Positions 1 to 64,000 of a stretch of 64,000 nucleotides of DNA are shown piece after piece. How positions within the stretch are numbered: position 1 is the first letter of the stretch; every line of letters begins with the position of its first letter. The stretch comes from Clavaria fumosa (taxonomy: Eukaryota > Basidiomycota > Agaricomycetes > Agaricales > Clavariaceae): positions 806,001 through 870,000 of the forward strand of contig OX637800.1 in NCBI GenBank assembly GCA_951802425.1, given 5' to 3'. Made by a program: the position numbers and the translations under genes. The notes under the pieces are model-generated. The model was not told where the DNA came from. It worked only from the letters and a program-made list of their open reading frames with translations, and searched no databases.

Positions 1-615
1 GTACTGTAACTTTGTAGGAATACTATTTACTTCTTTGCTTGTTCATATTGTCAGCCCAGGTCCCTCTCAAAAGCATAAAGGGGGGAAGAACTCGATTTCA
101 ACATGGGGGACTATAACTATTACATGTGGGGTATATATACTAATAGATGAGGCAGTGTGAGGATGAGTCATGTGAGTAGGAATGAGGCTATGCACTCTGA
201 GTCATGAGGAGTCAGAAAGGTGAAACAGGGCAAGGGGAATACCATACAGGGAGGGGAGCAGCAAGGCACGGACAGGGGACAATGACAGGGAGAATACTTG
301 GCACAGTCTTGGCTGCCTGAGGGGAAACCTCAGTTAGCCTTGGTTAGGTTAGATTGTTTGATGGGGGATGTCAGTACCACTATCCTGGATCCACCTCCAT
401 CACGAATTCCAAAGTGTGGGAAAAGCTATGGGCACCAGCTGTGGTCATGTGACAGGTAGTGCTGTTAACACTGATAATGCCTTTAACACTCCTGCGAGGT
501 TGCAGGTGGGCACTAAAGGTCATGGTCCATCACATGGCTTCACTACTCACTACTTGCTATTGACCTTCAGGAGACATTCAGGTTCCAGTGGTGGCTTAGG
601 TAAGCAGTCCTGACA
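1..615 (-). mobile_element. 3' LTR of a minus-strand Ty3/Gypsy element, probably cut by the window edge
   Basis: On the minus strand a purine tract (complement of 616-632, core AAGAGGGGG) is followed at 615 by TGTCAGGACTGCTTACC, the classic polypurine tract/LTR junction. The plus-strand element at 16.6-20.2 kb has the same arrangement with TGTTAGGATTGCTTAC at 19906, so the two belong to one LTR family. A TATA-like GTATATATAC lies at about 128-137. The terminal CA end is not visible and probably lies beyond base 1. The LTR begins directly after a truncated pol region, so most of the integrase and the chromodomain have been lost from this copy. Confidence 0.65.
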
Positions 616-655
616 TGGCCCCCTCTTCAAGGCTGGGTGTCACAACTGGCTAGTT

Positions 656-2253
656 TCACTTTGTCCAGATGTTTGAGGAAGAAGTCATCTCAGGCCACCA
701 GTAAGACTTAAGTACTGCAGCTTTCATTTTCTTAGCTCTGGGATGTCCTGCAATAGGGAGATCATGCCCATAGTTGAGCACCATCTCATGCACAGCAGGG
801 GGTATCCACATGGTATTGCTCTTCCACCATAGTCCAAAATGGTCTTGTGTCCAGCTGTCATTGAGTTCATTGGGTTTCACAACATATTCCACACTATTTT
901 TCTGGAGTAGTGTCTCCATTTCAGAGGTGAAGCAGGTGCAGGTTTCTACTCCAGAGGGGAATACTTGGATCAGAGCATTTTCCTCTGCAGCATCTCTGTA
1001 GTCTGGCCTTCGAGATAAGGTATTGGCTTTTGTGTTGCTTTTGCCAGTCCAGTATTTAATCTTGAAGTTGAAACATTGGAGTTCCCCATACCAGCATATC
1101 TGTTGGGGCTTCAGTTTCTGTGGCTTTCTGAAATACTGGAGATTGGCATGGTCAGCGCAAATTTCAAAAGTTTCCTGCACTCTGATAAGATATGCTCTCC
1201 ATTCCCTGAGTGCCCTGATGACCACAAGAAACTCCTTGTCATAGACATCATAATTTCTCTCAGCAGCAGTGAGTGCTTGGGAGATGTAGTTGACTGGTCT
1301 CCAGGTACCATCCATCTGTTGCTGGGAGAGTACTCCACCAGTGGCAAGGTTACTTGCATCCATTTCTACCTTCCACTTACCCAAGTCCTGGGGTAGAGCA
1401 AGGACCAGGGCCAAGACAAGTGCTTTCTTTAAATCTAGGAATGCCGCCTCCTGTTCTGTCTGCCAGCACCATGGGACATTGCTGGTAAGTTTAAATAGGG
1501 GTTTGGCATGTGTGGACAGGTTTGGGATGAAGCAGCGCAGATGGTTGATCATCCCAAGGAAATGTTGGAGTCCCTTAACATTCCTAGGGTGTGGCCAATT
1601 TTGTATAGCTTCCACTTTCACTGGGTCATGTTCCAATTGGTTGTGCGAGAGCCTGAGTCCAAGGTAGAATACCTCACTCTTCTCAAATTCACACTTGCTT
1701 GACTGGAGGCACAGTCCATTGTCATGGAACCTTTGTAGCACACAGTCCATCCAGTAGCGATGTGTTGCAGGATCATTGGCAAACACGATGACATCATCAA
1801 TGTATGCAAGCACATGTCCACCAGCAATCTCTCCCCTCAAGATATGGTTCATGAACCTCTGGAATGTAGCAGGGGTGTTCTGAAATCTGAACCACATTAC
1901 TGTCAGTTCAAACAATCCTCACAAGGTCAGGAAAGTGCATTGCTCCTGGTGTCCTTCCCAGAGTCTCATTGATGGGAATCCTCCCTTTGCATTGATCTTG
2001 GGGAAGATCTTCACTCTGTGCAGTTTGTCCACACAGTCTCGGATGTGCAGTAACAGGAACTTGTCCTTAATCAGATATGAGTTGAGTTTTGAGTAGTTGA
2101 TGATGGGCCAAAGTTTGTCCTTTTCTTGCTTAAAGATGAATGGGCTGGCATAAGGAGATTTGGAGGGTCTTATTCTCCCAGAGGCCAGCTGCTCATCTAT
2201 CCAACAGTTCATCTCAATTGTTTCTTCCCTAGTCAATGAGTAAAGCTTGGAGG
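656..2253 (-). pseudogene. Ty3/Gypsy pol fragment: reverse transcriptase, RNase H and start of integrase
   Basis: Two minus-strand frames are joined by a frameshift near 1916-1925. The upstream piece has the RT N-terminal motif WIDEQLASGRIRPSKSPYAS. The downstream piece (1915-656) has the RT catalytic core YIDDV, then RNase H (EMDASNLATGGVLSQQ) and the beginning of the integrase zinc-binding region (AGHPRAKKMKAAVLKSYWWP). The reading frame then runs into the LTR, so the integrase core and chromodomain are missing. The paralogue at 16.8-18.6 kb gives the order of domains. The element is dead: frameshifted, interrupted by a solo LTR and truncated. Confidence 0.85.
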
Positions 2254-2889
2254 ATAGGTGTTGCGGCGACATCACGTGACCTCTCAAAGGTCGCAGTCAC
2301 ATGACTGGTAAGTCACAGATCCCATGTGACTATGACCGACAGTACGGCCCATATGTGTGATGGTACATCAAGTGGGATGCCATCACCCTGTCAACAGTCT
2401 GACACCTGTTGCTGTCCATCAAGCAACTATCCCTAATGTGACTTTGTTCTCTCCCACGCCCCATCTGTACCACTATCCCGTTCCCCTAATGCCCTTATCT
2501 CCCTCCCATGTCGGCTTCTTATCTCCTTGGCATCCTTGTCCTTCCCTTATCATTGTCCTGTCTCCCTGTCAACTGACATTTCCTTTCTCGGTGACCTGAC
2601 AACCCTATGATCATTACTCGGATACTTTCATTTCCTTGCTACTGTCATTCTTGTTGGACATTGCCCTGTCATTACCTTATACTTACATTGTTCCCATAGA
2701 ACCAGACTCAGTATATATACAAGTAGATATGAGACATGTATTCCCTTAGACTTTGATATTCTCAGACATCACCTCTTTCTACCTTGAAAGTCGAGCCTCT
2801 ATGTCCACTATTCATGTGACCATTGCAACCTTATCGCAACCTCACCACGACCTTTGTGCTCCCAATTTAGGATCGACTGCAACAATAGG
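2254..2889 (+). mobile_element. Solo LTR with a perfect 5-bp target-site duplication, nested in a Gypsy pol gene
   Basis: The LTR occupies 2259-2884 (626 bp). It starts TGTTGCGGCGAC and ends GATCGACTGCAACA, so its ends are the inverted pair TGTTGC/GCAACA. It is flanked on both sides by ATAGG (2254-2258 and 2885-2889). Removing the LTR and one ATAGG restores a pol reading that matches the paralogous element near 16.83 kb (the CCTAT in the minus-strand coding sequence). A TATA-like GTATATATAC at about 2710-2719 agrees with plus orientation. No internal region remains, so this is the product of LTR-LTR recombination after insertion. Confidence 0.9.
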
Positions 2890-3575
2890 TGGCCTGGGTC
2901 CTTGCAAAACTTGATCTTAATGTCAAAATCAGGTTGTGGTTTAGGCAACTCATCCCACTTAGCCTCACTGAAGACTGTTGGGTATAGTGATGGCCAGTCT
3001 GGCATAGTTCCAGTGTCCGAAAAGCAATTGTCCATAACAGTTTGGAAAGCATTATTGTAGTTGCTGGTTTTGGGGTAGCAGTACCTGTGGTCACATCCAG
3101 GGGATGGGAAACAGCTTTGGGGGCATTGCTTGAAGGATACCTTCCCCAGAGCCCAGTCGATATCAGGATTGTGTTTTGAGAGCCAGTCATGTCCCAATAT
3201 AACCTTGTGTGACTTGTGTGACTTTGTCATGCCAAGTAGGAAATGGATCCATTCTTGGTGGTCCTCTATCACCAGGATGAGGTTGATCCCATACTTGATA
3301 GGACTACCCTTGTTTAGTGAACCATCCACATTGTACACCTTGATTGGCATTGGCAGGGGTACTGGTTCCAGTCCAAGGTCTTTGCACCAGGGAAGATCCA
3401 TGAAACAGTTTGTGCATCCTGAGTCTATCAGGACCTTAGCACTCCCCCACTGTGCTGTGGTAAGGGTTTCAAAGTGGACTGGCAGAGTTCTGTTACACAC
3501 CACAGCAAGGGAAAAGAGAAGAGGATGATAGGGGCACACTCCTGCTCTGCAGGTCATGCCCTGTCCTGCAGGTGC
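2890..3575 (-). pseudogene. Ty3/Gypsy aspartic protease region (end of gag/start of pol)
   Basis: This minus-strand reading frame carries a retropepsin signature (VLIDSGCTNCFMD), followed by GHDWLSKHNPDIDW, the usual downstream motif of Gypsy proteases. It ends with FSEAKWDELPKPQPDFDIKIKF, the linker before RT. It is the upstream part of the same element as the RT at 656-2253, separated from it by the solo LTR. At about 3575 the sequence switches to a plus-strand Gypsy fragment, so gag is lost. Nearby frames are shadows. Confidence 0.75.
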
Positions 3576-4041
3576 TGGTGATTGGGCAGTCATAGACCAA
3601 GGCTGGGCCCCTGCTGCCAAAAGGTGCTTCCAATGCAACCAGGTCAGCCACATTGCACATTCCTGTCCCCTGCCAGCCTCTACCCCTTAGTTTTTAGTGA
3701 AGTGAAATGGGACAAGCTCCCCTGCTCCTGTCCAGACTTCAACATTAAAATCAAGTTCAAGAAGGACCCTGGGCTATACTCACTGACTTGAGAAGAGACA
3801 GCTGAGATGAACCATTGGGTGGATGAGAAACTGGCTTCAGGATGAATCCAACCATCAAAATCCCCATATGCAAGCCCCTTCTTCTTCAAACATGAAAAGG
3901 ATAAGCTACAGCTGATTATTGACTACTTAAGGCTGAACTCACACCTGATCAAAGACAAGTACCTCCCCTGGATCTGAGACACAGTGGATGTGCTTAAGGG
4001 GGCAACAATCTACTCTAAGATTGATGTAAAGGGAGGCTTCC
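3576..4041 (+). pseudogene. Plus-strand Gypsy fragment: CCHC zinc knuckle joined to RT N-terminus, protease deleted
   Basis: The plus strand encodes a gag zinc knuckle (CFQCNQVSHIAHSC, CX2CX4HX4C) at about 3629-3670. It passes directly into LYPLVFSEVKWDKLPCSCPD and then RT sequence (NHWVDEKLASG, SKSPYASPFFFKHEK, IYSKIDVKGG) with several stops. In an intact element a protease of some 200 residues lies between the knuckle and this linker, so it has been deleted. The match to the 16.8-17.1 kb element stops at about 4036-4041, where an LTR begins. Confidence 0.7.
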
Positions 4042-4393
4042 TGTTGAAGAACAATCCTGTTTCACTCTCTAAATTTGTCCTCTGTACTTATATGCCACTC
4101 ACACACCCAAGTATTCTCTTTCTAACTTGTTACTGACTCTCTGGAACCCCTTAGGTTCCCATTGACACCTACAAATTCTTTCATCCTCAACAGTCCTGAA
4201 CCTCTTGACCATTGAGCTGCTTTGCAACCATCCAGGGTCACCCTTCAGATCTCCAAATCATCTGTTTTGCTTTCTACACTTCATGAGTATTCTCAATTGT
4301 ACTCAATAATTAATTGGTTATAGTGAAGTTAAATGACTAGTCACTAATGAATCAACTACCAACACCACTTGCAAGATGGGACAAGCCCTAAAA
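4042..4393 (-). mobile_element. Diverged solo LTR of the same family as the LTR at 16083-16615
   Basis: The minus strand starts TTTTAGGGCTTGTCCCATC at 4393 (TGTTAGGGC expected) and ends GTTCTTCAACA at 4042. It shares GATGGGACAAGCCCTAA and the block TACTGACTCT-GAACCC-AGGTTC with the LTR at 16083-16615. Possible target duplications are CTTCC (4037-4041) and CCTCC (4394-4398), matching at 4 of 5 bases. The right flank continues straight into TPR-coding sequence of the adjacent NLR gene, and the left flank is Gypsy sequence, so a rearrangement as well as an insertion is likely. Confidence 0.65.
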
Positions 4394-4408
4394 CCTCCAT
4401 CACATGTG

Positions 4409-7400
4409 TCAAAGCTTCTCTGCCTCATTGTACTTTCCCTGTGCTGAATATGTGCTTGCCAAATTGGCAGTAATTGTCAGTGTGGATGGATGCTCTGGTC
4501 CGAGCAATCTTTTTATGACTTCCATCACATGTAATTCCAGCTCCTCTGCCTCATTATACTTTCCCTGTGCTGAATATGTCCTTGCCAAATTGGCAGTAAT
4601 TGTCAGTGTGGATAGATGCTCTGGTCCAAGCAATCTTTTCATGACTTCCATCACATGTAATTCCAGCTCCTCTGCCTCATTGTACTTTCCCTGTGCTGAA
4701 TATGTCCTTGCCAAATTGGCAGTAATTGCCAGTGTGTCAGGATGCTCTGGTCCAAGCAATCTTTTCCTGGCTTCCATCACATGTAGTTCCAGCCCTTCTG
4801 CCTCATTGTACTTTCCCTGATCTGAATATGTCCTTGCCAAATTGGCAGTAATTGTCAATGTGGATGGATGCTCTGGTCCAAGCAATCTTTTACTGGCTTC
4901 CATCACATGTAATTGCAGCTCCTCTGCCTCATTGTACTTTCCCTGTGTTGAATATGTCCTTGCCAAATTGTTGGTAATTATCAGTGTGTCAGGATGCTCT
5001 GGTCCAAGCAATCTTTTCATGGCTTCCATCACATGTAATTCCAGCTCCTCTGCCTCATTGTACTTTCCCTGTGCTGAATATGTGCTTGCCAAATTGGCAT
5101 TAATTGTCAGTGTGTCATGATGCTCTGGTCCAAGCAATCTTTTCCTGGCTTCCATCACATGTAGTTCCAGCCCTTCTGCCTCATTGTACTTTCCCTGATC
5201 TGAATATGTCCTTGCCAAATTGGCAGTAATTGTCAGTGTGTCAGGATGCTCTGGTCCAAGCAATCTTTTCCTGGCTTCCATCACATGTAATTGCAGCTCC
5301 TCTGCCTCATTGTACTTTCCCTGTGTTGAATATGTCCTTGCCAAATTGGCAGTAATTGTCAGTGTGGATGGATGCTCTGGTCCAAGCAATCTTTTCATGG
5401 CTTCCATCACATGTAATTGCAGCTCCTTTGCCTCATTGTACTTTCCCTGTGTTGAATATGTCCTTGCCAAATTGTTGGTAATTGTCAGTGTGGATGGATG
5501 CTCTGGTCCAAGCAATCTTTTCATGGCTTCCATCACATGTAATTGCAGCTCCTCTGCCTCATTGTACTTTCCCTGTGCTGAATATGTCCTTGCCAAATTG
5601 TTGGTAATTGTCAGTGTGTCAGGATGCTCTGGTCCAAGCAATCTTTTCATGGCTTCCATCACATGTAATTCCAGCTCCTCTGCCTCATTGTACTTTCCCT
5701 GTGCTGAATATGTGCTTGCCAAATTGGCATTAATTGTCAGTGTGTCATGATGCTCTGGTCCAGGCAATCTTTTCCTGGCTTCCATCACATGTAGTTCCAG
5801 CCCTTCTGCCTCATTGTACTTTCCCTGATCTGAATATGTCCTTGCCAAATTGGCAGTAATTGTCAGTGTGTCAGGATGCTCTGGTCCAAGCAATCTTTTC
5901 CTGGCTTCCATCACATGTAATTCCAGCTCCTCTGCCTCATTGTACTTTCCCTGTGTTGAATATGTGCTTGCCAAATTTGCAGTAATTGTCAGTGTGGATG
6001 GATGCTCTGGTCCAAGCATTTTTTTCCTGGCTTCCATCACATGTAATTGCAGCCCCTCTGCCTCATTGTACTCTCCCTGTGCTGAATATGTGCTTGCCAA
6101 ATTGGCAGTAATTGTCAGTGTGTCAGGATGTTCTGGTCCAAGCAATATTTTCCTGGCTTCCATCACATGTAGTTCCAGCCCTTCTGCCTCATTGTACTTT
6201 CCCTGATCTGAATATGTCCTTGCCAAATTGGCAGTAATTGTCAGTGTGTCAGGATGCTCTGGTCCAAGCAATCTTTTCCTGGCTTCCATCACATGTAATT
6301 CCAGCTCCTCTGCCTCATTGTACCTTCCCTGTGCTGAATATGTGCTAGCCAAATTGGCAGTAATTGTCAGTGTGTCAGGATGTTCTGGTCCCAGCAACCT
6401 TTTCCTGGCTTCCATCACATGTAATTCCAGCTCCTCTGCTTCATTGTACTTTCCCTGTGCTGAATATGTCCTTGCCAAAATGGCAATACTTGTTAGTGTG
6501 TTTGGGTGTTCTGGCCCATGCATTCCTTTCCTAATATTCACTATGTTGACCCCCAGTTGCTCAGCCTCTTTCCAATACCCACACTCATAATAGACCCCTG
6601 AGAACTTTTCTTTCTGATCAACATTACCAATTGTACATGTTGTATTTTCCTGGTGCTTGCACATGGCAACAATGTGCTGTAGCAATGATTGCTGAAATGC
6701 AAAGGATGCACTATCCCCCCCAAATGTGATGGAGTCACACACTAGCATTTCTACTATGTTCCATGTTGGCTGCCTCTCACTGTCAGGCAACCTTCCTCGA
6801 CACCATAGATGTACCAATGGATGCATATTATATAATCTTCCAGGAGTAGTCTTCACAAGTGAAAATGATTCCAGCAATTGAATTGCTCTCCTGAATGGCA
6901 GTAAATCCCAATGCCCTTCATTGTCAACCTGTAGTATCTTGGACCAATGCACAGAATGCCTTTGGAACTCTTTCCAGTCTTGTTCAACACTGTCCTTCTC
7001 CACCATTGCTTCAGATGCATGTCTAAATATACCTTCTGGAATGTTGTCATGGTGGAGGAAGGCAAACACCTGCAACACAAGCATTGCACAAGATGCTGCT
7101 TGTGCATTATCACTCGGACATGTTGACAAAGCCCTGGCTTGAATCTCTTTAATAGAGAGTTCCCATGTCCCATAAACTGCTTGACCATAAGCAGATGCTC
7201 CTTTGAAAGAAGGATCATCCAATAACTCATGGTGATGCTTCTGATAGATCCCAAGATATTCATCAAGTTCACATAGACCACTTGCAATGCATGCACCGGC
7301 CTGATCCACAGCAAGAGGCAAGCAGCACAAAGTCTTCACAATAGGAAGGGCTGCAGCCCTCAGTTCCGCAGAAGTCACATCACAGAAGGCAGCACTCAGA

Positions 7401-8323
7401 AGGAGTGAGACTGCCTCCTGATTCCCCAACTCTCCAACTTCAGTCCAAGCTTTAGAACCAACAATCCGCCGCATGCTAGGATTACGGCTAGTGATCAGGA
7501 TGTTGCCCTGGTTATGTGTTGGCATGAACTGAAGGAGAATAGCAGGATCTCCTGCATTATCATACACTAGCAACCATTCCTGAGCGAGAAAAGATATCCA
7601 TTCGAGGACTGAATGCATCGAGTCTTGAACTCCAGATGCTTGTGCAGCCGAATCATTTGCAATGTTACGAATGGACTGCTGAGTTGTTTCAGCATTGGTC
7701 GCATCTATCCAGAAGACATGCCAGAACCTGTGGGGGTTGGTCAACAATGTAATAGCTAGACAAGACTGATGGCTCCGACGAACAGCTCTGGGTTTTTCTC
7801 AATGAATCTGAGACAAATTTGAGTCTTGCCAACACCTCCCATTCCATGAAGAAGAAAGAGCCTTCTCGAGTGCGGTTGACCTGGGCGCATACTGAAATGG
7901 GTACGCAACCTCTCGAGGTAGCCCTCACGTCCGGTGAAATTTAGGCTAAAGGGGGGCATTCGCTTGTAGGTCATATGTAAATCTTGACGCGGAGGGGTAC
8001 GGAGACCAGGTGCTGTAATACTGTGTCAGCCAAACTTGGCGGGATGCTTACTCACACTCACTTTGGTGAAGGTGAAGATGCTGGATAAAAATGTTATCAG
8101 AACCAACATTTCCACCGGCATCTGTAAGAGTCGGGGTGAGGAGACAGTGAGGCAGACAAAATTTTGAACACACATATGGTCGAATGACTGAAGTCTTGCC
8201 TCATGGGTGAGAACGACATGCTAGTAACATTATCAACGTCTGCGAGAGATAGTATACAAATGAGCTTGGCATTGATTATCTTATCATGAGAGGCTCACGG
8301 CTTGTAGCTGAAGGGTCTTCCAT
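4409..8323 (-). CDS. NB-ARC/TPR (fungal NLR-like, STAND NTPase) protein, 3'-truncated
   Basis: My model has five exons: 8323-8299, 8239-8174, 8121-8062, 8012-7784 and 7727-4409 (1232 aa), with intron phases 1,1,1,2 and introns of 49-59 nt. The start ATG at 8323 was chosen because phase and exon order match the second NLR gene exactly. NB-ARC motifs are visible: P-loop GMGGVGKTQ (about residues 107-115), Walker B LLVYDNA, ITSRNP, CCLPLAVDQAGA (GLPL-like) and MHPLVHLWC (MHD-like). From about residue 515 there are 17 TPR units of 42 aa (consensus GPEHPDTLTITANLA-TYSAQGKYNEAEELELHVMEARKRLL). In STAND proteins the nucleotide domain is a switch and the TPR array the sensor or scaffold; the ligand is unknown. 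The protein stops at NEAEKL in mid-repeat, 16 bp before an LTR, and lacks the acidic tail of its paralogue, so it is probably truncated. Confidence 0.85.
4414..6530 (-). repeat. Tandem 126-bp coding repeat (17 TPR units) with a five-unit higher-order period
   Basis: The units are near-identical at DNA level. Marker residues recur every five units: units 6-8 (SDQ, then HHDTLTINANLAS, then TNNLART) reappear as units 11-13. This indicates a roughly 630-bp segmental duplication inside the array. The complementary strand stays open over long stretches (for example 4404-4820 and 5220-5750) only because the repeat is a multiple of three; I do not call those frames genes. Confidence 0.9.
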
Positions 8324-8756
8324 CTGCTCGCTATGCAGCGGCTATTGCTATCGTAGTCCAAATGACGGTGGGCAGAAGACGACGATGCTCGCACTTATCG
8401 ATGGTGAGAGCCGAACCTCACTGTACTGCAATGATCATCGGTCATGTGCAGTCATGTGCAAGGTACCCAGAATCACGTGTCTACTTCCCATCTGCAGGCA
8501 GGCCTGCTGTGCGAACCATGGGTTTGGGTTCAGCGGCACGGCATTCAGGGTGTTCATCCTGATGGTGCTGCAGGCTGAAGAGCGACCGGTTCATGGCAAC
8601 AGATTGGAATGTGGAGAGATACTCGAAGGATGGCGTGTGGGGTGCAGGACGGAGATATGAAGCAGGTGTTGAAGAGACATTATCCTAAACTTGGGAGTGG
8701 GCTGGGTGGTCGAAATGTGTTTGCACCATGGGGACTCCAGCAAAGTGAGATATGTG
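8324..8756. other. Intergenic region upstream of the NLR gene
   Basis: No convincing gene is seen. The plus-strand frames here are short and resemble no family I know. The stretch presumably holds the promoter of the minus-strand NLR gene starting at 8323, but I see no clear TATA box. Confidence 0.4.
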
Positions 8757-8816
8757 CATCAGGAAACCTCAAAATGTCTTGACCCAGCTTGATCTGTCTT
8801 GACCTTAGTGGTCAAG
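8757..8816 (+). repeat. 60-bp repeat fragment, inverted copy at 22678-22737
   Basis: The sequence from CATCAGGAAACC to GTGGTCAAG matches the complement of 22678-22737 over its whole length. It stops exactly where the retroelement LTR begins (8817), as if the LTR landed in a copy of this repeat. TCAAG (8812-8816) would then be one copy of the LTR target duplication. The second target copy was not found. Confidence 0.7.
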
Positions 8817-9522
8817 TGTCAAGGTCTGAACAAGGTTAGTAGCAAAAGGGGTTAGCAGAGTGGAGCAGAGATGTTCTATCAGAGTCCGATCGGAGTCCGA
8901 TATTGGAGAAACAGAGAAGTAAACAAGAAGAAGGAGACTTATGGGACTGCAGCCTCAATGTATGCATTGTGCCACCACATATATATGTGTCCCTATTTAT
9001 CAAACAGAAACAATACCCAAGAGAGAAATCAGAATGCAAGTCAAACTCCGAAGTTGATCAGAGTCCACCAGAGTTGGTCAGAGTTGGTCGGATGACAATG
9101 AGGACAAAAGCTCAGAGATGTTTAGGATCAAGAGACGTTAATATTCAAACTGAGGAGCAGGGAGATACAGGTGGAAACTTATACTGCAAGGACAGAGTAT
9201 AGGAGTAATGTGAAACAATGTACATATCAAATTACTAGGAGAGTTTCACCACATGTGCCTGTGCAATTTTCATGGAACAAAGAAACAACAACAAAAAGCG
9301 ACTCCCATGGGTTGTGGGCATCCTCCCATTGGTTACCAAAATGAGGGGATGGAGGGAGAAGATTCTAGAATGAAGTCCAAATGGTCCAAAGGCTGGTGGA
9401 GTGAAGTCCGAAGAAGGTGCGGAGCAGAGTGCACGGAGTTACAGTGGAGCGGATTGGAGTTGGTGCAGAGCCCAGAGTCCAGAGCGGGGATCGTGCTTAT
9501 GCAATCGGATGGGGTCGTAACA
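8817..9522 (-). mobile_element. 3' LTR of the minus-strand chromovirus
   Basis: On the minus strand the LTR starts TGTTACGACCCC at 9522 and ends CAGACCTTGACA at 8817, giving TG...CA ends and 706 bp. A polypurine tract, AAGAGGGGGATAC (complement of 9523-9536), precedes it. A TATA-like ACACATATATATG lies near 8975-8990. No matching 5' LTR is found beyond 16 kb; a different LTR lies there, so the 5' end has been replaced or rearranged. Confidence 0.75.
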
Positions 9523-9758
9523 GTATCCCCCTCTTAGGGTCGAACCCCTGAGACCCTGTGGCCAAAGTCTGCGTGAACATGTGGCTCCCATAACAAGTTA
9601 GCATCGGAGTTTTGCAGCATGTCGGCAGAGTCCAAAAAGTTTTTTGGGGGTCAAAGCTGCACACGTCACACTCCACCTTTTTTCTTCCTTAACCTGCTAC
9701 CATCATCACTAGCCCTTAGCATGGGCAAGTCCTCTTTCTTGTTCTCTAAAAAACCTCA

Positions 9759-10736
9759 ATGTCAAACAACCCGAGCACACCTGGAGCAGGCCCAGCTGGC
9801 CTCCCTGCCCTCAACCATGCCCCATGGTTGCCATCCCCACACAGTTGTGCATGGAGGACGAGGACCCCCAAGATCGTGGCCCTCATGCACCAGATCAAGG
9901 CGCTGAAAGACAAGAAGGCATGGGAGGAGGAGGAGCGGAAAAAGAGGGAGGCCGCAGATAAGATGCAGCAGGAGGAGATGGAGAGGGCAAGGGCAGTGGA
10001 GGTGAAGCGGAGGGCGGAGGAAATCGCGAAGGCACAGGGGACAGGGAGGAAGCGGACGCTGGCCACGGAGTCAGACACAGAGCGTGTGGACTGCGTGCAA
10101 TGTGTCCGGCTCGGGATGGGGTGTGTGTGGCCAAGTGGAGGGCGGGGCACTGCGTGTATCACATGTGCAGTGGCGAAGCAGCAGTGTGGGGGCAGAGAGG
10201 CGGAGGGGCTGGAGCGGAAGAAATTCTGCTCCGCATGGTCAAAGAAGACTGTGGTGGAGTCGGAGGAGGAGGTGAAGGAGGTGTGGGTGCCGCAGGCTCC
10301 GCAGGTGGACATGGACAGGGCAGAGGCGGCGGAGCGGACTGGGGTGGTGAAAGCCATCTATGAATTGGTGGTCCGCGGGATGTTCGAGCTGGAGGAGTGG
10401 TGGAAGGAGGCGAAGGTGGAGCGGAAGGAGTTGAGGGCAGAGCAGAAGGCGGCGGCGGAGGATCGGAGGATCCTCCAAGAATTTCTGATGGGGAAGTGGG
10501 GAGCAGGGGAGGAGAAGAAGGAGGAGGTGGAAAAGATGGTGGTGGAGGTGGCGGGCTCGGAAAAGGGGGTGGAAACAGAGGCAGAGAAGAAGGAGGCGGA
10601 GGAAGCGAGAGCGGAGAAGGGAGCAGAGGCAGGGAAAGAGGCAGAGGTGGAGGAGGGAGAAGTGGGAGCGGAGTCTGGGCTTAAGGAGCCTGAAGGAGTT
10701 TTACAAGCATCGCCCAGCTTGCCCCCCTCTGCCTAA
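9759..10736 (+). CDS. Cys-rich, coiled-coil ORF antisense to the chromovirus, between pol and 3' LTR
   Basis: The frame is open for 325 codons on the plus strand, while the surrounding retroelement reads on the minus strand. Residues about 50-105 are a Glu/Lys/Arg-rich predicted coiled coil (AWEEEERKKREAADKMQQEE). Residues about 110-145 carry six cysteines spaced CX2CX6CX10CX2CX6C (CVQCVRLGMGC...CITCAVAKQQC), resembling fungal Zn2Cys6-type clusters. The C-terminal third is very Glu/Lys/Gly-rich. Its place between the chromodomain end (11149) and the polypurine tract (9536) makes it an accessory retroelement gene rather than a host gene. I recall similar Cys-rich proteins annotated in other Agaricomycetes, but the function is unknown. 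Nucleic-acid binding is an inference from the cysteine cluster. Confidence 0.7.
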   Translation: MSNNPSTPGAGPAGLPALNHAPWLPSPHSCAWRTRTPKIVALMHQIKALKDKKAWEEEERKKREAADKMQQEEMERARAVEVKRRAEEIAKAQGTGRKRTLATESDTERVDCVQCVRLGMGCVWPSGGRGTACITCAVAKQQCGGREAEGLERKKFCSAWSKKTVVESEEEVKEVWVPQAPQVDMDRAEAAERTGVVKAIYELVVRGMFELEEWWKEAKVERKELRAEQKAAAEDRRILQEFLMGKWGAGEEKKEEVEKMVVEVAGSEKGVETEAEKKEAEEARAEKGAEAGKEAEVEEGEVGAESGLKEPEGVLQASPSLPPSA

Positions 10737-11148
10737 AAATAAAAATAATAATCTACATATGTTTTATTTATTTAATTTTATTTTATTATCTTTGAACTTG
10801 AGTGAAAGTAAACGGAGTGAAAGGAAAATAAAGTAAGACAAGATGGAGAAAATGAAGAGAGATTCGGAGTCGGACTTGGGAGAAAAAATAGAAAGTTTGG
10901 AGTTTTCAGAGAAAAGAAATAAGAAGAAAGGAGTTTTTTCAGAGTTTTCAGAGTTTTCAGAGAAAGGAACCAAGAGAGACAGAGAGACAGAGAGACAGAG
11001 AGACAGAGAGATGGAAATACAGAATAGAGATTATTTTTTTTTGTTTTGGAGAAGATGGAGAAAAGAGATGGAGCTATATAGAATGGAAAATGTATGTAAG
11101 TAGAAGCATAAGAGAAATTTCGGGGTATCGGAATGAACAGAGAAAGGT
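10737..11148. repeat. Purine-rich non-coding segment with GA microsatellite
   Basis: This lies inside the chromovirus between its chromodomain ORF and the antisense ORF. It holds tandem AGAGAC units (about 10976-11013) and triplicate CAGAGTTTT units (about 10935-10962). I see no gene. It may act as a promoter or terminator region for the two converging transcripts, but nothing in the sequence proves this. Confidence 0.5.
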
Positions 11149-11586
11149 CTAGAGGGTATTGAGAGGTCTGGGCTTGTTCGGATAAGCCTGGTGGAAATCC
11201 GAAACAGCCTCAGAGGCATGAACAAGTTCCGTAGTGGGGAGCCAGGATGTTTCCTCATCAGTTCCTTCATATCCGGTCCACCGCACGAGGTATAGGAGTT
11301 TGCAGGTGCGGCATTTGTGGATCTTGGAGTTGAGCACTTCAGAGATTTCATGCTCAAGGTCTCTGTCGATCTCTACCAGGGGAGGCAGGGAGATGGTACA
11401 ATTCAGAATTGTATTCAGAGTGACTGGCTCCAGCATGGAAATGTGGAAGACAGGGTGGATGGCTTGCATGGCCTCAGGGAGTTGGAGTCTGAAGGAGTGC
11501 GAACCGGCCTCTCCGATGATTTCAAAAGGTCTGAGGAACTTGTCGGAGAGTTTTTTGGAGGGTCTGATTGTACGGAAAAACTTCAC
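11149..11586 (-). pseudogene. Chromovirus integrase C-terminus and chromodomain
   Basis: The 145-residue frame begins in the integrase C-terminal region (KKLSDKFLRPFEIIGEAG, HPVFHISMLEP). It ends in a chromodomain: EHEISEVLNSKIHKCRTCKLLYLVRWTGYEGTDEETSWLP, with the conserved YLVRWTGY and W-L-P pattern. Chromodomains in this retrotransposon group target integration to modified chromatin. The frame is separated from the preceding pol ORF by a stop and frameshift at 11587-11598. Confidence 0.85.
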
Positions 11587-11598
11587 CTTAATGTAGAC

Positions 11599-13452
11599 TC
11601 AGTTTCCGACCTTAAACTCCGGTGCCAGAATCCGACAGGTGTCTGCCAGACCCTGATAGCAACTCTGCACTTTGGCGATTTGGGTACAGAGTTCTTGGTG
11701 CAGCTGATCCAAGTCTACAGCAAGCTCTTGGGCATGGACCAAAGTTACTTCACGTTTGGGGAACACTGACATATTTGGGTGATAGCCCTTGTTTGTGAAG
11801 AACGGAGAAACCCCAGTGGTGGCGCTCAGAGCATTGTTGTAGGCAAACTTTGCTAGGGGCAGGAGCTGTGACCAGTTGTCCTGCTGGTAATTGCAGTAAC
11901 AACAGAGGTATTGTTCCAATGTCTGGTTAGTCCACTCCGTCTGTCCGTCGCCCTCCGGATGATATCCAGAGGTGAAGTGTAAGGTCATGTCCAGGACTTT
12001 ACCCAACAAGTGGAAAAAATGGGAAACAAACTTGGAGCCACGATCAGAGGTGACATGTGACGGAACTCCATGTTTTGAGAAGATGTGGAATATGAACAGA
12101 TGGGCCAGCTCCACAGAGTTCACTTCATTGGTCATCGGGATGAAGATCCCCTGCTTCGTAAACCTATCAACAACCACCAATATTGCAGTAAAACCAGAGC
12201 TCTCAGGGAGTTGCTTGATGAAATCCATCGAAATGGAATTCCACAGTTTCTCAGGTATGGGCAGCTGCTCGAGTGTTCCATATGGCTTATGCCAAGGGGC
12301 TTTCACCCTACCACAAGTTGTGCAAGATTTGCAAAAGTCCAATACGAATTCTCGGAATTTCAGCCAGGTATAATCCTGGAAGACCAAGGCTGTAGTCTTG
12401 GTCCAACTGAAGTGTCCGGCAAGCGGGAGATCATGTCTCGCATGTAAAATGTGGAGTCGGAGGTCATTGATGTCTGGTACATAATTCTGTCCGCACTCGT
12501 GGAGAAGTCCATCATCATCCATGGACCACTTAGGGTCCATGGACTTTGAGCAGAGCTCTTCCAGAATCAGAGCTGTCACAGGATTGAGCAAGAGTCCAGA
12601 CCGGATGTCCTCTCGGAGTTGATGATCGTCAATCAAAAATGATGTGCGGAGTGCAGGTGCGTAAAGCGACAAAGCTCGGAGAGACAACATCGGCTGGAGG
12701 TTTTGCGGATTGATGTGGGCATAGTTGCTATCCCCCTCTTTGGGATAGACATCCCAATGTCTAGTCAACGCATTGGGTTTCATTCTGAGGCACCCCGGGT
12801 GGAATCGGATCACAAAATTGAACTGGGAAAGGAACTCCGACCACCTGGCTTGATGCCGAGTGAGCAGACAGACTGTGGAGAAGTACTCTAGGTTCTTGTG
12901 GTCGGTAACAACATCAACCAGAGTTTCAGAACCTTTGAGATAATGCCTCCAAATGGTAAACACCTTGAATATTGCGAGGAGTTCCTTATCATGAGTGTCA
13001 TAGTTCAGTTCGGACACACCAAGGGTGCAGGAATGAAACACGACAGGGTGGACTTCACTGTCAGAAGCGACTGTGGACAAGATCGCAGCGACGGCATAGT
13101 CCGAGGTGTCCATTTCGACTATCAGCGGAGCTCCAGGAATGAAGTGCAAGAGGATCGGAGCCATGGAGAACGCGGTTTTCAGATAGTTGAATGCGGACTG
13201 GCAATCACCAGACCAATGCCACTCGATGTTTTTATGTGTCAAGCAGTTCATCAGAGCAATGATCTCAGAATAACCATGGATGAAGCAGCGGTAAAAATTG
13301 GCGAACCCGAGGAAGGACTGGACATCCTTGACCTTCCGCAGAGTCGGCCAATCCTGTATAGTTTTAACTTTAGCCGTGTCCATAGAAAGTCTGGACAGAG
13401 ATAAAATGAATCTGAGGTACTCCACAGTTTCAGCATGAAATTCACACTTCAC
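11599..13452 (-). pseudogene. Chromovirus pol: end of RT, RNase H and integrase
   Basis: The 617-codon frame contains the end of RT (FLGFANFYRCFIHGYSEI), RNase H (EMDTSDYAVAAIL, DHKNLEYF) and the integrase zinc-binding motif (HDLPLAGH ... CKSCTTCGRVK). The integrase core follows with catalytic acidic positions (SMDFIKQLP, TSDRGSKF and the Glu in GQTEWTNQTLEQY). The length is normal for these domains. It is out of frame with the upstream protease/RT ORF and so is not functional as it stands. Confidence 0.9.
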
Positions 13453-14915
13453 CAGGTTCAGGAAGAGACTGTTCTTCTGGAGCCTTCAGAGTACCTCTCG
13501 GACATGCTCAATGTGTTGTTTCAGATCCTCGGAGTAAATGAGGATGTCATCAAGGTAGACAACCATGAACATGTTGAGGAGGTCAGAGAATATATCATTC
13601 ATGAAGTGCTGGAATGTGGCAGGCGCGTTTGTGAGCCTGAAGGGCATCACATACACCATTCAAAGGATCCGTAATGGGTGCAGAATGCAGTCTTCCATTC
13701 ATCACCCTTGGCAATATGGACCAGGTGATATGCATGTCAGAGGTCGAGTTTGGTGTAGATTCAGGCTTTTCCTGGAACGTCAAGAAGATCTTTAGTCAGT
13801 GGAAGTGGATAGCGGTCTTTTTTGGTCACTTTATTGAGACCACGGAAGTTGACGCAAAGTCGGAGTGTTCCATTCTTTTTCCGCACAAAAAGCACGGGTG
13901 CTCCATGTGGAGAACAGCTCAGACAGATAAATCCGATGTGGAGATGCTTGTCCAGAAACTCACAAAGTTCGCTGAGTTCAGACTGCAACAGAGAGTAGAC
14001 CGCACCTGGCAGAGGGGATTCGCCCTCCAGCAGGTTGATTTTTAGGTTGTACAGTTGGTGCAGAGCAAGGGTGTCCGCCTTCCTTTTACTGAAGATGTCC
14101 GGAAAGTCCCTATACTCCTCCGGAACAGAAAGGAGATCCTGGGAGGTGGTGTCAGGGACATTGAATGATGTGGAGGCCACACGCGCGGACTCACTCGACA
14201 ATGTCATGCCAAAGACTCGGGACCTGCAAAGTCCACAAGCCATGACAAATGCGGCTGCATTCACAAAAGAGACCTTTGGTGCCTCGGAGAAAAACGAGGC
14301 GGACAGAAAGGTCAAAGACAGAGACAGAGGTGGAGATGGAGTCCAGGCCTGGCTCAGAGTCACTGCAGATGATGTTTGAACCAGAGCACTCGGAACAGAA
14401 ACAGACAGAGGGACAGAATGGAGAGTGCTGGCCAGTGCACCCTCCGGATCAGATTTCGGAGTTTTCTCCTCATCTGTAGATGGCCTGGGCTTTATCTGGC
14501 CAGTAGTCCAGTCAACCAGCAGGTTGTTTTGGAACAGCCAATTCATTCCCAAGATCACATCACAAGAGGGATCAAGATCAGTAACTACAAGCAAAACATC
14601 AGTCGGATCCATGGCAGAAAGCCAAATGGATATCTGGACCACTTCAGTGACCCAGATGGAGGTGGTCCCATTTATGAAAACTACCTCCTGGGGAGTCACC
14701 GGAGTTTTTGGAAGATGAAGGCGAGAAGCAAATTTGGTGTTGATGAAACAGAGTTCAGCGCCAGAGTCTATCATAGTTTTAAAAGGAGATGAAATCGAAG
14801 GAGAAGTGGCAAGAAGGGAAAGAGAACGATGAAAGGAAAGGATATTGGGTATAGGTTTAGCATGATCGGAGTCAGAGCAGCCAGAGAGTCGTACTGAGCT
14901 CCCTAGGCTGCTCAA
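13453..14915 (-). pseudogene. Chromovirus protease and RT palm, broken by stops and a frameshift
   Basis: Residues near the start carry the protease signature [16 protein letters not shown]. Later the RT N-terminus is clear ([35 protein letters not shown]). Between 13453 and 13763 the palm, including [14 protein letters not shown], is present but cut by TGA codons at 13761-13763, 13737-13739 and 13486-13488, and by a frameshift near 13650. All three TGAs replace arginines that are conserved in the family (KARIYTK, LRHAYHL, VLRRLQ), which fits CGA to TGA changes. Confidence 0.85.
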
Positions 14916-14992
14916 TCTTTTTTTGACAGTGTGTCGTCTCTGTCAGAGTTGACACGGGCAGCGCTGGTGTTAGCCCGCAAACTCCGCTTATA

Positions 14993-15993
14993 GCACTCAT
15001 TGGCCTTGTGGCCTGCTGCACCACAGAAGAGACAGAGATTATTATCAAAACACCGTTGGTGTTCTTCTGGAGTCAGTTTTCCATCCTGACCCAGGTGAGC
15101 CTTTTCACATCGCTGGGGCTACTGGAGTTTCCAGAGCCCTCGGCGGGCTTAGGAACCAGAGTCCCCGGAGTAGAACCGAAGTTCGCCAGATGCTTATCTG
15201 ATGGTTTCTCGGACTTGGTATTAGCACCAGGAGGGTTGGAGGACTTGGAATTATCTGAAGTCTCCTTTTTATTGTTATTGTTAGGCATTGGAGGTTTAGC
15301 AGAGTCTTGAGAGATCTCCTGCTGCTGAGCCCAATAACAGCCATCAATAGCACTGGCTTGCTTGCAGAGTCCACAGAGTGTTTCCATGCAATCAACACAG
15401 GCCAGTTTGTCCTTGATGCAGCTGGCAAGTCCTTTGTAGAACTGTCACTGCAGCGCATACTCGTCCCAATGGACAATGGACGTGTTCCTGTTGAACGAAA
15501 TGGTGTATTTCACCAACTTCTGGTCCTCGCGCATCTGGAGGCGTTCGAGTTCGAACTCCGCCTTGCGGATCGTGTCGTATGGACCGAAATTCTCGGTGAG
15601 CTGTGAAACAAACATTTTGTAGTTTGAGAGAACTGGATGACCTTCATCATCCAGGACCATGGGCTCGAACCATTCCAGGGTGGAGCCCCAGAGAAAGGAA
15701 AGAACATAGCATACCTTATGAGAATTGGACTTGAATGCTCTTGGGCAATCAAGGAAGTTCAATTGGCATTGGACCAAGAAGCTTTTCAACTTCTTAGCAT
15801 CTGAGCCATCGAAGGTATCAGGGTCATGTGGTTTAACCATCTCCGGGTGCTTGTTGGCATTAATAATCTTCTGAAGGAGATGCACCAGAGTTAGTTCACG
15901 CTTGGCTCGAGGTGTCAGAGGTTCATTTAGCTTGTCATCATCATCAGTGACCAAGGGGTCTGACTCTTTGTCATGGTCCGGGGGTCTGGACAC
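14993..15993 (-). pseudogene. Chromovirus gag with CCHC zinc knuckle
   Basis: The frame 15993-15445 shows a Gypsy gag capsid-like region (KPHDPDTFDGSDAKKLKSFL, WFEPMVLDDE, NYKMFVSQLTENFGPYD). A TGA at 15445-15447 interrupts it before QFYKGLA. After further frame changes a zinc knuckle CLFCGAAGHKANEC (CX2CX4HX4C) is encoded at 14993-15034. Gag packages the element RNA into particles. The start at 15993 is the first ATG in frame; the family N-terminus may begin slightly upstream. Confidence 0.8.
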
Positions 15994-16082
15994 ACTCAGA
16001 GTCAGAGTATTGTCAGCCAGTTCTGGAATGTCAATGTTGTTGGCAACAGGAGGTGGAAGTCAAGCACTGGATTGTGTAGTAG

Positions 16083-16615
16083 TATCAGACTGGGTCTCAC
16101 ACAACTTAAGCATAAGGTCATGATGACAATACTAAGATAAGGGGAAAAGGGTACAAGAATGGAAAAGACATAGTATATATAGCTTGGTACTGACTCTTTG
16201 AACCCTACAGGTTCTCTCATTGGTTGGCAAAGTCATTGCCTTCACCAACATATCTCTTGACACCGTCGTGACTACCTGTGACTCTCTCAACATTGTCTGT
16301 TTCTCCCACCTCATCTATTTCCTTCTCTACACTTCATTGGTCAACCTCGCGACCTTCTCAGTGGCATCTCTTCTCTCCCAATCATCTTTTTCCTCTTAAC
16401 ACTTCATCTACCAACTTCACGACCTTCCCAGCAATGTCTCCCTTCTCCCTACTTCTCTATCTCCATTCTTACACTCTTTCAGATGTCCTTGCAACCTTCC
16501 AGGACTGAGCATTCTTGACTGTGCTCAACGGTTGATTGGTCTTAGCAAGTTTCCAAGATTGGTCACCAACAAGTTGACCTTCAGCATTACTTATGAGATG
16601 GGACAAGCCCTAACA
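16083..16615 (-). mobile_element. LTR lying head to head between two Gypsy elements
   Basis: On the minus strand it starts TGTTAGGGCTTGTCCCATC at 16615. A TATA-like CTATATATACTATG lies near 16170-16185. It ends near GTGAGACCCAGTCTGATA (about 16083). The last 50-60 bp match the end of the LTR at 19906-20195, and the first part matches the LTR at 4042-4393. It could be the 5' LTR of the element whose gag starts at 15993, or a solo LTR, because the 3' LTR of that element is of another type. The exact inner boundary and primer-binding site could not be fixed. Confidence 0.6.
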
Positions 16616-19600
16616 ACCTGCTGCCCCCCACCATGTTCTCTGTCCCTGCTACCCCCTGCACCACTGAAAACGAGTACCCTCACATCTGCGAGTATTCTGG
16701 CCACCTGTTTTCCCAACTCTGGCCCAGCTGCTACCCTTTGGTTTTTAGTGAAGTGAAGTGGGATGAGCTTCCCTGCTCCTGAGACTGGACTTTGATATTA
16801 AGTTCAAGTTCAAGAAGGACCCTGGGCACCTTTCCTCTAAGCTGTACTCACTGATGCAAGAAGAGATGGAGGAGATGAACCATTGGGTGGATGAGCAGCT
16901 GGCTTCTGGATGTATCTGGCCTTCGAAATCCCCATATGCCAGCCCCTTCTTCTTCAAACATGAGAAGAACAAGCTCTGGCCAATCATCGACTACTTGAGG
17001 CTGAATGTGCACCTGATCAAGGACAAGTACCCCCTCCCCCGCATCCAAGACACAGTGGATGTGCTTAAGGGAGCATTTATCTACTCTAAGATTGATGCGA
17101 AGGGAGGTTTCCCATCCATGCAGGTCTGGCCAGAGCACCAGCACCACTGTGCCTTCTTGACACCTTGTGGACTCTTTGAACCAGCTGTCATGTGGTTTGG
17201 ACTGCAGAATGCACCAGCCACCTTCCAGTGCTTCATGAATCATGTGTTGAGGGAGGACATTGCAGGAGGACATGTCTGAGGTTATGTGGATGATGTGATT
17301 GTGTTTGCAGAGGATTTGGCAACACATCAGTACTGGATGGATCTGGTCTTGTGGAAGTTCAGGGAGAATGGGCTGTGTCTCAGACTCAGCAAGTGCAAGT
17401 TTGAGAAGGATGAGATCCTCTTCCTTGGGATGAAAATCTCTCACAACCATTTGGAGCATGACCTGGCTAAAGGCATGGTGATCCATAACTGGCCACAACT
17501 GAGGAATGTGAAGGAGGTCCAGAGGTTTAACAGGATGCTAAACTACCTCCATCGACACATCCCAAACCTCTCTGCCTGAGCTAAACCACTATTCCAACTG
17601 ACTGGGAAGGTTCTGTGGAAATGGGAGGAGGAGGAGGAGGAAGTGGCTTTCCAAGATCTCCACTTGGCTCTCGTATCAGCCCCAGTCTTGGCTCTACCAC
17701 AAGACAAAGGGAGATGGAAGGTAGAGATGGATGCAAGCAACTTGGCAACTGGTGGAGTGCTTTCGCAGCAGCAGGTATATGGGACCTGGAGAGTGGTGGA
17801 CTATATCTCCAAGGCCCTCACTGCAGTGGAGAAGAACTATGATTTGTATGACAAGGAGTTCTTGGCTGTGATTCAGGCACTTTGTGACTGGTGGGCATAC
17901 CTCATCAGAGCAGAGGAGACAATTGAGATCTGAAGGATGGACCATGCAAACCTTCAGTACTTCTGGAAGCCTCAGAAGTTGAAGCTGAGGCAGGTCCATT
18001 GGGTTGGGGAGCTCCAGTGTTTTGACTTTGAGATCAAGTACTGCACTGGGAAGTCAAACACAAAAGCTGATGCACTCTCACAGAGGCCAGATTATGGGGA
18101 GATGGTGGAGGAGGATGCCCTGGTACAGGTCTTCCCTGAGGCCAAGGCCTGTGTGTCATTCACATTGGAAATGCTACTCCAGAAAAATAGCATGGCACAC
18201 ATACAGAAGCCAGAGGAGCCTGATGATGAGTGGATGAGAGATTGGACAGGACTCTGGTGGAAGAGGGAAGTCACTTGGGTCCCTCTGGGAGCCCGTGAGG
18301 CCATCCTTAATTTCAAGCATGACCTTCCTGCTGCTGGACACCCTGGCCCCTGGAAGTTGAGAGCAGCACTGATAAAGAGTTATTGGTGGCCAGATATGGT
18401 GAAGGATGCAGATTGGTATGCTCAGGGGTGTGAGACATGCCAGCAGACCAAGCCTGACCATACCAAGTGTGTGGCCCCACTCCACCCACACCCTGTCCCC
18501 AATGGTCCCTGGTCAGTAATCTCATGGGACATAGTCAGTCCCCTCCCCCTCTCCTGTGGACATAATGCCATCCTTGTCATTGTTGACAATAGGGAAGAGC
18601 ATGGGTTTTTGTAACCCGCACGGGTCACGGGTATGGGTACGGGTCTGAATTTCCTTACCCATCAGCTTCAAAACAAGCTCAAAAACATCCAAATCGGATC
18701 AGAATTGGCTGAGATACAATGAATTCATTGCTTAGATCATATCTCTCCCAATTCTGGTCCAATTTGAATGTTCTTGGGCTCAAAATGATGGGTAAACCTG
18801 CACGGGTCACAGGTGCGGGTACTGTGCAGGTATGGGTATGGGTAGAGCCTTGGATACCCATGGGTATACCCACGCTCTGCCCTAGTTGACAAGTTCACGA
18901 AATGGATGCTGCTTGAAGGGATTGGGCTTGACCTCATGGGACTTGGAGCAGCACACCTCCTCCGGGATCAGGTATTCCATGACCATGGAGTCCCCCATAA
19001 GGTTGTGAGTGACTGGGGGTCTCAGTTTGTGTCTCGGTTCATGAAGGAGTTCTACTCCATGATCTGAGTAAAGGTGAACCCAAGTATGGCCCTCCACCCA
19101 CAGACTGATGGACAGATGGAGCAGGTGAATCAGGAGATAGAAATCTACCTCCAGGCCTATGTGGACCACCTCCAGGATGACTGGGCTGAGTGGTTGTCCA
19201 CTGCCAAATTTGCTCTTAATAACCATGAGCACTCAGTGACCGGACAGATGCCTTTCTTCCTCGACTATGGCCAGCACCCATGGAATGGGGGACTCTGCCC
19301 ACCTTTGGAGGTAAACCCTGCCGCAGATGAATGGATGGCTAAGCTCATGGAGTCCTGAAGAGCAGCCAAGGAAGCAATGGAGAAAGCGGCAGTGGCAATG
19401 AAGAGCTATGATGTGGGAAAGTGCCCAGGTTGTGAGTACTCCAAAGGAGACCTGGTCTGGCTGGACACTAGGAACCTGAAGATGGACTGACCCTCTAAGA
19501 AGCTTGACAACAAGCGTGCAGGCCCCTTCATGGTTGAGGAGAAGGTGGGACCAGCTGTGTATTGCCTCAAGCTCCCTCGGGCCTGGCATATCCATTGAGT

Positions 19601-19905
19601 CTTCAATGAATTGCTGTTGACACCATACCATCCCCCCTCTTTCCCCTCTCAGAATCCTCCACCACCTCCTCCTGCTATGATTGAGGATGACCACTTGGAG
19701 TATGATGTTGAGGCGATCCTCAATGTCAAGAAGGTTGGGTGTGGGGTGAGGTACTTGGTGAAGTGGCTGGGGTACCCTGCTGAGGAGAACACTTGGGAGC
19801 CTTGCCAGAACCTCACTAATGTCACACAGGCCCTCAAGGACTTCTTCCAGCAACACCCCAACAAAGCAGAGTTGGCAGGTCAAGACAGCCTTAAGAGGGG
19901 GGTGA
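16616..19905 (+). pseudogene. Plus-strand chromovirus pol (RT, RNase H, integrase, chromodomain), 5'-truncated
   Basis: Gag and protease are missing; homology starts at FSEVKWDEL near 16740. Then come RT (WVDEQLASGCIWPSKSPYAS, GYVDDVIVFAED), RNase H (EMDASNLATGGVLSQQ), the integrase zinc region (HDLPAAGHPGPWKLRAALIKSYWWP ... CETCQQTK), the integrase core (SWDIVSPLP, VVSDWGSQFVSRF, ALHPQTDGQMEQVNQ) and a chromodomain (EYDVEAILNVKKVG ... YLVKWLGYPAEENTWEP). At least seven in-frame stops are seen, most of them TGA (17277, 17577, 17931, about 19064, 19356, about 19487). A 295-bp MITE splits the integrase. The element is dead. Confidence 0.9.
18582..18892. mobile_element. hAT-type MITE (295 bp) with 8-bp target duplication
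   Basis: The element 18590-18884 is bounded by inverted repeats TAGGGAAGAGCATGGGT and, on the other strand, TAGGGCAGAGCGTGGGT (15 of 17 identical). It is flanked by the perfect direct repeat GTTGACAA (18582-18589 and 18885-18892). An 8-bp duplication and TAGGG ends are hAT hallmarks. Removing the insert restores the integrase reading VIVDKFTKWM. There is no transposase ORF, so it must have been mobilised in trans. Subterminal ACGGGTATGGGT-like motifs occur near both ends. Confidence 0.9.
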
Positions 19906-20195
19906 TGTTAGGATTGCTTACATAAGCCGTCATAAAGAGGAGTTGTGGAGAAACTGGGGAGGGTTGTTGGAAGGTCACATGACCTGTGGCTGGGGTTGGA
20001 TTACATAATTGTAAGATCACCTGACCTTGGCCTGGGCATATCACGTGATCCAAGGGTCCGAGCATGGGAACACTGGCAAGTGCTGAGGCATTCACTATAA
20101 GTACTTTCGCTTTTCCTTTTTTGTACTCTTTCTCCCTTATGTTAGTATTGTTGTCATGACCTTACCCCTAAGTTGTGTGAGACCCAGTCTGATAT
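19906..20195 (+). mobile_element. 3' LTR of the plus-strand chromovirus
   Basis: A polypurine tract AAGAGGGGGGTGA (19893-19905) is followed by TGTTAGGATTGCTTACATAAG. This start is close to that of the minus-strand LTR at 615, from which it differs mainly by C to T changes (TGTTAGGATTGC against TGTCAGGACTGC). The 3' boundary is taken where similarity with the LTR at 16083 ends (GAGACCCAGTCTGATA, about 20195); it has no clear CA end and is approximate. Confidence 0.65.
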
Positions 20196-20520
20196 TGACC
20201 ATCTTGACAAATTGGTCAAGACAGTCAAGAAAGTCAAGACATGTATTTTATCTTGGAGAGTATTGTAGTCAAGGATATGCTAAGTAGTCAAGAGCTAATA
20301 AGATGGTCAAGACCAATAAGAAAACAGGCAATAATTGTAGTCAAGAACTAATAAGATGGTCAAGACTAATAAGAGAATCAACACATGTATTTTATCTTGG
20401 AGAGTATTGTAGTCAGGGATATGTTAAGAAATCAAGAGCCAATAAGTTGGTCAAGACCAATAAGACACACTCATCTTAATCACATCTTAGTAAAACATTT
20501 TATTGAGTAGTTTTAAGTCA
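20196..20520. repeat. TCAAGAC-rich segment with a 146-bp direct repeat
   Basis: The stretch beginning ACATGTATTTTATCTTGGAG (about 20238) returns at about 20384 with the same continuation (AGTATTGTAGTCA and ATAAGATGGTCAAGACTAATAAG-like blocks). The motif GGTCAAGACAG...GTCAAGACAT at 20211-20240 also appears in direct orientation at 22690-22720. No coding sequence is seen. It is probably non-autonomous transposon sequence. Confidence 0.6.
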
Positions 20521-20529
20521 AACTAAGTA

Positions 20530-20800
20530 GAGCTGCCTCTGCGACTGCCACTGGCCACTGTTGCTGCCACCACCAGCCGTCGTCACTGCTTTGCCGCCGC
20601 TGCCGTCACCACCACCGCCGCCGCCGCTGCTGTCGCCACCGCTGCTTCCGCCATGTTGCTGCTTTGCTGCTCCCACTGCCGCTGCCGCCACCTGTGTCAC
20701 TGCTTTGCCCCCGCCGCTGTTGCTGCTTTGCTGCTGCCACTGCCGCACGTTGCCACCATTGCTGCCTGCTGGTCGCTGCCGCCATGACTGCTGGCCACCG
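20530..20800. repeat. GCC/GCTG-rich trinucleotide block
   Basis: Imperfect CCG, GCT and GCC triplets fill this block. All frames on both strands look open because the composition is triplet-based, and the predicted peptides are low-complexity, so no gene is called. Its base composition is the complement of the 21560-22540 block. Confidence 0.7.
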
Positions 20801-20847
20801 CCGTTTGTTGTTGTTGCCGCTGACGGGTGCATCGGACTTCAAAAAGT

Positions 20848-20879
20848 TTCAACATAGGATCATGTGATCCCATGTTGAA
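20848..20879. repeat. Near-perfect 15-bp palindrome
   Basis: TTCAACATAGGATCA (20848-20862) and TGATCCCATGTTGAA (20865-20879) are inverted repeats with one mismatch and a 2-bp spacer. It may be a transposon end, hairpin or binding site; nothing else identifies it. Confidence 0.7.
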
Positions 20880-21140
20880 GTCTGACACGTGCTCGCTCCC
20901 CATCTCGCTGCCCAACCCTCCACCCTCTCAATGTTTAGTCCTCCTCGCCACACCTGAGGAACTGCTTGATGGCGGCTTCAACACCCAGCGGCAAGAGGAA
21001 GCAACGCGGCCCTTACGCGCAGCTTCACAGCGCGTTCGTTAATTACTAAATGTGATTCCCTCACTGCTGAACTTGAGCGTGGTGCGCGAACTTCCCTTCC
21101 TCCCCCGCCTGCTCTTCGTTGTGTATATGCGCACGAATTT

Positions 21141-21425
21141 ATGCCCTTACTAAGACCCTACAATTCGTCATCGAAGCGCCAAGCACGCACCGCCACTCTT
21201 GCCTCACATCTCACGCATGCCTCGTCCGAGCGTGAAGTGCTCACGTTGAGATCTGTCTGGGCTGAGCTCGAGGCGAAGCTACGGGAGAAGGAGGTCATCA
21301 TTGAGCGCCTCGAGTGCGATCGCAGATGGCTCAGCGAGAGAGAGAGCAGGAGGGACGGGACGCAAAGGAGCAAGCTGGGCGTAATGCCGAGGACCCGAAG
21401 GTCTGTGGATATACAATCCTCCTAG
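21141..21425 (+). pseudogene. Possible gene fragment encoding a coiled coil, unknown family
   Basis: The 94-codon frame ends with the predicted coiled coil ELEAKLREKEVIIERLECDRR. It lies between two GC-rich repeat blocks and has no recognisable domain. I do not recognise the gene. It may be the remnant of a host gene disrupted by repeats, or simply chance. Confidence 0.25.
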
Positions 21426-21559
21426 AGATACTACTTGACATGCCCCTTGTCCCTCTTCAAGCGAAATGCAGATGAGCGGGTAAGAACTCTGCGAAGAACA
21501 CTATCCGTTTGACGTGAAGAACACGTCGACCTCCAGGAATTGCACTCCTCGTTCCAGTT

Positions 21560-22540
21560 TTCGGGCGAGCAAAGTCTATCAGTGGCGGCAGCAACGGCGG
21601 CAGCAGCACCGACAGCGGCGGCATCAGCAGCAGTGACGGCGGTGGCGGTGGTAGCGACAGTGGCGGCGGCAGTCAAGCAGCGACGACGTCGGCAGTGGCA
21701 GCAACGGTGGCAGCAGCACTGACGTCGGCGGCAGTGGCGATGGAAGCGGCAGCAGCGACAGAAGCAGCGGCAGCGACAGAAGCGGCGACGGCGACGGAAG
21801 CAGCAGCAGCGACAGAAGCGGCGACGGCGACGGAAGCGGCGGCCAAGCAGCAACGACGGCGGCGTCAGCAGCAGTGATGGCAGTGGCGGCGGCGGCGGTG
21901 CTGACGGCAGCGGCAGCGAAGCAGCAATGACGGCGGCGGTGGTAGCCCAACCTGGTGCCTTCCCCCATCGCTTCTCCTTCCGAGCTTACGTTATCCGCTC
22001 AACTGCCATTGCCTTCTTGCTCTAGTGACACGACTCTGACTCTGACTCCGACCTCGACCGTTGCCTCTTCTAGATCTTCCACATCCACAGCATGTTCGTA
22101 GCACATGATGGCGGCACACGACGACAGCAGCAGCTCACAACGACGGCGGTGGCACAACGGCAGCGCACAACGGCAGTGCCACATAACGGCGGCTGCAGCG
22201 GTGCACAATGGCGGCCGCAGTGGCGCATAACGGTGGTGGCCGCAGTGGCGCACGACGGCGGTGGCAGCGGCGCACGACGGCGGTGACCGCAGCAGTGCAC
22301 GACGGTGGCAACCGCAGCAGCAGCAGTGCACGACTGCTGCAGCAGCAGCGCACGACCTCAGCGGCGGCAGCAGCGCACGATCGCAGCGGCGGCAGCAGTG
22401 CACGACCGCAGCGACGCCAGCAGCGCACGACCGCAGCGGCAGCAGCGCACAATGGCGGCGGCGGCGGCATCAGCACATGATGGCAGCGGTAGCAGTGCCC
22501 GACGGTGGCGGCAGCAGCGCACGATGGGAGCAGCAGCAGA
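21560..22540. repeat. GC-rich CGG/CAG minisatellite (about 1 kb)
   Basis: Irregular CGGCAGCAG and GCGGC triplets (21560-21940) pass into longer units of the type GCGCACGACGGCGGTGGC (22090-22540). The repeat units are of the order of 20-33 bp and degenerate. Frames on both strands are open by composition only. The block probably expands and contracts by slippage. Confidence 0.75.
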
Positions 22541-22667
22541 ACCATTGTCTTGACCCCTTATCACACAGATGTGACTTGTACACTTGATTGTTCTTGAATC
22601 AAGAACTCCAACTTGTATAAGTAGGTTCATTTTGTGTTTTCAAGACGGAGTTCTTGACTAAAAAGTT

Positions 22668-22706
22668 CTTGATCTGTCTTGACCACTAAGGTCAAGACAG
22701 ATCAAG
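22668..22706. repeat. Perfect 17-bp inverted repeat with 5-nt loop
   Basis: CTTGATCTGTCTTGACC (22668-22684) and GGTCAAGACAGATCAAG (22690-22706) are exact complements around ACTAA. The structure overlaps the 60-bp repeat shared with 8757-8816. A shorter palindrome, GTTCTTGA/TCAAGAAC, lies near 22590-22607. These may be ends of a small transposon. Confidence 0.85.
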
Positions 22707-22737
22707 CTGGGTCAAGACATTTTGAGGTTTCCTGATG

Positions 22738-23750
22738 TGCGCAGCCCACCGCTCGTCAATGACTGGTTCGGCAGATGGCTACACGCTCGTCAAACAAATG
22801 CTATTTCGAACCTGCCCTCTTTGCGACGTTCTCGGGCATGGTTGTTACTCCTCCGTTGGCTTAGATAGTCGCGGCGAGCCTTGCGGCTTCTCAACGTTTC
22901 TCGTCACTACTCGCGTGCTTTGCTTCTGAGGTTATTCCTCCGAAGAATAATACACCAATGCGCTGATGGCTGTCTTGTTTCTGATATGCCTTATTTTGTC
23001 GCTGTCAACTGTGATAATCCCATCTCGTGACTTGTACCTCAGCCGTTGGCAGTACCACCACCGCTAATGCCATGTCCACGACGACTCCATCCAACCCGCC
23101 GCATTCGCAGTGCCTCTGCAGAGATGGTGCGGAAGACGCCGCAGCCAGAGACGGGGACGGGCGCGAGATGGTGTGCCCCACTATGCGCTCGCGTGGCCCG
23201 TGCGAGAGCGGGCGGGTGTTCTTGGCTCGGGCCACCCAGTCTCTCGACTTGTGCCTGATTTACAGAGCTTGTTTGGCGACGCGGAGCCTCGGCGCTGCTA
23301 CTCGTGTCTCGGGCAATGCCGATAATGCGGGCTGCTGATGTTTGCAACGTTTACTTCTGATGGATGCGCCTTTGACATTAGAAACAGGCGTCGCCCGAGC
23401 GTCTTCTTCCCTATCCCGCCGCGGGGGTGCTGTATATCCCCGGTGGACTCGCGAATTTACCAGCGCCGGCATGAGGACAGTTCCTCGTCGACTGTGCAAA
23501 TGTCGAAGATATGCACATCCGCGATCACGTGGCCTGCTTCTCGCCATGGCAGACTAGCTCAAGGAACGGTGGCTAGCAAGCACTAGAAACGACTGCCAAG
23601 TTGACGTGAGTGACCCATCCAATGATGATGTCACTTTTTAAACTTTTAATCAATGTCAATATCATGTGATTTATAATATAACACACCGATGCCATCGCTC
23701 TTATTTCATCGCAGTCGATTCTGTCAATGATGTCATATCCTATGATCCAT
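22738..23750. other. Intergenic region, no gene recognised
   Basis: Several short frames exist on both strands, none with a known motif. The stretch ends with the promoter of the hydrophobin gene. Confidence 0.4.
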
Positions 23751-23754
23751 ACGA

Positions 23755-23762
23755 CTATATAA
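23755..23762 (+). promoter_or_regulatory. TATA box of the hydrophobin gene
   Basis: TATATAAG lies 71 bp before the start codon at 23833, followed by a CT-rich stretch (CTTTCTCTTCCCTTCC), a pattern common in highly expressed fungal genes. Confidence 0.6.
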
Positions 23763-23832
23763 GAGGAAGACCTTTCTCTTCCCTTCCAAATCCCTTTCAT
23801 CCGTTTCCACACACTCCTTCATTCAAACCACC

Positions 23833-24657
23833 ATGTTGATCCTCAAGCTCTCATTCCTCTCCTTACTCGCCCTCGTCGCCGCTGTACCCGCAGCTCGCCC
23901 TCCTTCCTGCCCCGAACCCGAAGACGGCTATTGCACCCCTCCTCCTCCTCCTCCTCCTCCTCCTCCCCCCACCCACATCTTCCCGACCATCATCCATCCG
24001 CCACACCCGCCCACGCACCCGGTCATCCCGGTCCGCTACCCCGTGGACCCCACCGCCATCGCAACGCATCTCCCTATCGACCCCTTCATCTTCACGGTGA
24101 CGACCACCGTCACGACCACCTTCACCGAGGTCCATTCTTGCCCTCGCTTTTTCTCTCGAGCTAGATGACTAATGACAAGCCTCAGGTTGCACCCTGCCCA
24201 ACGCCCTATAAAGAACTCGCCGGAACCAACAACTGCAGCACCGGTTCGTCCCCTTCCTTTTTTCGTATCTGTTTAGTATATTAAAAGGAGTCTCCGTTCT
24301 TGCGTTCTAGGACCAACTCATTGCTGCAACCGCACACATGTAAGTACAAGCACACCGCCCTTCTGACCGTATGCTGACACCCAAATGTGTCACCAAAGCC
24401 GGGCCTCCTAGGGGGGCTTATTGGTTAGTCTCGATCTATACCTTTCTTTTTCCTGCTTCATCTCAGTCTACCGATATCTTCACAGAGGTTTGCGAATTGC
24501 TCCGAATAGGTGGCTCTTGCAATGCGCAGACGGTCTGCTGCCAGCACACCAGCTCCGTCCGTACCTCTTTCTTTAGCTCTTCCATGGTTCGCTCGCTTAT
24601 TTTTTCCCTCCCCAGCATGCGTTGGTCGACCTTTCTTGTTCATCCATCTCCGCCTGA
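23833..24657 (+). CDS. Class I-like hydrophobin with a proline-rich N-terminal extension
   Basis: My model has six exons: 23833-24129, 24186-24243, 24311-24339, 24399-24423, 24486-24556 and 24616-24657 (173 aa), all in phase with GT-AG junctions. A signal peptide is clear (MLILKLSFLSLLALVAAVPA). After it comes SCPEPEDGYC and a run of 11 prolines. The C-terminal half has the eight-cysteine hydrophobin pattern CX6CCX15CX8CX5CCX12C (NNCSTGPTHCCNRT, EVCELLRIGGSCNAQTVCCQ, VDLSCSSISA). Hydrophobins self-assemble at air-water interfaces on hyphae and spores. The Cys3-Cys4 spacing of 15 is short for class I (usually 19 or more), so the acceptor before exon 5 could be slightly wrong. The last donor reads GTCCGT. 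The Pro-rich extension and two tiny exons (29 and 25 nt) are unusual. Confidence 0.8.
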
Positions 24658-25074
24658 GGCGTCGCCGCGTCGCCAGACTGAGTTGGTTGAACAACATTGG
24701 GAAAGGGACATTCAATAACCCGCCCGTCTTCGTAGAATCGTTCTGCACTTCGTTCCAGTCCTTGAGCCATCATTTTTCTTCTTGCCTTCTTTTGGGACTG
24801 TGAATACCATAGTTTGTTTGAACCAAGGACAATGACTGTCGACTTCATTTTTCCTTTTTCTGTCGGTAGTTTCGATGTCTCGTTAGTTAGAAGCCGTTAT
24901 AAAAGTTGCCATTTTTCATTCCCGTTTGCGAATTCTTGTCGGCTGAGCTTTGCTTCTTTTCGCGGTGTCCACGGCAAAGACAAAGTGACGGCTATGAAAT
25001 AGGCGGAAACTATGCCGATTGCAGCAATTGGCTCGCCTTTTTTGGACAGTCCTCGGCACAGCCTCTGCCTCCGA
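24658..25074. other. Region downstream of the hydrophobin, no gene recognised
   Basis: Short overlapping frames only. It presumably includes the 3' UTR of the hydrophobin. Confidence 0.4.
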
Positions 25075-25640
25075 TTTTTTTGGGGGGGCAGGATCGATGT
25101 TCGGTGCCAAGGCAGAAGACGCACTCTTTCCCTCCAATTTACAAAGTCCGTTTGACTTAAGGTAACGCGGTACGCCGGGGACACTGAGGGGGTGCTTCCT
25201 CTGTAGACTTGGTGTAATAAAGAAGTGAACCGTAACGGCGCATGGCGGTCTAGCCGTCTAGGCCCTGCGGAGCGCTCCCCGCGCCTGCCTGCCCAGCGAC
25301 TGCTGCTCCCGCTCCCGCTGCTGCTGCCAACTTACTCAGCGCCGATCCCGGGGCTATTGATTGACGTATTGATGCATTGATGTATTGACGATGGGCGATG
25401 GGTGGGCGCCGGGGGATACACCAGTACCACGGCGGCCCGCACGTCGTCCCTTTAGCGGCAAGTGTCGGACTCGGACCCTTTTTTTTCTTTCTCAAGCCCG
25501 ACTCAGGGCGAGTTCATCCTACTGTCGTCAATGGCACGTCTCCGCAGGCGGCGCGCCGCGGTCACGCACGGCCACACCGCGTGTGCTGCGCATTGCACGT
25601 CACGAACCCCCCTTCCTCGCGCACACTGCCCACTGCCGCA
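25075..25640. repeat. Dispersed repeat, copy 1 (second copy at 28785-29190)
   Basis: Blocks such as GGATCGATG-TT-GGTG-CAAGGC, GAAGACGCA, TGCTTCCTCTGTAGACTT, CTGCGGAGCGCTC and GGCAAGTGTCGGACTC recur in the same order at 28785-29190. Many differences are C to T or G to A in the second copy. No coding content is evident in either copy, so it is probably an old transposon fragment. Confidence 0.6.
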
Positions 25641-25869
25641 GACGCGCTCCCACGGCGCCCTCTCGCCGGCCGGCAAGAGCGGCATGCTGCCCGCTGCTGT
25701 GCGTCGCTTCCCACGCTGCACCCCTCACTGCCAGCTCTGGTTGACGAAGCCCGCCGTGGCAAGTGCTAAAAAAATGCGGTGGCCATAACCGAAGCCGTGC
25801 CCTTCGTGTAGCCCCTTTTGTCACAGGCCCCTGTGGGCATCAGACACCGGACCACTGTCTGAGAGTTTG

Positions 25870-26640
25870 GGGGGCTCCTGTGTCAGTCTTTGTGTTTCGT
25901 AGCCAGTATTCAGAAAATAGCAAAAGGCCATGGTATAAGAGTATCAAATGCTTAGTACACACTAAGGTGTGAGGGTCTCTGGCCATAAAGTGCTCGAGTA
26001 CTACACTCAAGAACATCTGTCTGAAGACCATCAAGATATTATTATTAAGATGCTATCTTCCCTAAGGCCATCCAGAAACAAGGATGTAATTACAAAAAGT
26101 GGTGTCACCCAATCCAAGACCAAATAAGATGACAGGCTTTAGACTTAAGAAAATATATGTTCTAAGACCATCCAGAAATCGAAGATGTAATTATAAGAAG
26201 GGGTGCCACCCAATCCAAAGACTAAATAAGATGGCAAGCACATCAACATCTTCCCCAAGCTGACAAGATTTAAACCTAAGAAAATAACTTTCTAAGACCA
26301 CCTAATCTAGTATCCAGTTATTAAGATTTAATTTAAAGAAAGCCAAGATCACTAAGATTGCAAGAGGAGTTTACATTGAACATTAAATTTTACCTACCTA
26401 CAAACATGCTCAGTCCACATCACAAGCACCTTCAGCATCTTGTTTATATTGAGGTGTGAGTGCCCTTTCCTCTATTTCATATTCTTTCTGAATTGTTTGT
26501 TTATACTTACACACCATAGTACACTCATAATACTGAGGTTATGCTCATTATAACCTACCTGCTCCTACCATCCATTTTCAACACCTCTGTAAATATCAAA
26601 GGTATCTGAGGGGATTCACACAAATCGTGGGAAATGAACC
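25870..26640. repeat. AT-rich block with a 99-bp tandem repeat, probably a solo LTR or other transposon remnant
   Basis: It is clearly AT-richer than its neighbours. CCATCCAGAAACAAGGATGT...CACCCAATCCAAGACCAAATAAGATG (26070-26135) repeats at 26168-26233 with few changes. No ORF of note occurs. I could not find matching target duplications, so the exact limits and type are open. Confidence 0.45.
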
Positions 26641-27069
26641 TGCCGATTTTGTACGACCCTGTCGACTGCCTGGGAACGAGTAATCTCTATGATGATCATG
26701 GCCTTCAGATGTACTACTAGTAGGCCAACGCCTGCTCTCAACGTTAAACCCCAAGACAGGATCACAAGTCTTCGAACCAGGAAGAGCAGTTCATGTGCGT
26801 TGGATTGTCCTTCTCAGCAGTTTGCGCTAGATCGTTCGTTGTAGGCCCTCACTCGTTGATACCTTGCGTATAACTTTTTGGCGCGTCTGGGACAATGTCC
26901 TGCTACTGCAGATGGGGAACTCGTATCTGAGGCGTTTCCGCTTATTCGTCTCGTCAAAAGACAGTTCTTGGAGACGTGACCAGCAATGCGAGTGGGATAG
27001 ACTGTCGACCACAGTACGTTCTAGTCTGTTGGACTTCCACCCCACGCTTCGCTTAGCTGGGGCTGATAT

Positions 27070-27653
27070 ATGAGCGCTGCCACACAGCTTGCCCTGCTCG
27101 CAACAATGAATGCCGCAATTGTTGCTGTACAACCACAAGCGCCAGCCCTAGCGCGTGCCCTCTGGCTTGGGGGTGGTGGCTTGAGCGTATGTGGCATTTT
27201 TATCCTGCAATATTTCCCAATCAAAGCCTTTCCACTTTCCGACGACGATATCCTTCAACTTATCGATGGTGAGGGGCACAATACGACTAAAGTGCTGCTA
27301 GCGGCAGCCTTGGCCAGCCCTGTGATTATCGCTCTCTGGACCTCGATCCTTTTTGCCACTGGCATCGTCGTCTACATATTCAGAACAGACTTTGACAACA
27401 GAGACCGCGCCATCGCGTTCCTACCGACATGCGCCGGTTTCGTCGCCGTAGTTGCTACGATGATAATCGGGGAACGTCTCGGCCATGTTCGGGTACGTGA
27501 AGCAAGTTCACGGATCTGATCTTTGACAAACTTGGGTTTTGTCAGCCGACTGCCAAGGATTCCCAACCAACAGGGTCTGCAGGACTTGCCGATGCTAACC
27601 CTGTGCCTGCCCCAGATAATGGGCCCCAATTGGTGCCTCCTATGCCGTGTTAA
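27070..27653 (+). CDS. Small predicted multi-pass membrane protein, unknown function
   Basis: Two exons, 27070-27492 and 27546-27653, are separated by a canonical GTACGT...CAG intron of 53 nt (phase 0), giving 176 aa. An in-frame TGA just upstream supports the ATG at 27070. Three hydrophobic stretches are visible: about residues 30-50 (LWLGGGGLSVCGIFILQYFP), 76-103 (LLAAALASPVIIALWTSILF...) and 114-133 (IAFLPTCAGFVAVVATMIIG). The C-terminal tail from exon 2 is polar and Pro-rich. I do not recognise a named domain; such small membrane proteins are common in basidiomycete genomes. Confidence 0.6.
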
Positions 27654-28784
27654 TTTGATCAGAGAGGTCGAACTTCAGAACACGAAATAATTGGGCCTCA
27701 CCTATCCGCAGCGGATTCGACTGAACTTGAAATCGACTCAAGCGTGTTCGTGGATTGAGATGTCAGAGCTTTGATGTATGCAATAGCCGAATCGCCCAGG
27801 TTGGTCTCAAGTGAAGAGATAGTAATGAACGCCACGGAGATCGTCATGTACATGTACCACGTTATTATCGCGCAGGCACTCCATTCCTATGAACTAAGAA
27901 ATGACTCAGCACCAGGACCACAATCGGCGCGCAATCTAGTCTGCGCAGAGCGTATATAAGCAGCACGCCGCGACGGGGGTAGGTTATTACGACAGTGCAT
28001 ATCGTTGCTGTTCCTGGGCATTGTTGCGTATCAAGAGATACACCCGCCCACGCGGTTGACGAGCGGGTTGTCGGCGCGATGACAGACCATGCTGTCGTTG
28101 GGCAAATCCGGCTCGGGTTTCTAAAAGGCCAGATTCGCGACACGCACGGGTGAGCTGAGCTGGTCCGGTTTTCGAGGTTAATTAAAATGTTAGGTAAAGT
28201 GGGGATAATAAGGATAGAGGTGCGGACACAGTCGACGCGCGCTGTGAAAATTAGAAGGCGAATGGACACAATGGATACGGAGCTGAGAAGTAGTCTGTGC
28301 ATGACCGCGATTCATCACGTGCTTGAGCTCTGATGCCAGCTTCCCTCCTCCCTACCCCTCTCGACGTTTCCCTCTTGTCGTTGCGGCTGCGTCAGCTTCT
28401 CGTCCGCCCTGCTTCTCAGCACTTCAAACCTCGCGTCCCCCCGCCCAAGCCTCTGCATATGCAAGGTGCGCCTGTGTGATATCGTGCTCACCGTACGCTC
28501 TCCATCCCCCAAAATGGGCATCTGATGCAGCTCATCCGCCCTAATGCTCGTGCTCCCCATCATGTTTTTTTCTCTCAGCCACTCTCTGCCTCTGCCTCTG
28601 CCCGTGCTACACCACCCGATCTACCCAACATACCATGGCGAGACCTTGTGCCCTGCGTCGCGCGGCTCCTTGTAGGCATTCTTGGTGCTGCGCTCAACCT
28701 GCAACCGTACTCAGGTCCTGAACCAAACATGAACATGGATGCCACGCACAGTTTTAGCTTCTGAGTGTTTTGCAAATATTTTTG
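27654..28784. other. Intergenic region, no gene recognised
   Basis: Short frames on both strands (for example 27865-28302 minus and 28315-28563 minus) show no known motif and unconvincing composition. Confidence 0.4.
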
Positions 28785-29190
28785 GCAGGATCGACGTCTC
28801 CGTAGAATGCGCTCTGTCATGGATGTTTGGTGTCAAGGCGGGAATGGAAGAAGACGCAAGCTTTCTCTCCAACTTACCAAGTCCAATATATTGTACTTTG
28901 ACCCAAGGCATACGGTACGGTGGGGTGTGCTTCCTTTGTAGACTTTGCGTGACGAAAATTACTAGACTCTGCGGAGCGCTCTCTCGCCTGCCAAGTGGCT
29001 AATCCTACTAGGAGCCGATCCATTGGTTGATCCGCACGCCGTCCCTGTGGAGCACCGTAACTCATCTGGTCTGGCGGTAAGTATCGAACTCTCTCTTAAT
29101 GGTGAATTTATCTAGTCACGTCTCCGCAACTACTTCACAGTCGATGCATTGTCACACACGGCCACGTCCCCTTCCTGATGTGCGCTCGCT
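28785..29190. repeat. Dispersed repeat, copy 2 (first copy at 25075-25640)
   Basis: See copy 1. This copy is shorter and AT-richer; for example GGTAAGTATCGAACTC replaces GGCAAGTGTCGGACTC. Confidence 0.6.
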
Positions 29191-30507
29191 GTTATACGTC
29201 GTTCCCTAGATTATCTAATACTCATCCCCTTCCCATGCCCACAACAACCGCGAACAGTCTTACGCGCAGAACACTGGAATATCAACACTGGAATATCATA
29301 CGGCCACTATCTTCGCTGCACATGGGTTGCTGTCCATCCAAATGTCCATGTCGCATATTCCGAAGAACTGGGCAGAGGCTGTCTATGTCGATGGTTCTTG
29401 GATGGACCATGAAAAACATGTTTCGGACCTAGGGCTATTGGTGACTCCTTGCTTGCGCCAGGGTGTACTTTTGGATGAGCGACACGACAGTATCTCGTTG
29501 CTCACAAAGGTTTGATTTACCACCGCATACCTTAATGTAAATACCAGAACTGAAATGTAGTATCTTTAGGCCGGACACCCACCCATTGGATTTTTCGTCA
29601 TCGCAGGAGGCCTCGCCTCTGATAACGCAATAGACTAGCCGGCGTCGGCGGACCGTGCCACCACTCACGGAGGGCCCTCACACCTTGATGTATAATGTTT
29701 TGAACCCTACGTTTGTCTTTGATAGAAATCTACCTGTCCAACCTTCCACTGCCAAGGTGTGTAGGCCGGTGTCAGTGACAGCGGCGGGGACGCAGCTGGT
29801 GCAGTCGGTGCGCCTGTACCTGCGTATGTACCTGCACCTGTGCCAGTGCTAGCGCCAGCTTTGGCCCCAATCGTAAGACTATCCACACCCCTGTTGCCCC
29901 TCTACCACCCTCGCTGCGTCCGCCGCCAGCCCAAGCTGCACCCTCTCTGGCTCTGATGAACATCCGCCTTGGTATTACTTCTATGTTGCTGCTGTTTTTC
30001 TTTTATGCTGTTGTCCTTTCTTGTCAAATACAATAATTGGGCTCCTCAAAAAGAGGTATCAATGCATGGGCAGATCACTGAATGGCTGGTCATGGAAGGC
30101 AAGAGTGTGTCATTGGTGATTTTGGATTTGCTGATCAAGTTTACTTGGGGGCATTTCCCTCAGACCACTATGGTGATTTACATGTGTTGATATTGCCTCT
30201 GTCATTAAGTCACAGACTTGTCTAGTAGGTGGTCACATTCCACACTGACTTGAGTTCCACTCAAAACAAGTTGAATCACACAAGCCTTAGGAAATACACT
30301 CTCTCCTCACCCAGTGAATTCCCAAGGGCATAAGCCCTGAATCACAGCATAGAAACATACATATCAGATATATCAGATATATCCTCCCACAACTGTATTC
30401 CCACAAACATGAAACAGAATCAACCACAAGATGATACAGAAGCTAAATTAGAAAAGCAACTTGATTCATTATGGGGATGGCAGACAAGTTCAAGTTCCTC
30501 ACTTGCA
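29191..30507. other. Intergenic region downstream of the second NLR gene
   Basis: No convincing gene. A CAGATATATCAGATATATC tandem occurs near 30364-30382. Confidence 0.4.
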
Positions 30508-33500
30508 TCATGCCACATCCTCAGACCCCACATCCAAATTATTAACAATGGATGTAGCATCAGGAAGTTCTTCTGTGGCATCATACCAGATCTCAAGCTC
30601 CTCATCTGTATCTTTATCACTGGATGCAGCACTACCTGGATGTGATTTCCTAAAGGTTGGTTCAGACATGGCTGTAGTGGCAGTGTCCATCATTAGCTGC
30701 CTTTGCATCAACAATGCCTCATAATGCTTCCCTTGAGCTGAGTAGGTGGATGCCAGAGTTGTCATGCTTGTGAGGGTGTCTGGATGCTTGGAGCCAAGCT
30801 CTCTCTTCCTTGCTTCCACAACATGAACTTGCAGCTTTTCTGCTTCATCATATTTCCCCTGGGCTGAATATGCCAATGCCAAATTGTGAATGTAAGCCAG
30901 AGTAGAAGGATGTTTTGGGCCAAACACTCTCTTCATGGCATCCATAACATAAACATGCAGCTCCTCTGCTTTATTGTGCTTCCCCTGAGCTTTATATGTT
31001 AATGCCAAAGTGTGAATGCTCATCAGAGTGGATGGATGTTCAGGACCATGCACTCTCTTCAAAGCTTCCATGACATGAACATGCAGCACCTCTGCTTCAT
31101 TGTGCTTCCCCTGAGCTTTATATGTTAAAGCCAAACTATTAATGCTTTTCAGAGTGAATGGATGTTCAGGTCCAAGCACTTTCTTCAAAGCCTCCATCAC
31201 ATGAACCTGCAGCTCCTCTGCTTCATTATGCTTGCCCTGGGCTAAATATGTGGATGCCAAATTGCTAATGCTAGACAGAGTGGATGGATGTTCAGGACCA
31301 GGCTCTCTCTTCCTTGCTTCCATGACATGGATCTGCAGCTCCTCTGCTTCATTGTACTTTGCCTGAGCTGAATATGTGGATGCCAAATTGTGAATGCTGG
31401 TCAAAGTGAATGGATGTTCTGGGCCAAGCACTCTCTTCCTAGCTTCCATGACATGAAGCTGCAGCTCCTCAGCTTCATTGTACTTCCCCTGAGCTGAGTA
31501 TGTGGATGCCAAATTCCCAATACTTGTCAAAGTGTCTGGATGTTCATGGCCAAGCACTCTCTTCCTGGCTTCCATGACATAAATCTGGAGCACCTCTACT
31601 TCATTGTGCTTCCCCTGAGCTGAATATGTGGATGCCAAACTGCTAATGCTTGACATAGTGGCTAGATGTTCAGGGCCAAGCACCCTCTTCCTTGCCTCCA
31701 GGACATGAACTTGCAACTCCTCTGCATCATTATGCTTCCCCTGAGCTGAATATGTGGATGCCAAAGTGTGAATGCTTGTCAGAGTGAATGGGTGTTCTGG
31801 GCCAAGCACTCTCTTCCTGGCCTCCATGACATGAAACTGCAACTCCTCTGCTTCATTATGCTTGCCCTGAGCTGAGTATGTGGATGCCAAATTGTGGATG
31901 CTTGTCAAAGTATCTGGATGTTCTGGGCTGAGCACTCTCTTCCTGGCTTCCATGACATGAACCTGCAGCTCCTCTGCCTCATGATGTTTCCCTTGAGCTG
32001 AATATGTTAATGCCAGATTATTAATTCCAGTCAGAGTGGATGGATGTTCTTTGCCAAGCACTCTCTTCCTGGCTTCCATGACATGAACCTGCAGCTCCTC
32101 TGCTTCATTATGCTTCCCCTGAGCTGAATATGTCAATGCACAGTTGTTAATGCTTGTCAGAGTGTTTGGGTGTTCTGGGCCAAGTATTTTCTTCCTGGCT
32201 TTCATGACATGAACCTCCAGCTCCTCTGCTTCATTATGCCTCCCTTGAGCTGAATATGTTGATGCCATATTGCCAATGCTTAGCAGGGTGTCTGCATGTT
32301 CTGGGCCAAGCACTCTCTTCCTGACTTCCATTACCTGACCTTCCAGCTCCTCTGCTTCATTGTACCTCCCTTGAGCTGAATATGTGGTTGCCAAATTGCT
32401 AATGCATCTCAGAGTAGATGGATGTTCTGGGCCAAGCACTCTCTTGTTGGCTTCCATGACATGAACCTGCAGCTTCTCTGCTTCATTGTTTTTCCCCTGA
32501 TCTGAATATGTTAATGCTAAATTGTTAATGCTTTCCAGAGTAAGTGGGTCTTCTGGTCCAAGCACCTTCCTTCTGCTTTCCACTGCACATACATAAAGCT
32601 CCTCTGCATCCTTCAAACATCCATTTTCATAGTATACTAATCCCAGTTTCTCACATCTTTCAGCATCCTCAGTTGCACACACCATCCTTTGTACATGTTT
32701 GTAAATGTTTTTGATGTGTGGTAGTAGTGATTGTCGAAAGGCATAGTCAGAGCTACCTTCTCTGTCTGTGATTGAGCAGTACAACAGAGTCTCAACAGCA
32801 TTGTATTTTGACTGTTTCTCTTCTTCAGAACATCTGTCTTGGCACCACAAATGTACCAGTGGATGCATAGAGTATAGCCTTCCAGAGCTACTGCTTTTCA
32901 GAAGTGAAAATGATGCCAATGCCTCAACTGCTTTCCTGAAAATGAAATTGTCCCAGTTGCCTGCATGACCAACTTGCAATATTTTGGACCAATCCACTGA
33001 ATCCTTGAGCAACTGTTCCCAACTACTTTTTGCATCACTCTCCTGTGTTCTACCCAATGCTATCTCTTTGGCAGCATTTCTGAACATCTCTTCTGGAATA
33101 TTTTCATGATGGAGGCAGGCAAATATTTGTAGCAGCAGAAGTGCAGTTGAAGCTGCCTGTGCCTCTCCTCTCCTATTACTTCCATGTGCCCTGGCTTCTA
33201 TCTCTGAAACTGATAGTTCCCATGTCCCATAAACTGCTTGCCCATAGTTGGATGCCCCCTTGAATGAAGGATGATCCAACAACTCTTGATGGTGCCTCTC
33301 ATACTGTTCAAGGTAATCTCCCAGATCACATAGACCACTTGCAATAGATGCACCAGCTTGGTCAATGGCTAGAGGCAAACAGCACAAGGTGGTCACAATA
33401 GAGCATGCTGCCTGCCTCAATTCATCAGCACTCTCATTGCAATGGCTAGCTCTCAGAAGGAGGGTGATTGCATCCTCCGCCCCCATCTGGTCAACTTCGG

Positions 33501-34426
33501 CCGAGCCCCGAGGATTTACTAATCCATGCATGACTGGATTCCGGCTGGTGATGAGTATGCTGCCTTGGTTGTTTGTAGGCATATACTTCTGCACAGTGCC
33601 GGGGTCACTTGCATTATCATAAACAAGCAACCACTCTTGTCTCATCCAGGACACCCACGAGAGAACCGAACGGACAGAGCTCTCAACTCCAGATGCTTGT
33701 GCAGCAGGATCATGAGCGACATCTTTGATAGACTGCTCAATTGTCTCAGGGCTGGTTGCATCAAACCAGAAGACTCGCCAGAACCTGTCCAGAATGGTGA
33801 GCAATTAAGCAACGTAGCATGATGCTGGTCAACGCACAACTTTGGGTTTTCTTCGATGAACTTGAGGCAGATTTGAGTCTTGCCAACACCTCCCATTCCA
33901 TAGAGGAGAAAGAGCCGCCTAGGGAGTGATTGTCCCTCACGCGGGCTGAAATATGTTTGGAGTTTCTCAAGGTATGACCTTTGCCCTGTGAACATTGGGC
34001 TGGGTAAGGGCATCCCTTTGAATGTGACTCGTGATTGAAACCGTGCGGAAGAGGGAGAATCAAACAGAGCTACATTGGCAGTCAGATTGAAAGTATAAAG
34101 ACTTATTAACTCAAGCTCACCTTGATGGATGTGTAGTGAACCGATGTTGAGGTTATGAGATCCAACAGCTCCACCGGCATCTATAATAAATAGTTCATTG
34201 GATATTGGGGGGAGGGATAAATTCTTAGGCTCACATATGGTTGAGAGATCAAAAGTCTGTTTCCAGGTCAGAGACTCCGGTGGTGCGCCAGTCGCACTCT
34301 CAATGTCTGCAGGAGATAGTGCTGCATGTGAGATCACACGGCTCGCATGCTCAAAGGCCACTCACTCGGTATTGTATGATCTTTGTGTAGCAAAGGTAAA
34401 TCCATGCGGCTGACATTCTGCGCCAT
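30508..34426 (-). CDS. NB-ARC/TPR (fungal NLR-like, STAND NTPase) protein, intact paralogue
   Basis: Five exons: 34426-34366, 34306-34235, 34180-34121, 34069-33838 and 33784-30508 (1233 aa), with intron phases 1,1,1,2 as in the gene at 4409-8323. The start MAQNVSRMDLPLLH is the first in-frame ATG of exon 1; 34405 is an alternative. The N-terminus shares YAGG-VGS-N---LH-HQ with the paralogue. NB-ARC motifs are complete: GMGGVGKTQ, WLLVYDNA, ITSRNP, CCLPLAIDQAGA and MHPLVHLWCQ. Fifteen 42-aa TPR units follow (consensus GPEHPDTLTSIHNLASTYSAQGKHNEAEELQVHVMEARKRVL), more diverged than in the first gene. The protein then ends in a 60-residue acidic tail (SDKDTDEELEIWYDATEELPDATS). Likely a nucleotide-switch sensor or signalling scaffold; its partner is unknown. 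The two genes lie 22 kb apart in the same orientation. Confidence 0.88.
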
Positions 34427-35169
34427 GGAAGAGGGTACGACGGCATAAAATGTCGAGGGTGTGAGGATCAAGAGGATCGAACCACAATTCCACACAGGCT
34501 GCGGGACAAGATGTGTGACATGATGCATGATGTGTGACATGACCTAAAGCACATGACCTGGCACGTTATTACCCTGTCCAGTGCGGGCACTATGCAACGG
34601 TACAGTTCTGCACTGAAGAAATGTGATATTCTACTCTCTCTTCGTTGTATATCTTGTGCGGAGCTGTTTTCGCGGGCAAGAGGCGTTGCAGTTCTACTCT
34701 TGCGTCCTTTGTCTCGTCCTCAACGTCGTCATATCTCCGCGATCTCCTCCTTCCCGCCGCTCTCGCAGCATCAATCCGTGACACTCGATGCGCTATCCGG
34801 CAGCCGAAGGCGCCATCATCGCTGTCACCTATCATGCACTCACCCCTCGCCATACTTCCTTTGGCACTCCCTTCCTGCATTTCCCGTGTGCAACTCCGCA
34901 TCTCGACGGTGTCAAGTATCAGTTGTGGAGATGGGGACGAGGATGAGGACGAGGACAGGGACAAAGATTCGTGTGAGTGCGCAAGGATGGCGAAGTTCGA
35001 GTAGCTGCTTCTCTGTTTAAGAAATCCTGGAAGATGTCGCGGGTGACTTTGGGGACACAGCATCAGTACGTTTGTGGTCCTCATTCTTCCTATTTCCATC
35101 GAATGCGACGATGATTTTTTAGCCGTACAACAGTAAACCGGCAATAGTTAGTTCGAAGGAGCGTGACGG
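34427..35169. other. Upstream region of the second NLR gene, no gene recognised
   Basis: Holds short TGTGACATGATGCATGATGTGTGACATGACC-like repeats (about 34509-34545). Several frames are open on both strands without a known motif. Confidence 0.35.
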
Positions 35170-35173
35170 GCTG

Positions 35174-35900
35174 GTGCTCACGCCATTCCCTCCCAACAAA
35201 CTGACACCCCCCAAAGCCCGTCGCCCCTCCGCCAGTACTACCTCTCCTATAACAAGAGCGACCGGCCACCTGGCGCATGGCGTCGCGCTTGTGTCTCCTC
35301 TGACGTCCACCAGCACCGCAGGCGTGGACAGGGACGGCGCAGCGCCGGTAGCCGGCCAGTACTGTGTTGTACAACTAGGTGCCGACACTGGTTCCAGCAA
35401 CCTCGCCAAACCGCTGCACACATACCTGAACCACTTGCGAGCGTTTCTCGTCCGATACGTGATCTCTCTCTGGGATATATCGCGCACGTCCGGGCTTACT
35501 ATCCGCATACTGAGGCATCACCCATGACCTCAGCAGCGACATCATCCTCGGCTGGGCAACAACCTCCATTCCCACGGCTCCCGCAACGGCTGGATCTGGA
35601 TATGCGTCGTGTATCGGCCCGCGCCACTTTTTCCTGTAACTTGGTTCTTGACGGCAAGCGCAATCTCTTACCCCCGACCCCTTGAGCCGATCACCATCAT
35701 GTGCAAAGCAAAATATCCCCTTGCCTCCAGCGTGTTTATCGTTTGCTTGCCCTGCGAAACGAAAGTTGATAGTCCCATCACACGACAATACACTTTGCTG
35801 CTCAACCTGGCCCTGGAGGAAGGCGGCGCGGCCTGCCTGCAGACTCCAGCTGGGCAAAGAGCAACACCCCTGGCGTGTACTTGTATGTCGCTGATTTGAC
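35174..35900 (+). pseudogene. Degenerate gene remnant, possibly a pepsin-like aspartic protease
   Basis: The plus-strand frame 35174-35527 contains GQYCVVQLGADTGSSNL, which resembles the first active-site block of A1 peptidases (a V-L-G strand followed by DTGSSNLW). The usual residues between the strand and DTG look deleted and the Trp is missing. Downstream the frame breaks repeatedly and I could not find the second active-site motif. A chance match is possible. A minus-strand frame of 160 codons overlaps it but has no motif. Confidence 0.25.
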
Positions 35901-36332
35901 GGCCATCAGGACAGGAACACAGAAGACTTCCGTCTCCTTTCAACGTAGGCTAGAATTCGATGCAGGGCGGCTGACGCTGTTGAGGCAGGTGATGCCCACG
36001 TTAGATGCACGCCCCAGCAACGGGGCATCGGTGACGTTATTCTTCTAGTCATGCAGATGAAGGACGAGCCTGCCGCTGTTGAAGTCAACTTTTGCGACGA
36101 TGTACCATGGGACGGCAGGGGGGGACAATTTGCACTGCACCGCCACTACCACAGGTTGGCCCCAAACCGGAGAAAACGTACGGCAGCAACATAAACATTT
36201 TTGTCGCTACTCGAAGGCCACCCAAAAGAACATGCGGGCAGCAGCTCCTACATGAGTTTGCATTTTGGTTGTGCTTGTAGCGCGCCACTAAGAACTCGGC
36301 TATGGGACAACAAGTTCGTGGAGTGCAGGACT

Positions 36333-37805
36333 TTATGAATTATATCTCTTGTAGATCTTGTTAGCTTCAACCATCGCTTCTCTCTCCGATAGTCCTCCAT
36401 ACTTTTTAAGGGCATCATACAATTCCTTCGAAAGAACCGAGCGTTCGAGGCGGAGGACTTTGGCGAGGGCTTTGTGTACAGATACGACGACGGTGTTGAA
36501 CCAAGACTTGGGCGGCATCGTCCAGGGATGCTGGACGTACGAAGCGTGTATCAGCTGCTCCACTTTCTCCTTCGATTCTTCGTATTCCTTCCCGTAGACA
36601 TGCGTTTCGCCATCAGTATTCTTCTTGCCTGGATCGGCTGTGATGCAAGCGTGTCCTTGGAAAGACATGCTACTTGAGGAGAAGACCGACTCATTTTCTA
36701 CCCACCATCCATCCATATCCGTCCTAGACTCGAGTCCAGTAATGATAATGACAATGGGGACCTTCGACTGGCAGAATATTTGATGGAAGATTTCATAGTT
36801 TTTCGCAGCGGTATCCGCGATACGGGGGGAGCGCATGACGTATACAAGGAGATGAACACCATATTCCAGCTGACGAATGAGCTTGTACAGTTGTTCAATA
36901 ACACCCCGCGCTGATTGCGTATTTCGGTTGACAGTGAGTCCGGCAGTTTCGAAGAACGTGAATGGAGTGCCATAGACTCTCCTCGAGTAAGAGGTGTTGG
37001 TGAACACCGGGTTGACTGCCGCCCGATCGGAGACGGGGGCACGTTCGCCGCCCTCAAGCATGTTGATCACAGAGCCTTTCCCGCAGCCCACCTCGCCGAA
37101 AACAACGACATTGGGGACCGACTCCGTGGCGTCGCTCATCCCGAGCACTCTGGTACGGAAGTACCCCAGAGTGAGATCAAACAAAGATTGTGGTTCTATC
37201 GTCCACGGGTCCCGTCTATACGCATTGTAGATCACATTTTCCACCTTTTTCTTTGACATAGCGTATTCGTCCTCAGCACGATGCTTTCCGTCAACGAGCT
37301 TTCCCCTGCGGGCAGTGATACAAGCATGATTTGTAAACTTCATCTCGTATCGGTCGAATGTTTGCTTGTTCTCCTCCCACCAATCGTCCATATTATCCTC
37401 GTCCTCCAGACCGGTGACAATGACGACGATTGGGACTGCCTTCTGGCACAACACGGTGAAAAATATCTCGTAGTTCTTCTGCGCGATCTCCGTGATACGA
37501 GGTGCCCGCATAACGTATATGAGGAGATTCAGACTGCCCTCCAGTTGACGTAGGAGTTGAGACAATCCTTTGGAAGCTGCTCGGGCTGGGATGGCTCCTG
37601 CTGCCCCCTCGTTTAGACCAGCGGTATCGAAGACTTTAAACAAGGTGCCAGATATCGTTTTCCGGTACTGGGCGCTGGTAAAGGTCACCCCCTTTGCGCT
37701 GCTGGAGACCTCGGCTTTGTCGTTGCCTTCAAGCATATTGATGACGGAGCTTTTTCCAGCACCCGTCTCGCCAAACACGATAATATTCGGGATGGGTAGC
37801 ACCAT
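36333..37805 (-). CDS. P-loop GTPase with two tandem G domains
   Basis: A single exon. The reading frame opens at 37883, but the first plausible start is the ATG at 37805 (MVLPIPNIIVFGE), giving 490 aa; a small upstream exon is possible because a CAG acceptor-like site precedes it. Domain 1 has G1 GETGAGKSSVINM, G3 DTAGL and the family motif IVVIVTGLED. Domain 2 (from about residue 240) has GEVGCGKGSVINM, ETAGL (Asp replaced by Glu in G3) and IVIIITGLES. Only domain 2 keeps the C-terminal helical tail seen in the single-domain paralogues (SVHKALAKVLRLERS...ALKKYGGLSEREA). The canonical G4 NKxD is replaced by TGLE in the whole family. The shape suggests fusion of two tandem genes. AIG1/GIMAP-like, or more broadly TRAFAC GTPase, is the nearest group I can suggest. 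Confidence 0.8.
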   Translation of the reverse strand: MVLPIPNIIVFGETGAGKSSVINMLEGNDKAEVSSSAKGVTFTSAQYRKTISGTLFKVFDTAGLNEGAAGAIPARAASKGLSQLLRQLEGSLNLLIYVMRAPRITEIAQKNYEIFFTVLCQKAVPIVVIVTGLEDEDNMDDWWEENKQTFDRYEMKFTNHACITARRGKLVDGKHRAEDEYAMSKKKVENVIYNAYRRDPWTIEPQSLFDLTLGYFRTRVLGMSDATESVPNVVVFGEVGCGKGSVINMLEGGERAPVSDRAAVNPVFTNTSYSRRVYGTPFTFFETAGLTVNRNTQSARGVIEQLYKLIRQLEYGVHLLVYVMRSPRIADTAAKNYEIFHQIFCQSKVPIVIIITGLESRTDMDGWWVENESVFSSSSMSFQGHACITADPGKKNTDGETHVYGKEYEESKEKVEQLIHASYVQHPWTMPPKSWFNTVVVSVHKALAKVLRLERSVLSKELYDALKKYGGLSEREAMVEANKIYKRYNS

Positions 37806-38611
37806 ACTAGACCCAGATGGCGCTGAAGTCTCGCGCTGCCAGTATTGTAAGTCTTGCGGCCAAACTATATGGATACGAAACAACCTACAACGTGTGGAGG
37901 ATTCTGCTTTTCTGCTAAGCTGACCACCTCCGTCTTGGTTGGACGCTCGCTGACAGTGATGACCACAGGAAGCGAGTCAAGGACCACAATGTTCGATACA
38001 GAACGGGTGAACCAGGGCTGCATAGCATACCCTTTTCCTTGTGCCTTTTCATATCCAAGTCCGAGTCACAATTACGTCAACGAACTTGTACAACGTGCAA
38101 TAGACGCGCAGATCGGGCGCGGGGAACTGTGAGACCGCGAGGCAGATGTGATGGATCCCGTGTGTCTGCCATCAGATTGCGGCAGCCAGTGGAGCGAAGC
38201 GACTGACCCTTGCATCTGCAGCGTTGGAGTTTACAGCAGTGAGAAGGAAGGAGAATGGTATGAAAGTACTCTGCGCCAAAAACGGGCCATGTCCACAATC
38301 GATCAAGCCTCGATGAGGACGCGTGCATTGCTATCTCCGATTCATTTCTCGTTCAAAGACCATCGGTGCATCACACCTGCTGCCGTTCATATGCTCGCGC
38401 AAACGCCTCTTGATGCCTTGTTCCCCTACTTGACCGTCAAAGCCAGGACACGTGCGTATCTTCTCCCCGTAATCCACCCCCATTGCTTACTGTGCAAAAC
38501 GTACTTCATGAAGTCAAACCCGACCCCGCAGAGCGTCTTGAATCTAAATCGCTAAGGTTTAGTCACATTCTAACTCATCCGAGTATCAAACACTCACCTG
38601 CGCTCTCAGCC
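37806..38611. other. Divergent intergenic region between two GTPase genes
   Basis: About 800 bp between the minus-strand two-domain GTPase and the plus-strand GTPase starting at 38612. It probably holds both promoters. No strong motif is recognised. Confidence 0.4.
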
Positions 38612-39448
38612 ATGTCCCGGAATCCTCCCAACGTGATTGTGTTCGGTGCAACTGGCTCCGGGAAAAGTTCTCTGATCAATATGCTCGACGGCGGTGATCA
38701 AGCCAAAGTCACGAGCGGAGCGATGGGTGCAACCTTCACCAACGCTTCCTACGATAAGAGAATCTCCCACTCAACCTACAAAATGTTCGATACCACTGGT
38801 TTGAACGAGGGTACGGCTGGGCGTGTGGAAGCTCCAAAGGCGATCGGAGGGTTGTACAAACTTATATGCCAGCTCGATTATGGCGTCAATCTCCTCGTAT
38901 TTGTCATGCGCGCACCTCGCATCACGGACGCTGCGTCGAAGAATTATGACATGTTCTTCAACATATTCTGCCAGAAAAAGGTTCCCATCGTAATCGCCAT
39001 CACTGGACTAGAGGATGAACAGGATATGGATGATTGGTGGAAGGACAACGAACGCGTCTTTGATGCTCACGGGATGAAGTTCAGCGGATATGCTTGCGTA
39101 ACGGCCACCAGGGGAAAGTATGTCCAGGGTAAACATCGTTACGAGGAGGAATACATCGAGTCAAAGAAGAAGGTAGAAAGCCTAATTCACGCCGCATGCA
39201 ATCCGATCCCTTGGAAGATAGAAAAGAAATCTTGGTTCGTCGCCACCGTCATTAGCGTGCGCAACACATTCGCGACGGTGTTTGGGTTGGCACCCATCGT
39301 TTTGGCGCAAGAGCTCCTTCACGCTCTCCAGACATTTGGAGGATTGACGAGCCGTGAGGCAAAGGAAATGGCGTCTCGGATCGAGCGGGAGACTCGGCAG
39401 AAACGAGGGGCAAAGGAAGTGGCCGAGGTGATCGAGAAGGCAACTTAG
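38612..39448 (+). CDS. P-loop GTPase, single domain, intronless
   Basis: 278 aa starting MSRNPPNVIVFG; the frame is open further upstream to 38483, but this ATG fits the family N-terminus best. G1 is GATGSGKSSLINM, the G3-like motif is DTTGL (with Ala replaced by Thr), and the family motif IVIAITGLEDEQDMDDWW takes the place of G4. A helical tail (TFATVFGLAPIVLAQELLHALQTFGGLTSREAKEMASRI) ends in a basic stretch. It hydrolyses GTP if the fold is intact; the role is unknown. It lies head to head with the two-domain GTPase. Confidence 0.8.
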   Translation: MSRNPPNVIVFGATGSGKSSLINMLDGGDQAKVTSGAMGATFTNASYDKRISHSTYKMFDTTGLNEGTAGRVEAPKAIGGLYKLICQLDYGVNLLVFVMRAPRITDAASKNYDMFFNIFCQKKVPIVIAITGLEDEQDMDDWWKDNERVFDAHGMKFSGYACVTATRGKYVQGKHRYEEEYIESKKKVESLIHAACNPIPWKIEKKSWFVATVISVRNTFATVFGLAPIVLAQELLHALQTFGGLTSREAKEMASRIERETRQKRGAKEVAEVIEKAT

Positions 39449-39942
39449 TCCGCGGCAAAGGAAACAACTGTTGAGAAGGGAGAAGGGGGCCCAATGCCAT
39501 GACGCCTAGTCTTCAGGGCTATGTAGCCACTCGTTATTATTCGTTTGCCTCGCTTTCGATACTATACAGCAAGCTAGATAATCACTTTTATGACTGGTGT
39601 AATGGGACGGAAGTAGGATCTAGTATCGTGGCGTGTCCAGACAGCAGACGTTGGGGGGAGAAGGGCCTCAACGCTAGCTAGAGAGCCAACGTGAGAGTCA
39701 GCCCCAGTGGGAGACTCGATGGCGGCGGGTGAGTCGGAAGCGAGGGGGAGGTGCGGAGCTACGAAGATGGTTGTAGAAGACGAGGCACGAATACCTGAGT
39801 GGAGATCGACACTTGTTACAGTAATTCAGCCAGCTGATTCCTTCAGACTTTCGAAAACCGTTGGTCTCGATGACTCTTCATCCTAGTTGAATATTCGACG
39901 AGGCTACGGTGGAAACCTATCGCGAGTTACAGTGTGTTGCCT

Positions 39943-40632
39943 CTATGTAGCAGCAAACATTTGAACAAAAAACCTTTGTAATCGCAAGAGGAAATCATGT
40001 AAGAAGCTCGAGTTTGTCGGCAGAACGAAGGGAGGCTCGTCGCGAAATGCATAGATCAACTCCTGCACCTTTCTCTTCGACTCTTCATATTCGCGTTCAA
40101 ACTGATATCCCCCGCCTAATCGTCGCCCCTTGAAGGCCGTGACACAAGCATGTCCGACCAAACGCATCTGACAATCCGTAAAGACACTCTCGTTCTCCCA
40201 CCACCATTGCTCCATATCCGGCATGTTCTCCAGCCCAGTGACGACAATCACAACGCGTACATTTCCCTGGGGAAACGCTTTGAGGACGGCATCGTAGTTA
40301 TCTTTTTCTGTCTGCAACATCTGCCTTGCTCTGAAGACATATACAAGGAGAGTGATGCCAGGTAGTCGACGGATGAGGTTGCACAGTCCTTCAATCGGGT
40401 CCAGCGCAGATTCCGCTCGTCCGAAGATTGAATCCAGTCCGGCAGTATCGAAGACTGAGAAAGTGTACCCTTGTATCTTCCTCAGGTAAGGGTCGGGTCT
40501 CGCCGGCTGGCTCAGTAATCGATCGTGAACAGGAGCGACTTCGCCGTCTCCGAGCATATTGATGACGGAGCCTTTCCCAGCACCAGATTCGCCAAACACA
40601 ATAACGTTACGGGTGGGCGGTGAGTTGGACAT
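39943..40632 (-). CDS. P-loop GTPase, short form without the C-terminal tail
   Basis: 229 aa, MSNSPPTRNVIVFGESGAGK. G1 GESGAGKGSVINM and G3 DTAGL are present, and VRVVIVVTGLENMPDMEQWWWEN is the family motif in place of G4. The effector region between G1 and G3 is longer and different (QPARPDPYLRKIQGYTF). The protein stops after FLHDFLLRLQRFFVQMFAAT, so the A-DLR-ALQTYGGLS tail of the paralogues is missing. It is a complete single-exon frame and probably a diverged member rather than a broken one. Confidence 0.78.
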   Translation of the reverse strand: MSNSPPTRNVIVFGESGAGKGSVINMLGDGEVAPVHDRLLSQPARPDPYLRKIQGYTFSVFDTAGLDSIFGRAESALDPIEGLCNLIRRLPGITLLVYVFRARQMLQTEKDNYDAVLKAFPQGNVRVVIVVTGLENMPDMEQWWWENESVFTDCQMRLVGHACVTAFKGRRLGGGYQFEREYEESKRKVQELIYAFRDEPPFVLPTNSSFLHDFLLRLQRFFVQMFAAT

Positions 40633-41617
40633 ACTGGACTAAGACTTTTCAATGAGACCGATGGACGAGCTTACAAGACAATTTACCGATGGCGAACCAA
40701 AGGGATGTCAGTAAATGCGTCTGGTCAAGGTGATATCTTACATACAAAATCAGTTGGTCTGTAGATCCTGGAGGCAAATCGGTAGGACTCACTATGTAGC
40801 GTATAGCCAGTGGGACTGTCAAAGTTGCAAGGGGACGACCATCGAGGCGCCCATTTATGAGTCGCAAGTTGTGTGAACAAAAGAAGTGCCTGGTTACCTA
40901 CTACGATTCACAATCGAAAAAGCCCATCGACTTTACATCGTTCACGTTTCCGTGAGGCTACCTCGAGGTTCAGCCGTACCCGAACTTGGTGGCTCTGGTG
41001 TCTGTACCCAGCATGTGGTTGCGGTGTTGCTGTCGCGTAGCTCAAGGTGATCTACGAACAAGATCTGCTTCGTAGTATTAATGTGGAGAAGAGAATCATT
41101 TGCCACTAGACGAGTGTTGCGTTTGCGCTTCTCTCCTGAACCCAAGGAAAGAATTGTGGCTGCAGAGCAGAGCTGGACCTGAAAAAGTGGCGTTCGGACA
41201 TGCTCTTCTCTCTTTTCCTGATTGGCTCCACGTTACCAGCAAGGCCAACGCGAGGCTTGACCATGGCCAGCACGGCGGCGCTGGTGTCATTGCGCGCATT
41301 GATTGTCAGGATGCGGCCACATTTCTTGCATGTGGCCGCGGTCATGCATTACGTTTGGTGAGCTGGTCCAGCGATTCAGAGAAGAAGTGTGAAGTAACCA
41401 GATGTGCCTTCACAGCGAAAAAGGCTTGGAGCTGGAGCTTCAAGCTTCAAGATTGAAGACCGGTTCACATCCATCGACCCGGTCGAAAAATACGGTTGAC
41501 GTCCCGACCCTTTCACATTTAAAACGACTTGTTTCTTCCTCGGTATCAATCACGTAACGTTCTGTTTAACCCTCTCTTCGCATCGTACCTTGCAATTAGG
41601 TCGACCTGGCATCTTCG
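40633..41617. promoter_or_regulatory. Intergenic region with the upstream region of the GTPase at 41618
   Basis: The part 41310-41610 resembles the sequence upstream of the GTPases at 48165-49089 and the fragment at 52291, including the palindrome annotated separately and GTGAGCTGGTCC...GTGTGAAGTAACC. Homology of the flanks as well as the genes points to duplication of whole transcription units. Confidence 0.5.
41313..41339. promoter_or_regulatory. Conserved palindrome upstream of GTPase genes (CCACAT-N7-ATGTGG)
   Basis: GCGGCCACAT and ATGTGGCCGC (10-bp perfect arms) flank TTCTTGC. The core CCACAT-N7-ATGTGG recurs at 49319-49337 and, with one change, at 52490-52508, each time in the upstream region of a GTPase gene or of its duplicated flank. 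It may be an operator-like binding site. It could also simply be inherited with the duplicated flank. Confidence 0.5.
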
Positions 41618-42656
41618 ATGGCTGAATCTAGCTCAACGTAAGTCTACTTCCGCTGCCAGTGGTATTGTCATGTAGTAATTGCCTTTTTGCAGCGCTGTCG
41701 CGAACAAACAGGAGCCCGTGAAAGACAAGCAAACTCGAGCACGGAATGTGATCGTTTTCGGCGAGACAGGCGCTGGGAAGAGCTCTATCATCAACATGCT
41801 ACCGGGCGGAGGCAAGAGCACGGATGGAGGAAGCGCTCTTGTGTCTACTGGAGCCGCCGGAGCGACGTTCACCTCCGCGCAATACTTGAAGACGATCGAC
41901 GGGTTGACTTTCACAATATTCGACACTGCTGGCCTAAACGAGGCCGTCAAGGGGTCGGTCAAACCGTCACAGGCCATTGAACAGCTGTACAAACTCATCC
42001 ATGAGTTAGAAGACGGCATATCCCTTCTTGTTTATGTCATGCGAGCACCCCGCTTGAAGTCCACGATGAAAAAGAATTACGAAATTTTCTATGACATATT
42101 CTGTCAACGAAGTGTCCCCATTGTGATTATCATCACGGGACTGGAGGTCGTGGGCGACGTGGAGAAATGGTGGGCGAACAACGAGCAGGTCCTTCGCAAT
42201 AACGAGATGTCTTTCGACGGCCATGCTTGTATCACCGCCACTCAGGGAAGAGAGCTCCAGAGTGGAGAGCATGTGTACGACGACGAATACCGTACCTCGA
42301 AAGAAGACTTAAAAAAGTTAATCTATCAATTCCGTGATGCCACGCCGTGGACGGTGCCATCAAAGACCTGGATCGAAGACATGGTCATACGGGTCCATAT
42401 CATTCTTGCCGATTTGCTCGGGCTCGATTCCAAAGCCGCTGCACGAGACCTACGGTTTGCCCTCCAGACCTACGGTGGTTTATCAAGAAAGGAGGCGGCC
42501 AGTCGCGCCAAATCTTTGGAGAAGACAATGTCCAGACAACCGGAAACCCGTAATAGGTCAGAACTATGCTCTTTTTACTCTCATATTTGTTGATGTTCAA
42601 TCTCTAGTGCCATTCAAAGGAGTCTGAAGAGATTTCGCAACTTCACATCTACTTGA
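41618..42656 (+). CDS. P-loop GTPase, three exons
   Basis: Exons 41618-41637, 41693-42556 and 42608-42656 (310 aa). The 20-nt first exon (MAESSST, phase 2) and the intron position are shared with the GTPase at 48165-49089 and the fragment at 52291. G1 GETGAGKSSIINM, G3 DTAGL and the family motif IVIIITGLEVVGDVEKWW are intact. The tail is complete (LDSKAAARDLRFALQTYGGLSRKEA). The last exon (AIQRSLKRF...) starts with the same Ala-Ile-Gln as the last exon of the Crinkler-GTPase gene, which supports it. Without that splice the frame ends at 42593. Confidence 0.82.
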
Positions 42657-42997
42657 TCATATCTGAACTCCCGAAAGGCAGGATGGATTTTCTTCTAAGA
42701 GTGTTTGTGCGGATCAATCTTCATCCCTCACATTGTCATTCTGCCTTGCAACTTGAGTGCTTTGATATTTATATGAGAGACGTCCCATTAGTGTGCTACA
42801 CCGCGCATTTTATTTTGCGGATTCGAAGTCATCACAAATTTATGTCTTTCCTCACCTCAATCGAGGAAGGAGTGCATCTCGTGTGGTATGACCAGTTCAG
42901 ATTCACGAAGGGAGTGTAGAACTGACTACTGATGACATTGTGACCCGTCCCAAGAAATCGCACCGCCCACCCATTGTCATACCTTGATAATTGGCAA

Positions 42998-43846
42998 TCA
43001 ATGACATGAAGCAGTCAATCTACCCGAAGCTGGACACGATGACTTAGAGATGCTCACCTTCCCTAGAGAACTAGCAAGAGAGGCTGCCTCCCCCTTCGAC
43101 AAGCCTCCATAGGTTTGAAGGGCGAAACGCAGATCTCGGGCAGCGGTTTTAGAATCGAGGTGGAACATTTCGGCGAGAATTACGTGAACCCGTACGACCA
43201 TGTTGTCGATCCAAGTCTTCGACGACATCCTCCATGGCTCGGTATTGTGGAATTGATAAATGAGATTTTCTACTTTCCCTTTTGATGCGGCGTATTCTTG
43301 GCCGTAGACGTACTGGCCGTTTGCGAGTTGTTTTCCCAGGATGGACGTGATGCAAGCATGATTTTTGAAAGTCATCTCGTTCGTTTGAAAAGCGGGCTCA
43401 TTTTCTTTCCACCACTCCTCCATATTGTCCACTACCTCAAGTCCGGTGACGACAATCACAATCGGGACTTTTCTTTCGCAAAACACGTCGTAGAATAATT
43501 CATAGTTCTTCTTCGTGGTGGACTTCAAGCGTGGTGCTCGCATGACGTATACAAGTAGGGAAATGCCGTCGTCTCTCAGCTCATGAACGAGTTTGTATAG
43601 TTGCTCAATGGCTCGTGATGGTGGAACAGATCCATGAATGGTTTCATTAAGGCCAGCCGTGTCGAACATCGCGAAGGTCGACCCGCGTATCGTCTTGAGA
43701 TATCGTGCGGAGGCGAACGTCATTCCGACTAAATTCATGGAGACAGGAGCCTGCGTCCCGCCCTCTAGCATGTTGATGACAGAGCTTTTTCCTGCGCCTG
43801 TCTCGCCGAAGACGATCACATTCCGAACTCTGTTTTCTGCAGACAT
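42998..43846 (-). CDS. P-loop GTPase, close paralogue of the Crinkler-GTPase domain
   Basis: The ATG at 43846 gives MSAENRVRNVIVFGE (282 aa without 3' splicing). G1 GETGAGKSSVINM, G3 DTAGL and the family motif IVIVVTGLEVVDNMEEWW are intact, and the tail is LDSKTAARDLRFALQTYGGLSKGEA. A GTGAGC donor at the end of LGK suggests a short 3' intron as in the paralogues. Upstream sequence matches the linker introns and exons of the gene at 49742-51644 (GTAAGTACATTG, CTTTGCATTTTGCCC, CAACGTGAGTCCGCTTTCGTTGCGAGC), but the linker start codon and Crinkler exons are absent. The 3' flank (42870-42920) also matches that of the fusion gene (51655-51712). So this looks like a header-less sister copy. Confidence 0.78.
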   Translation of the reverse strand: MSAENRVRNVIVFGETGAGKSSVINMLEGGTQAPVSMNLVGMTFASARYLKTIRGSTFAMFDTAGLNETIHGSVPPSRAIEQLYKLVHELRDDGISLLVYVMRAPRLKSTTKKNYELFYDVFCERKVPIVIVVTGLEVVDNMEEWWKENEPAFQTNEMTFKNHACITSILGKQLANGQYVYGQEYAASKGKVENLIYQFHNTEPWRMSSKTWIDNMVVRVHVILAEMFHLDSKTAARDLRFALQTYGGLSKGEAASLASSLGKVSISKSSCPASGRLTASCH

Positions 43847-44663
43847 GTCTTGGATCGACTGTGCCACCCAGTCAATAGTTCCTCTATTATGACACAGCTC
43901 GCAACGAAAGCGGACTCACGTTGAGGTATGTGCGCCAATCGAAGAAGCGGGACTGCAGGGCAAAATGCAAAGAGTGATGAGCCTTGCAGCAGAGGCGGGA
44001 CGCTCAATGTACTTACGCGAATAATTGGCGCTCTTTGGTGGAAGGGGAAGATATACGTAAACGTCGCTTTCAAGTCGAAAGAGTGGAGACGCCAGTCGCA
44101 CGAGTCACCTGCAGTGAGCGCTTGGCATTTATCGATATTCAGGCTTGAAGCCCGTGGTAAGCATGGTCACTTCACATTCACTTCTGTAGATCAGGTCCAT
44201 CACAGGCAGTCATTTCTGCCAAGCCTCGCGGTTGTCGTCCCTCCTAGGTGATTTTGACTTGATGTTGGCCACGTGTACCGCAGATCGAGCCGCAGGCAAG
44301 GCGAAGGCAGTGCCCATACGGGGCACGAACTAGATCGGAAACTTTGACATGACCCATACAGATAGCGACGGGTAACGAAAACGAAGGACTGGTGACCCGC
44401 CCATCGCTGAAAGACGATCAAGCCAATACCGGGCACTGGCTGCTGTCTGACTGCCTCATTGGGTTAATATAGTACTGCAGCTCGAATGAGGTTTGAATGT
44501 GCACAGAAATGAACGGTCGCCCGTCGCATTTGCGCCAGTAGACAAAGCCACAGACAATGTGGCCTTGCGTAAGGGCTTGGCCAACACGTCTAAGCCATGC
44601 GAATGACACGAGTTCAACACATTTGCTTACCCTCAACCAAGAGACAACTCACACAATTGCCCA

Positions 44664-46136
44664 ATGTTCAGCGTACTCACTATGGTCGGAGCCGTCCACG
44701 GCTTACCCATCCCGGCCATCAGTTTCGGGCTACCTCGCCGGATCGATGTAGTCGCAAACCAAGGCACATCCTGCAACGATCTCCATCAATGCAGGACGCT
44801 CCGGAGCATCGTCTGGAGTTGTGTCGCAGTGGTTCTTTCATGTACCTGGAACTCTATGCATCCCAATATTCCCGGTCCATACGAGAAGTGGCATAGAATC
44901 GCACTACGTCGGGTCGGATTAATGACGGCTGCATTGATCGCTCCAGAGTTTGTGGTGGTGTGGGCAATGCGACAGCGGATCGTTGCTCGGAGACTGGAAG
45001 AAGAATATCAGGGTGAGAATGCCTATTACAAGGCGGCTATATGTCCCCGTATTCAAATATTACTAGCTCGGAAGTGGACGAAGGCTCACGGCTTTTTCGC
45101 CATTATGGGAGGCTTTGTGCTCTATGACGGCAATAAACTCGAAAAGACGTTATTACCACACGACCTCGCTGATCTTTCAGCTCGCGGTGAGATCGACTTC
45201 CCAGAGGTCAGCGAAGAAGAGGTGAATATAAGAAGCGAAGGAGACCTCGTCTCGAAAGGGCTCGTAATCCTGCAAACAGGATGGTTTTTGATCCAATCCA
45301 TTGCGCGTCTCGCCGAAGGCCTCCTGATTACGGAACTCGAAGTAGTGACATTCGCATTCGCAATCCTCAATATCGCCATATACCGAATGTGGTGGGAAAA
45401 ACCTCAGAATGTGGGATCCGCTTTATGTGTACGTGTCCTGCGCAACAAGATGACGGTTACGGATGAGGCCGGAGATGGCGACAGAGACAGACGGGGCGGG
45501 TCCGAGAGCTTGGAGGCCAAAATAGCTGCCAGGAACTCTCACGAAGTCGAACGCGGCATGGTGGCAACGGTTGTACACAAAGTGCAGCGTGCTGTCGACA
45601 AGTATGGGTGGGGCTGCTTTTTCCTGTGGGCACAACCGTTTGCAGCACTTGGAGGTGTGAGTAGTGCGGCAGAGAATTACAACTCTGTCGAGAAGAGAGT
45701 CGACACTTTCTACGCGGGCGCGACCGACGATGGCGAAGACAAACGTGTCCTTTTCGCTGCGGTTGTGGTCGCGACGATCTTTGGAGGCTTTCATCTTGTG
45801 GCTTGGTCGTCCATGATGTTCCCGTCCGACGCAGAAAAATTCCTTTGGCGCTTTTCTTCAATTGTCATTACATCCTTGCCAGTCGTTGTATGGGCCTTGG
45901 GAGTCCTCCTCAGCCTGTTGGAGAAGTCGCAACACTTGTCGTCGCCTCAGTCGCTACCAAAGGAACTGCTGTCGGTATTGACACTGTTGATCGTACTCGT
46001 CGTTCTCGTTTTACTATCGACATTGTATGCTCTCTGCCGAGTCTCTCTGCTTGTTCTGCCTCTCCTGTCTCTCAGATCAGCCCCTTCGCAGGCCTACATG
46101 ACTGTGCGTTGGACAATGCTCATCCCACATTTGTAG
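44664..46136 (+). CDS. Large predicted multi-pass membrane protein, fungal family of unknown function
   Basis: A single exon of 490 aa. The N-terminus (MFSVLTMVGAVHGLPIPA) is signal-peptide-like. The segment SCTWNSMHPNIPGP...WHRIALRRVGLMTAALIAPEFVVVWAMRQ and the motif WTKAHGFFAIMGGF are typical of a widespread fungal membrane protein family that I know only as hypothetical. Further hydrophobic segments occur near residues 195-250, 355-375, 385-405 and 420-465. The family ends in W-x-x-IPHL or similar, as here, so the protein is complete. It is unrelated to the GTPases around it; any functional link is unproven. Confidence 0.75.
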   Translation: MFSVLTMVGAVHGLPIPAISFGLPRRIDVVANQGTSCNDLHQCRTLRSIVWSCVAVVLSCTWNSMHPNIPGPYEKWHRIALRRVGLMTAALIAPEFVVVWAMRQRIVARRLEEEYQGENAYYKAAICPRIQILLARKWTKAHGFFAIMGGFVLYDGNKLEKTLLPHDLADLSARGEIDFPEVSEEEVNIRSEGDLVSKGLVILQTGWFLIQSIARLAEGLLITELEVVTFAFAILNIAIYRMWWEKPQNVGSALCVRVLRNKMTVTDEAGDGDRDRRGGSESLEAKIAARNSHEVERGMVATVVHKVQRAVDKYGWGCFFLWAQPFAALGGVSSAAENYNSVEKRVDTFYAGATDDGEDKRVLFAAVVVATIFGGFHLVAWSSMMFPSDAEKFLWRFSSIVITSLPVVVWALGVLLSLLEKSQHLSSPQSLPKELLSVLTLLIVLVVLVLLSTLYALCRVSLLVLPLLSLRSAPSQAYMTVRWTMLIPHL

Positions 46137-47224
46137 TCTACGAATACTCTTACTACGCCCGCTCTCTTCAAGCTATTATTATTTCTGTAACGATAACAGG
46201 ATCATGACCCCGCAAACAACTGTTCATATGCTACAAGTTGGTGAAGAGATTCGTTTCCCGAGACGCGCTTTTGCTAGGACGCACTTTTGCTCTGCCCCGC
46301 TTTTTGATATGCGTAGACGACCCTCGAGAAGCTTGGCTGGCTGTCATGGTCTAGGTTCAAATTACTGCTGTCGGTGACGACGACCTCCAGCCGACGGGTT
46401 CATCCTTCGCCTCCATATGGTAGGTAGCGTTCCGCATATGGCAAGTGGCCATCGTAAAAATTTCGCTGCAATCTCTAGTCGTTTATTGAAAACAGTCTTG
46501 GCCATCTTGGGGAGATTCTCAGCCTTCTAGGCATTCGCATTTTCAAATCTTCACAGTTACCTCGTCCTGAATTGGGGGCGAGAGCACGCCCTCGAAAGAC
46601 GGCGACGCGCTCACGCGGGGGGACTGCATTGGGCTGTCCGGTTACGCACCAGACCAGAGGAGAGATCTTTGTTGATTCCGCGGCACATATGGCAGAGGCA
46701 GCGAACTACGCTCTGAATCGCTGGGATGCAGGGGTTAGGTCCGCGCCAAATGTAGAAATCTACAAGCGGTTCTCATCCCCAATTTTGGGCGGGCGTGAAT
46801 CGCCCCAACCGACCCACTATGCTCCATGAGAACGAAGGAATAGGTAGTTGCACTCTACACAGTATCACTGAGATATATTTCGCCGCTTCAGATCGAAACG
46901 GATTACAGTACTATGAGAAGCAAAATGTACGGTCGTTGGTATTCGCACTTGTAGTTATACAACCCAGCCCTTTGGCATAATCACAAGGCACGCGAACACA
47001 TGAGTTGCAATGTACTCAGCTACAATAGTATCCATGTGATGAATGAAGGAAAATTTAGCAGATCCATCGCGTCTGGTTTTGGATGACGTCGAGCAGAACC
47101 GAGACACTGCGACTGAAGATTGCAATCTCTAGGACTCTAAGTAGCCCCTTCAATTCCAACGTTTGATACTGGTGATTTATGTGGGGAATGAGGAACGAGC
47201 ATCTGGCAGGAGAACGCGGGGGCT
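46137..47224. other. Intergenic region, no gene recognised
   Basis: Only short frames (for example 46572-46829 plus) without known motifs. Confidence 0.4.
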
Positions 47225-48016
47225 CTACATGATACTGGTCACTGGCGCCTTCTCCAGCCATTTAGCGCGAAGGGTTGCCTCTTTCTTCGACAAGCCTCCA
47301 TAGGTTTGGAGGGCGAAACGCAGATCTCGGGCGGTAGTCTTGGAATCCAATTTTGTCCATGGTTTGGTGTTGTGGAATCGGTGGATGAGTTCCTCTATCT
47401 TTTCCCTTGAGGAGCGGTATTCTTGCTCGAACAGGTACTCTCCATTCCGAAATTTTCCTCGAGTGGACGTGATGCAAGCATAACCCTTGAAAAACATTTT
47501 GTTAGAGCGTAGTTCACCCTCATATCTTATCCACCAATCCTCCATATTGTCTTCACTCTCCAGTCCAGTGATGACAATCACGATCGGGACTCTCCCCTCG
47601 CAAAATACATCGTGGAACAACTCGTAGTTCTTCCGTGCGATGGATTTTAAGTGGGGAGCTCGCATGACGTATACGAGTAGGGATATTCCGTCTTTCAAAT
47701 CACGGACGAGCTTGTATAACAGTTCGATAGCCTGCGACGGTGGGACCGATCCATGGGTAGACTCATTCAGGGCAGCTGTTTCAAATATTTCGAAAGGTAC
47801 CTGGCGAACCGTCCTTGCGTAGTGCGTGTAGGCGAACGTCGCTCCAGCCCCCTCACTTGTGACAAGAGCATTTTCCCTGCCTGTATTCTCTAACATATTG
47901 ATGACAGAGCTTTTGCCTGCACCTGTCTCGCCGAAAACAATCATGTTCCGTGCTTGAGCATGGCTGTCTCCCATAGGCTCAGATCGGATCGGCGCAGGCC
48001 TACGAATAAAGCTCAT
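47225..48016 (-). pseudogene. Decayed P-loop GTPase paralogue
   Basis: The frame is open for 263 aa, but the family features are damaged. G1 GETGAGKSSVINM is kept; G3 DTAGL has become ETAAL; about 24 residues of the tail (between PWTK and LDSKTTARDLRF) are deleted. The 5' exon seen in paralogues has lost its ATG: the sequence at about 48040-48090 aligns with the first exon and intron of the 49089 gene, and translation would have to start inside the former intron (MSFIRRP). It could still be expressed as a short protein, but GTP hydrolysis is doubtful. Confidence 0.65.
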
Positions 48017-48164
48017 GAATGATAATACCGCCTACAGTGAAAGTGGACTTGCGATGGCGTAGCTAAGACCACGGAAGGTGTAACAGCCCGACTTAAAAGT
48101 AAAAGGTAATGAATTGGGCATTAAGAGTAAGGAAAGAGCCGACATAGGGCGCAATAACAGGGTC

Positions 48165-49089
48165 TCACCTGATGCTGTGCTCCAACCGCCTGGAAATTGT
48201 CCTCTCCAGCGACATAGCGCGAAGGGCCGCCTCCTCCTTCGACAGGCCGCCATACCTTTGGAGGGCGTAGCGCAGATCTCGGGCGGCAGCTTTAGAATCG
48301 AGGTGGAGCATTTCGGCGAGAATTACATAGACATGTATGACCATGTTGTTGATCCAGGTTTTCGACGGCATCCTCCATGGCTCGGCATCACGGAACTGAT
48401 AGATGAGGTCCTCTACCTTTCTTTTCGATGCATGGTATTCTTGCTCGTACACATGTTTCCCGGCCTGAGATAGCTTTCCCTGAGTAGAAGTGATACAAGC
48501 ATGACCTTTGAAAAGCATCTTGTTAGAGCGAAACAAGTGCTCATTTTCTGTCCACCATTCCTCCATGTTCTGTCTGTACTCCAATCCGGTGATGACAATC
48601 ACGATGGGGACTCTTCCTTCGCAAAACGAGTCCGAAAAAATCTCGTAGTTCTTCTGCGTAGTGGACTTCAAGCGGGGTGCTCGCATGACGTACATGAGGA
48701 GAGTGATACCGTCTTCTAGCTCATGAATGAGTTTGTATAGTTGTTCGATGGCTTGTGATGGCGGAACTGATCCTTGAACGGTTTCATTTAGGCCAGCCGT
48801 GTCGAATATTGTAAAACCCAACTCGCGTATCGTTTTTGGGTACCGTGCATATGCAAATGTCACTCCGGCCGCCCCATCGGATACGGTAGCATCCCCCCCG
48901 CCCTGTAGCATGTTGATGACGGAACTCTTTCCGGCACCTGTCTCGCCGAAGACGATCACATTCCGTGCTCGAGCTTGGGCATCTTCTGTAGACTCGCATT
49001 GGTTCGAAGCAGCGCTGTAAAAATGCGATTACTATATGATAATACCGCTTACAGCACAAGTTGACTCACGTTAAGCTAGATGGAGCCAT
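48165..49089 (-). CDS. P-loop GTPase, two exons
   Basis: Exons 49089-49070 and 49014-48165 (289 aa) with a 55-nt intron. The first exon MAPSSLT (phase 2) matches MAESSST of the gene at 41618. G1 GETGAGKSSVINM, G3 DTAGL and the family motif IVIVITGLEYRQNMEEWW are complete, and the tail is LDSKAAARDLRYALQRYGGLSKEEA. The 3' end after ISRRLEHSI has a GTGAGA donor-like site, so a further 3' exon is possible. Divergently placed to the Crinkler-GTPase gene, with about 650 bp between the two starts. Confidence 0.82.
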
Positions 49090-49741
49090 CGGATATTGGA
49101 CTAACGGCAAGGTGAAAGCAGGGTTTAAGCTAACGCGATTGGTGCCCAGGGAAAACGAGTCGTTTTTGGTGTGAAAGAATCGGGACGCCAGGCGCAGTTC
49201 GGCCGCTTGATGCGAGCGTGAATTTAACGATTTTCGAGCTTAAAGCACAAATTTTCTGTAGTGGTACACAAGTTAGTCATTTCACATTTGCTTCCCGGAC
49301 TAGCTCACAGAGACGCCACCACATGCAAAAAATGTGGCTTCCATGGGCCAGGGTCCAAATCAATAAAGCACATTGATACGAGCAGCGATGTCTACAGTCA
49401 AGCCTCGCGGCCTTGTGCCCTCACCCGCATGAACCAGCGTGATGCCTCATTTTCACGCGGCCTCATTGCGGGCAAAGTCCCTTGGAATCGCATGCAAGGA
49501 TGGCTTGCAAGATGTTGACTTTGAACGGTAGCCTGTGTTCTGGTGGCGAAAGGGAAGAATCGCAAAGCTTCTGCAAAATGCACAGTCGATTTTCCAATGG
49601 TAATAACGCATATTTTCATACTGCATTGGGTGTGGATAGGATCACAAAACTCCTTCCTGTGTACCCCTTTCTGTGTATAATTGCTGCATCGAATGGACGC
49701 CTCCAAATCTAACACATTCCGGTCCAACTGCACCGTCTATC
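49090..49741. promoter_or_regulatory. Shared divergent upstream region of two GTPase genes
   Basis: About 650 bp separate the minus-strand GTPase and the plus-strand Crinkler-GTPase gene. It contains CCACAT-N7-ATGTGG (49319-49337). The half 49262-49600 is duplicated in direct orientation at 52440-52770, and the half 49110-49220 is duplicated in inverted orientation at 52130-52260. It probably serves as a bidirectional promoter. Confidence 0.55.
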
Positions 49742-51644
49742 ATGTCCAATTCTGCGCACAATCCTGGATTTCGCCTGTGGTGTCTCGTTGACGGGGAGTC
49801 TACGCCATTCAAAGTTGCGCCGCCTGCCAACGCCGATGTTGACGATTTGAAGGATTTCATCAGGGAGAAGAGAGTTGACATTCCCGCAAAGGATCTAGTG
49901 CTTTGGAAGGTGAGTCATTGATATAAACTCTAAACGCCAACACTCATTCCTCTGTGGTAGCCCAAACAATCTATACTTCTTAAACCATCACGCACTCTTG
50001 CCCAACGCATCCATCTACCTAGCGTCAAGTTATCAGACATTGCCGATGAGCTAGACGAGCCCTCAGAAAATGTCTCGGCTATCTTCTCAGAAAGCCTTGA
50101 AGGTTGTCTCCACATCATCGTGAGGGTACCCACCAGTGAGTGCGAATGGCTTGTCTTTCGTGCGTATGAGCAGAACTGACGTTATCGCCTCGTCTCGCTC
50201 GCCAACTTATTCATCGAATGATACTCCGTGTTCTCGCTTCATCCATCCGCCCTTTGCGGCCTCGCCTTTCATTTACCGACCCCGCCTCTCATTATCGCCT
50301 CATGTCTCCTTTTTTGGTTATTCCTCTTCGCCTGCATTATCTCACTTTTCGCTGCCGTTTTGCCTCGCTGTGGCCTCCCATCTTTCCCTCGTTTACACCT
50401 CATTGTCGCGTCGTGTTTCCTTTCCTCCACTCATCGTTAACGTTTTGCAGCCCCCTCTTCCCCACCAGAAAATGGCACCGATCGCTCGCGTAAGTATGTT
50501 GATCTCTCCGCTTTTGCCACCAACCCAACGCTCTTTGCATTTTGCCCCCTTTAGTCAGTCAACCTCCCACGTCCTCGATCAGTACGCCTGCTTCAACGTG
50601 CGTCCGCTTTCGTTGCGAGCCATGTTGTCATAAAGGAACTACATCTTTGTAGCACCGCATCGATTCGAGACGAGCCAGCCAACAACATCCAGGATCGAGT
50701 ACGGAATGTGATCGTCTTCGGCGAAACAGGCGCAGGAAAAAGCTCCGTCATCAACATGTTACACGGCGGAGAGGAGGCTCCTATCTCCATGAATTTGACC
50801 GGGGAGACGTTCGCTTCCGCACGATATCTTAAGACGATACGCGGGTCAACTTTCACAATATTCGACACGGCTGGCCTCAACGATACCGTTCATGCACTAG
50901 TTCCGCCACCACAAGCCATTGGACAACTTTACAAACTCATTCATGCACTGAAAGACAACGGTGTTTCCCTGCTTGTATACGTCATGCGAGCACCACGCTT
51001 GAAGTCTACCGCGCAGAAGAACTATGAATTGTTCTGGGACATATTTTGTGAGGGAAAAGTCCCAATTGTGATTATCGTCACCGGTCTGGAGGTTGTGGAC
51101 AACATGGAGGAGTGGTTGGAAGAAAACAAGGCTGACTTTCACCGTCACAACATGTTTTTCAAAGGTCATGCTTGCATCACGTCCATCAAGGGAAAAAAAC
51201 TCGGAAACGGCCGGCACGTCTACGAACAAGAATACCTCACATCGAAGAAAAAGGTAGAGGACCTCATCTATCAGTTCCGCGATACCGAGCCATGGAGGAT
51301 GCCATCGAAGACTTGGATTGACAAAATGGTCGCACGGGTTTACGTGTTTCTCGCCGAAACGCTCAACCTCGATTCCAAAATTGCTGCCCGAGATCTGCGT
51401 GTTGCCCTTCAAACCTACGGAGGCTTGTCGAAGCCAGAGGCGGCTTCTCTTGCAGATTCTCTGGAGAGGGTAAGCATCCTGGGTCACTTTGTTCAGCACC
51501 AGGTAGACTGACTGCTTCATGTTATTTATTCGCTCTGGTTTTTGTTGATGGTCGATTCCTAAGGCCATACAGGAGGTTCGGCATTTGAGCCAGGCTGTCC
51601 CGAGCGGTGCAACTTTGCAAGAGGGGCCACAATCTTTGCAGTAG
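49742..51644 (+). CDS. Crinkler (CRN) N-terminal header fused to a P-loop GTPase
   Basis: Six-exon model: 49742-49909, 49961-50135, 50451-50489, 50555-50597, 50653-51469 and 51564-51644 (440 aa). Exons 1-2 encode a Crinkler header (residues 1-114: FRLWCLVDGESTPFKV, DVDDLKDFIREKR, DLVLWK, LSDIADELDEPSENVSAIFSE, CLHIIVRVP). The first intron follows LWK. Exons 3-4 give a Ser/Pro/Thr linker (PSSPPENGTDRSLSQPPTSS). Exon 5 is the GTPase: GETGAGKSSVINM, DTAGL, IVIIVTGLEVVDNMEEWL and the LDSKIAARDLRVALQTYGGLSK tail. All five junctions are GT-AG and stay in phase. Crinkler headers are ubiquitin-like and occur on effector-like proteins of oomycetes and fungi with varied C-terminal domains. The 315-nt third intron is longer than the rest. 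If it were not spliced, a GTPase could start at 50472 using a GTATGT donor, so transcript evidence would decide. Confidence 0.75.
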
Positions 51645-52007
51645 TCAGTGCTCCGTGTACGCACTCCCTTTGTAAATCTGAACTGGTCATGCCACACGAG
51701 ATGCATCCCTTCCTTGGAAAAAATCAAACAAAATTTGTACCATTGTCAAGTGTTGTGCAATGCATGACTTGAGAGTGCGCAATACTGGTGCGTATCTCGT
51801 ATGAATATCATGGGCAGTTTGTGATGACTATTGCTAGGGCTTGTGCAACCACCCCGAGAGCTTGAGATCGCGAAAATTTACCAGCCAGATCAACAGCAGT
51901 CAGCTTTATGACTCACGTGTCGTGACCAGTTGTAGTAAAAGCGCTGGTTGGCCCATGACATCATTGAATGTGACGTGCTTACCTATGATATGAAACAGCC
52001 ACTTTGC
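51645..52007. other. 3' flank of the Crinkler-GTPase gene
   Basis: 51655-51712 matches the complement of 42870-42920, the 3' flank of the sister GTPase at 42998-43846. The rest shows no gene. Confidence 0.5.
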
Positions 52008-52115
52008 CAACTCGCGTATCGTCTTTATAGGTATCATGCGTATGCAAATGTCACTCCGGCCGCCCCATCGGATACAGCAGCATCCCCTCCGCCCTGTAGC
52101 ATGTCGATCAGAAAA
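52008..52115 (-). pseudogene. GTPase gene fragment (internal piece)
   Basis: About 100 bp match 48815-48915 of the neighbouring GTPase gene, coding for the segment between G1 and G3 (complement of CTCCGGCCGCCCCATCGGAT). Flanks on both sides differ, so it is a translocated scrap. Confidence 0.75.
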
Positions 52116-52290
52116 AATGTGCTCAGAGCTTGAAAATCGTTGCGGTAAATTCCTTGCGCTCACATCAAGCTGCCAAACGCTGCGCCTGGCGTCCCGATTT
52201 TTTCACACCGAAAACGACTCGTTTTCCCCGGGCACCAATCATCCCTTTCACGTCACGGCCCTCGCAGTTAGTCCAACCCCGACGTATTTG

Positions 52291-52446
52291 ATGGCTCCAT
52301 CTAGCCCAACGTGAGTCCACTTGCGCTGTAAGCGGTATTGACGTACAACAATCGCATTCTTGCAGCGCTGCTTCGAACCAACGCGAGTCTACAAAAGATG
52401 CGCAAGCTCGAGTACGGAATGTAATCGTCTTCGGAGAGACAAGTTA
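52291..52446 (+). pseudogene. Truncated 5' end of a GTPase gene
   Basis: Exon 1 MAPSSPT (52291-52310) has a GTGAGT donor. A CAG acceptor at 52364-52366 leads to exon 2, AASNQRESTKDAQARVRNVIVFGET, in the same phase as the genes at 41618 and 49089. At 52440 the sequence passes, through the shared bases ACAAGTTAGTC, into a copy of the 49262-49600 intergenic block and hits a stop just inside the P-loop. Promoter-like sequence upstream (52130-52290) is intact. Confidence 0.8.
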
Positions 52447-52770
52447 GTCATTTCACATTTACTTCCCGGACTGGCTCACAGAGATCCCACCACATGCAAA
52501 AACTGTGGCTTCCATGGGCCAGGGTCCAAATCGATAAAACCACATTGATACGAGCAGGGACGCTGTTGCCACTCGCGGTCTTTGCCCTCACCTGCACGAA
52601 CCACCTCATTTCCACGCGGCCTCATTGCGTGCAATATCCCTTGGAATCGCGTGTAGGGATGGCTTGCAAGATGTCGACGTAGCCTTTGTTCTGGTGGCGA
52701 AAGGGCAGAAAGCTTCTGCAAAATGCACAGTCATTGAGTCAGTCAATCGTCCAAACGAAACGCATATTTT
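52440..52770. repeat. Duplicate of intergenic block 49262-49600
   Basis: Sequence from AGTTAGTCATTTCACATTTRCTTCCCGGACT onwards matches 49270-49600 with scattered changes and small deletions, including CCACATGCAAAAACTGTGG. It abuts the truncated GTPase fragment. Confidence 0.8.
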
Positions 52771-53430
52771 CATACTGTATAGGATCGGTTAACTCGTTCA
52801 GTTTGCAAACAGCTGTAAACAACCAGCTTCCTCTTGCCCTCCTTTTTCTGTCTCATCAACGGTTTACGAGTGGCCGAGGAGAATCCATTTGTATCTACTC
52901 ATGGCATACCTCCCTGTTTGCTGATTCGATGCCACATATATCGACCAACACCGTATCCATGATGCGCTTTGCGACGTTGTGCAAGTCCTCTTGTCGTAGC
53001 TCACGTTGCGCTTGACAGCATTGTCACATTGTGCATCGAATGGGCTACAGGTCGTTTTCGATGGTTCCTGCATCAGACAGGACGAATGGCAGCTTCAGAA
53101 GTAGAGCCGCCGCCGCATGTCAGACGCTTAACTCACGTGGAAGAGCGGGCGAGGCTACAAAGCCGCTGAGATAATCGTCGGACCCTGAACCACAAGGAGG
53201 GCGGACCTTTCACCCCTGATGTGCGGCGGTCCTTGACCGGTCTGACCGGTTAACCAAATGATCGATCAGGTTGCGATTGTGGCGCAAAAAGGTGCCGCGA
53301 TGTCTCCGCTCCACCACGTTTCTCTCCATTCAAAAACGGAGAATATACCCCGGCTGATGCCAAGATATGTTGGTGGGGTGATGATCTCAGATTGGATCTG
53401 AATGAATGTTTATAAACATCGGTAAAAATG
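52771..53430. other. Intergenic region, no gene recognised
   Basis: Short frames only. CTGACCGGTCTGACCGG-like short repeats occur near 53232-53250. Confidence 0.35.
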
Positions 53431-53439
53431 TTGTTGCTG

Positions 53440-53601
53440 AGTAGAGTCTGCAGATGGTCAGAGGTGCGCCGTGTTCCCAAGATTGCCCGTGACATTTTCC
53501 AGTACTTCTCAGACGCGGAAGACGAAAGCAAAGAGGTGTTCTTCTGGATACACCCCGACTGGCGGTTTGGGTCCATTGCGCAGGGAGACGAACGCACGTG
53601 A
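53440..53601 (+). pseudogene. Fragment of a DUF4238-like/kinase gene
   Basis: The plus strand encodes SEVRRVPKIARDIFQYFSDAEDESKE, matching SEMRRVPWATRDIFCDLADPED and SEARRIPRTTRDIFQDFSDVDD of the two complete genes downstream. The frame then runs into unrelated sequence and a stop. Only this part of exon 2 remains. Confidence 0.75.
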
Positions 53602-53808
53602 CAAATAACACCAACTTTTGCAGCAAACAAGCCCACTATTGTCACGTATGCGGTACATCGTTGATTGCAAAACGTCAAGGCGTTGACAGGGTTCGGTTGT
53701 GGAGTTGCGGGTCCGCGGTGAAAAAGGGCTTTTCGGAGAACTGGCGGTTTGGGTCCATTGCGCAGGGAGACGAACGCACGTGACAAATAACACCAACTAT
53801 TGCAGCAA
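53558..53808. repeat. 69-bp direct repeat, 182 bp apart
   Basis: The block ACTGGCGGTTTGGGTCCATT...CCAACTNTTGCAGCAA occurs at 53558-53626 and 53740-53808 with about two differences. It overlaps the end of the gene fragment. It looks like a local tandem duplication. Confidence 0.85.
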
Positions 53809-54092
53809 CGCGCCTTTCGCTCATCCACCCCTACGGATTTCATAGCCCGAGACTCACCGTTTTCCATCTCAATGTGGTCGATATCTGATGCCATATGTCT
53901 GCCTCCAAATCGAGGCAGTGGGGGCCCACTCTTCTTTAAAAACCTCACAGTTCACGCTTACAATGTCTGCGCCTTTCGCCATCAGTCAAGCACTCCAAAT
54001 CGTTACCTCCAGCGATAAAGACTCAGTTCTTACCCCGTTCGAAGCCTCCAATCTTGCCCTATCTCTAGCTTATCATTGCTATCTGTCTTCAT

Positions 54093-56927
54093 ATGAGCGA
54101 CATACCCTTCTATCTGCCGCCTTTCTTGCACAAGTTGTGGCTCTCGTACGTGTCCCCATCTTCGACCAAAGAACAAAGTTTCATGTAACTTTTCGCGATA
54201 TAGGCACACAAATGATGCTTGCTCACGAGACATCCGACGCATCCACACCTATGACATCTCTGCACATAGACTCTCAGAGATGCGCCGTGTCCCCTGGGCC
54301 ACTCGTGACATCTTCTGCGACCTCGCAGACCCGGAAGACAACTATAACGAGGCATCTCTCATTGCTCGCTCGCACCAACCTAGTCACCAAGAGGGGCAGG
54401 AGACGCCCGTCCGTGCGTCTTTGCATGCCGCAAACTCAGCCTGTCTCAGGCTTGAGCACGATGCAGAGGTCGTCCTGGACCGCATCCTCTCCCTCGTCAC
54501 TGTTGCTCCTCACGGTTCGCCATTGCAAGGCTCCCCATTGCAGGACGGTCTCCACAACTCCACAACAACGAGAACGACTGCGACTGCGGGGGCGGCTATG
54601 AGGGCCGTGACCACAACTACTACCACAAGCTTTGTGTTAAACGGACGCGACCTGGAAGTACTTCGTCGCTACTTTGTCTTTCTTCGTTTCAGGAACAGCA
54701 GCGTCTACGCTGAGATGGTGCGCAGGATGTCTAGTATGCATCATGGCGAGCAGAAGCAGCAGCCAGAGCCGGATGAAGGACAACAAGGTATGCAAGACGG
54801 CGAGCAGGACCCATGCTGGCCTTCAAGCGCACAAGAACAGAAACAGGCATTTTTGGCTGGGGCAGCTCATTTTCTGGGCTTGCACCAGGTGGAGAGGGCT
54901 GATCTGGGCAATACCGAGCTGCTGCGCCACTGTTGGCAGCTCTGCGACGCCCAAGTCTCGTTTGGGCTCGCGCCTCCTCGCGCTGAATATCTCCATACTG
55001 AGCAGCTGTTTGGGTCTGTGGACGACTCGAGGGTACACCATGATGATACGTGAGTTCGGTTATTTTTTGACTGTCCATACTTTTTAAAATGTTCACAGAT
55101 GCTTCCCTAGCGTTGCACACCGGCATTCCCCTAGTTTCTTTCTTCCAGTCTCGCCGGACACGGCATTATACATCTCCAGAGGCCTAGCAAACACGCCCGG
55201 GATAACGAACGGAACAGTTCTCATCAACTGTGTACATGAAGGTGCGGCGGAGGTGCATCTCCGCAATGCGGCGATGTTGCTGCGAGGAGGGAGCATCGGC
55301 TGTGGACGTAGTCGGGTGGTCTACTTCTCGTCATTGCGCGCAGCTGCAGAATCGCTCCGGTTGATTGGTGGTCGAAGCTCAGACGGGAATGAGAATAATT
55401 GGTGTCATCGGCTGAGGGAGCAGTGTCTTGAGAAGCACGCGCTTGAAGCAGCTGACAAGGTATTCGTGTTTAGTGGTGACAATGACGATGAAGAAGAAGA
55501 TGGCGAGCACAAGTGGGACGACATTGGAGAAGTAAATACTTGTCAGGTTGGTGTCCACTATCAACGACAACAAGGGCAAGAACTCGAAGGCAGTGGGACG
55601 GCTGCTCGCTTAGTGGTGAAAGACTTGACGGGCGAAGTGACGTTTCAGCTTGAACGAGGGCCGTGTGGATTCGGCTCTTTAGCTGATGTGTACAAGGGAG
55701 AGCTGACGCTCCCACATGGGGTTAATAGAGGGACGCATATAAGTGTGAGCGACGTGTTCTCTGCTTCTACTTCTCTGCTGAAGAGTCTCAATCCTTCAGG
55801 TGGCTGTAAAGTGCATGCGACGGCATGCGGCCCATAACCACATGAAGGTAGGCTTCTCGCACATTTCTTGCGGTTTACTTTTTTTTTCTCATGGTCACGC
55901 CCGCGCTTTGGTTGTTTCCAGTCGCTGAGAAACGAGGTGGCGGTGTGGCACACACTCCAACATCTTCACATTGCCCAGCTGTTTGGGGTCGTTCGACTGG
56001 AGAACGGGGGCAGAAATGGCACTGGCAATGTCTGGCTTGGGATGGTCAGCTCGTGGTGCGACAACGGCACCATTACTCAATATTTGGCCAATAATCCATC
56101 TGCAAATCGTCTTCGGCTTGTGCGTGCTTTCTCCCAGAGTCTCTACTAATTCATTGACATCCTACTGCACTGGTCAGTTGGTAGAAGTCGCCCTGGGCTG
56201 TTCCTACCTTCACAACTACTCACCGGTAGTTATTCATGGCGACCTGAAAGGCGTGAGTGTCTCTTGTGCCGCAAATAATATGACCTCTTATCTCCGCTGA
56301 AAATTTCAGTCGAACATCTTAGTAGACGCCGACGGGCGAGCGATTATCACTGACTTTGGACTATCAAGAGTAGTGGAAGAAGTTTCCTTGTCGGATGATC
56401 TCGAGGATGATGAGCAAAATATTCTTGAGCAGCGGCAAGCGCTCGTCCCGACATCATCCTCGCGGTCCACGGCAGCGGCGCGCTGGCTTGCTCCAGAACT
56501 GATGCGTGCTCTAGCACGTGATGGTCCCGTGCCTCTCGTCTCTACTGCAAGTGACGTGTATGCCTTTGGCTGCGTCTGTCTGGAGGTGAGGGAACATTTT
56601 CTTGTGTTGCCCTGCTTTGCCTTTGGGCAACACGAAATTGATTCGAGTGACTGACTGTCGAATTCATGCAATGCACAGGTTGTGACGGGCAACATGCCCT
56701 TCCCCCGGCTGCGCAATAACTGTGCAGTGATTGTTCATGTTCTCACTCGTGGTGCTAAGCCGTTCGTGTCTGGTAGAAGTGAACCGGCGGTACCAGGCCT
56801 CCCGCCCCGGGCGCAGCCCCAATTTTGGGCCCTGCTTGACCGCTGCTGGTCTGCGCAGCCGTCGATGCGGCCATCGATTGACGATGTGCTTCGTTTGTTG
56901 AGTCACTTACATGCCGCGTGTGCATGA
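54093..56927 (+). CDS. DUF4238-like N-terminal region fused to a protein kinase (paralogue 1)
   Basis: Eight exons: 54093-54145, 54204-55049, 55099-55744, 55800-55847, 55922-56119, 56178-56252, 56310-56585 and 56679-56927 (796 aa), all GT-AG and in phase. The start MSDIPFYLPPFLHKLWLS was chosen because the first intron is phase 2 in both paralogues; the longer frame from 53963 does not splice in phase. Residues 1-470 show features I associate with DUF4238 (PPFLHKLWLS, RRIHTYDIS--RLSEMRRVP, FVFLRFRNS, FFLPVSPDTALYIS, VHLRNAAMLL, VVYFSSLRAAAESL). Then a TKL-like kinase: glycine loop GPCGFGSLADVYKGEL, VAVK lysine, HGDLKGSN catalytic loop (HRD Arg replaced by Gly), DFGLSR and WLAPEL. Catalytic Lys and Asp are present, so activity is likely. 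Substrate unknown. Confidence 0.85.
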
Positions 56928-57552
56928 ACGGGCATTTCTGAATTTATTCTTGTCATGTTTATTTATCAGAGGGGTGCTCGGAAGATGCGGCTGAGTTGCA
57001 CGATTTAACGCCCATTCTTGTTCATGTTTCGCTTCTTCTCTTATAAGATACGATTTTGGCTTATGCAATCTTCTACTCAATGAAAGGGACAACTTTAACT
57101 GACGGGCAGGGTACAATCCAAGCCTGGGATCATCTTCGTTGAGGATTTGGCTGGCTGAGAGCGACCTTGACTTGTTCAATGGAAAATTAGGTCTGCGTCA
57201 GGAATCAAACTTCAAACCAGATGTGCGGCAGCAAACCCTGCTGGCCATGGTGCAATCCATCTGTTCCATACTGCTTTTAGACCAGAGTAAGTCAATCTAA
57301 AAAAATGAAGAGCAGCCCAAGTCAAACAGGGTGACCACCAACCCACCACATACGTATACAAGCTCGCCCTGCTCACGGCAGTACCGGTCCGATCAATAGA
57401 AGAAGAAAAAATGGCAGAACGAGAAGACAAACGAACAGACAAAGGATGACCATGCGCACTCATTCTGGTCGATTTCATCTTCGACTGAAATGTGCATGTC
57501 CGGCGACGACGACGACGATGATGGCGATGGCCAATCACTATAAGAACGGGCT
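56928..57552. other. Intergenic region, no gene recognised
   Basis: The 3' flank of the first kinase gene. Frames on the minus strand (for example 57212-57538) have no known motif. Confidence 0.35.
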
Positions 57553-57747
57553 ATGCGGCATCGCTGGCTCCTCTTCCTCCAAATCATTTTGACCCTCGTC
57601 CTCGGATTCATCATCACCTCTGCTGTAGCTGCAATAAGGTGCCAGTGGGCCTACATGGCTGGAAGGGAGGTAGCAAGGGGGGAGAAGGCAGCTGAGCACA
57701 TGGAGATGGAAGCCAGTGCACAGCCATCGGTTAGCTCCCTGCTGTGA
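57553..57747 (+). CDS. Possible small single-pass membrane protein
   Basis: 64 aa starting MRHRWLLFLQIILTLVLGFIITSAV, one clear membrane helix or signal anchor, then a polar tail. Part of the 3' end (GGAGATGGAAGCCAGTGC...CCATCGGTTAGCTCCC) recurs in diverged form at 58400-58440, so the sequence belongs to a small repeat. An overlapping minus-strand frame (57538-57852) is also open. It may not be a gene. Confidence 0.25.
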   Translation: MRHRWLLFLQIILTLVLGFIITSAVAAIRCQWAYMAGREVARGEKAAEHMEMEASAQPSVSSLL

Positions 57748-59909
57748 TGAAATCGAGATATCTGTCAGGCATACCCAACAAGACAACAAGACGCCCATGA
57801 CGCAAGCGTCATGTTCTCCGATGATTTGCATGACGTGGTAAGCGAAGGACAAAATAAGGGCAGTTCCACGTACATGGATCCTGAGGCCTGAGGGAACGCA
57901 CCGAGGTCGTAAACGACCCTTTCGTTCGGAAATTTGGGGAAGAATTGATAGGTCACGTTAAGGTCGCAATAAGCGCCGAGCTCTTCAGGGCTTCAGGCAT
58001 GTGGTGTGTTTTGATCAGCACTCGTTTCTGATAGAACTCTATTAAAACCTGTTTCCCGTGCTTCACGGTGCTTGGGGTGTGTTTGTGCATCGACTGCGTT
58101 GGGTCCCTTCGCCTATCAATTCGCTAATGAAGATATATGTGATTGACTCCGAGCCGTGGCCTCTTATAACCCCGTGTAGCAGAGGGTATGCACTGGAGGG
58201 AAAAGATGCTAGAAACTGGGTAGATCACGCTGATCGAATATCAAATATGCTCCCAAAATGGTAATATCGTTACGTTAGGCTGCAAGGTTACGTCGGGGAC
58301 ATAGAGTTCAATGTAGCTATGATGGCGGATATGGAGAGTCTCCTCTGCCGCCGCCCTCCGTGTGCTCACCGCGTGCGGTATGGGAGAGGGGTAGGCGGCT
58401 GCTCTGGAGATAGAAGCTGGTGCGGCCATCGGTTAGTTCCCCCTTGTCGTTAGCCTCCTTCTCGAATTTCTTGGTATGGGGTATTCCTAGCAGATGTTCT
58501 AGTTCCAGCTAAACTAGGTGCGAGGGGCAAAGGGGGAGGGACTACGGTCCGTCACGACGACAATGATGGGTTCAGTCAGTCCCAGCTAAGTACGGCCAGC
58601 AGAAATACAGACAATGTGACGGGCGACGATGCGAACAGCAGTGGAAAGAAATGTGGTAACGGGGAAGGAGAGAGAAAAGAAACACGCATGCGGAAGAACA
58701 CAGTGGAGAATGGGATCGACACAGAGGGGAACAGAACTTGCACAGGGGGAAAAAAACGCTAGCCTCGTCGCTGACTAGGCCTTAGCTTTGTGTCTTTGAG
58801 CGCCAGTGTTTTGCCCAAACTGCGTTTTTGAGGGCACCTTGTGTCTGGGCTACGTCCTTGTGTCTGGGCTACGTCCTTGTGTACCTGTCTTACCTATCTA
58901 GCCAAATTTAGACCCAGAACTCTCCTGGCATCAGCGAAGATCGCCGTTTTACTTGCTTTTGCCTGCCCTTGACACCTCGAGGTGCTGCATACCAGTGAGT
59001 CTGACAGTTTAGCCGAGCCATCGTGCAGATGAGAATTGAAGGTCCTGCGTGGTGGTCTATTTCAGGGCGACGATGGAACGAGTATCAATGAGGCACGCGC
59101 CCGAAATAATCCCGAATCCCCACTGAGTACTTTTCGTCGTCATTTAGCGCTGTATGGTTACGAAGGCACAGGGATAGTACCCCGCCTTATGGTAATTTTC
59201 CGCAGCTCGTGGGTGATGAAAGAGATTTGGGTTCAGCACTACCATAGGAGAATGCAATTTCATACCATTACAGGAGTGCACGCAGTAAACCCCAATGAAA
59301 TAAATTAAAAAGACAACACCCATCAGGTACTCTGTCAAGAAGATGATCAATCAATCTCAGAATGTTGCAGCGAAGTGATCGTTTCCGTCGGCTGATGGTT
59401 TAGATGACGATCAACGTGCGAGTCGACGGTGAAGAGCGCTTTTATCGATGAATTCGTAGACATGTCCGCCTAACCAAAAATTGAAGATTCATTTCCTCTC
59501 TGCCATAGCTCAGAGCCAGAAGAATTGAATTGTGCCGTTACAGTCAAAGGGGGTAGAGAACGGGAAAAGGCGCGCGACGGCGTGCTTATTCACCGTGGCT
59601 GTGTTGCCTGAGCTCACATCTCAGCCCGAAGCCCGGCGGCATCGCGGTACAACGCTGATCGCAGAAGTGAATAGAACGATGCAATTCCGTGAGGACCAGC
59701 TAGCGCGAGGTGATGTGTTTCTGAGGCGATGGCCGTTGGGCGAGGCGCCTTTCTGTTTCCTTTCTCCATGCGGTCAATGCCTAATATCAAGTCTGCCTCT
59801 AACATGAGGAACACTAAACCCTCAATACTATAAAAGAACTGCTCATGACTCACTTGAACCTCCAACCCTACTACTCTGTCTCTAGCTTCTCGTTGCTCTC
59901 TTTCTTCAT
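57748..59909. other. Long stretch without a recognisable gene
   Basis: Contains a short tandem copy of CTTGTGTCTGGGCTACGTC (about 58838-58875) and a diverged copy of the end of the 57553 frame at 58400-58440. The frame at 59036-59308 has no motif. The last 100 bp presumably hold the promoter of the second kinase gene. Confidence 0.35.
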
Positions 59910-62802
59910 ATGAGCGACATACCCTCTTATCAGCCGTCTTTCCTACACAATCTATGGCTCTCGTGCGTCTGTCCACCTCTTCGATTAAAGAGTACAACTA
60001 TATATTTCTTTTTAGCGATGATAGGCGGACACCGGGTGCTGATGCATGGGACCACCAACGCATCCACATGTACGATGTCTCAGCGGATAGACTCTCAGAG
60101 GCGCGTCGTATTCCAAGGACTACCCGTGATATCTTCCAAGACTTCTCAGACGTGGACGACAACGGCGAAGAGACATGCCTCAGGCCTTTCTCACATCAAC
60201 AGAGTGATGGAGAGGAAGAGACACCCTTCCATGCGTCTTCACGCGCTGCAAACGTAGCTTTTCACAGCCTTGAGCGGGACGTAGAGGTCATTCTGGACCG
60301 CATTCTTCTCCTCGTCACTTCTACCACCCCTGGTTCGCGTGCGCAGGACTATTTCTGCAATGCCACAACTACGACCGCGAATACAGCTTTGACGACGTCC
60401 ACGAGCACCACGGCTGTGGTCTCGACGATTCCGACTGCGACCTGCTTTGAGATGAGCAAACATGATTTGGACGTACTCTGTCGATACTTTGTCTTTCTGC
60501 ACTTCAGAAACGGCGGCGCCTACGCCAAAATGGTGCACAGGATGTTCAATGCACGTAGTGGCGAACAGACGCAGCGGTCCGAGCCGGAACAAGGACAACA
60601 ACGACTGCAAGACCTTGGGCGAGAGCCGTGCTTGAGCGCACGAGTGTCTGAGCAGATCTTTTTGGCCGGGGCAGCCCATTTTCTGGGTTTGCACCCAATC
60701 GAGACGCCTTACTTGGGCAACACAGAGCTGCTGAAAAACTGCTGGCGGCTGTGCGACGCTCAAGTCTCGATTGGGCTGGCACCTGCTCAAGCTGAGTATA
60801 TTCATACCGAACAGCTGTTTGGGTCTCTGGACGACGCAAGGGACGAAGATGAAGTACACCGTAGCAATATGTGAGTTGACTATTTTTAACCGTTCCTCCT
60901 TTTTAAGTGTTTAAGTGTTTACAGATGCTCCTCTGGTGTCGAAAGCCGGTGTCACTCGAGTTTTTTCTTTCCCATCTCGCCAAAGACGGCGCTGTACATA
61001 CGTGGAGGCCTAGCAAATGCACTTGGAAAGTCGAATGGAACTGTTCTTATCGACTGCGTACACGAAGATGTGGCAAAGGTGCATCTCCGCAATGCGGCAA
61101 TGTCGCTACGTGCCGGAAGCATCGACGGCGGGCGCACTCGGGTGGTCTATTTCTCGTCATTACGCGCAACTGCAGAATCTCTCGCGTCGATCGGGTGTCA
61201 ACGCCCAAATGGCGAGCGTGGCGATGGTGATAACGATAATCGTTGGTGTGACCGGCTAAGGGAGCGTTGTCTTGAGAAGCAAGCACGGGAAGCGGCTGCC
61301 AAGAGGTTTATCTTTCGTGCCGGTCATGACGACGAAGAAGACGGCAAACCTAATATGGATGACAAGAACGTGGGTAGCGGTCAAGCTGGTGGCTGCCATC
61401 GACGAGGAGGAGAGGAAGGACTAGGAAGCGCTGGGCGTGCTCATTTCATGGTGAACGACTTGACGGACCAAGTAACGTTTCAGCCCAAGCGAGGGCCCTG
61501 TGGATACGGCTCTTTGTCAGACGTGTACAAAGGGGAGCTGACGCCTCCACTTGGTGTTGCCGAGGGAATGCCTGTACGAGTGAGTGATGCCCTCTATTTC
61601 CCCCCTTCTCGACTAAAGTGTTTAAACGCTTGTTTTGCGACATGGCTGCTCAGATTGTTGTAAAATGCATGCGCCGACATGCGGTTGACAGTCACATGGG
61701 GGTATGTTTCTCTGTTAGGCTACTCCTTTTGTCGTACCTTCTTCTGGTGGACTTAGCCGCGCCGTCGTTCTTTTCAGCTGCTGAGAGACGAAGTGGCGGT
61801 ATGGCACACACTCCAGCATCGTCACATCGCCCAGCTGTTTGGGATCATCCGACTGGAGAATGGGGACGGGAGTGGCACTGGCAAGGCCTGGCTTGGGATG
61901 GTTAGCCTGTGGTGCGAGAATGGGACGATCCTCCAGTACTTAGTCAACCACCCATTTGCGGATCGTCTGAGGCTGGTGTGTACACTCTCTGACGGTCTCT
62001 GCCGATTTACTGATACCTTTCTGCGCTGGTCAGTTGATAGAAGTCGCCATGGGCTGCTCCTACTTGCATAATTATTTACCTGTAGTTATTCACGGCGACC
62101 TGAAATGCGTAAGTTCTTCTTATGTCCCAAATAATTCGTCATCTTACCTTCTCTTCAACTTTATTAGTCAAACATCTTGGTTGATGCTGACGGGAGAGCA
62201 ATCATCACCGATTTTGGGCGGTCGAGGGTGATACAAGAAGTCTCCTGCTCAGACCATCGCTTCTGCAAAGATGACCAGCAGAACCGCCTCCAGCAGCAGC
62301 AAATGGCTGTCTCGACACCATCTTCATTGCAGTCTTCCACCGCGGCGCGGTGGCTTGCCCCGGAACTCATACACGAGGAGGCATCATGTGATCATGCGCC
62401 TCCCATCTCAACCGCAAGTGACGTGTACTCCTTTGGCTGTGTCTGTCTAGAGGTGAGAGCATTTCTCGTTCGCGCCACGTCGCCTTTGGGCAACATGAGA
62501 TCGCCTCGGCTGATCGAGTCGAAATGATTTTCCCAACGCATCACTGACAGGTCGCGACGGGCGAGGCGCCTTTTCCCCAGCAACGCAGCAACTGTGCAGT
62601 GGTCTTCCACGTGCTCACGCACGGCACCAAGCCGTCCGCGTCTGGCAGCAGCGAGCGGGCGAGGCCACTGGCAGGCATCCCGCCCCGGGCGGGATCCGAG
62701 TTCTGGGCTCTACTTGACCGGTGCTGGTCCGCGCAGCCGATGCGCCCGTCGATGGATGTTGTCGTTCGCGTGTTGAGTCGCTTGCATAATACGTGTTCTT
62801 GA
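59910..62802 (+). CDS. DUF4238-like N-terminal region fused to a protein kinase (paralogue 2)
   Basis: Eight exons with the same order and phases as the upstream paralogue: 59910-59962, 60025-60870, 60925-61579, 61654-61701, 61778-61975, 62034-62108, 62168-62452 and 62551-62802 (803 aa). Exons 1, 2, 4, 5 and 6 have identical lengths in the two genes. N-terminal motifs are SFLHNLWLS, QRIHMYDVSADRLSEARRIP, CRYFVFLHFRNG, FFFPISPKTALYIRGG and VHLRNAAMSL. Kinase motifs are GPCGYGSLSDVYKGEL, IVVKCMRRH (lysine kept), HGDLKCSN (Gly in HRD, Cys after Lys), DFGRSR (Leu after DFG replaced by Arg) and WLAPEL. The DFG+1 and catalytic-loop changes hint at altered regulation. The pair arose by tandem duplication with about 3 kb between. 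Confidence 0.85.
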
Positions 62803-64000
62803 TACATGCGTTGTTTGTTACGAGGGAAGCCCTGCCCCTGGATTACTTTAGGCATTTCTTTTCCCTTCTATGTGACCTCTTATCTTTCTTTCCTATTTAG
62901 GTATGGTCTCACGGTGACTCGAAAAAAGGCTTAGACCAACAGGTACACCCAGGATTCATACCCTGCACGATGTTCACGAGTGTATCAGTCTGTTCCTGCG
63001 CTTTAAATTCTATAGTTAACAAATGGTGAAGGCGCTCACATTCCTTGCCACCATGCCGCCTGTGACACGTGACCCCCCTGCCCCGATATTGTTGATCGAT
63101 TGACAATCCAGGCACACTGATCGCAAATTGTTTCCGGCATTGGACTTTTGTTGCGAGGCGATAATCACGGATGCAGTTGCAATAAGCAAACAGAGCACGG
63201 ATGAGAGTAGGATGTCGTTCAACGAGATATGAGGACAAGCATGCAATGGCTCAACAACTACTTCTGTCAGGGGGGTAATATAAAAACTTAAAAAACACAC
63301 GCCATTGAGGTTCGAGAAGATCTTGTATCCGCTCTTCCTGCGAATGTACCTGGCTGTCCCCACACCGGGCCCGGGCTCGGCGGACGGGTGTGGGGTCAGA
63401 CTGGGGTGGGTGGGGTATGGGCTTGGTTTTTGTCATAGGCATGTGCATGGGGACGGGCATGGGAGGCAGGGGGGTGATTATTCGGCCACCGCTGCTGGTG
63501 GCGTCCAAGAGGAAGGCAGCTTCTAAAACTTCTCGTACGGAGAAGATAAGCAGAGTCAGCGCCCCAGACCACAACGACGCACAGGCGCTGCAGCAAGGTG
63601 GAAGACAAAGAACAATGTGAGGCAAAGCTGAAGAAGGTGACAGCCAGACCGTGTCGTCGGCATGTGCGCTGGTCCTGACAAGAATGATGTGTGCGGGGGG
63701 GGGGGGGGGGGTTATAAGCGCTAGCTTCATGCCGTTGGTTTTCATTCCAATCTGGTGTTCACCATTCTGCTGCCCCGGATAAGACTGGATGAAGGAAATT
63801 AGAAGATCATTTGATTACAAGAGAGGTATGGCGAACACACCAGGCGAACACACCATTGCGCGTCGGAAACAACCTAAACCCGAACCTCGACGTTGTTGTA
63901 GTCATTATCTGAGAAGAAGCGGGCTTCTGAGCCCTGATCTCCGAGGGTGTCGTATATATGCGAGTGTTGATGGTCCCACGAGGGGCAAGCGCCGCCTGTC
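62803..64000. other. Terminal region without assignable gene
   Basis: Frames at 63251-63745 (minus) and 63390-63620 (plus) are Pro- or Gly-rich and resemble no family I know. A G homopolymer of about 18 nt lies at about 63694-63711 and could be a site of sequencing uncertainty. A short direct repeat of GGCGAACACACCA occurs near 63830-63855. Confidence 0.35.

What the first reader, a model, noticed from the sequence alone, without database searches (positions are those of the whole stretch)
49742..51644. A Crinkler header spliced in phase to a P-loop GTPase
Seen: two exons encode a Crinkler-type N-terminal domain ending in LHIIVRVP. Canonical splice sites then lead through a 39-nt and a 43-nt linker exon into a complete GTPase domain, and reading phase holds at all five junctions. 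Known: CRN headers are modular and usually carry other C-terminal effector domains. Inferred: one member of a local GTPase family has acquired, or the others have lost, an effector-type header. The sister GTPase at 42998-43846 keeps remnants of the same linker introns but not the header, so the change happened within this cluster.
Basis: partly seen in the sequence, partly recalled or inferred. Interest (0 to 1): 0.87.

Follow-up and report, generated by a model that had tools for sequence, protein, structure and literature searches.

The report
Crinkler header spliced onto GIMAP-like GTPase
In a mushroom-type fungus, one gene of a GTPase cluster very probably starts with a Crinkler 'header' domain joined through an unusual intron, and that intron may show how such headers get attached to new proteins.

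Summary
In detail: two exons encode a PF20147 Crinkler header, and five in-phase junctions with canonical splice signals lead through 39-nt and 43-nt exons into an intact GIMAP/AIG1-like GTPase. No RNA was available. The fusion is the best reading. With introns 3 and 4 spliced, the GTPase has no usable start of its own; the ATG at 50472 reaches its frame only if intron 4 is retained. Thirteen of 20 fetched header regions of the same genome (about eight distinct sequences) carry the same phase-1 donor directly after H[IV]IVxxP, the counterpart of the oomycete HVLVxxP recombination hotspot. The 315-nt intron belongs to the header cassette: its start is shared with header paralogs, and a branch-point-like ACTGAC at +39 is followed by a stretch free of AG up to the acceptor. 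Seven of 12 measured paralog introns have AG-free stretches of 409-792 nt. Homology with the sister GTPase begins at 50456, beside that first AG. So the header probably joined a GTPase gene within an intron and captured its former leader. 'Header plus GTPase' is already listed for CR proteins; the GIMAP-like pairing and the AG-free intron were not seen in the literature listings searched here.

The parts
49742..49909 (+). exon 1, first half of Crinkler header
   Evidence: PF20147 E 4.2e-9; donor GTGAGT
49910..49960 (+). intron 1, 51 nt, phase 0
   Evidence: aligned intron in header paralogs
49961..50135 (+). exon 2, second half of header ending HIIVRVPT
   Evidence: six-frame PF20147 match reaches profile 106; aligned exon in paralogs; no Pfam match alone
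50136..50450 (+). intron 2, 315 nt, phase 1; conserved start, ACTGAC at 50175-50180, AG-free 50174-50448
50451..50489 (+). exon 3, 39-nt linker, phase 1 in and out
   Evidence: homologous DNA in 43-kb sister from 50456
50490..50554 (+). intron 3, 65 nt
   Evidence: GTAAGT donor shared with sister
50555..50597 (+). exon 4, 43-nt linker; its 3' end equals the ATG-bearing first exon of the 48-kb and 41-kb GTPases, ATG absent here
50598..50652 (+). intron 4, 55 nt, phase 2, the GTPase family's own intron
50653..51469 (+). exon 5, GIMAP/AIG1-like GTPase domain
51573..51644 (+). last exon and stop codon
   Evidence: reading; acceptor one of those listed
42998..43846 (-). closest GTPase paralog, no header
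   Evidence: 75% protein identity; tree partner 86/98
48165..49028 (-). GTPase paralog whose own ATG exon lies upstream (ATG at 49087-49089)

Best explanation
One gene encodes a Crinkler (ubiquitin-clan) header joined through an S/T/P-rich linker to a GIMAP/AIG1-like GTPase. It arose when a header cassette (two exons plus the 5' part of its phase-1 intron) came to lie upstream of a GTPase gene. Splicing then ran from the cassette's donor and donor-proximal branch point across an AG-free pyrimidine tract to the first AG, at 50449-50450, at the edge of the GTPase gene's former leader. The leader became linker exons and the GTPase lost its own start. Shown by sequence: exons, phases, shared donor and intron start, AG-free tract, homology boundary. 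Inferred: that splicing happens, that the branch point is the distal one, and that the header gives localisation or partner binding to a nucleotide-switch GTPase, most likely in intracellular conflict or self/non-self responses rather than as a proven injected effector.
For: Phases fit at all junctions. With introns 3 and 4 both spliced, no ATG between 50136 and the P-loop reaches the GTPase frame. The same phase-1 donor after H[IV]IVxxP lies in 13 of 20 header regions (counted by me; about eight distinct sequences). In six of the 13 aligned rows (L048, L049, L053, L054, L060, L061) the first 42-43 nt of the intron differ at 7-8 places (17-19%), against 44-50% in exon 2; these segments ended where BLAST matches end, which flatters them, and L052 (24/42), L055 (48/106), L062 and L063 (57 and 56 of 137) are less alike. 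Intron homology reaches 50246-50273. A 67-nt intron start finds 15 places in the genome, 14 behind PF20147 matches and the 15th behind a degenerate header seen by eye (the focal copy is too diverged to be among them). AG-free tract 268 nt after the branch-like site, 4.3 AG expected, 3 GA seen; shuffle P 0.0035. Paralog tracts of 409, 429 (three copies), 502, 707 and 792 nt. The first AG in phase 1 opens about 410 codons in L052, L060 and L061, which share that exon. GTPase-side homology begins at 50456. Codon-level constraint.
Against: No RNA. For the focal intron alone the AG gap is modest (Poisson about 0.013), and the window holds an AG-free run of 274 nt that is no header intron (2424-2697). 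TTAAC lies at 50437-50441, so a proximal branch point is possible. First-AG splicing leaves only 3-5 open codons in 4 of 12 measured paralog introns (L048, L049, L053, L054), and L062 opens far only at its second AG. L052 lacks the branch-like site. L055's 316 open codons run through pyrimidine-rich, stop-poor sequence and prove little. 0 of 120 listed GTPase relatives carry PF20147, so the fusion has no independent witness.
Confidence: 0.72

Rival explanations
1. Two neighbouring genes: a header-only gene ending about 15 codons into intron 2, and a GTPase gene starting at ATG 50472 (or 50166, same frame) with intron 3 spliced and intron 4 retained.
For: Both ATGs are open into the GTPase under that splicing; pyrimidine-rich tracts also occur before fungal start sites (recalled).
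Against: Intron 4 must be spliced in the 48-kb and 41-kb paralogs if they start at their ATG, since retention stops at once (reading). The sister lacks ATG 50472. The start of the pyrimidine tract is that of header introns.
Confidence: 0.17
2. Old fusion: the header was present in the common ancestor of the focal gene and the 43-kb sister, and the sister lost it.
For: Both lack the exon-4 ATG and share the exon 3 region; they group at 86/98, below the tool's star level.
Against: No detectable header or intron 2 upstream of the sister (shuffle P 0.45 and 0.87); the exon 3 regions differ by frame-breaking gaps.
Confidence: 0.25
3. The fused gene is a non-functional by-product of local rearrangement.
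For: The locus is rearranged: duplicated and inverted pieces flank it.
Against: All exons are open, splice sites intact, pairwise dN/dS below 1 in both parts (pairwise values cannot isolate the focal branch).
Confidence: 0.12

Closest known systems
Crinkler-RHS (CR/CRN) proteins of oomycetes and fungi (Zhang et al. 2016, seen only through PMC5289972)
   Same: PF20147 header, HVLVxxP-like end, swapped C-terminal domains; GTPase domains are listed among CR C-termini
   Different: Here the swap point is a phase-1 intron with an AG-free tail; the C-terminus is GIMAP-like, with no REase or kinase match in the GTPase exon
AIG1/GIMAP and Toc34 GTPases
   Different: G4 position reads TGLE in 44 of 44 rows of A2 and 25 of 28 of A1 instead of the usual N/TKxD (recalled); 13% identity
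Fungal NLRs with an N-terminal Crinkler domain (PMC9815663)
   Same: Same header family at the N-terminus of other fungal proteins that bind NTP
   Different: No NACHT or NB-ARC match and no repeats; a small G domain instead
Human distant-branch-point exons with AG exclusion zones (Gooding et al. 2006, PMC1431707, passages only)
   Same: Consensus branch site at the 5' end of a long AG-free, pyrimidine-rich stretch ending at the acceptor
   Different: Fungal, repeated across one gene family, and placed at a domain-swap site; no experiment here

Membership tests
Crinkler/CR protein | PF20147 header above cut-off | tested here: met
   37.6 bits exon 1 alone, 51.4 bits over the locus, cut-off 24.6
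Crinkler/CR protein | Header ends in HVLVxxP-like motif at the swap point | tested here: met
   HIIVRVP followed by the phase-1 donor; motif from PMC5289972 section 5
Crinkler/CR protein | Known CR C-terminal domain (REase, kinase, NTPase, GTPase) | tested here: inconclusive
   GTPase present; the review names GTPase domains but not which kind; the original paper is not held
Crinkler/CR protein | Secretion or translocation | not testable with these tools
   needs cells
AIG1/GIMAP GTPase | AIG1 profile above cut-off | tested here: met
   28.1 vs 27 bits, so barely
AIG1/GIMAP GTPase | GIMAP-like fold | tested here: met
   model pLDDT 85.5; GIMAP chains lead both lists
AIG1/GIMAP GTPase | Canonical guanine-binding G4 motif (recalled) | tested here: not met
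   T-G-L-E in 44 of 44 rows; filed as GIMAP-like, not as a GIMAP
Fungal NLR | NACHT/NB-ARC plus repeats | tested here: not met
   Pfam scan of exons 1, 2 and 5 shows Crinkler, G-domain families and weak P-loop matches only
AG-exclusion / distant branch point intron | AG-free stretch over 100 nt with branch-site consensus at its 5' end | tested here: met
   268 nt after ACTGAC
AG-exclusion / distant branch point intron | Branch point mapped | not testable with these tools
   needs RNA

The most novel reading that the evidence does not exclude
Crinkler headers in this fungus spread as splice traps: a mobile cassette of two exons, a phase-1 donor, a donor-proximal branch point and a selected AG-free tail that takes the first AG of whatever gene lies downstream. 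This would turn the HVLVxxP recombination hotspot into an intron-borne exon-capture device; the GTPase fusion is one recent capture.
Probability: 0.35. Interest if true: 0.8.

Novelty: new variant of a known kind. Interest (0 to 1): 0.55.

Why it matters
How Crinkler headers acquire so many different C-terminal domains is an open question. Here the join is visible: header side, intron and GTPase side can be told apart to within about 180 nt (50273-50456), next to header-free sister genes. If the AG-free intron is confirmed, it gives a simple and testable route for exon shuffling in fungi and a way to find further header fusions that exon-by-exon annotation misses.

Tried and rejected
Rejected: that intron 2 is simply the GTPase promoter (its first 50 or so nt are the conserved header-intron start); that exon 3 is a header-type linker exon like that of L055 (alignment score at shuffle level); that another header gene here carries a GTPase (49 header matches against 26 MMR_HSR1, 11 AIG1 and 23 own-family matches, coordinates compared by eye: only the focal one is adjacent; lists are lower bounds, and the nearest other case is the degenerate header C1:1345949, 3.7 kb from a G-domain match on the other strand).

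Led nowhere: Rfam (0 matches); Zhang et al. 2016 not held; species name (best named RPB2 hits Marasmius sp. 93%, Agrocybe pediades 93%, Mycena chlorophos 92%, so an Agaricales-type fungus of unknown lifestyle). Four of six C2 rows of the first tree were read on the wrong strand; all were redone. The L056/L057 rows start from a donor position that I set wrongly and are dropped. The 20 regions cover 24 of 49 header matches.

Literature: PMC5289972 (passages, sections 5 and 11), PMC9815663 (passages, section 10) and PMC1431707 (passages); all others only as search listings. 'Not seen' rests on those listings: of the 15 papers shown (of 29) none held both 'AG exclusion zone' and 'basidiomycet'; of the 20 shown (of 26) none shows a header-GIMAP pairing in title or abstract start.

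Full report
What is there. The window is part of an Agaricales-type fungal genome (48.8 Mb, 17 contigs; RPB2 exon 92-93% identical to Marasmius sp., Agrocybe pediades and Mycena chlorophos). At 49742-51644 the + strand carries six predicted exons. Exon 1 matches the Crinkler header PF20147 (37.6 bits, cut-off 24.6); exon 2 matches nothing alone but completes the six-frame match (51.4 bits). Exon 5 is a G domain matching MMR_HSR1 and, barely, AIG1. Exon lengths 168, 175, 39 and 43 leave phases 0, 1, 1 and 2, and the GTPase frame needs exactly phase 2 at 50653.

Is it one gene? Three lines say yes. First, the GTPase has no start of its own: with introns 3 and 4 spliced, no ATG between 50136 and the P-loop reaches its frame; ATG 50472 runs into a stop at 50709. 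ATGs 50472 and 50166 are open only if intron 3 is spliced and intron 4 is kept. The 48-kb and 41-kb paralogs begin with an ATG in the exon that corresponds to exon 4 and, if they start there, must splice the same phase-2 intron; in the focal gene that ATG is gone. Second, the donor that ends the header is the standard one: in 13 of 20 fetched header regions, about eight distinct sequences, a phase-1 donor follows H[IV]IVxxP (counted by me). Of the other seven, L044 has a one-exon header and the rest have different, truncated or unrecognised ends. Third, both halves show codon constraint: header dN/dS 0.24-0.57 against 13 paralog segments, GTPase 0.36 against the sister. Third-position excess is seen in most comparisons but not in exon 2 of L062, L063 and L056.

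The intron. In six of 13 aligned rows the first 42-43 nt of the header intron differ from the focal gene at only 7-8 places (17-19%), fewer in proportion than exon 1 (27-35%) or exon 2 (44-50%) of the same rows; L047a (13/58) and L056 (11/50) are close to this, while L052 (24/42) and the longer segments of L055, L062 and L063 (41-45%) are not. The segments end where BLAST matches end, which flatters short ones. A 67-nt probe finds 15 places in the genome: 14 behind a PF20147 match, one behind a degenerate header seen by eye. Homology with the focal intron runs to 50246 (L055) and 50273 (L062, L063). Each of the 12 measured paralog introns except L052 carries a branch-site-like ACTGAC, ACTAAC, GCTGAC or GTTGAC at +31 to +39. 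In L060 and L061 the acceptor follows 19 nt later, giving an ordinary 58-nt intron. In the others a stretch without any AG follows: 268 nt in the focal gene; 409, 429 (three near-identical copies), 502, 707 and 792 nt in seven paralog introns; about 179, 84 and 80 in three more. In focal, L047b, L048, L055 and L063 together, base composition predicts about 44 AG and about 44 GA; 0 AG and 38 GA are seen (sums). L055 and L063 share sequence, so they are not fully independent, and a run that ends at the first AG is AG-free by definition, so the test is one of run length. The focal run (275 nt) is the longest in the window on either strand, but a 274-nt run elsewhere is no header intron. Splicing to the first AG in phase 1 opens 408, 410 and 409 codons in L052, L060 and L061 (one shared exon), 80 into a second header in L047a, 58 in L047b, 41 in L063 and 20 in L062 (205 with its second AG). 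L055 gives 316, but through stop-poor pyrimidine sequence. L048, L049, L053 and L054 give only 3-5, which does not fit. In the focal gene the first AG is the acceptor at 50450.

The GTPase side. The only other match in the genome for 50136-50656 is the 43-kb sister, from 50456 on, 78% identical through the gene. Focal and sister group at 86/98 in the tree of 15 domains (below the tool's star level). In 600 nt upstream of its homologous part the sister shows no detectable header or intron 2. The junction therefore lies between 50273 and 50456, in the intron or at its end. This is what intronic recombination predicts. Gain in the focal gene is simplest; gain before the split and later loss in the sister is not excluded.

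Novelty. GTPase domains are already listed among CR C-termini (PMC5289972), and the HVLVxxP hotspot is known. A GIMAP-like partner, the phase-1 intron at that hotspot and its AG-free tail were not seen in the listings searched. Of 120 listed GTPase relatives none carries PF20147 (514 matched, 120 shown).

Noticed in passing
52007-52783: Piece of a GTPase 5' end plus intergenic sequence duplicated from 48818-49629, partly inverted, flanking the focal gene on the other side.
   Followed up: partly
L063 1710-2120 (oriented) and L055 1510-1550: A 39-48 nt linker exon with a basic PKRPR stretch is repeated in tandem together with its own AG-free intron.
   Followed up: partly
L047: Two headers in tandem; the first AG behind the first header's donor opens in phase into the second header.
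   Followed up: no
G000 C1:115797, C4:4479402, C5:64418, C11:2679755, C12:67171: Five header loci with identical scores, 64-221 kb from contig ends, as if subtelomeric copies.
   Followed up: no
P0011 (database protein) vs window 42998-43846 and 41679-42593: A public protein looks like the 43-kb GTPase in its first half and the 41-kb GTPase in its second half, starting at the sister's MSAEN: gene conversion, deletion fusion or misassembly.
   Followed up: no
4409-7798 and 30508-33804, - strand: Two long open frames with many near-identical TPR-like repeats, which look like NLR-type genes (by eye; not scanned).
   Followed up: no
656-3686 and 11599-14942, - strand: Retroelement-like reverse transcriptase and integrase frames (by eye).
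   Followed up: no
36333-37976, - strand: Tandem double GTPase in one frame; relatives of about double length lead the database hits.
   Followed up: partly
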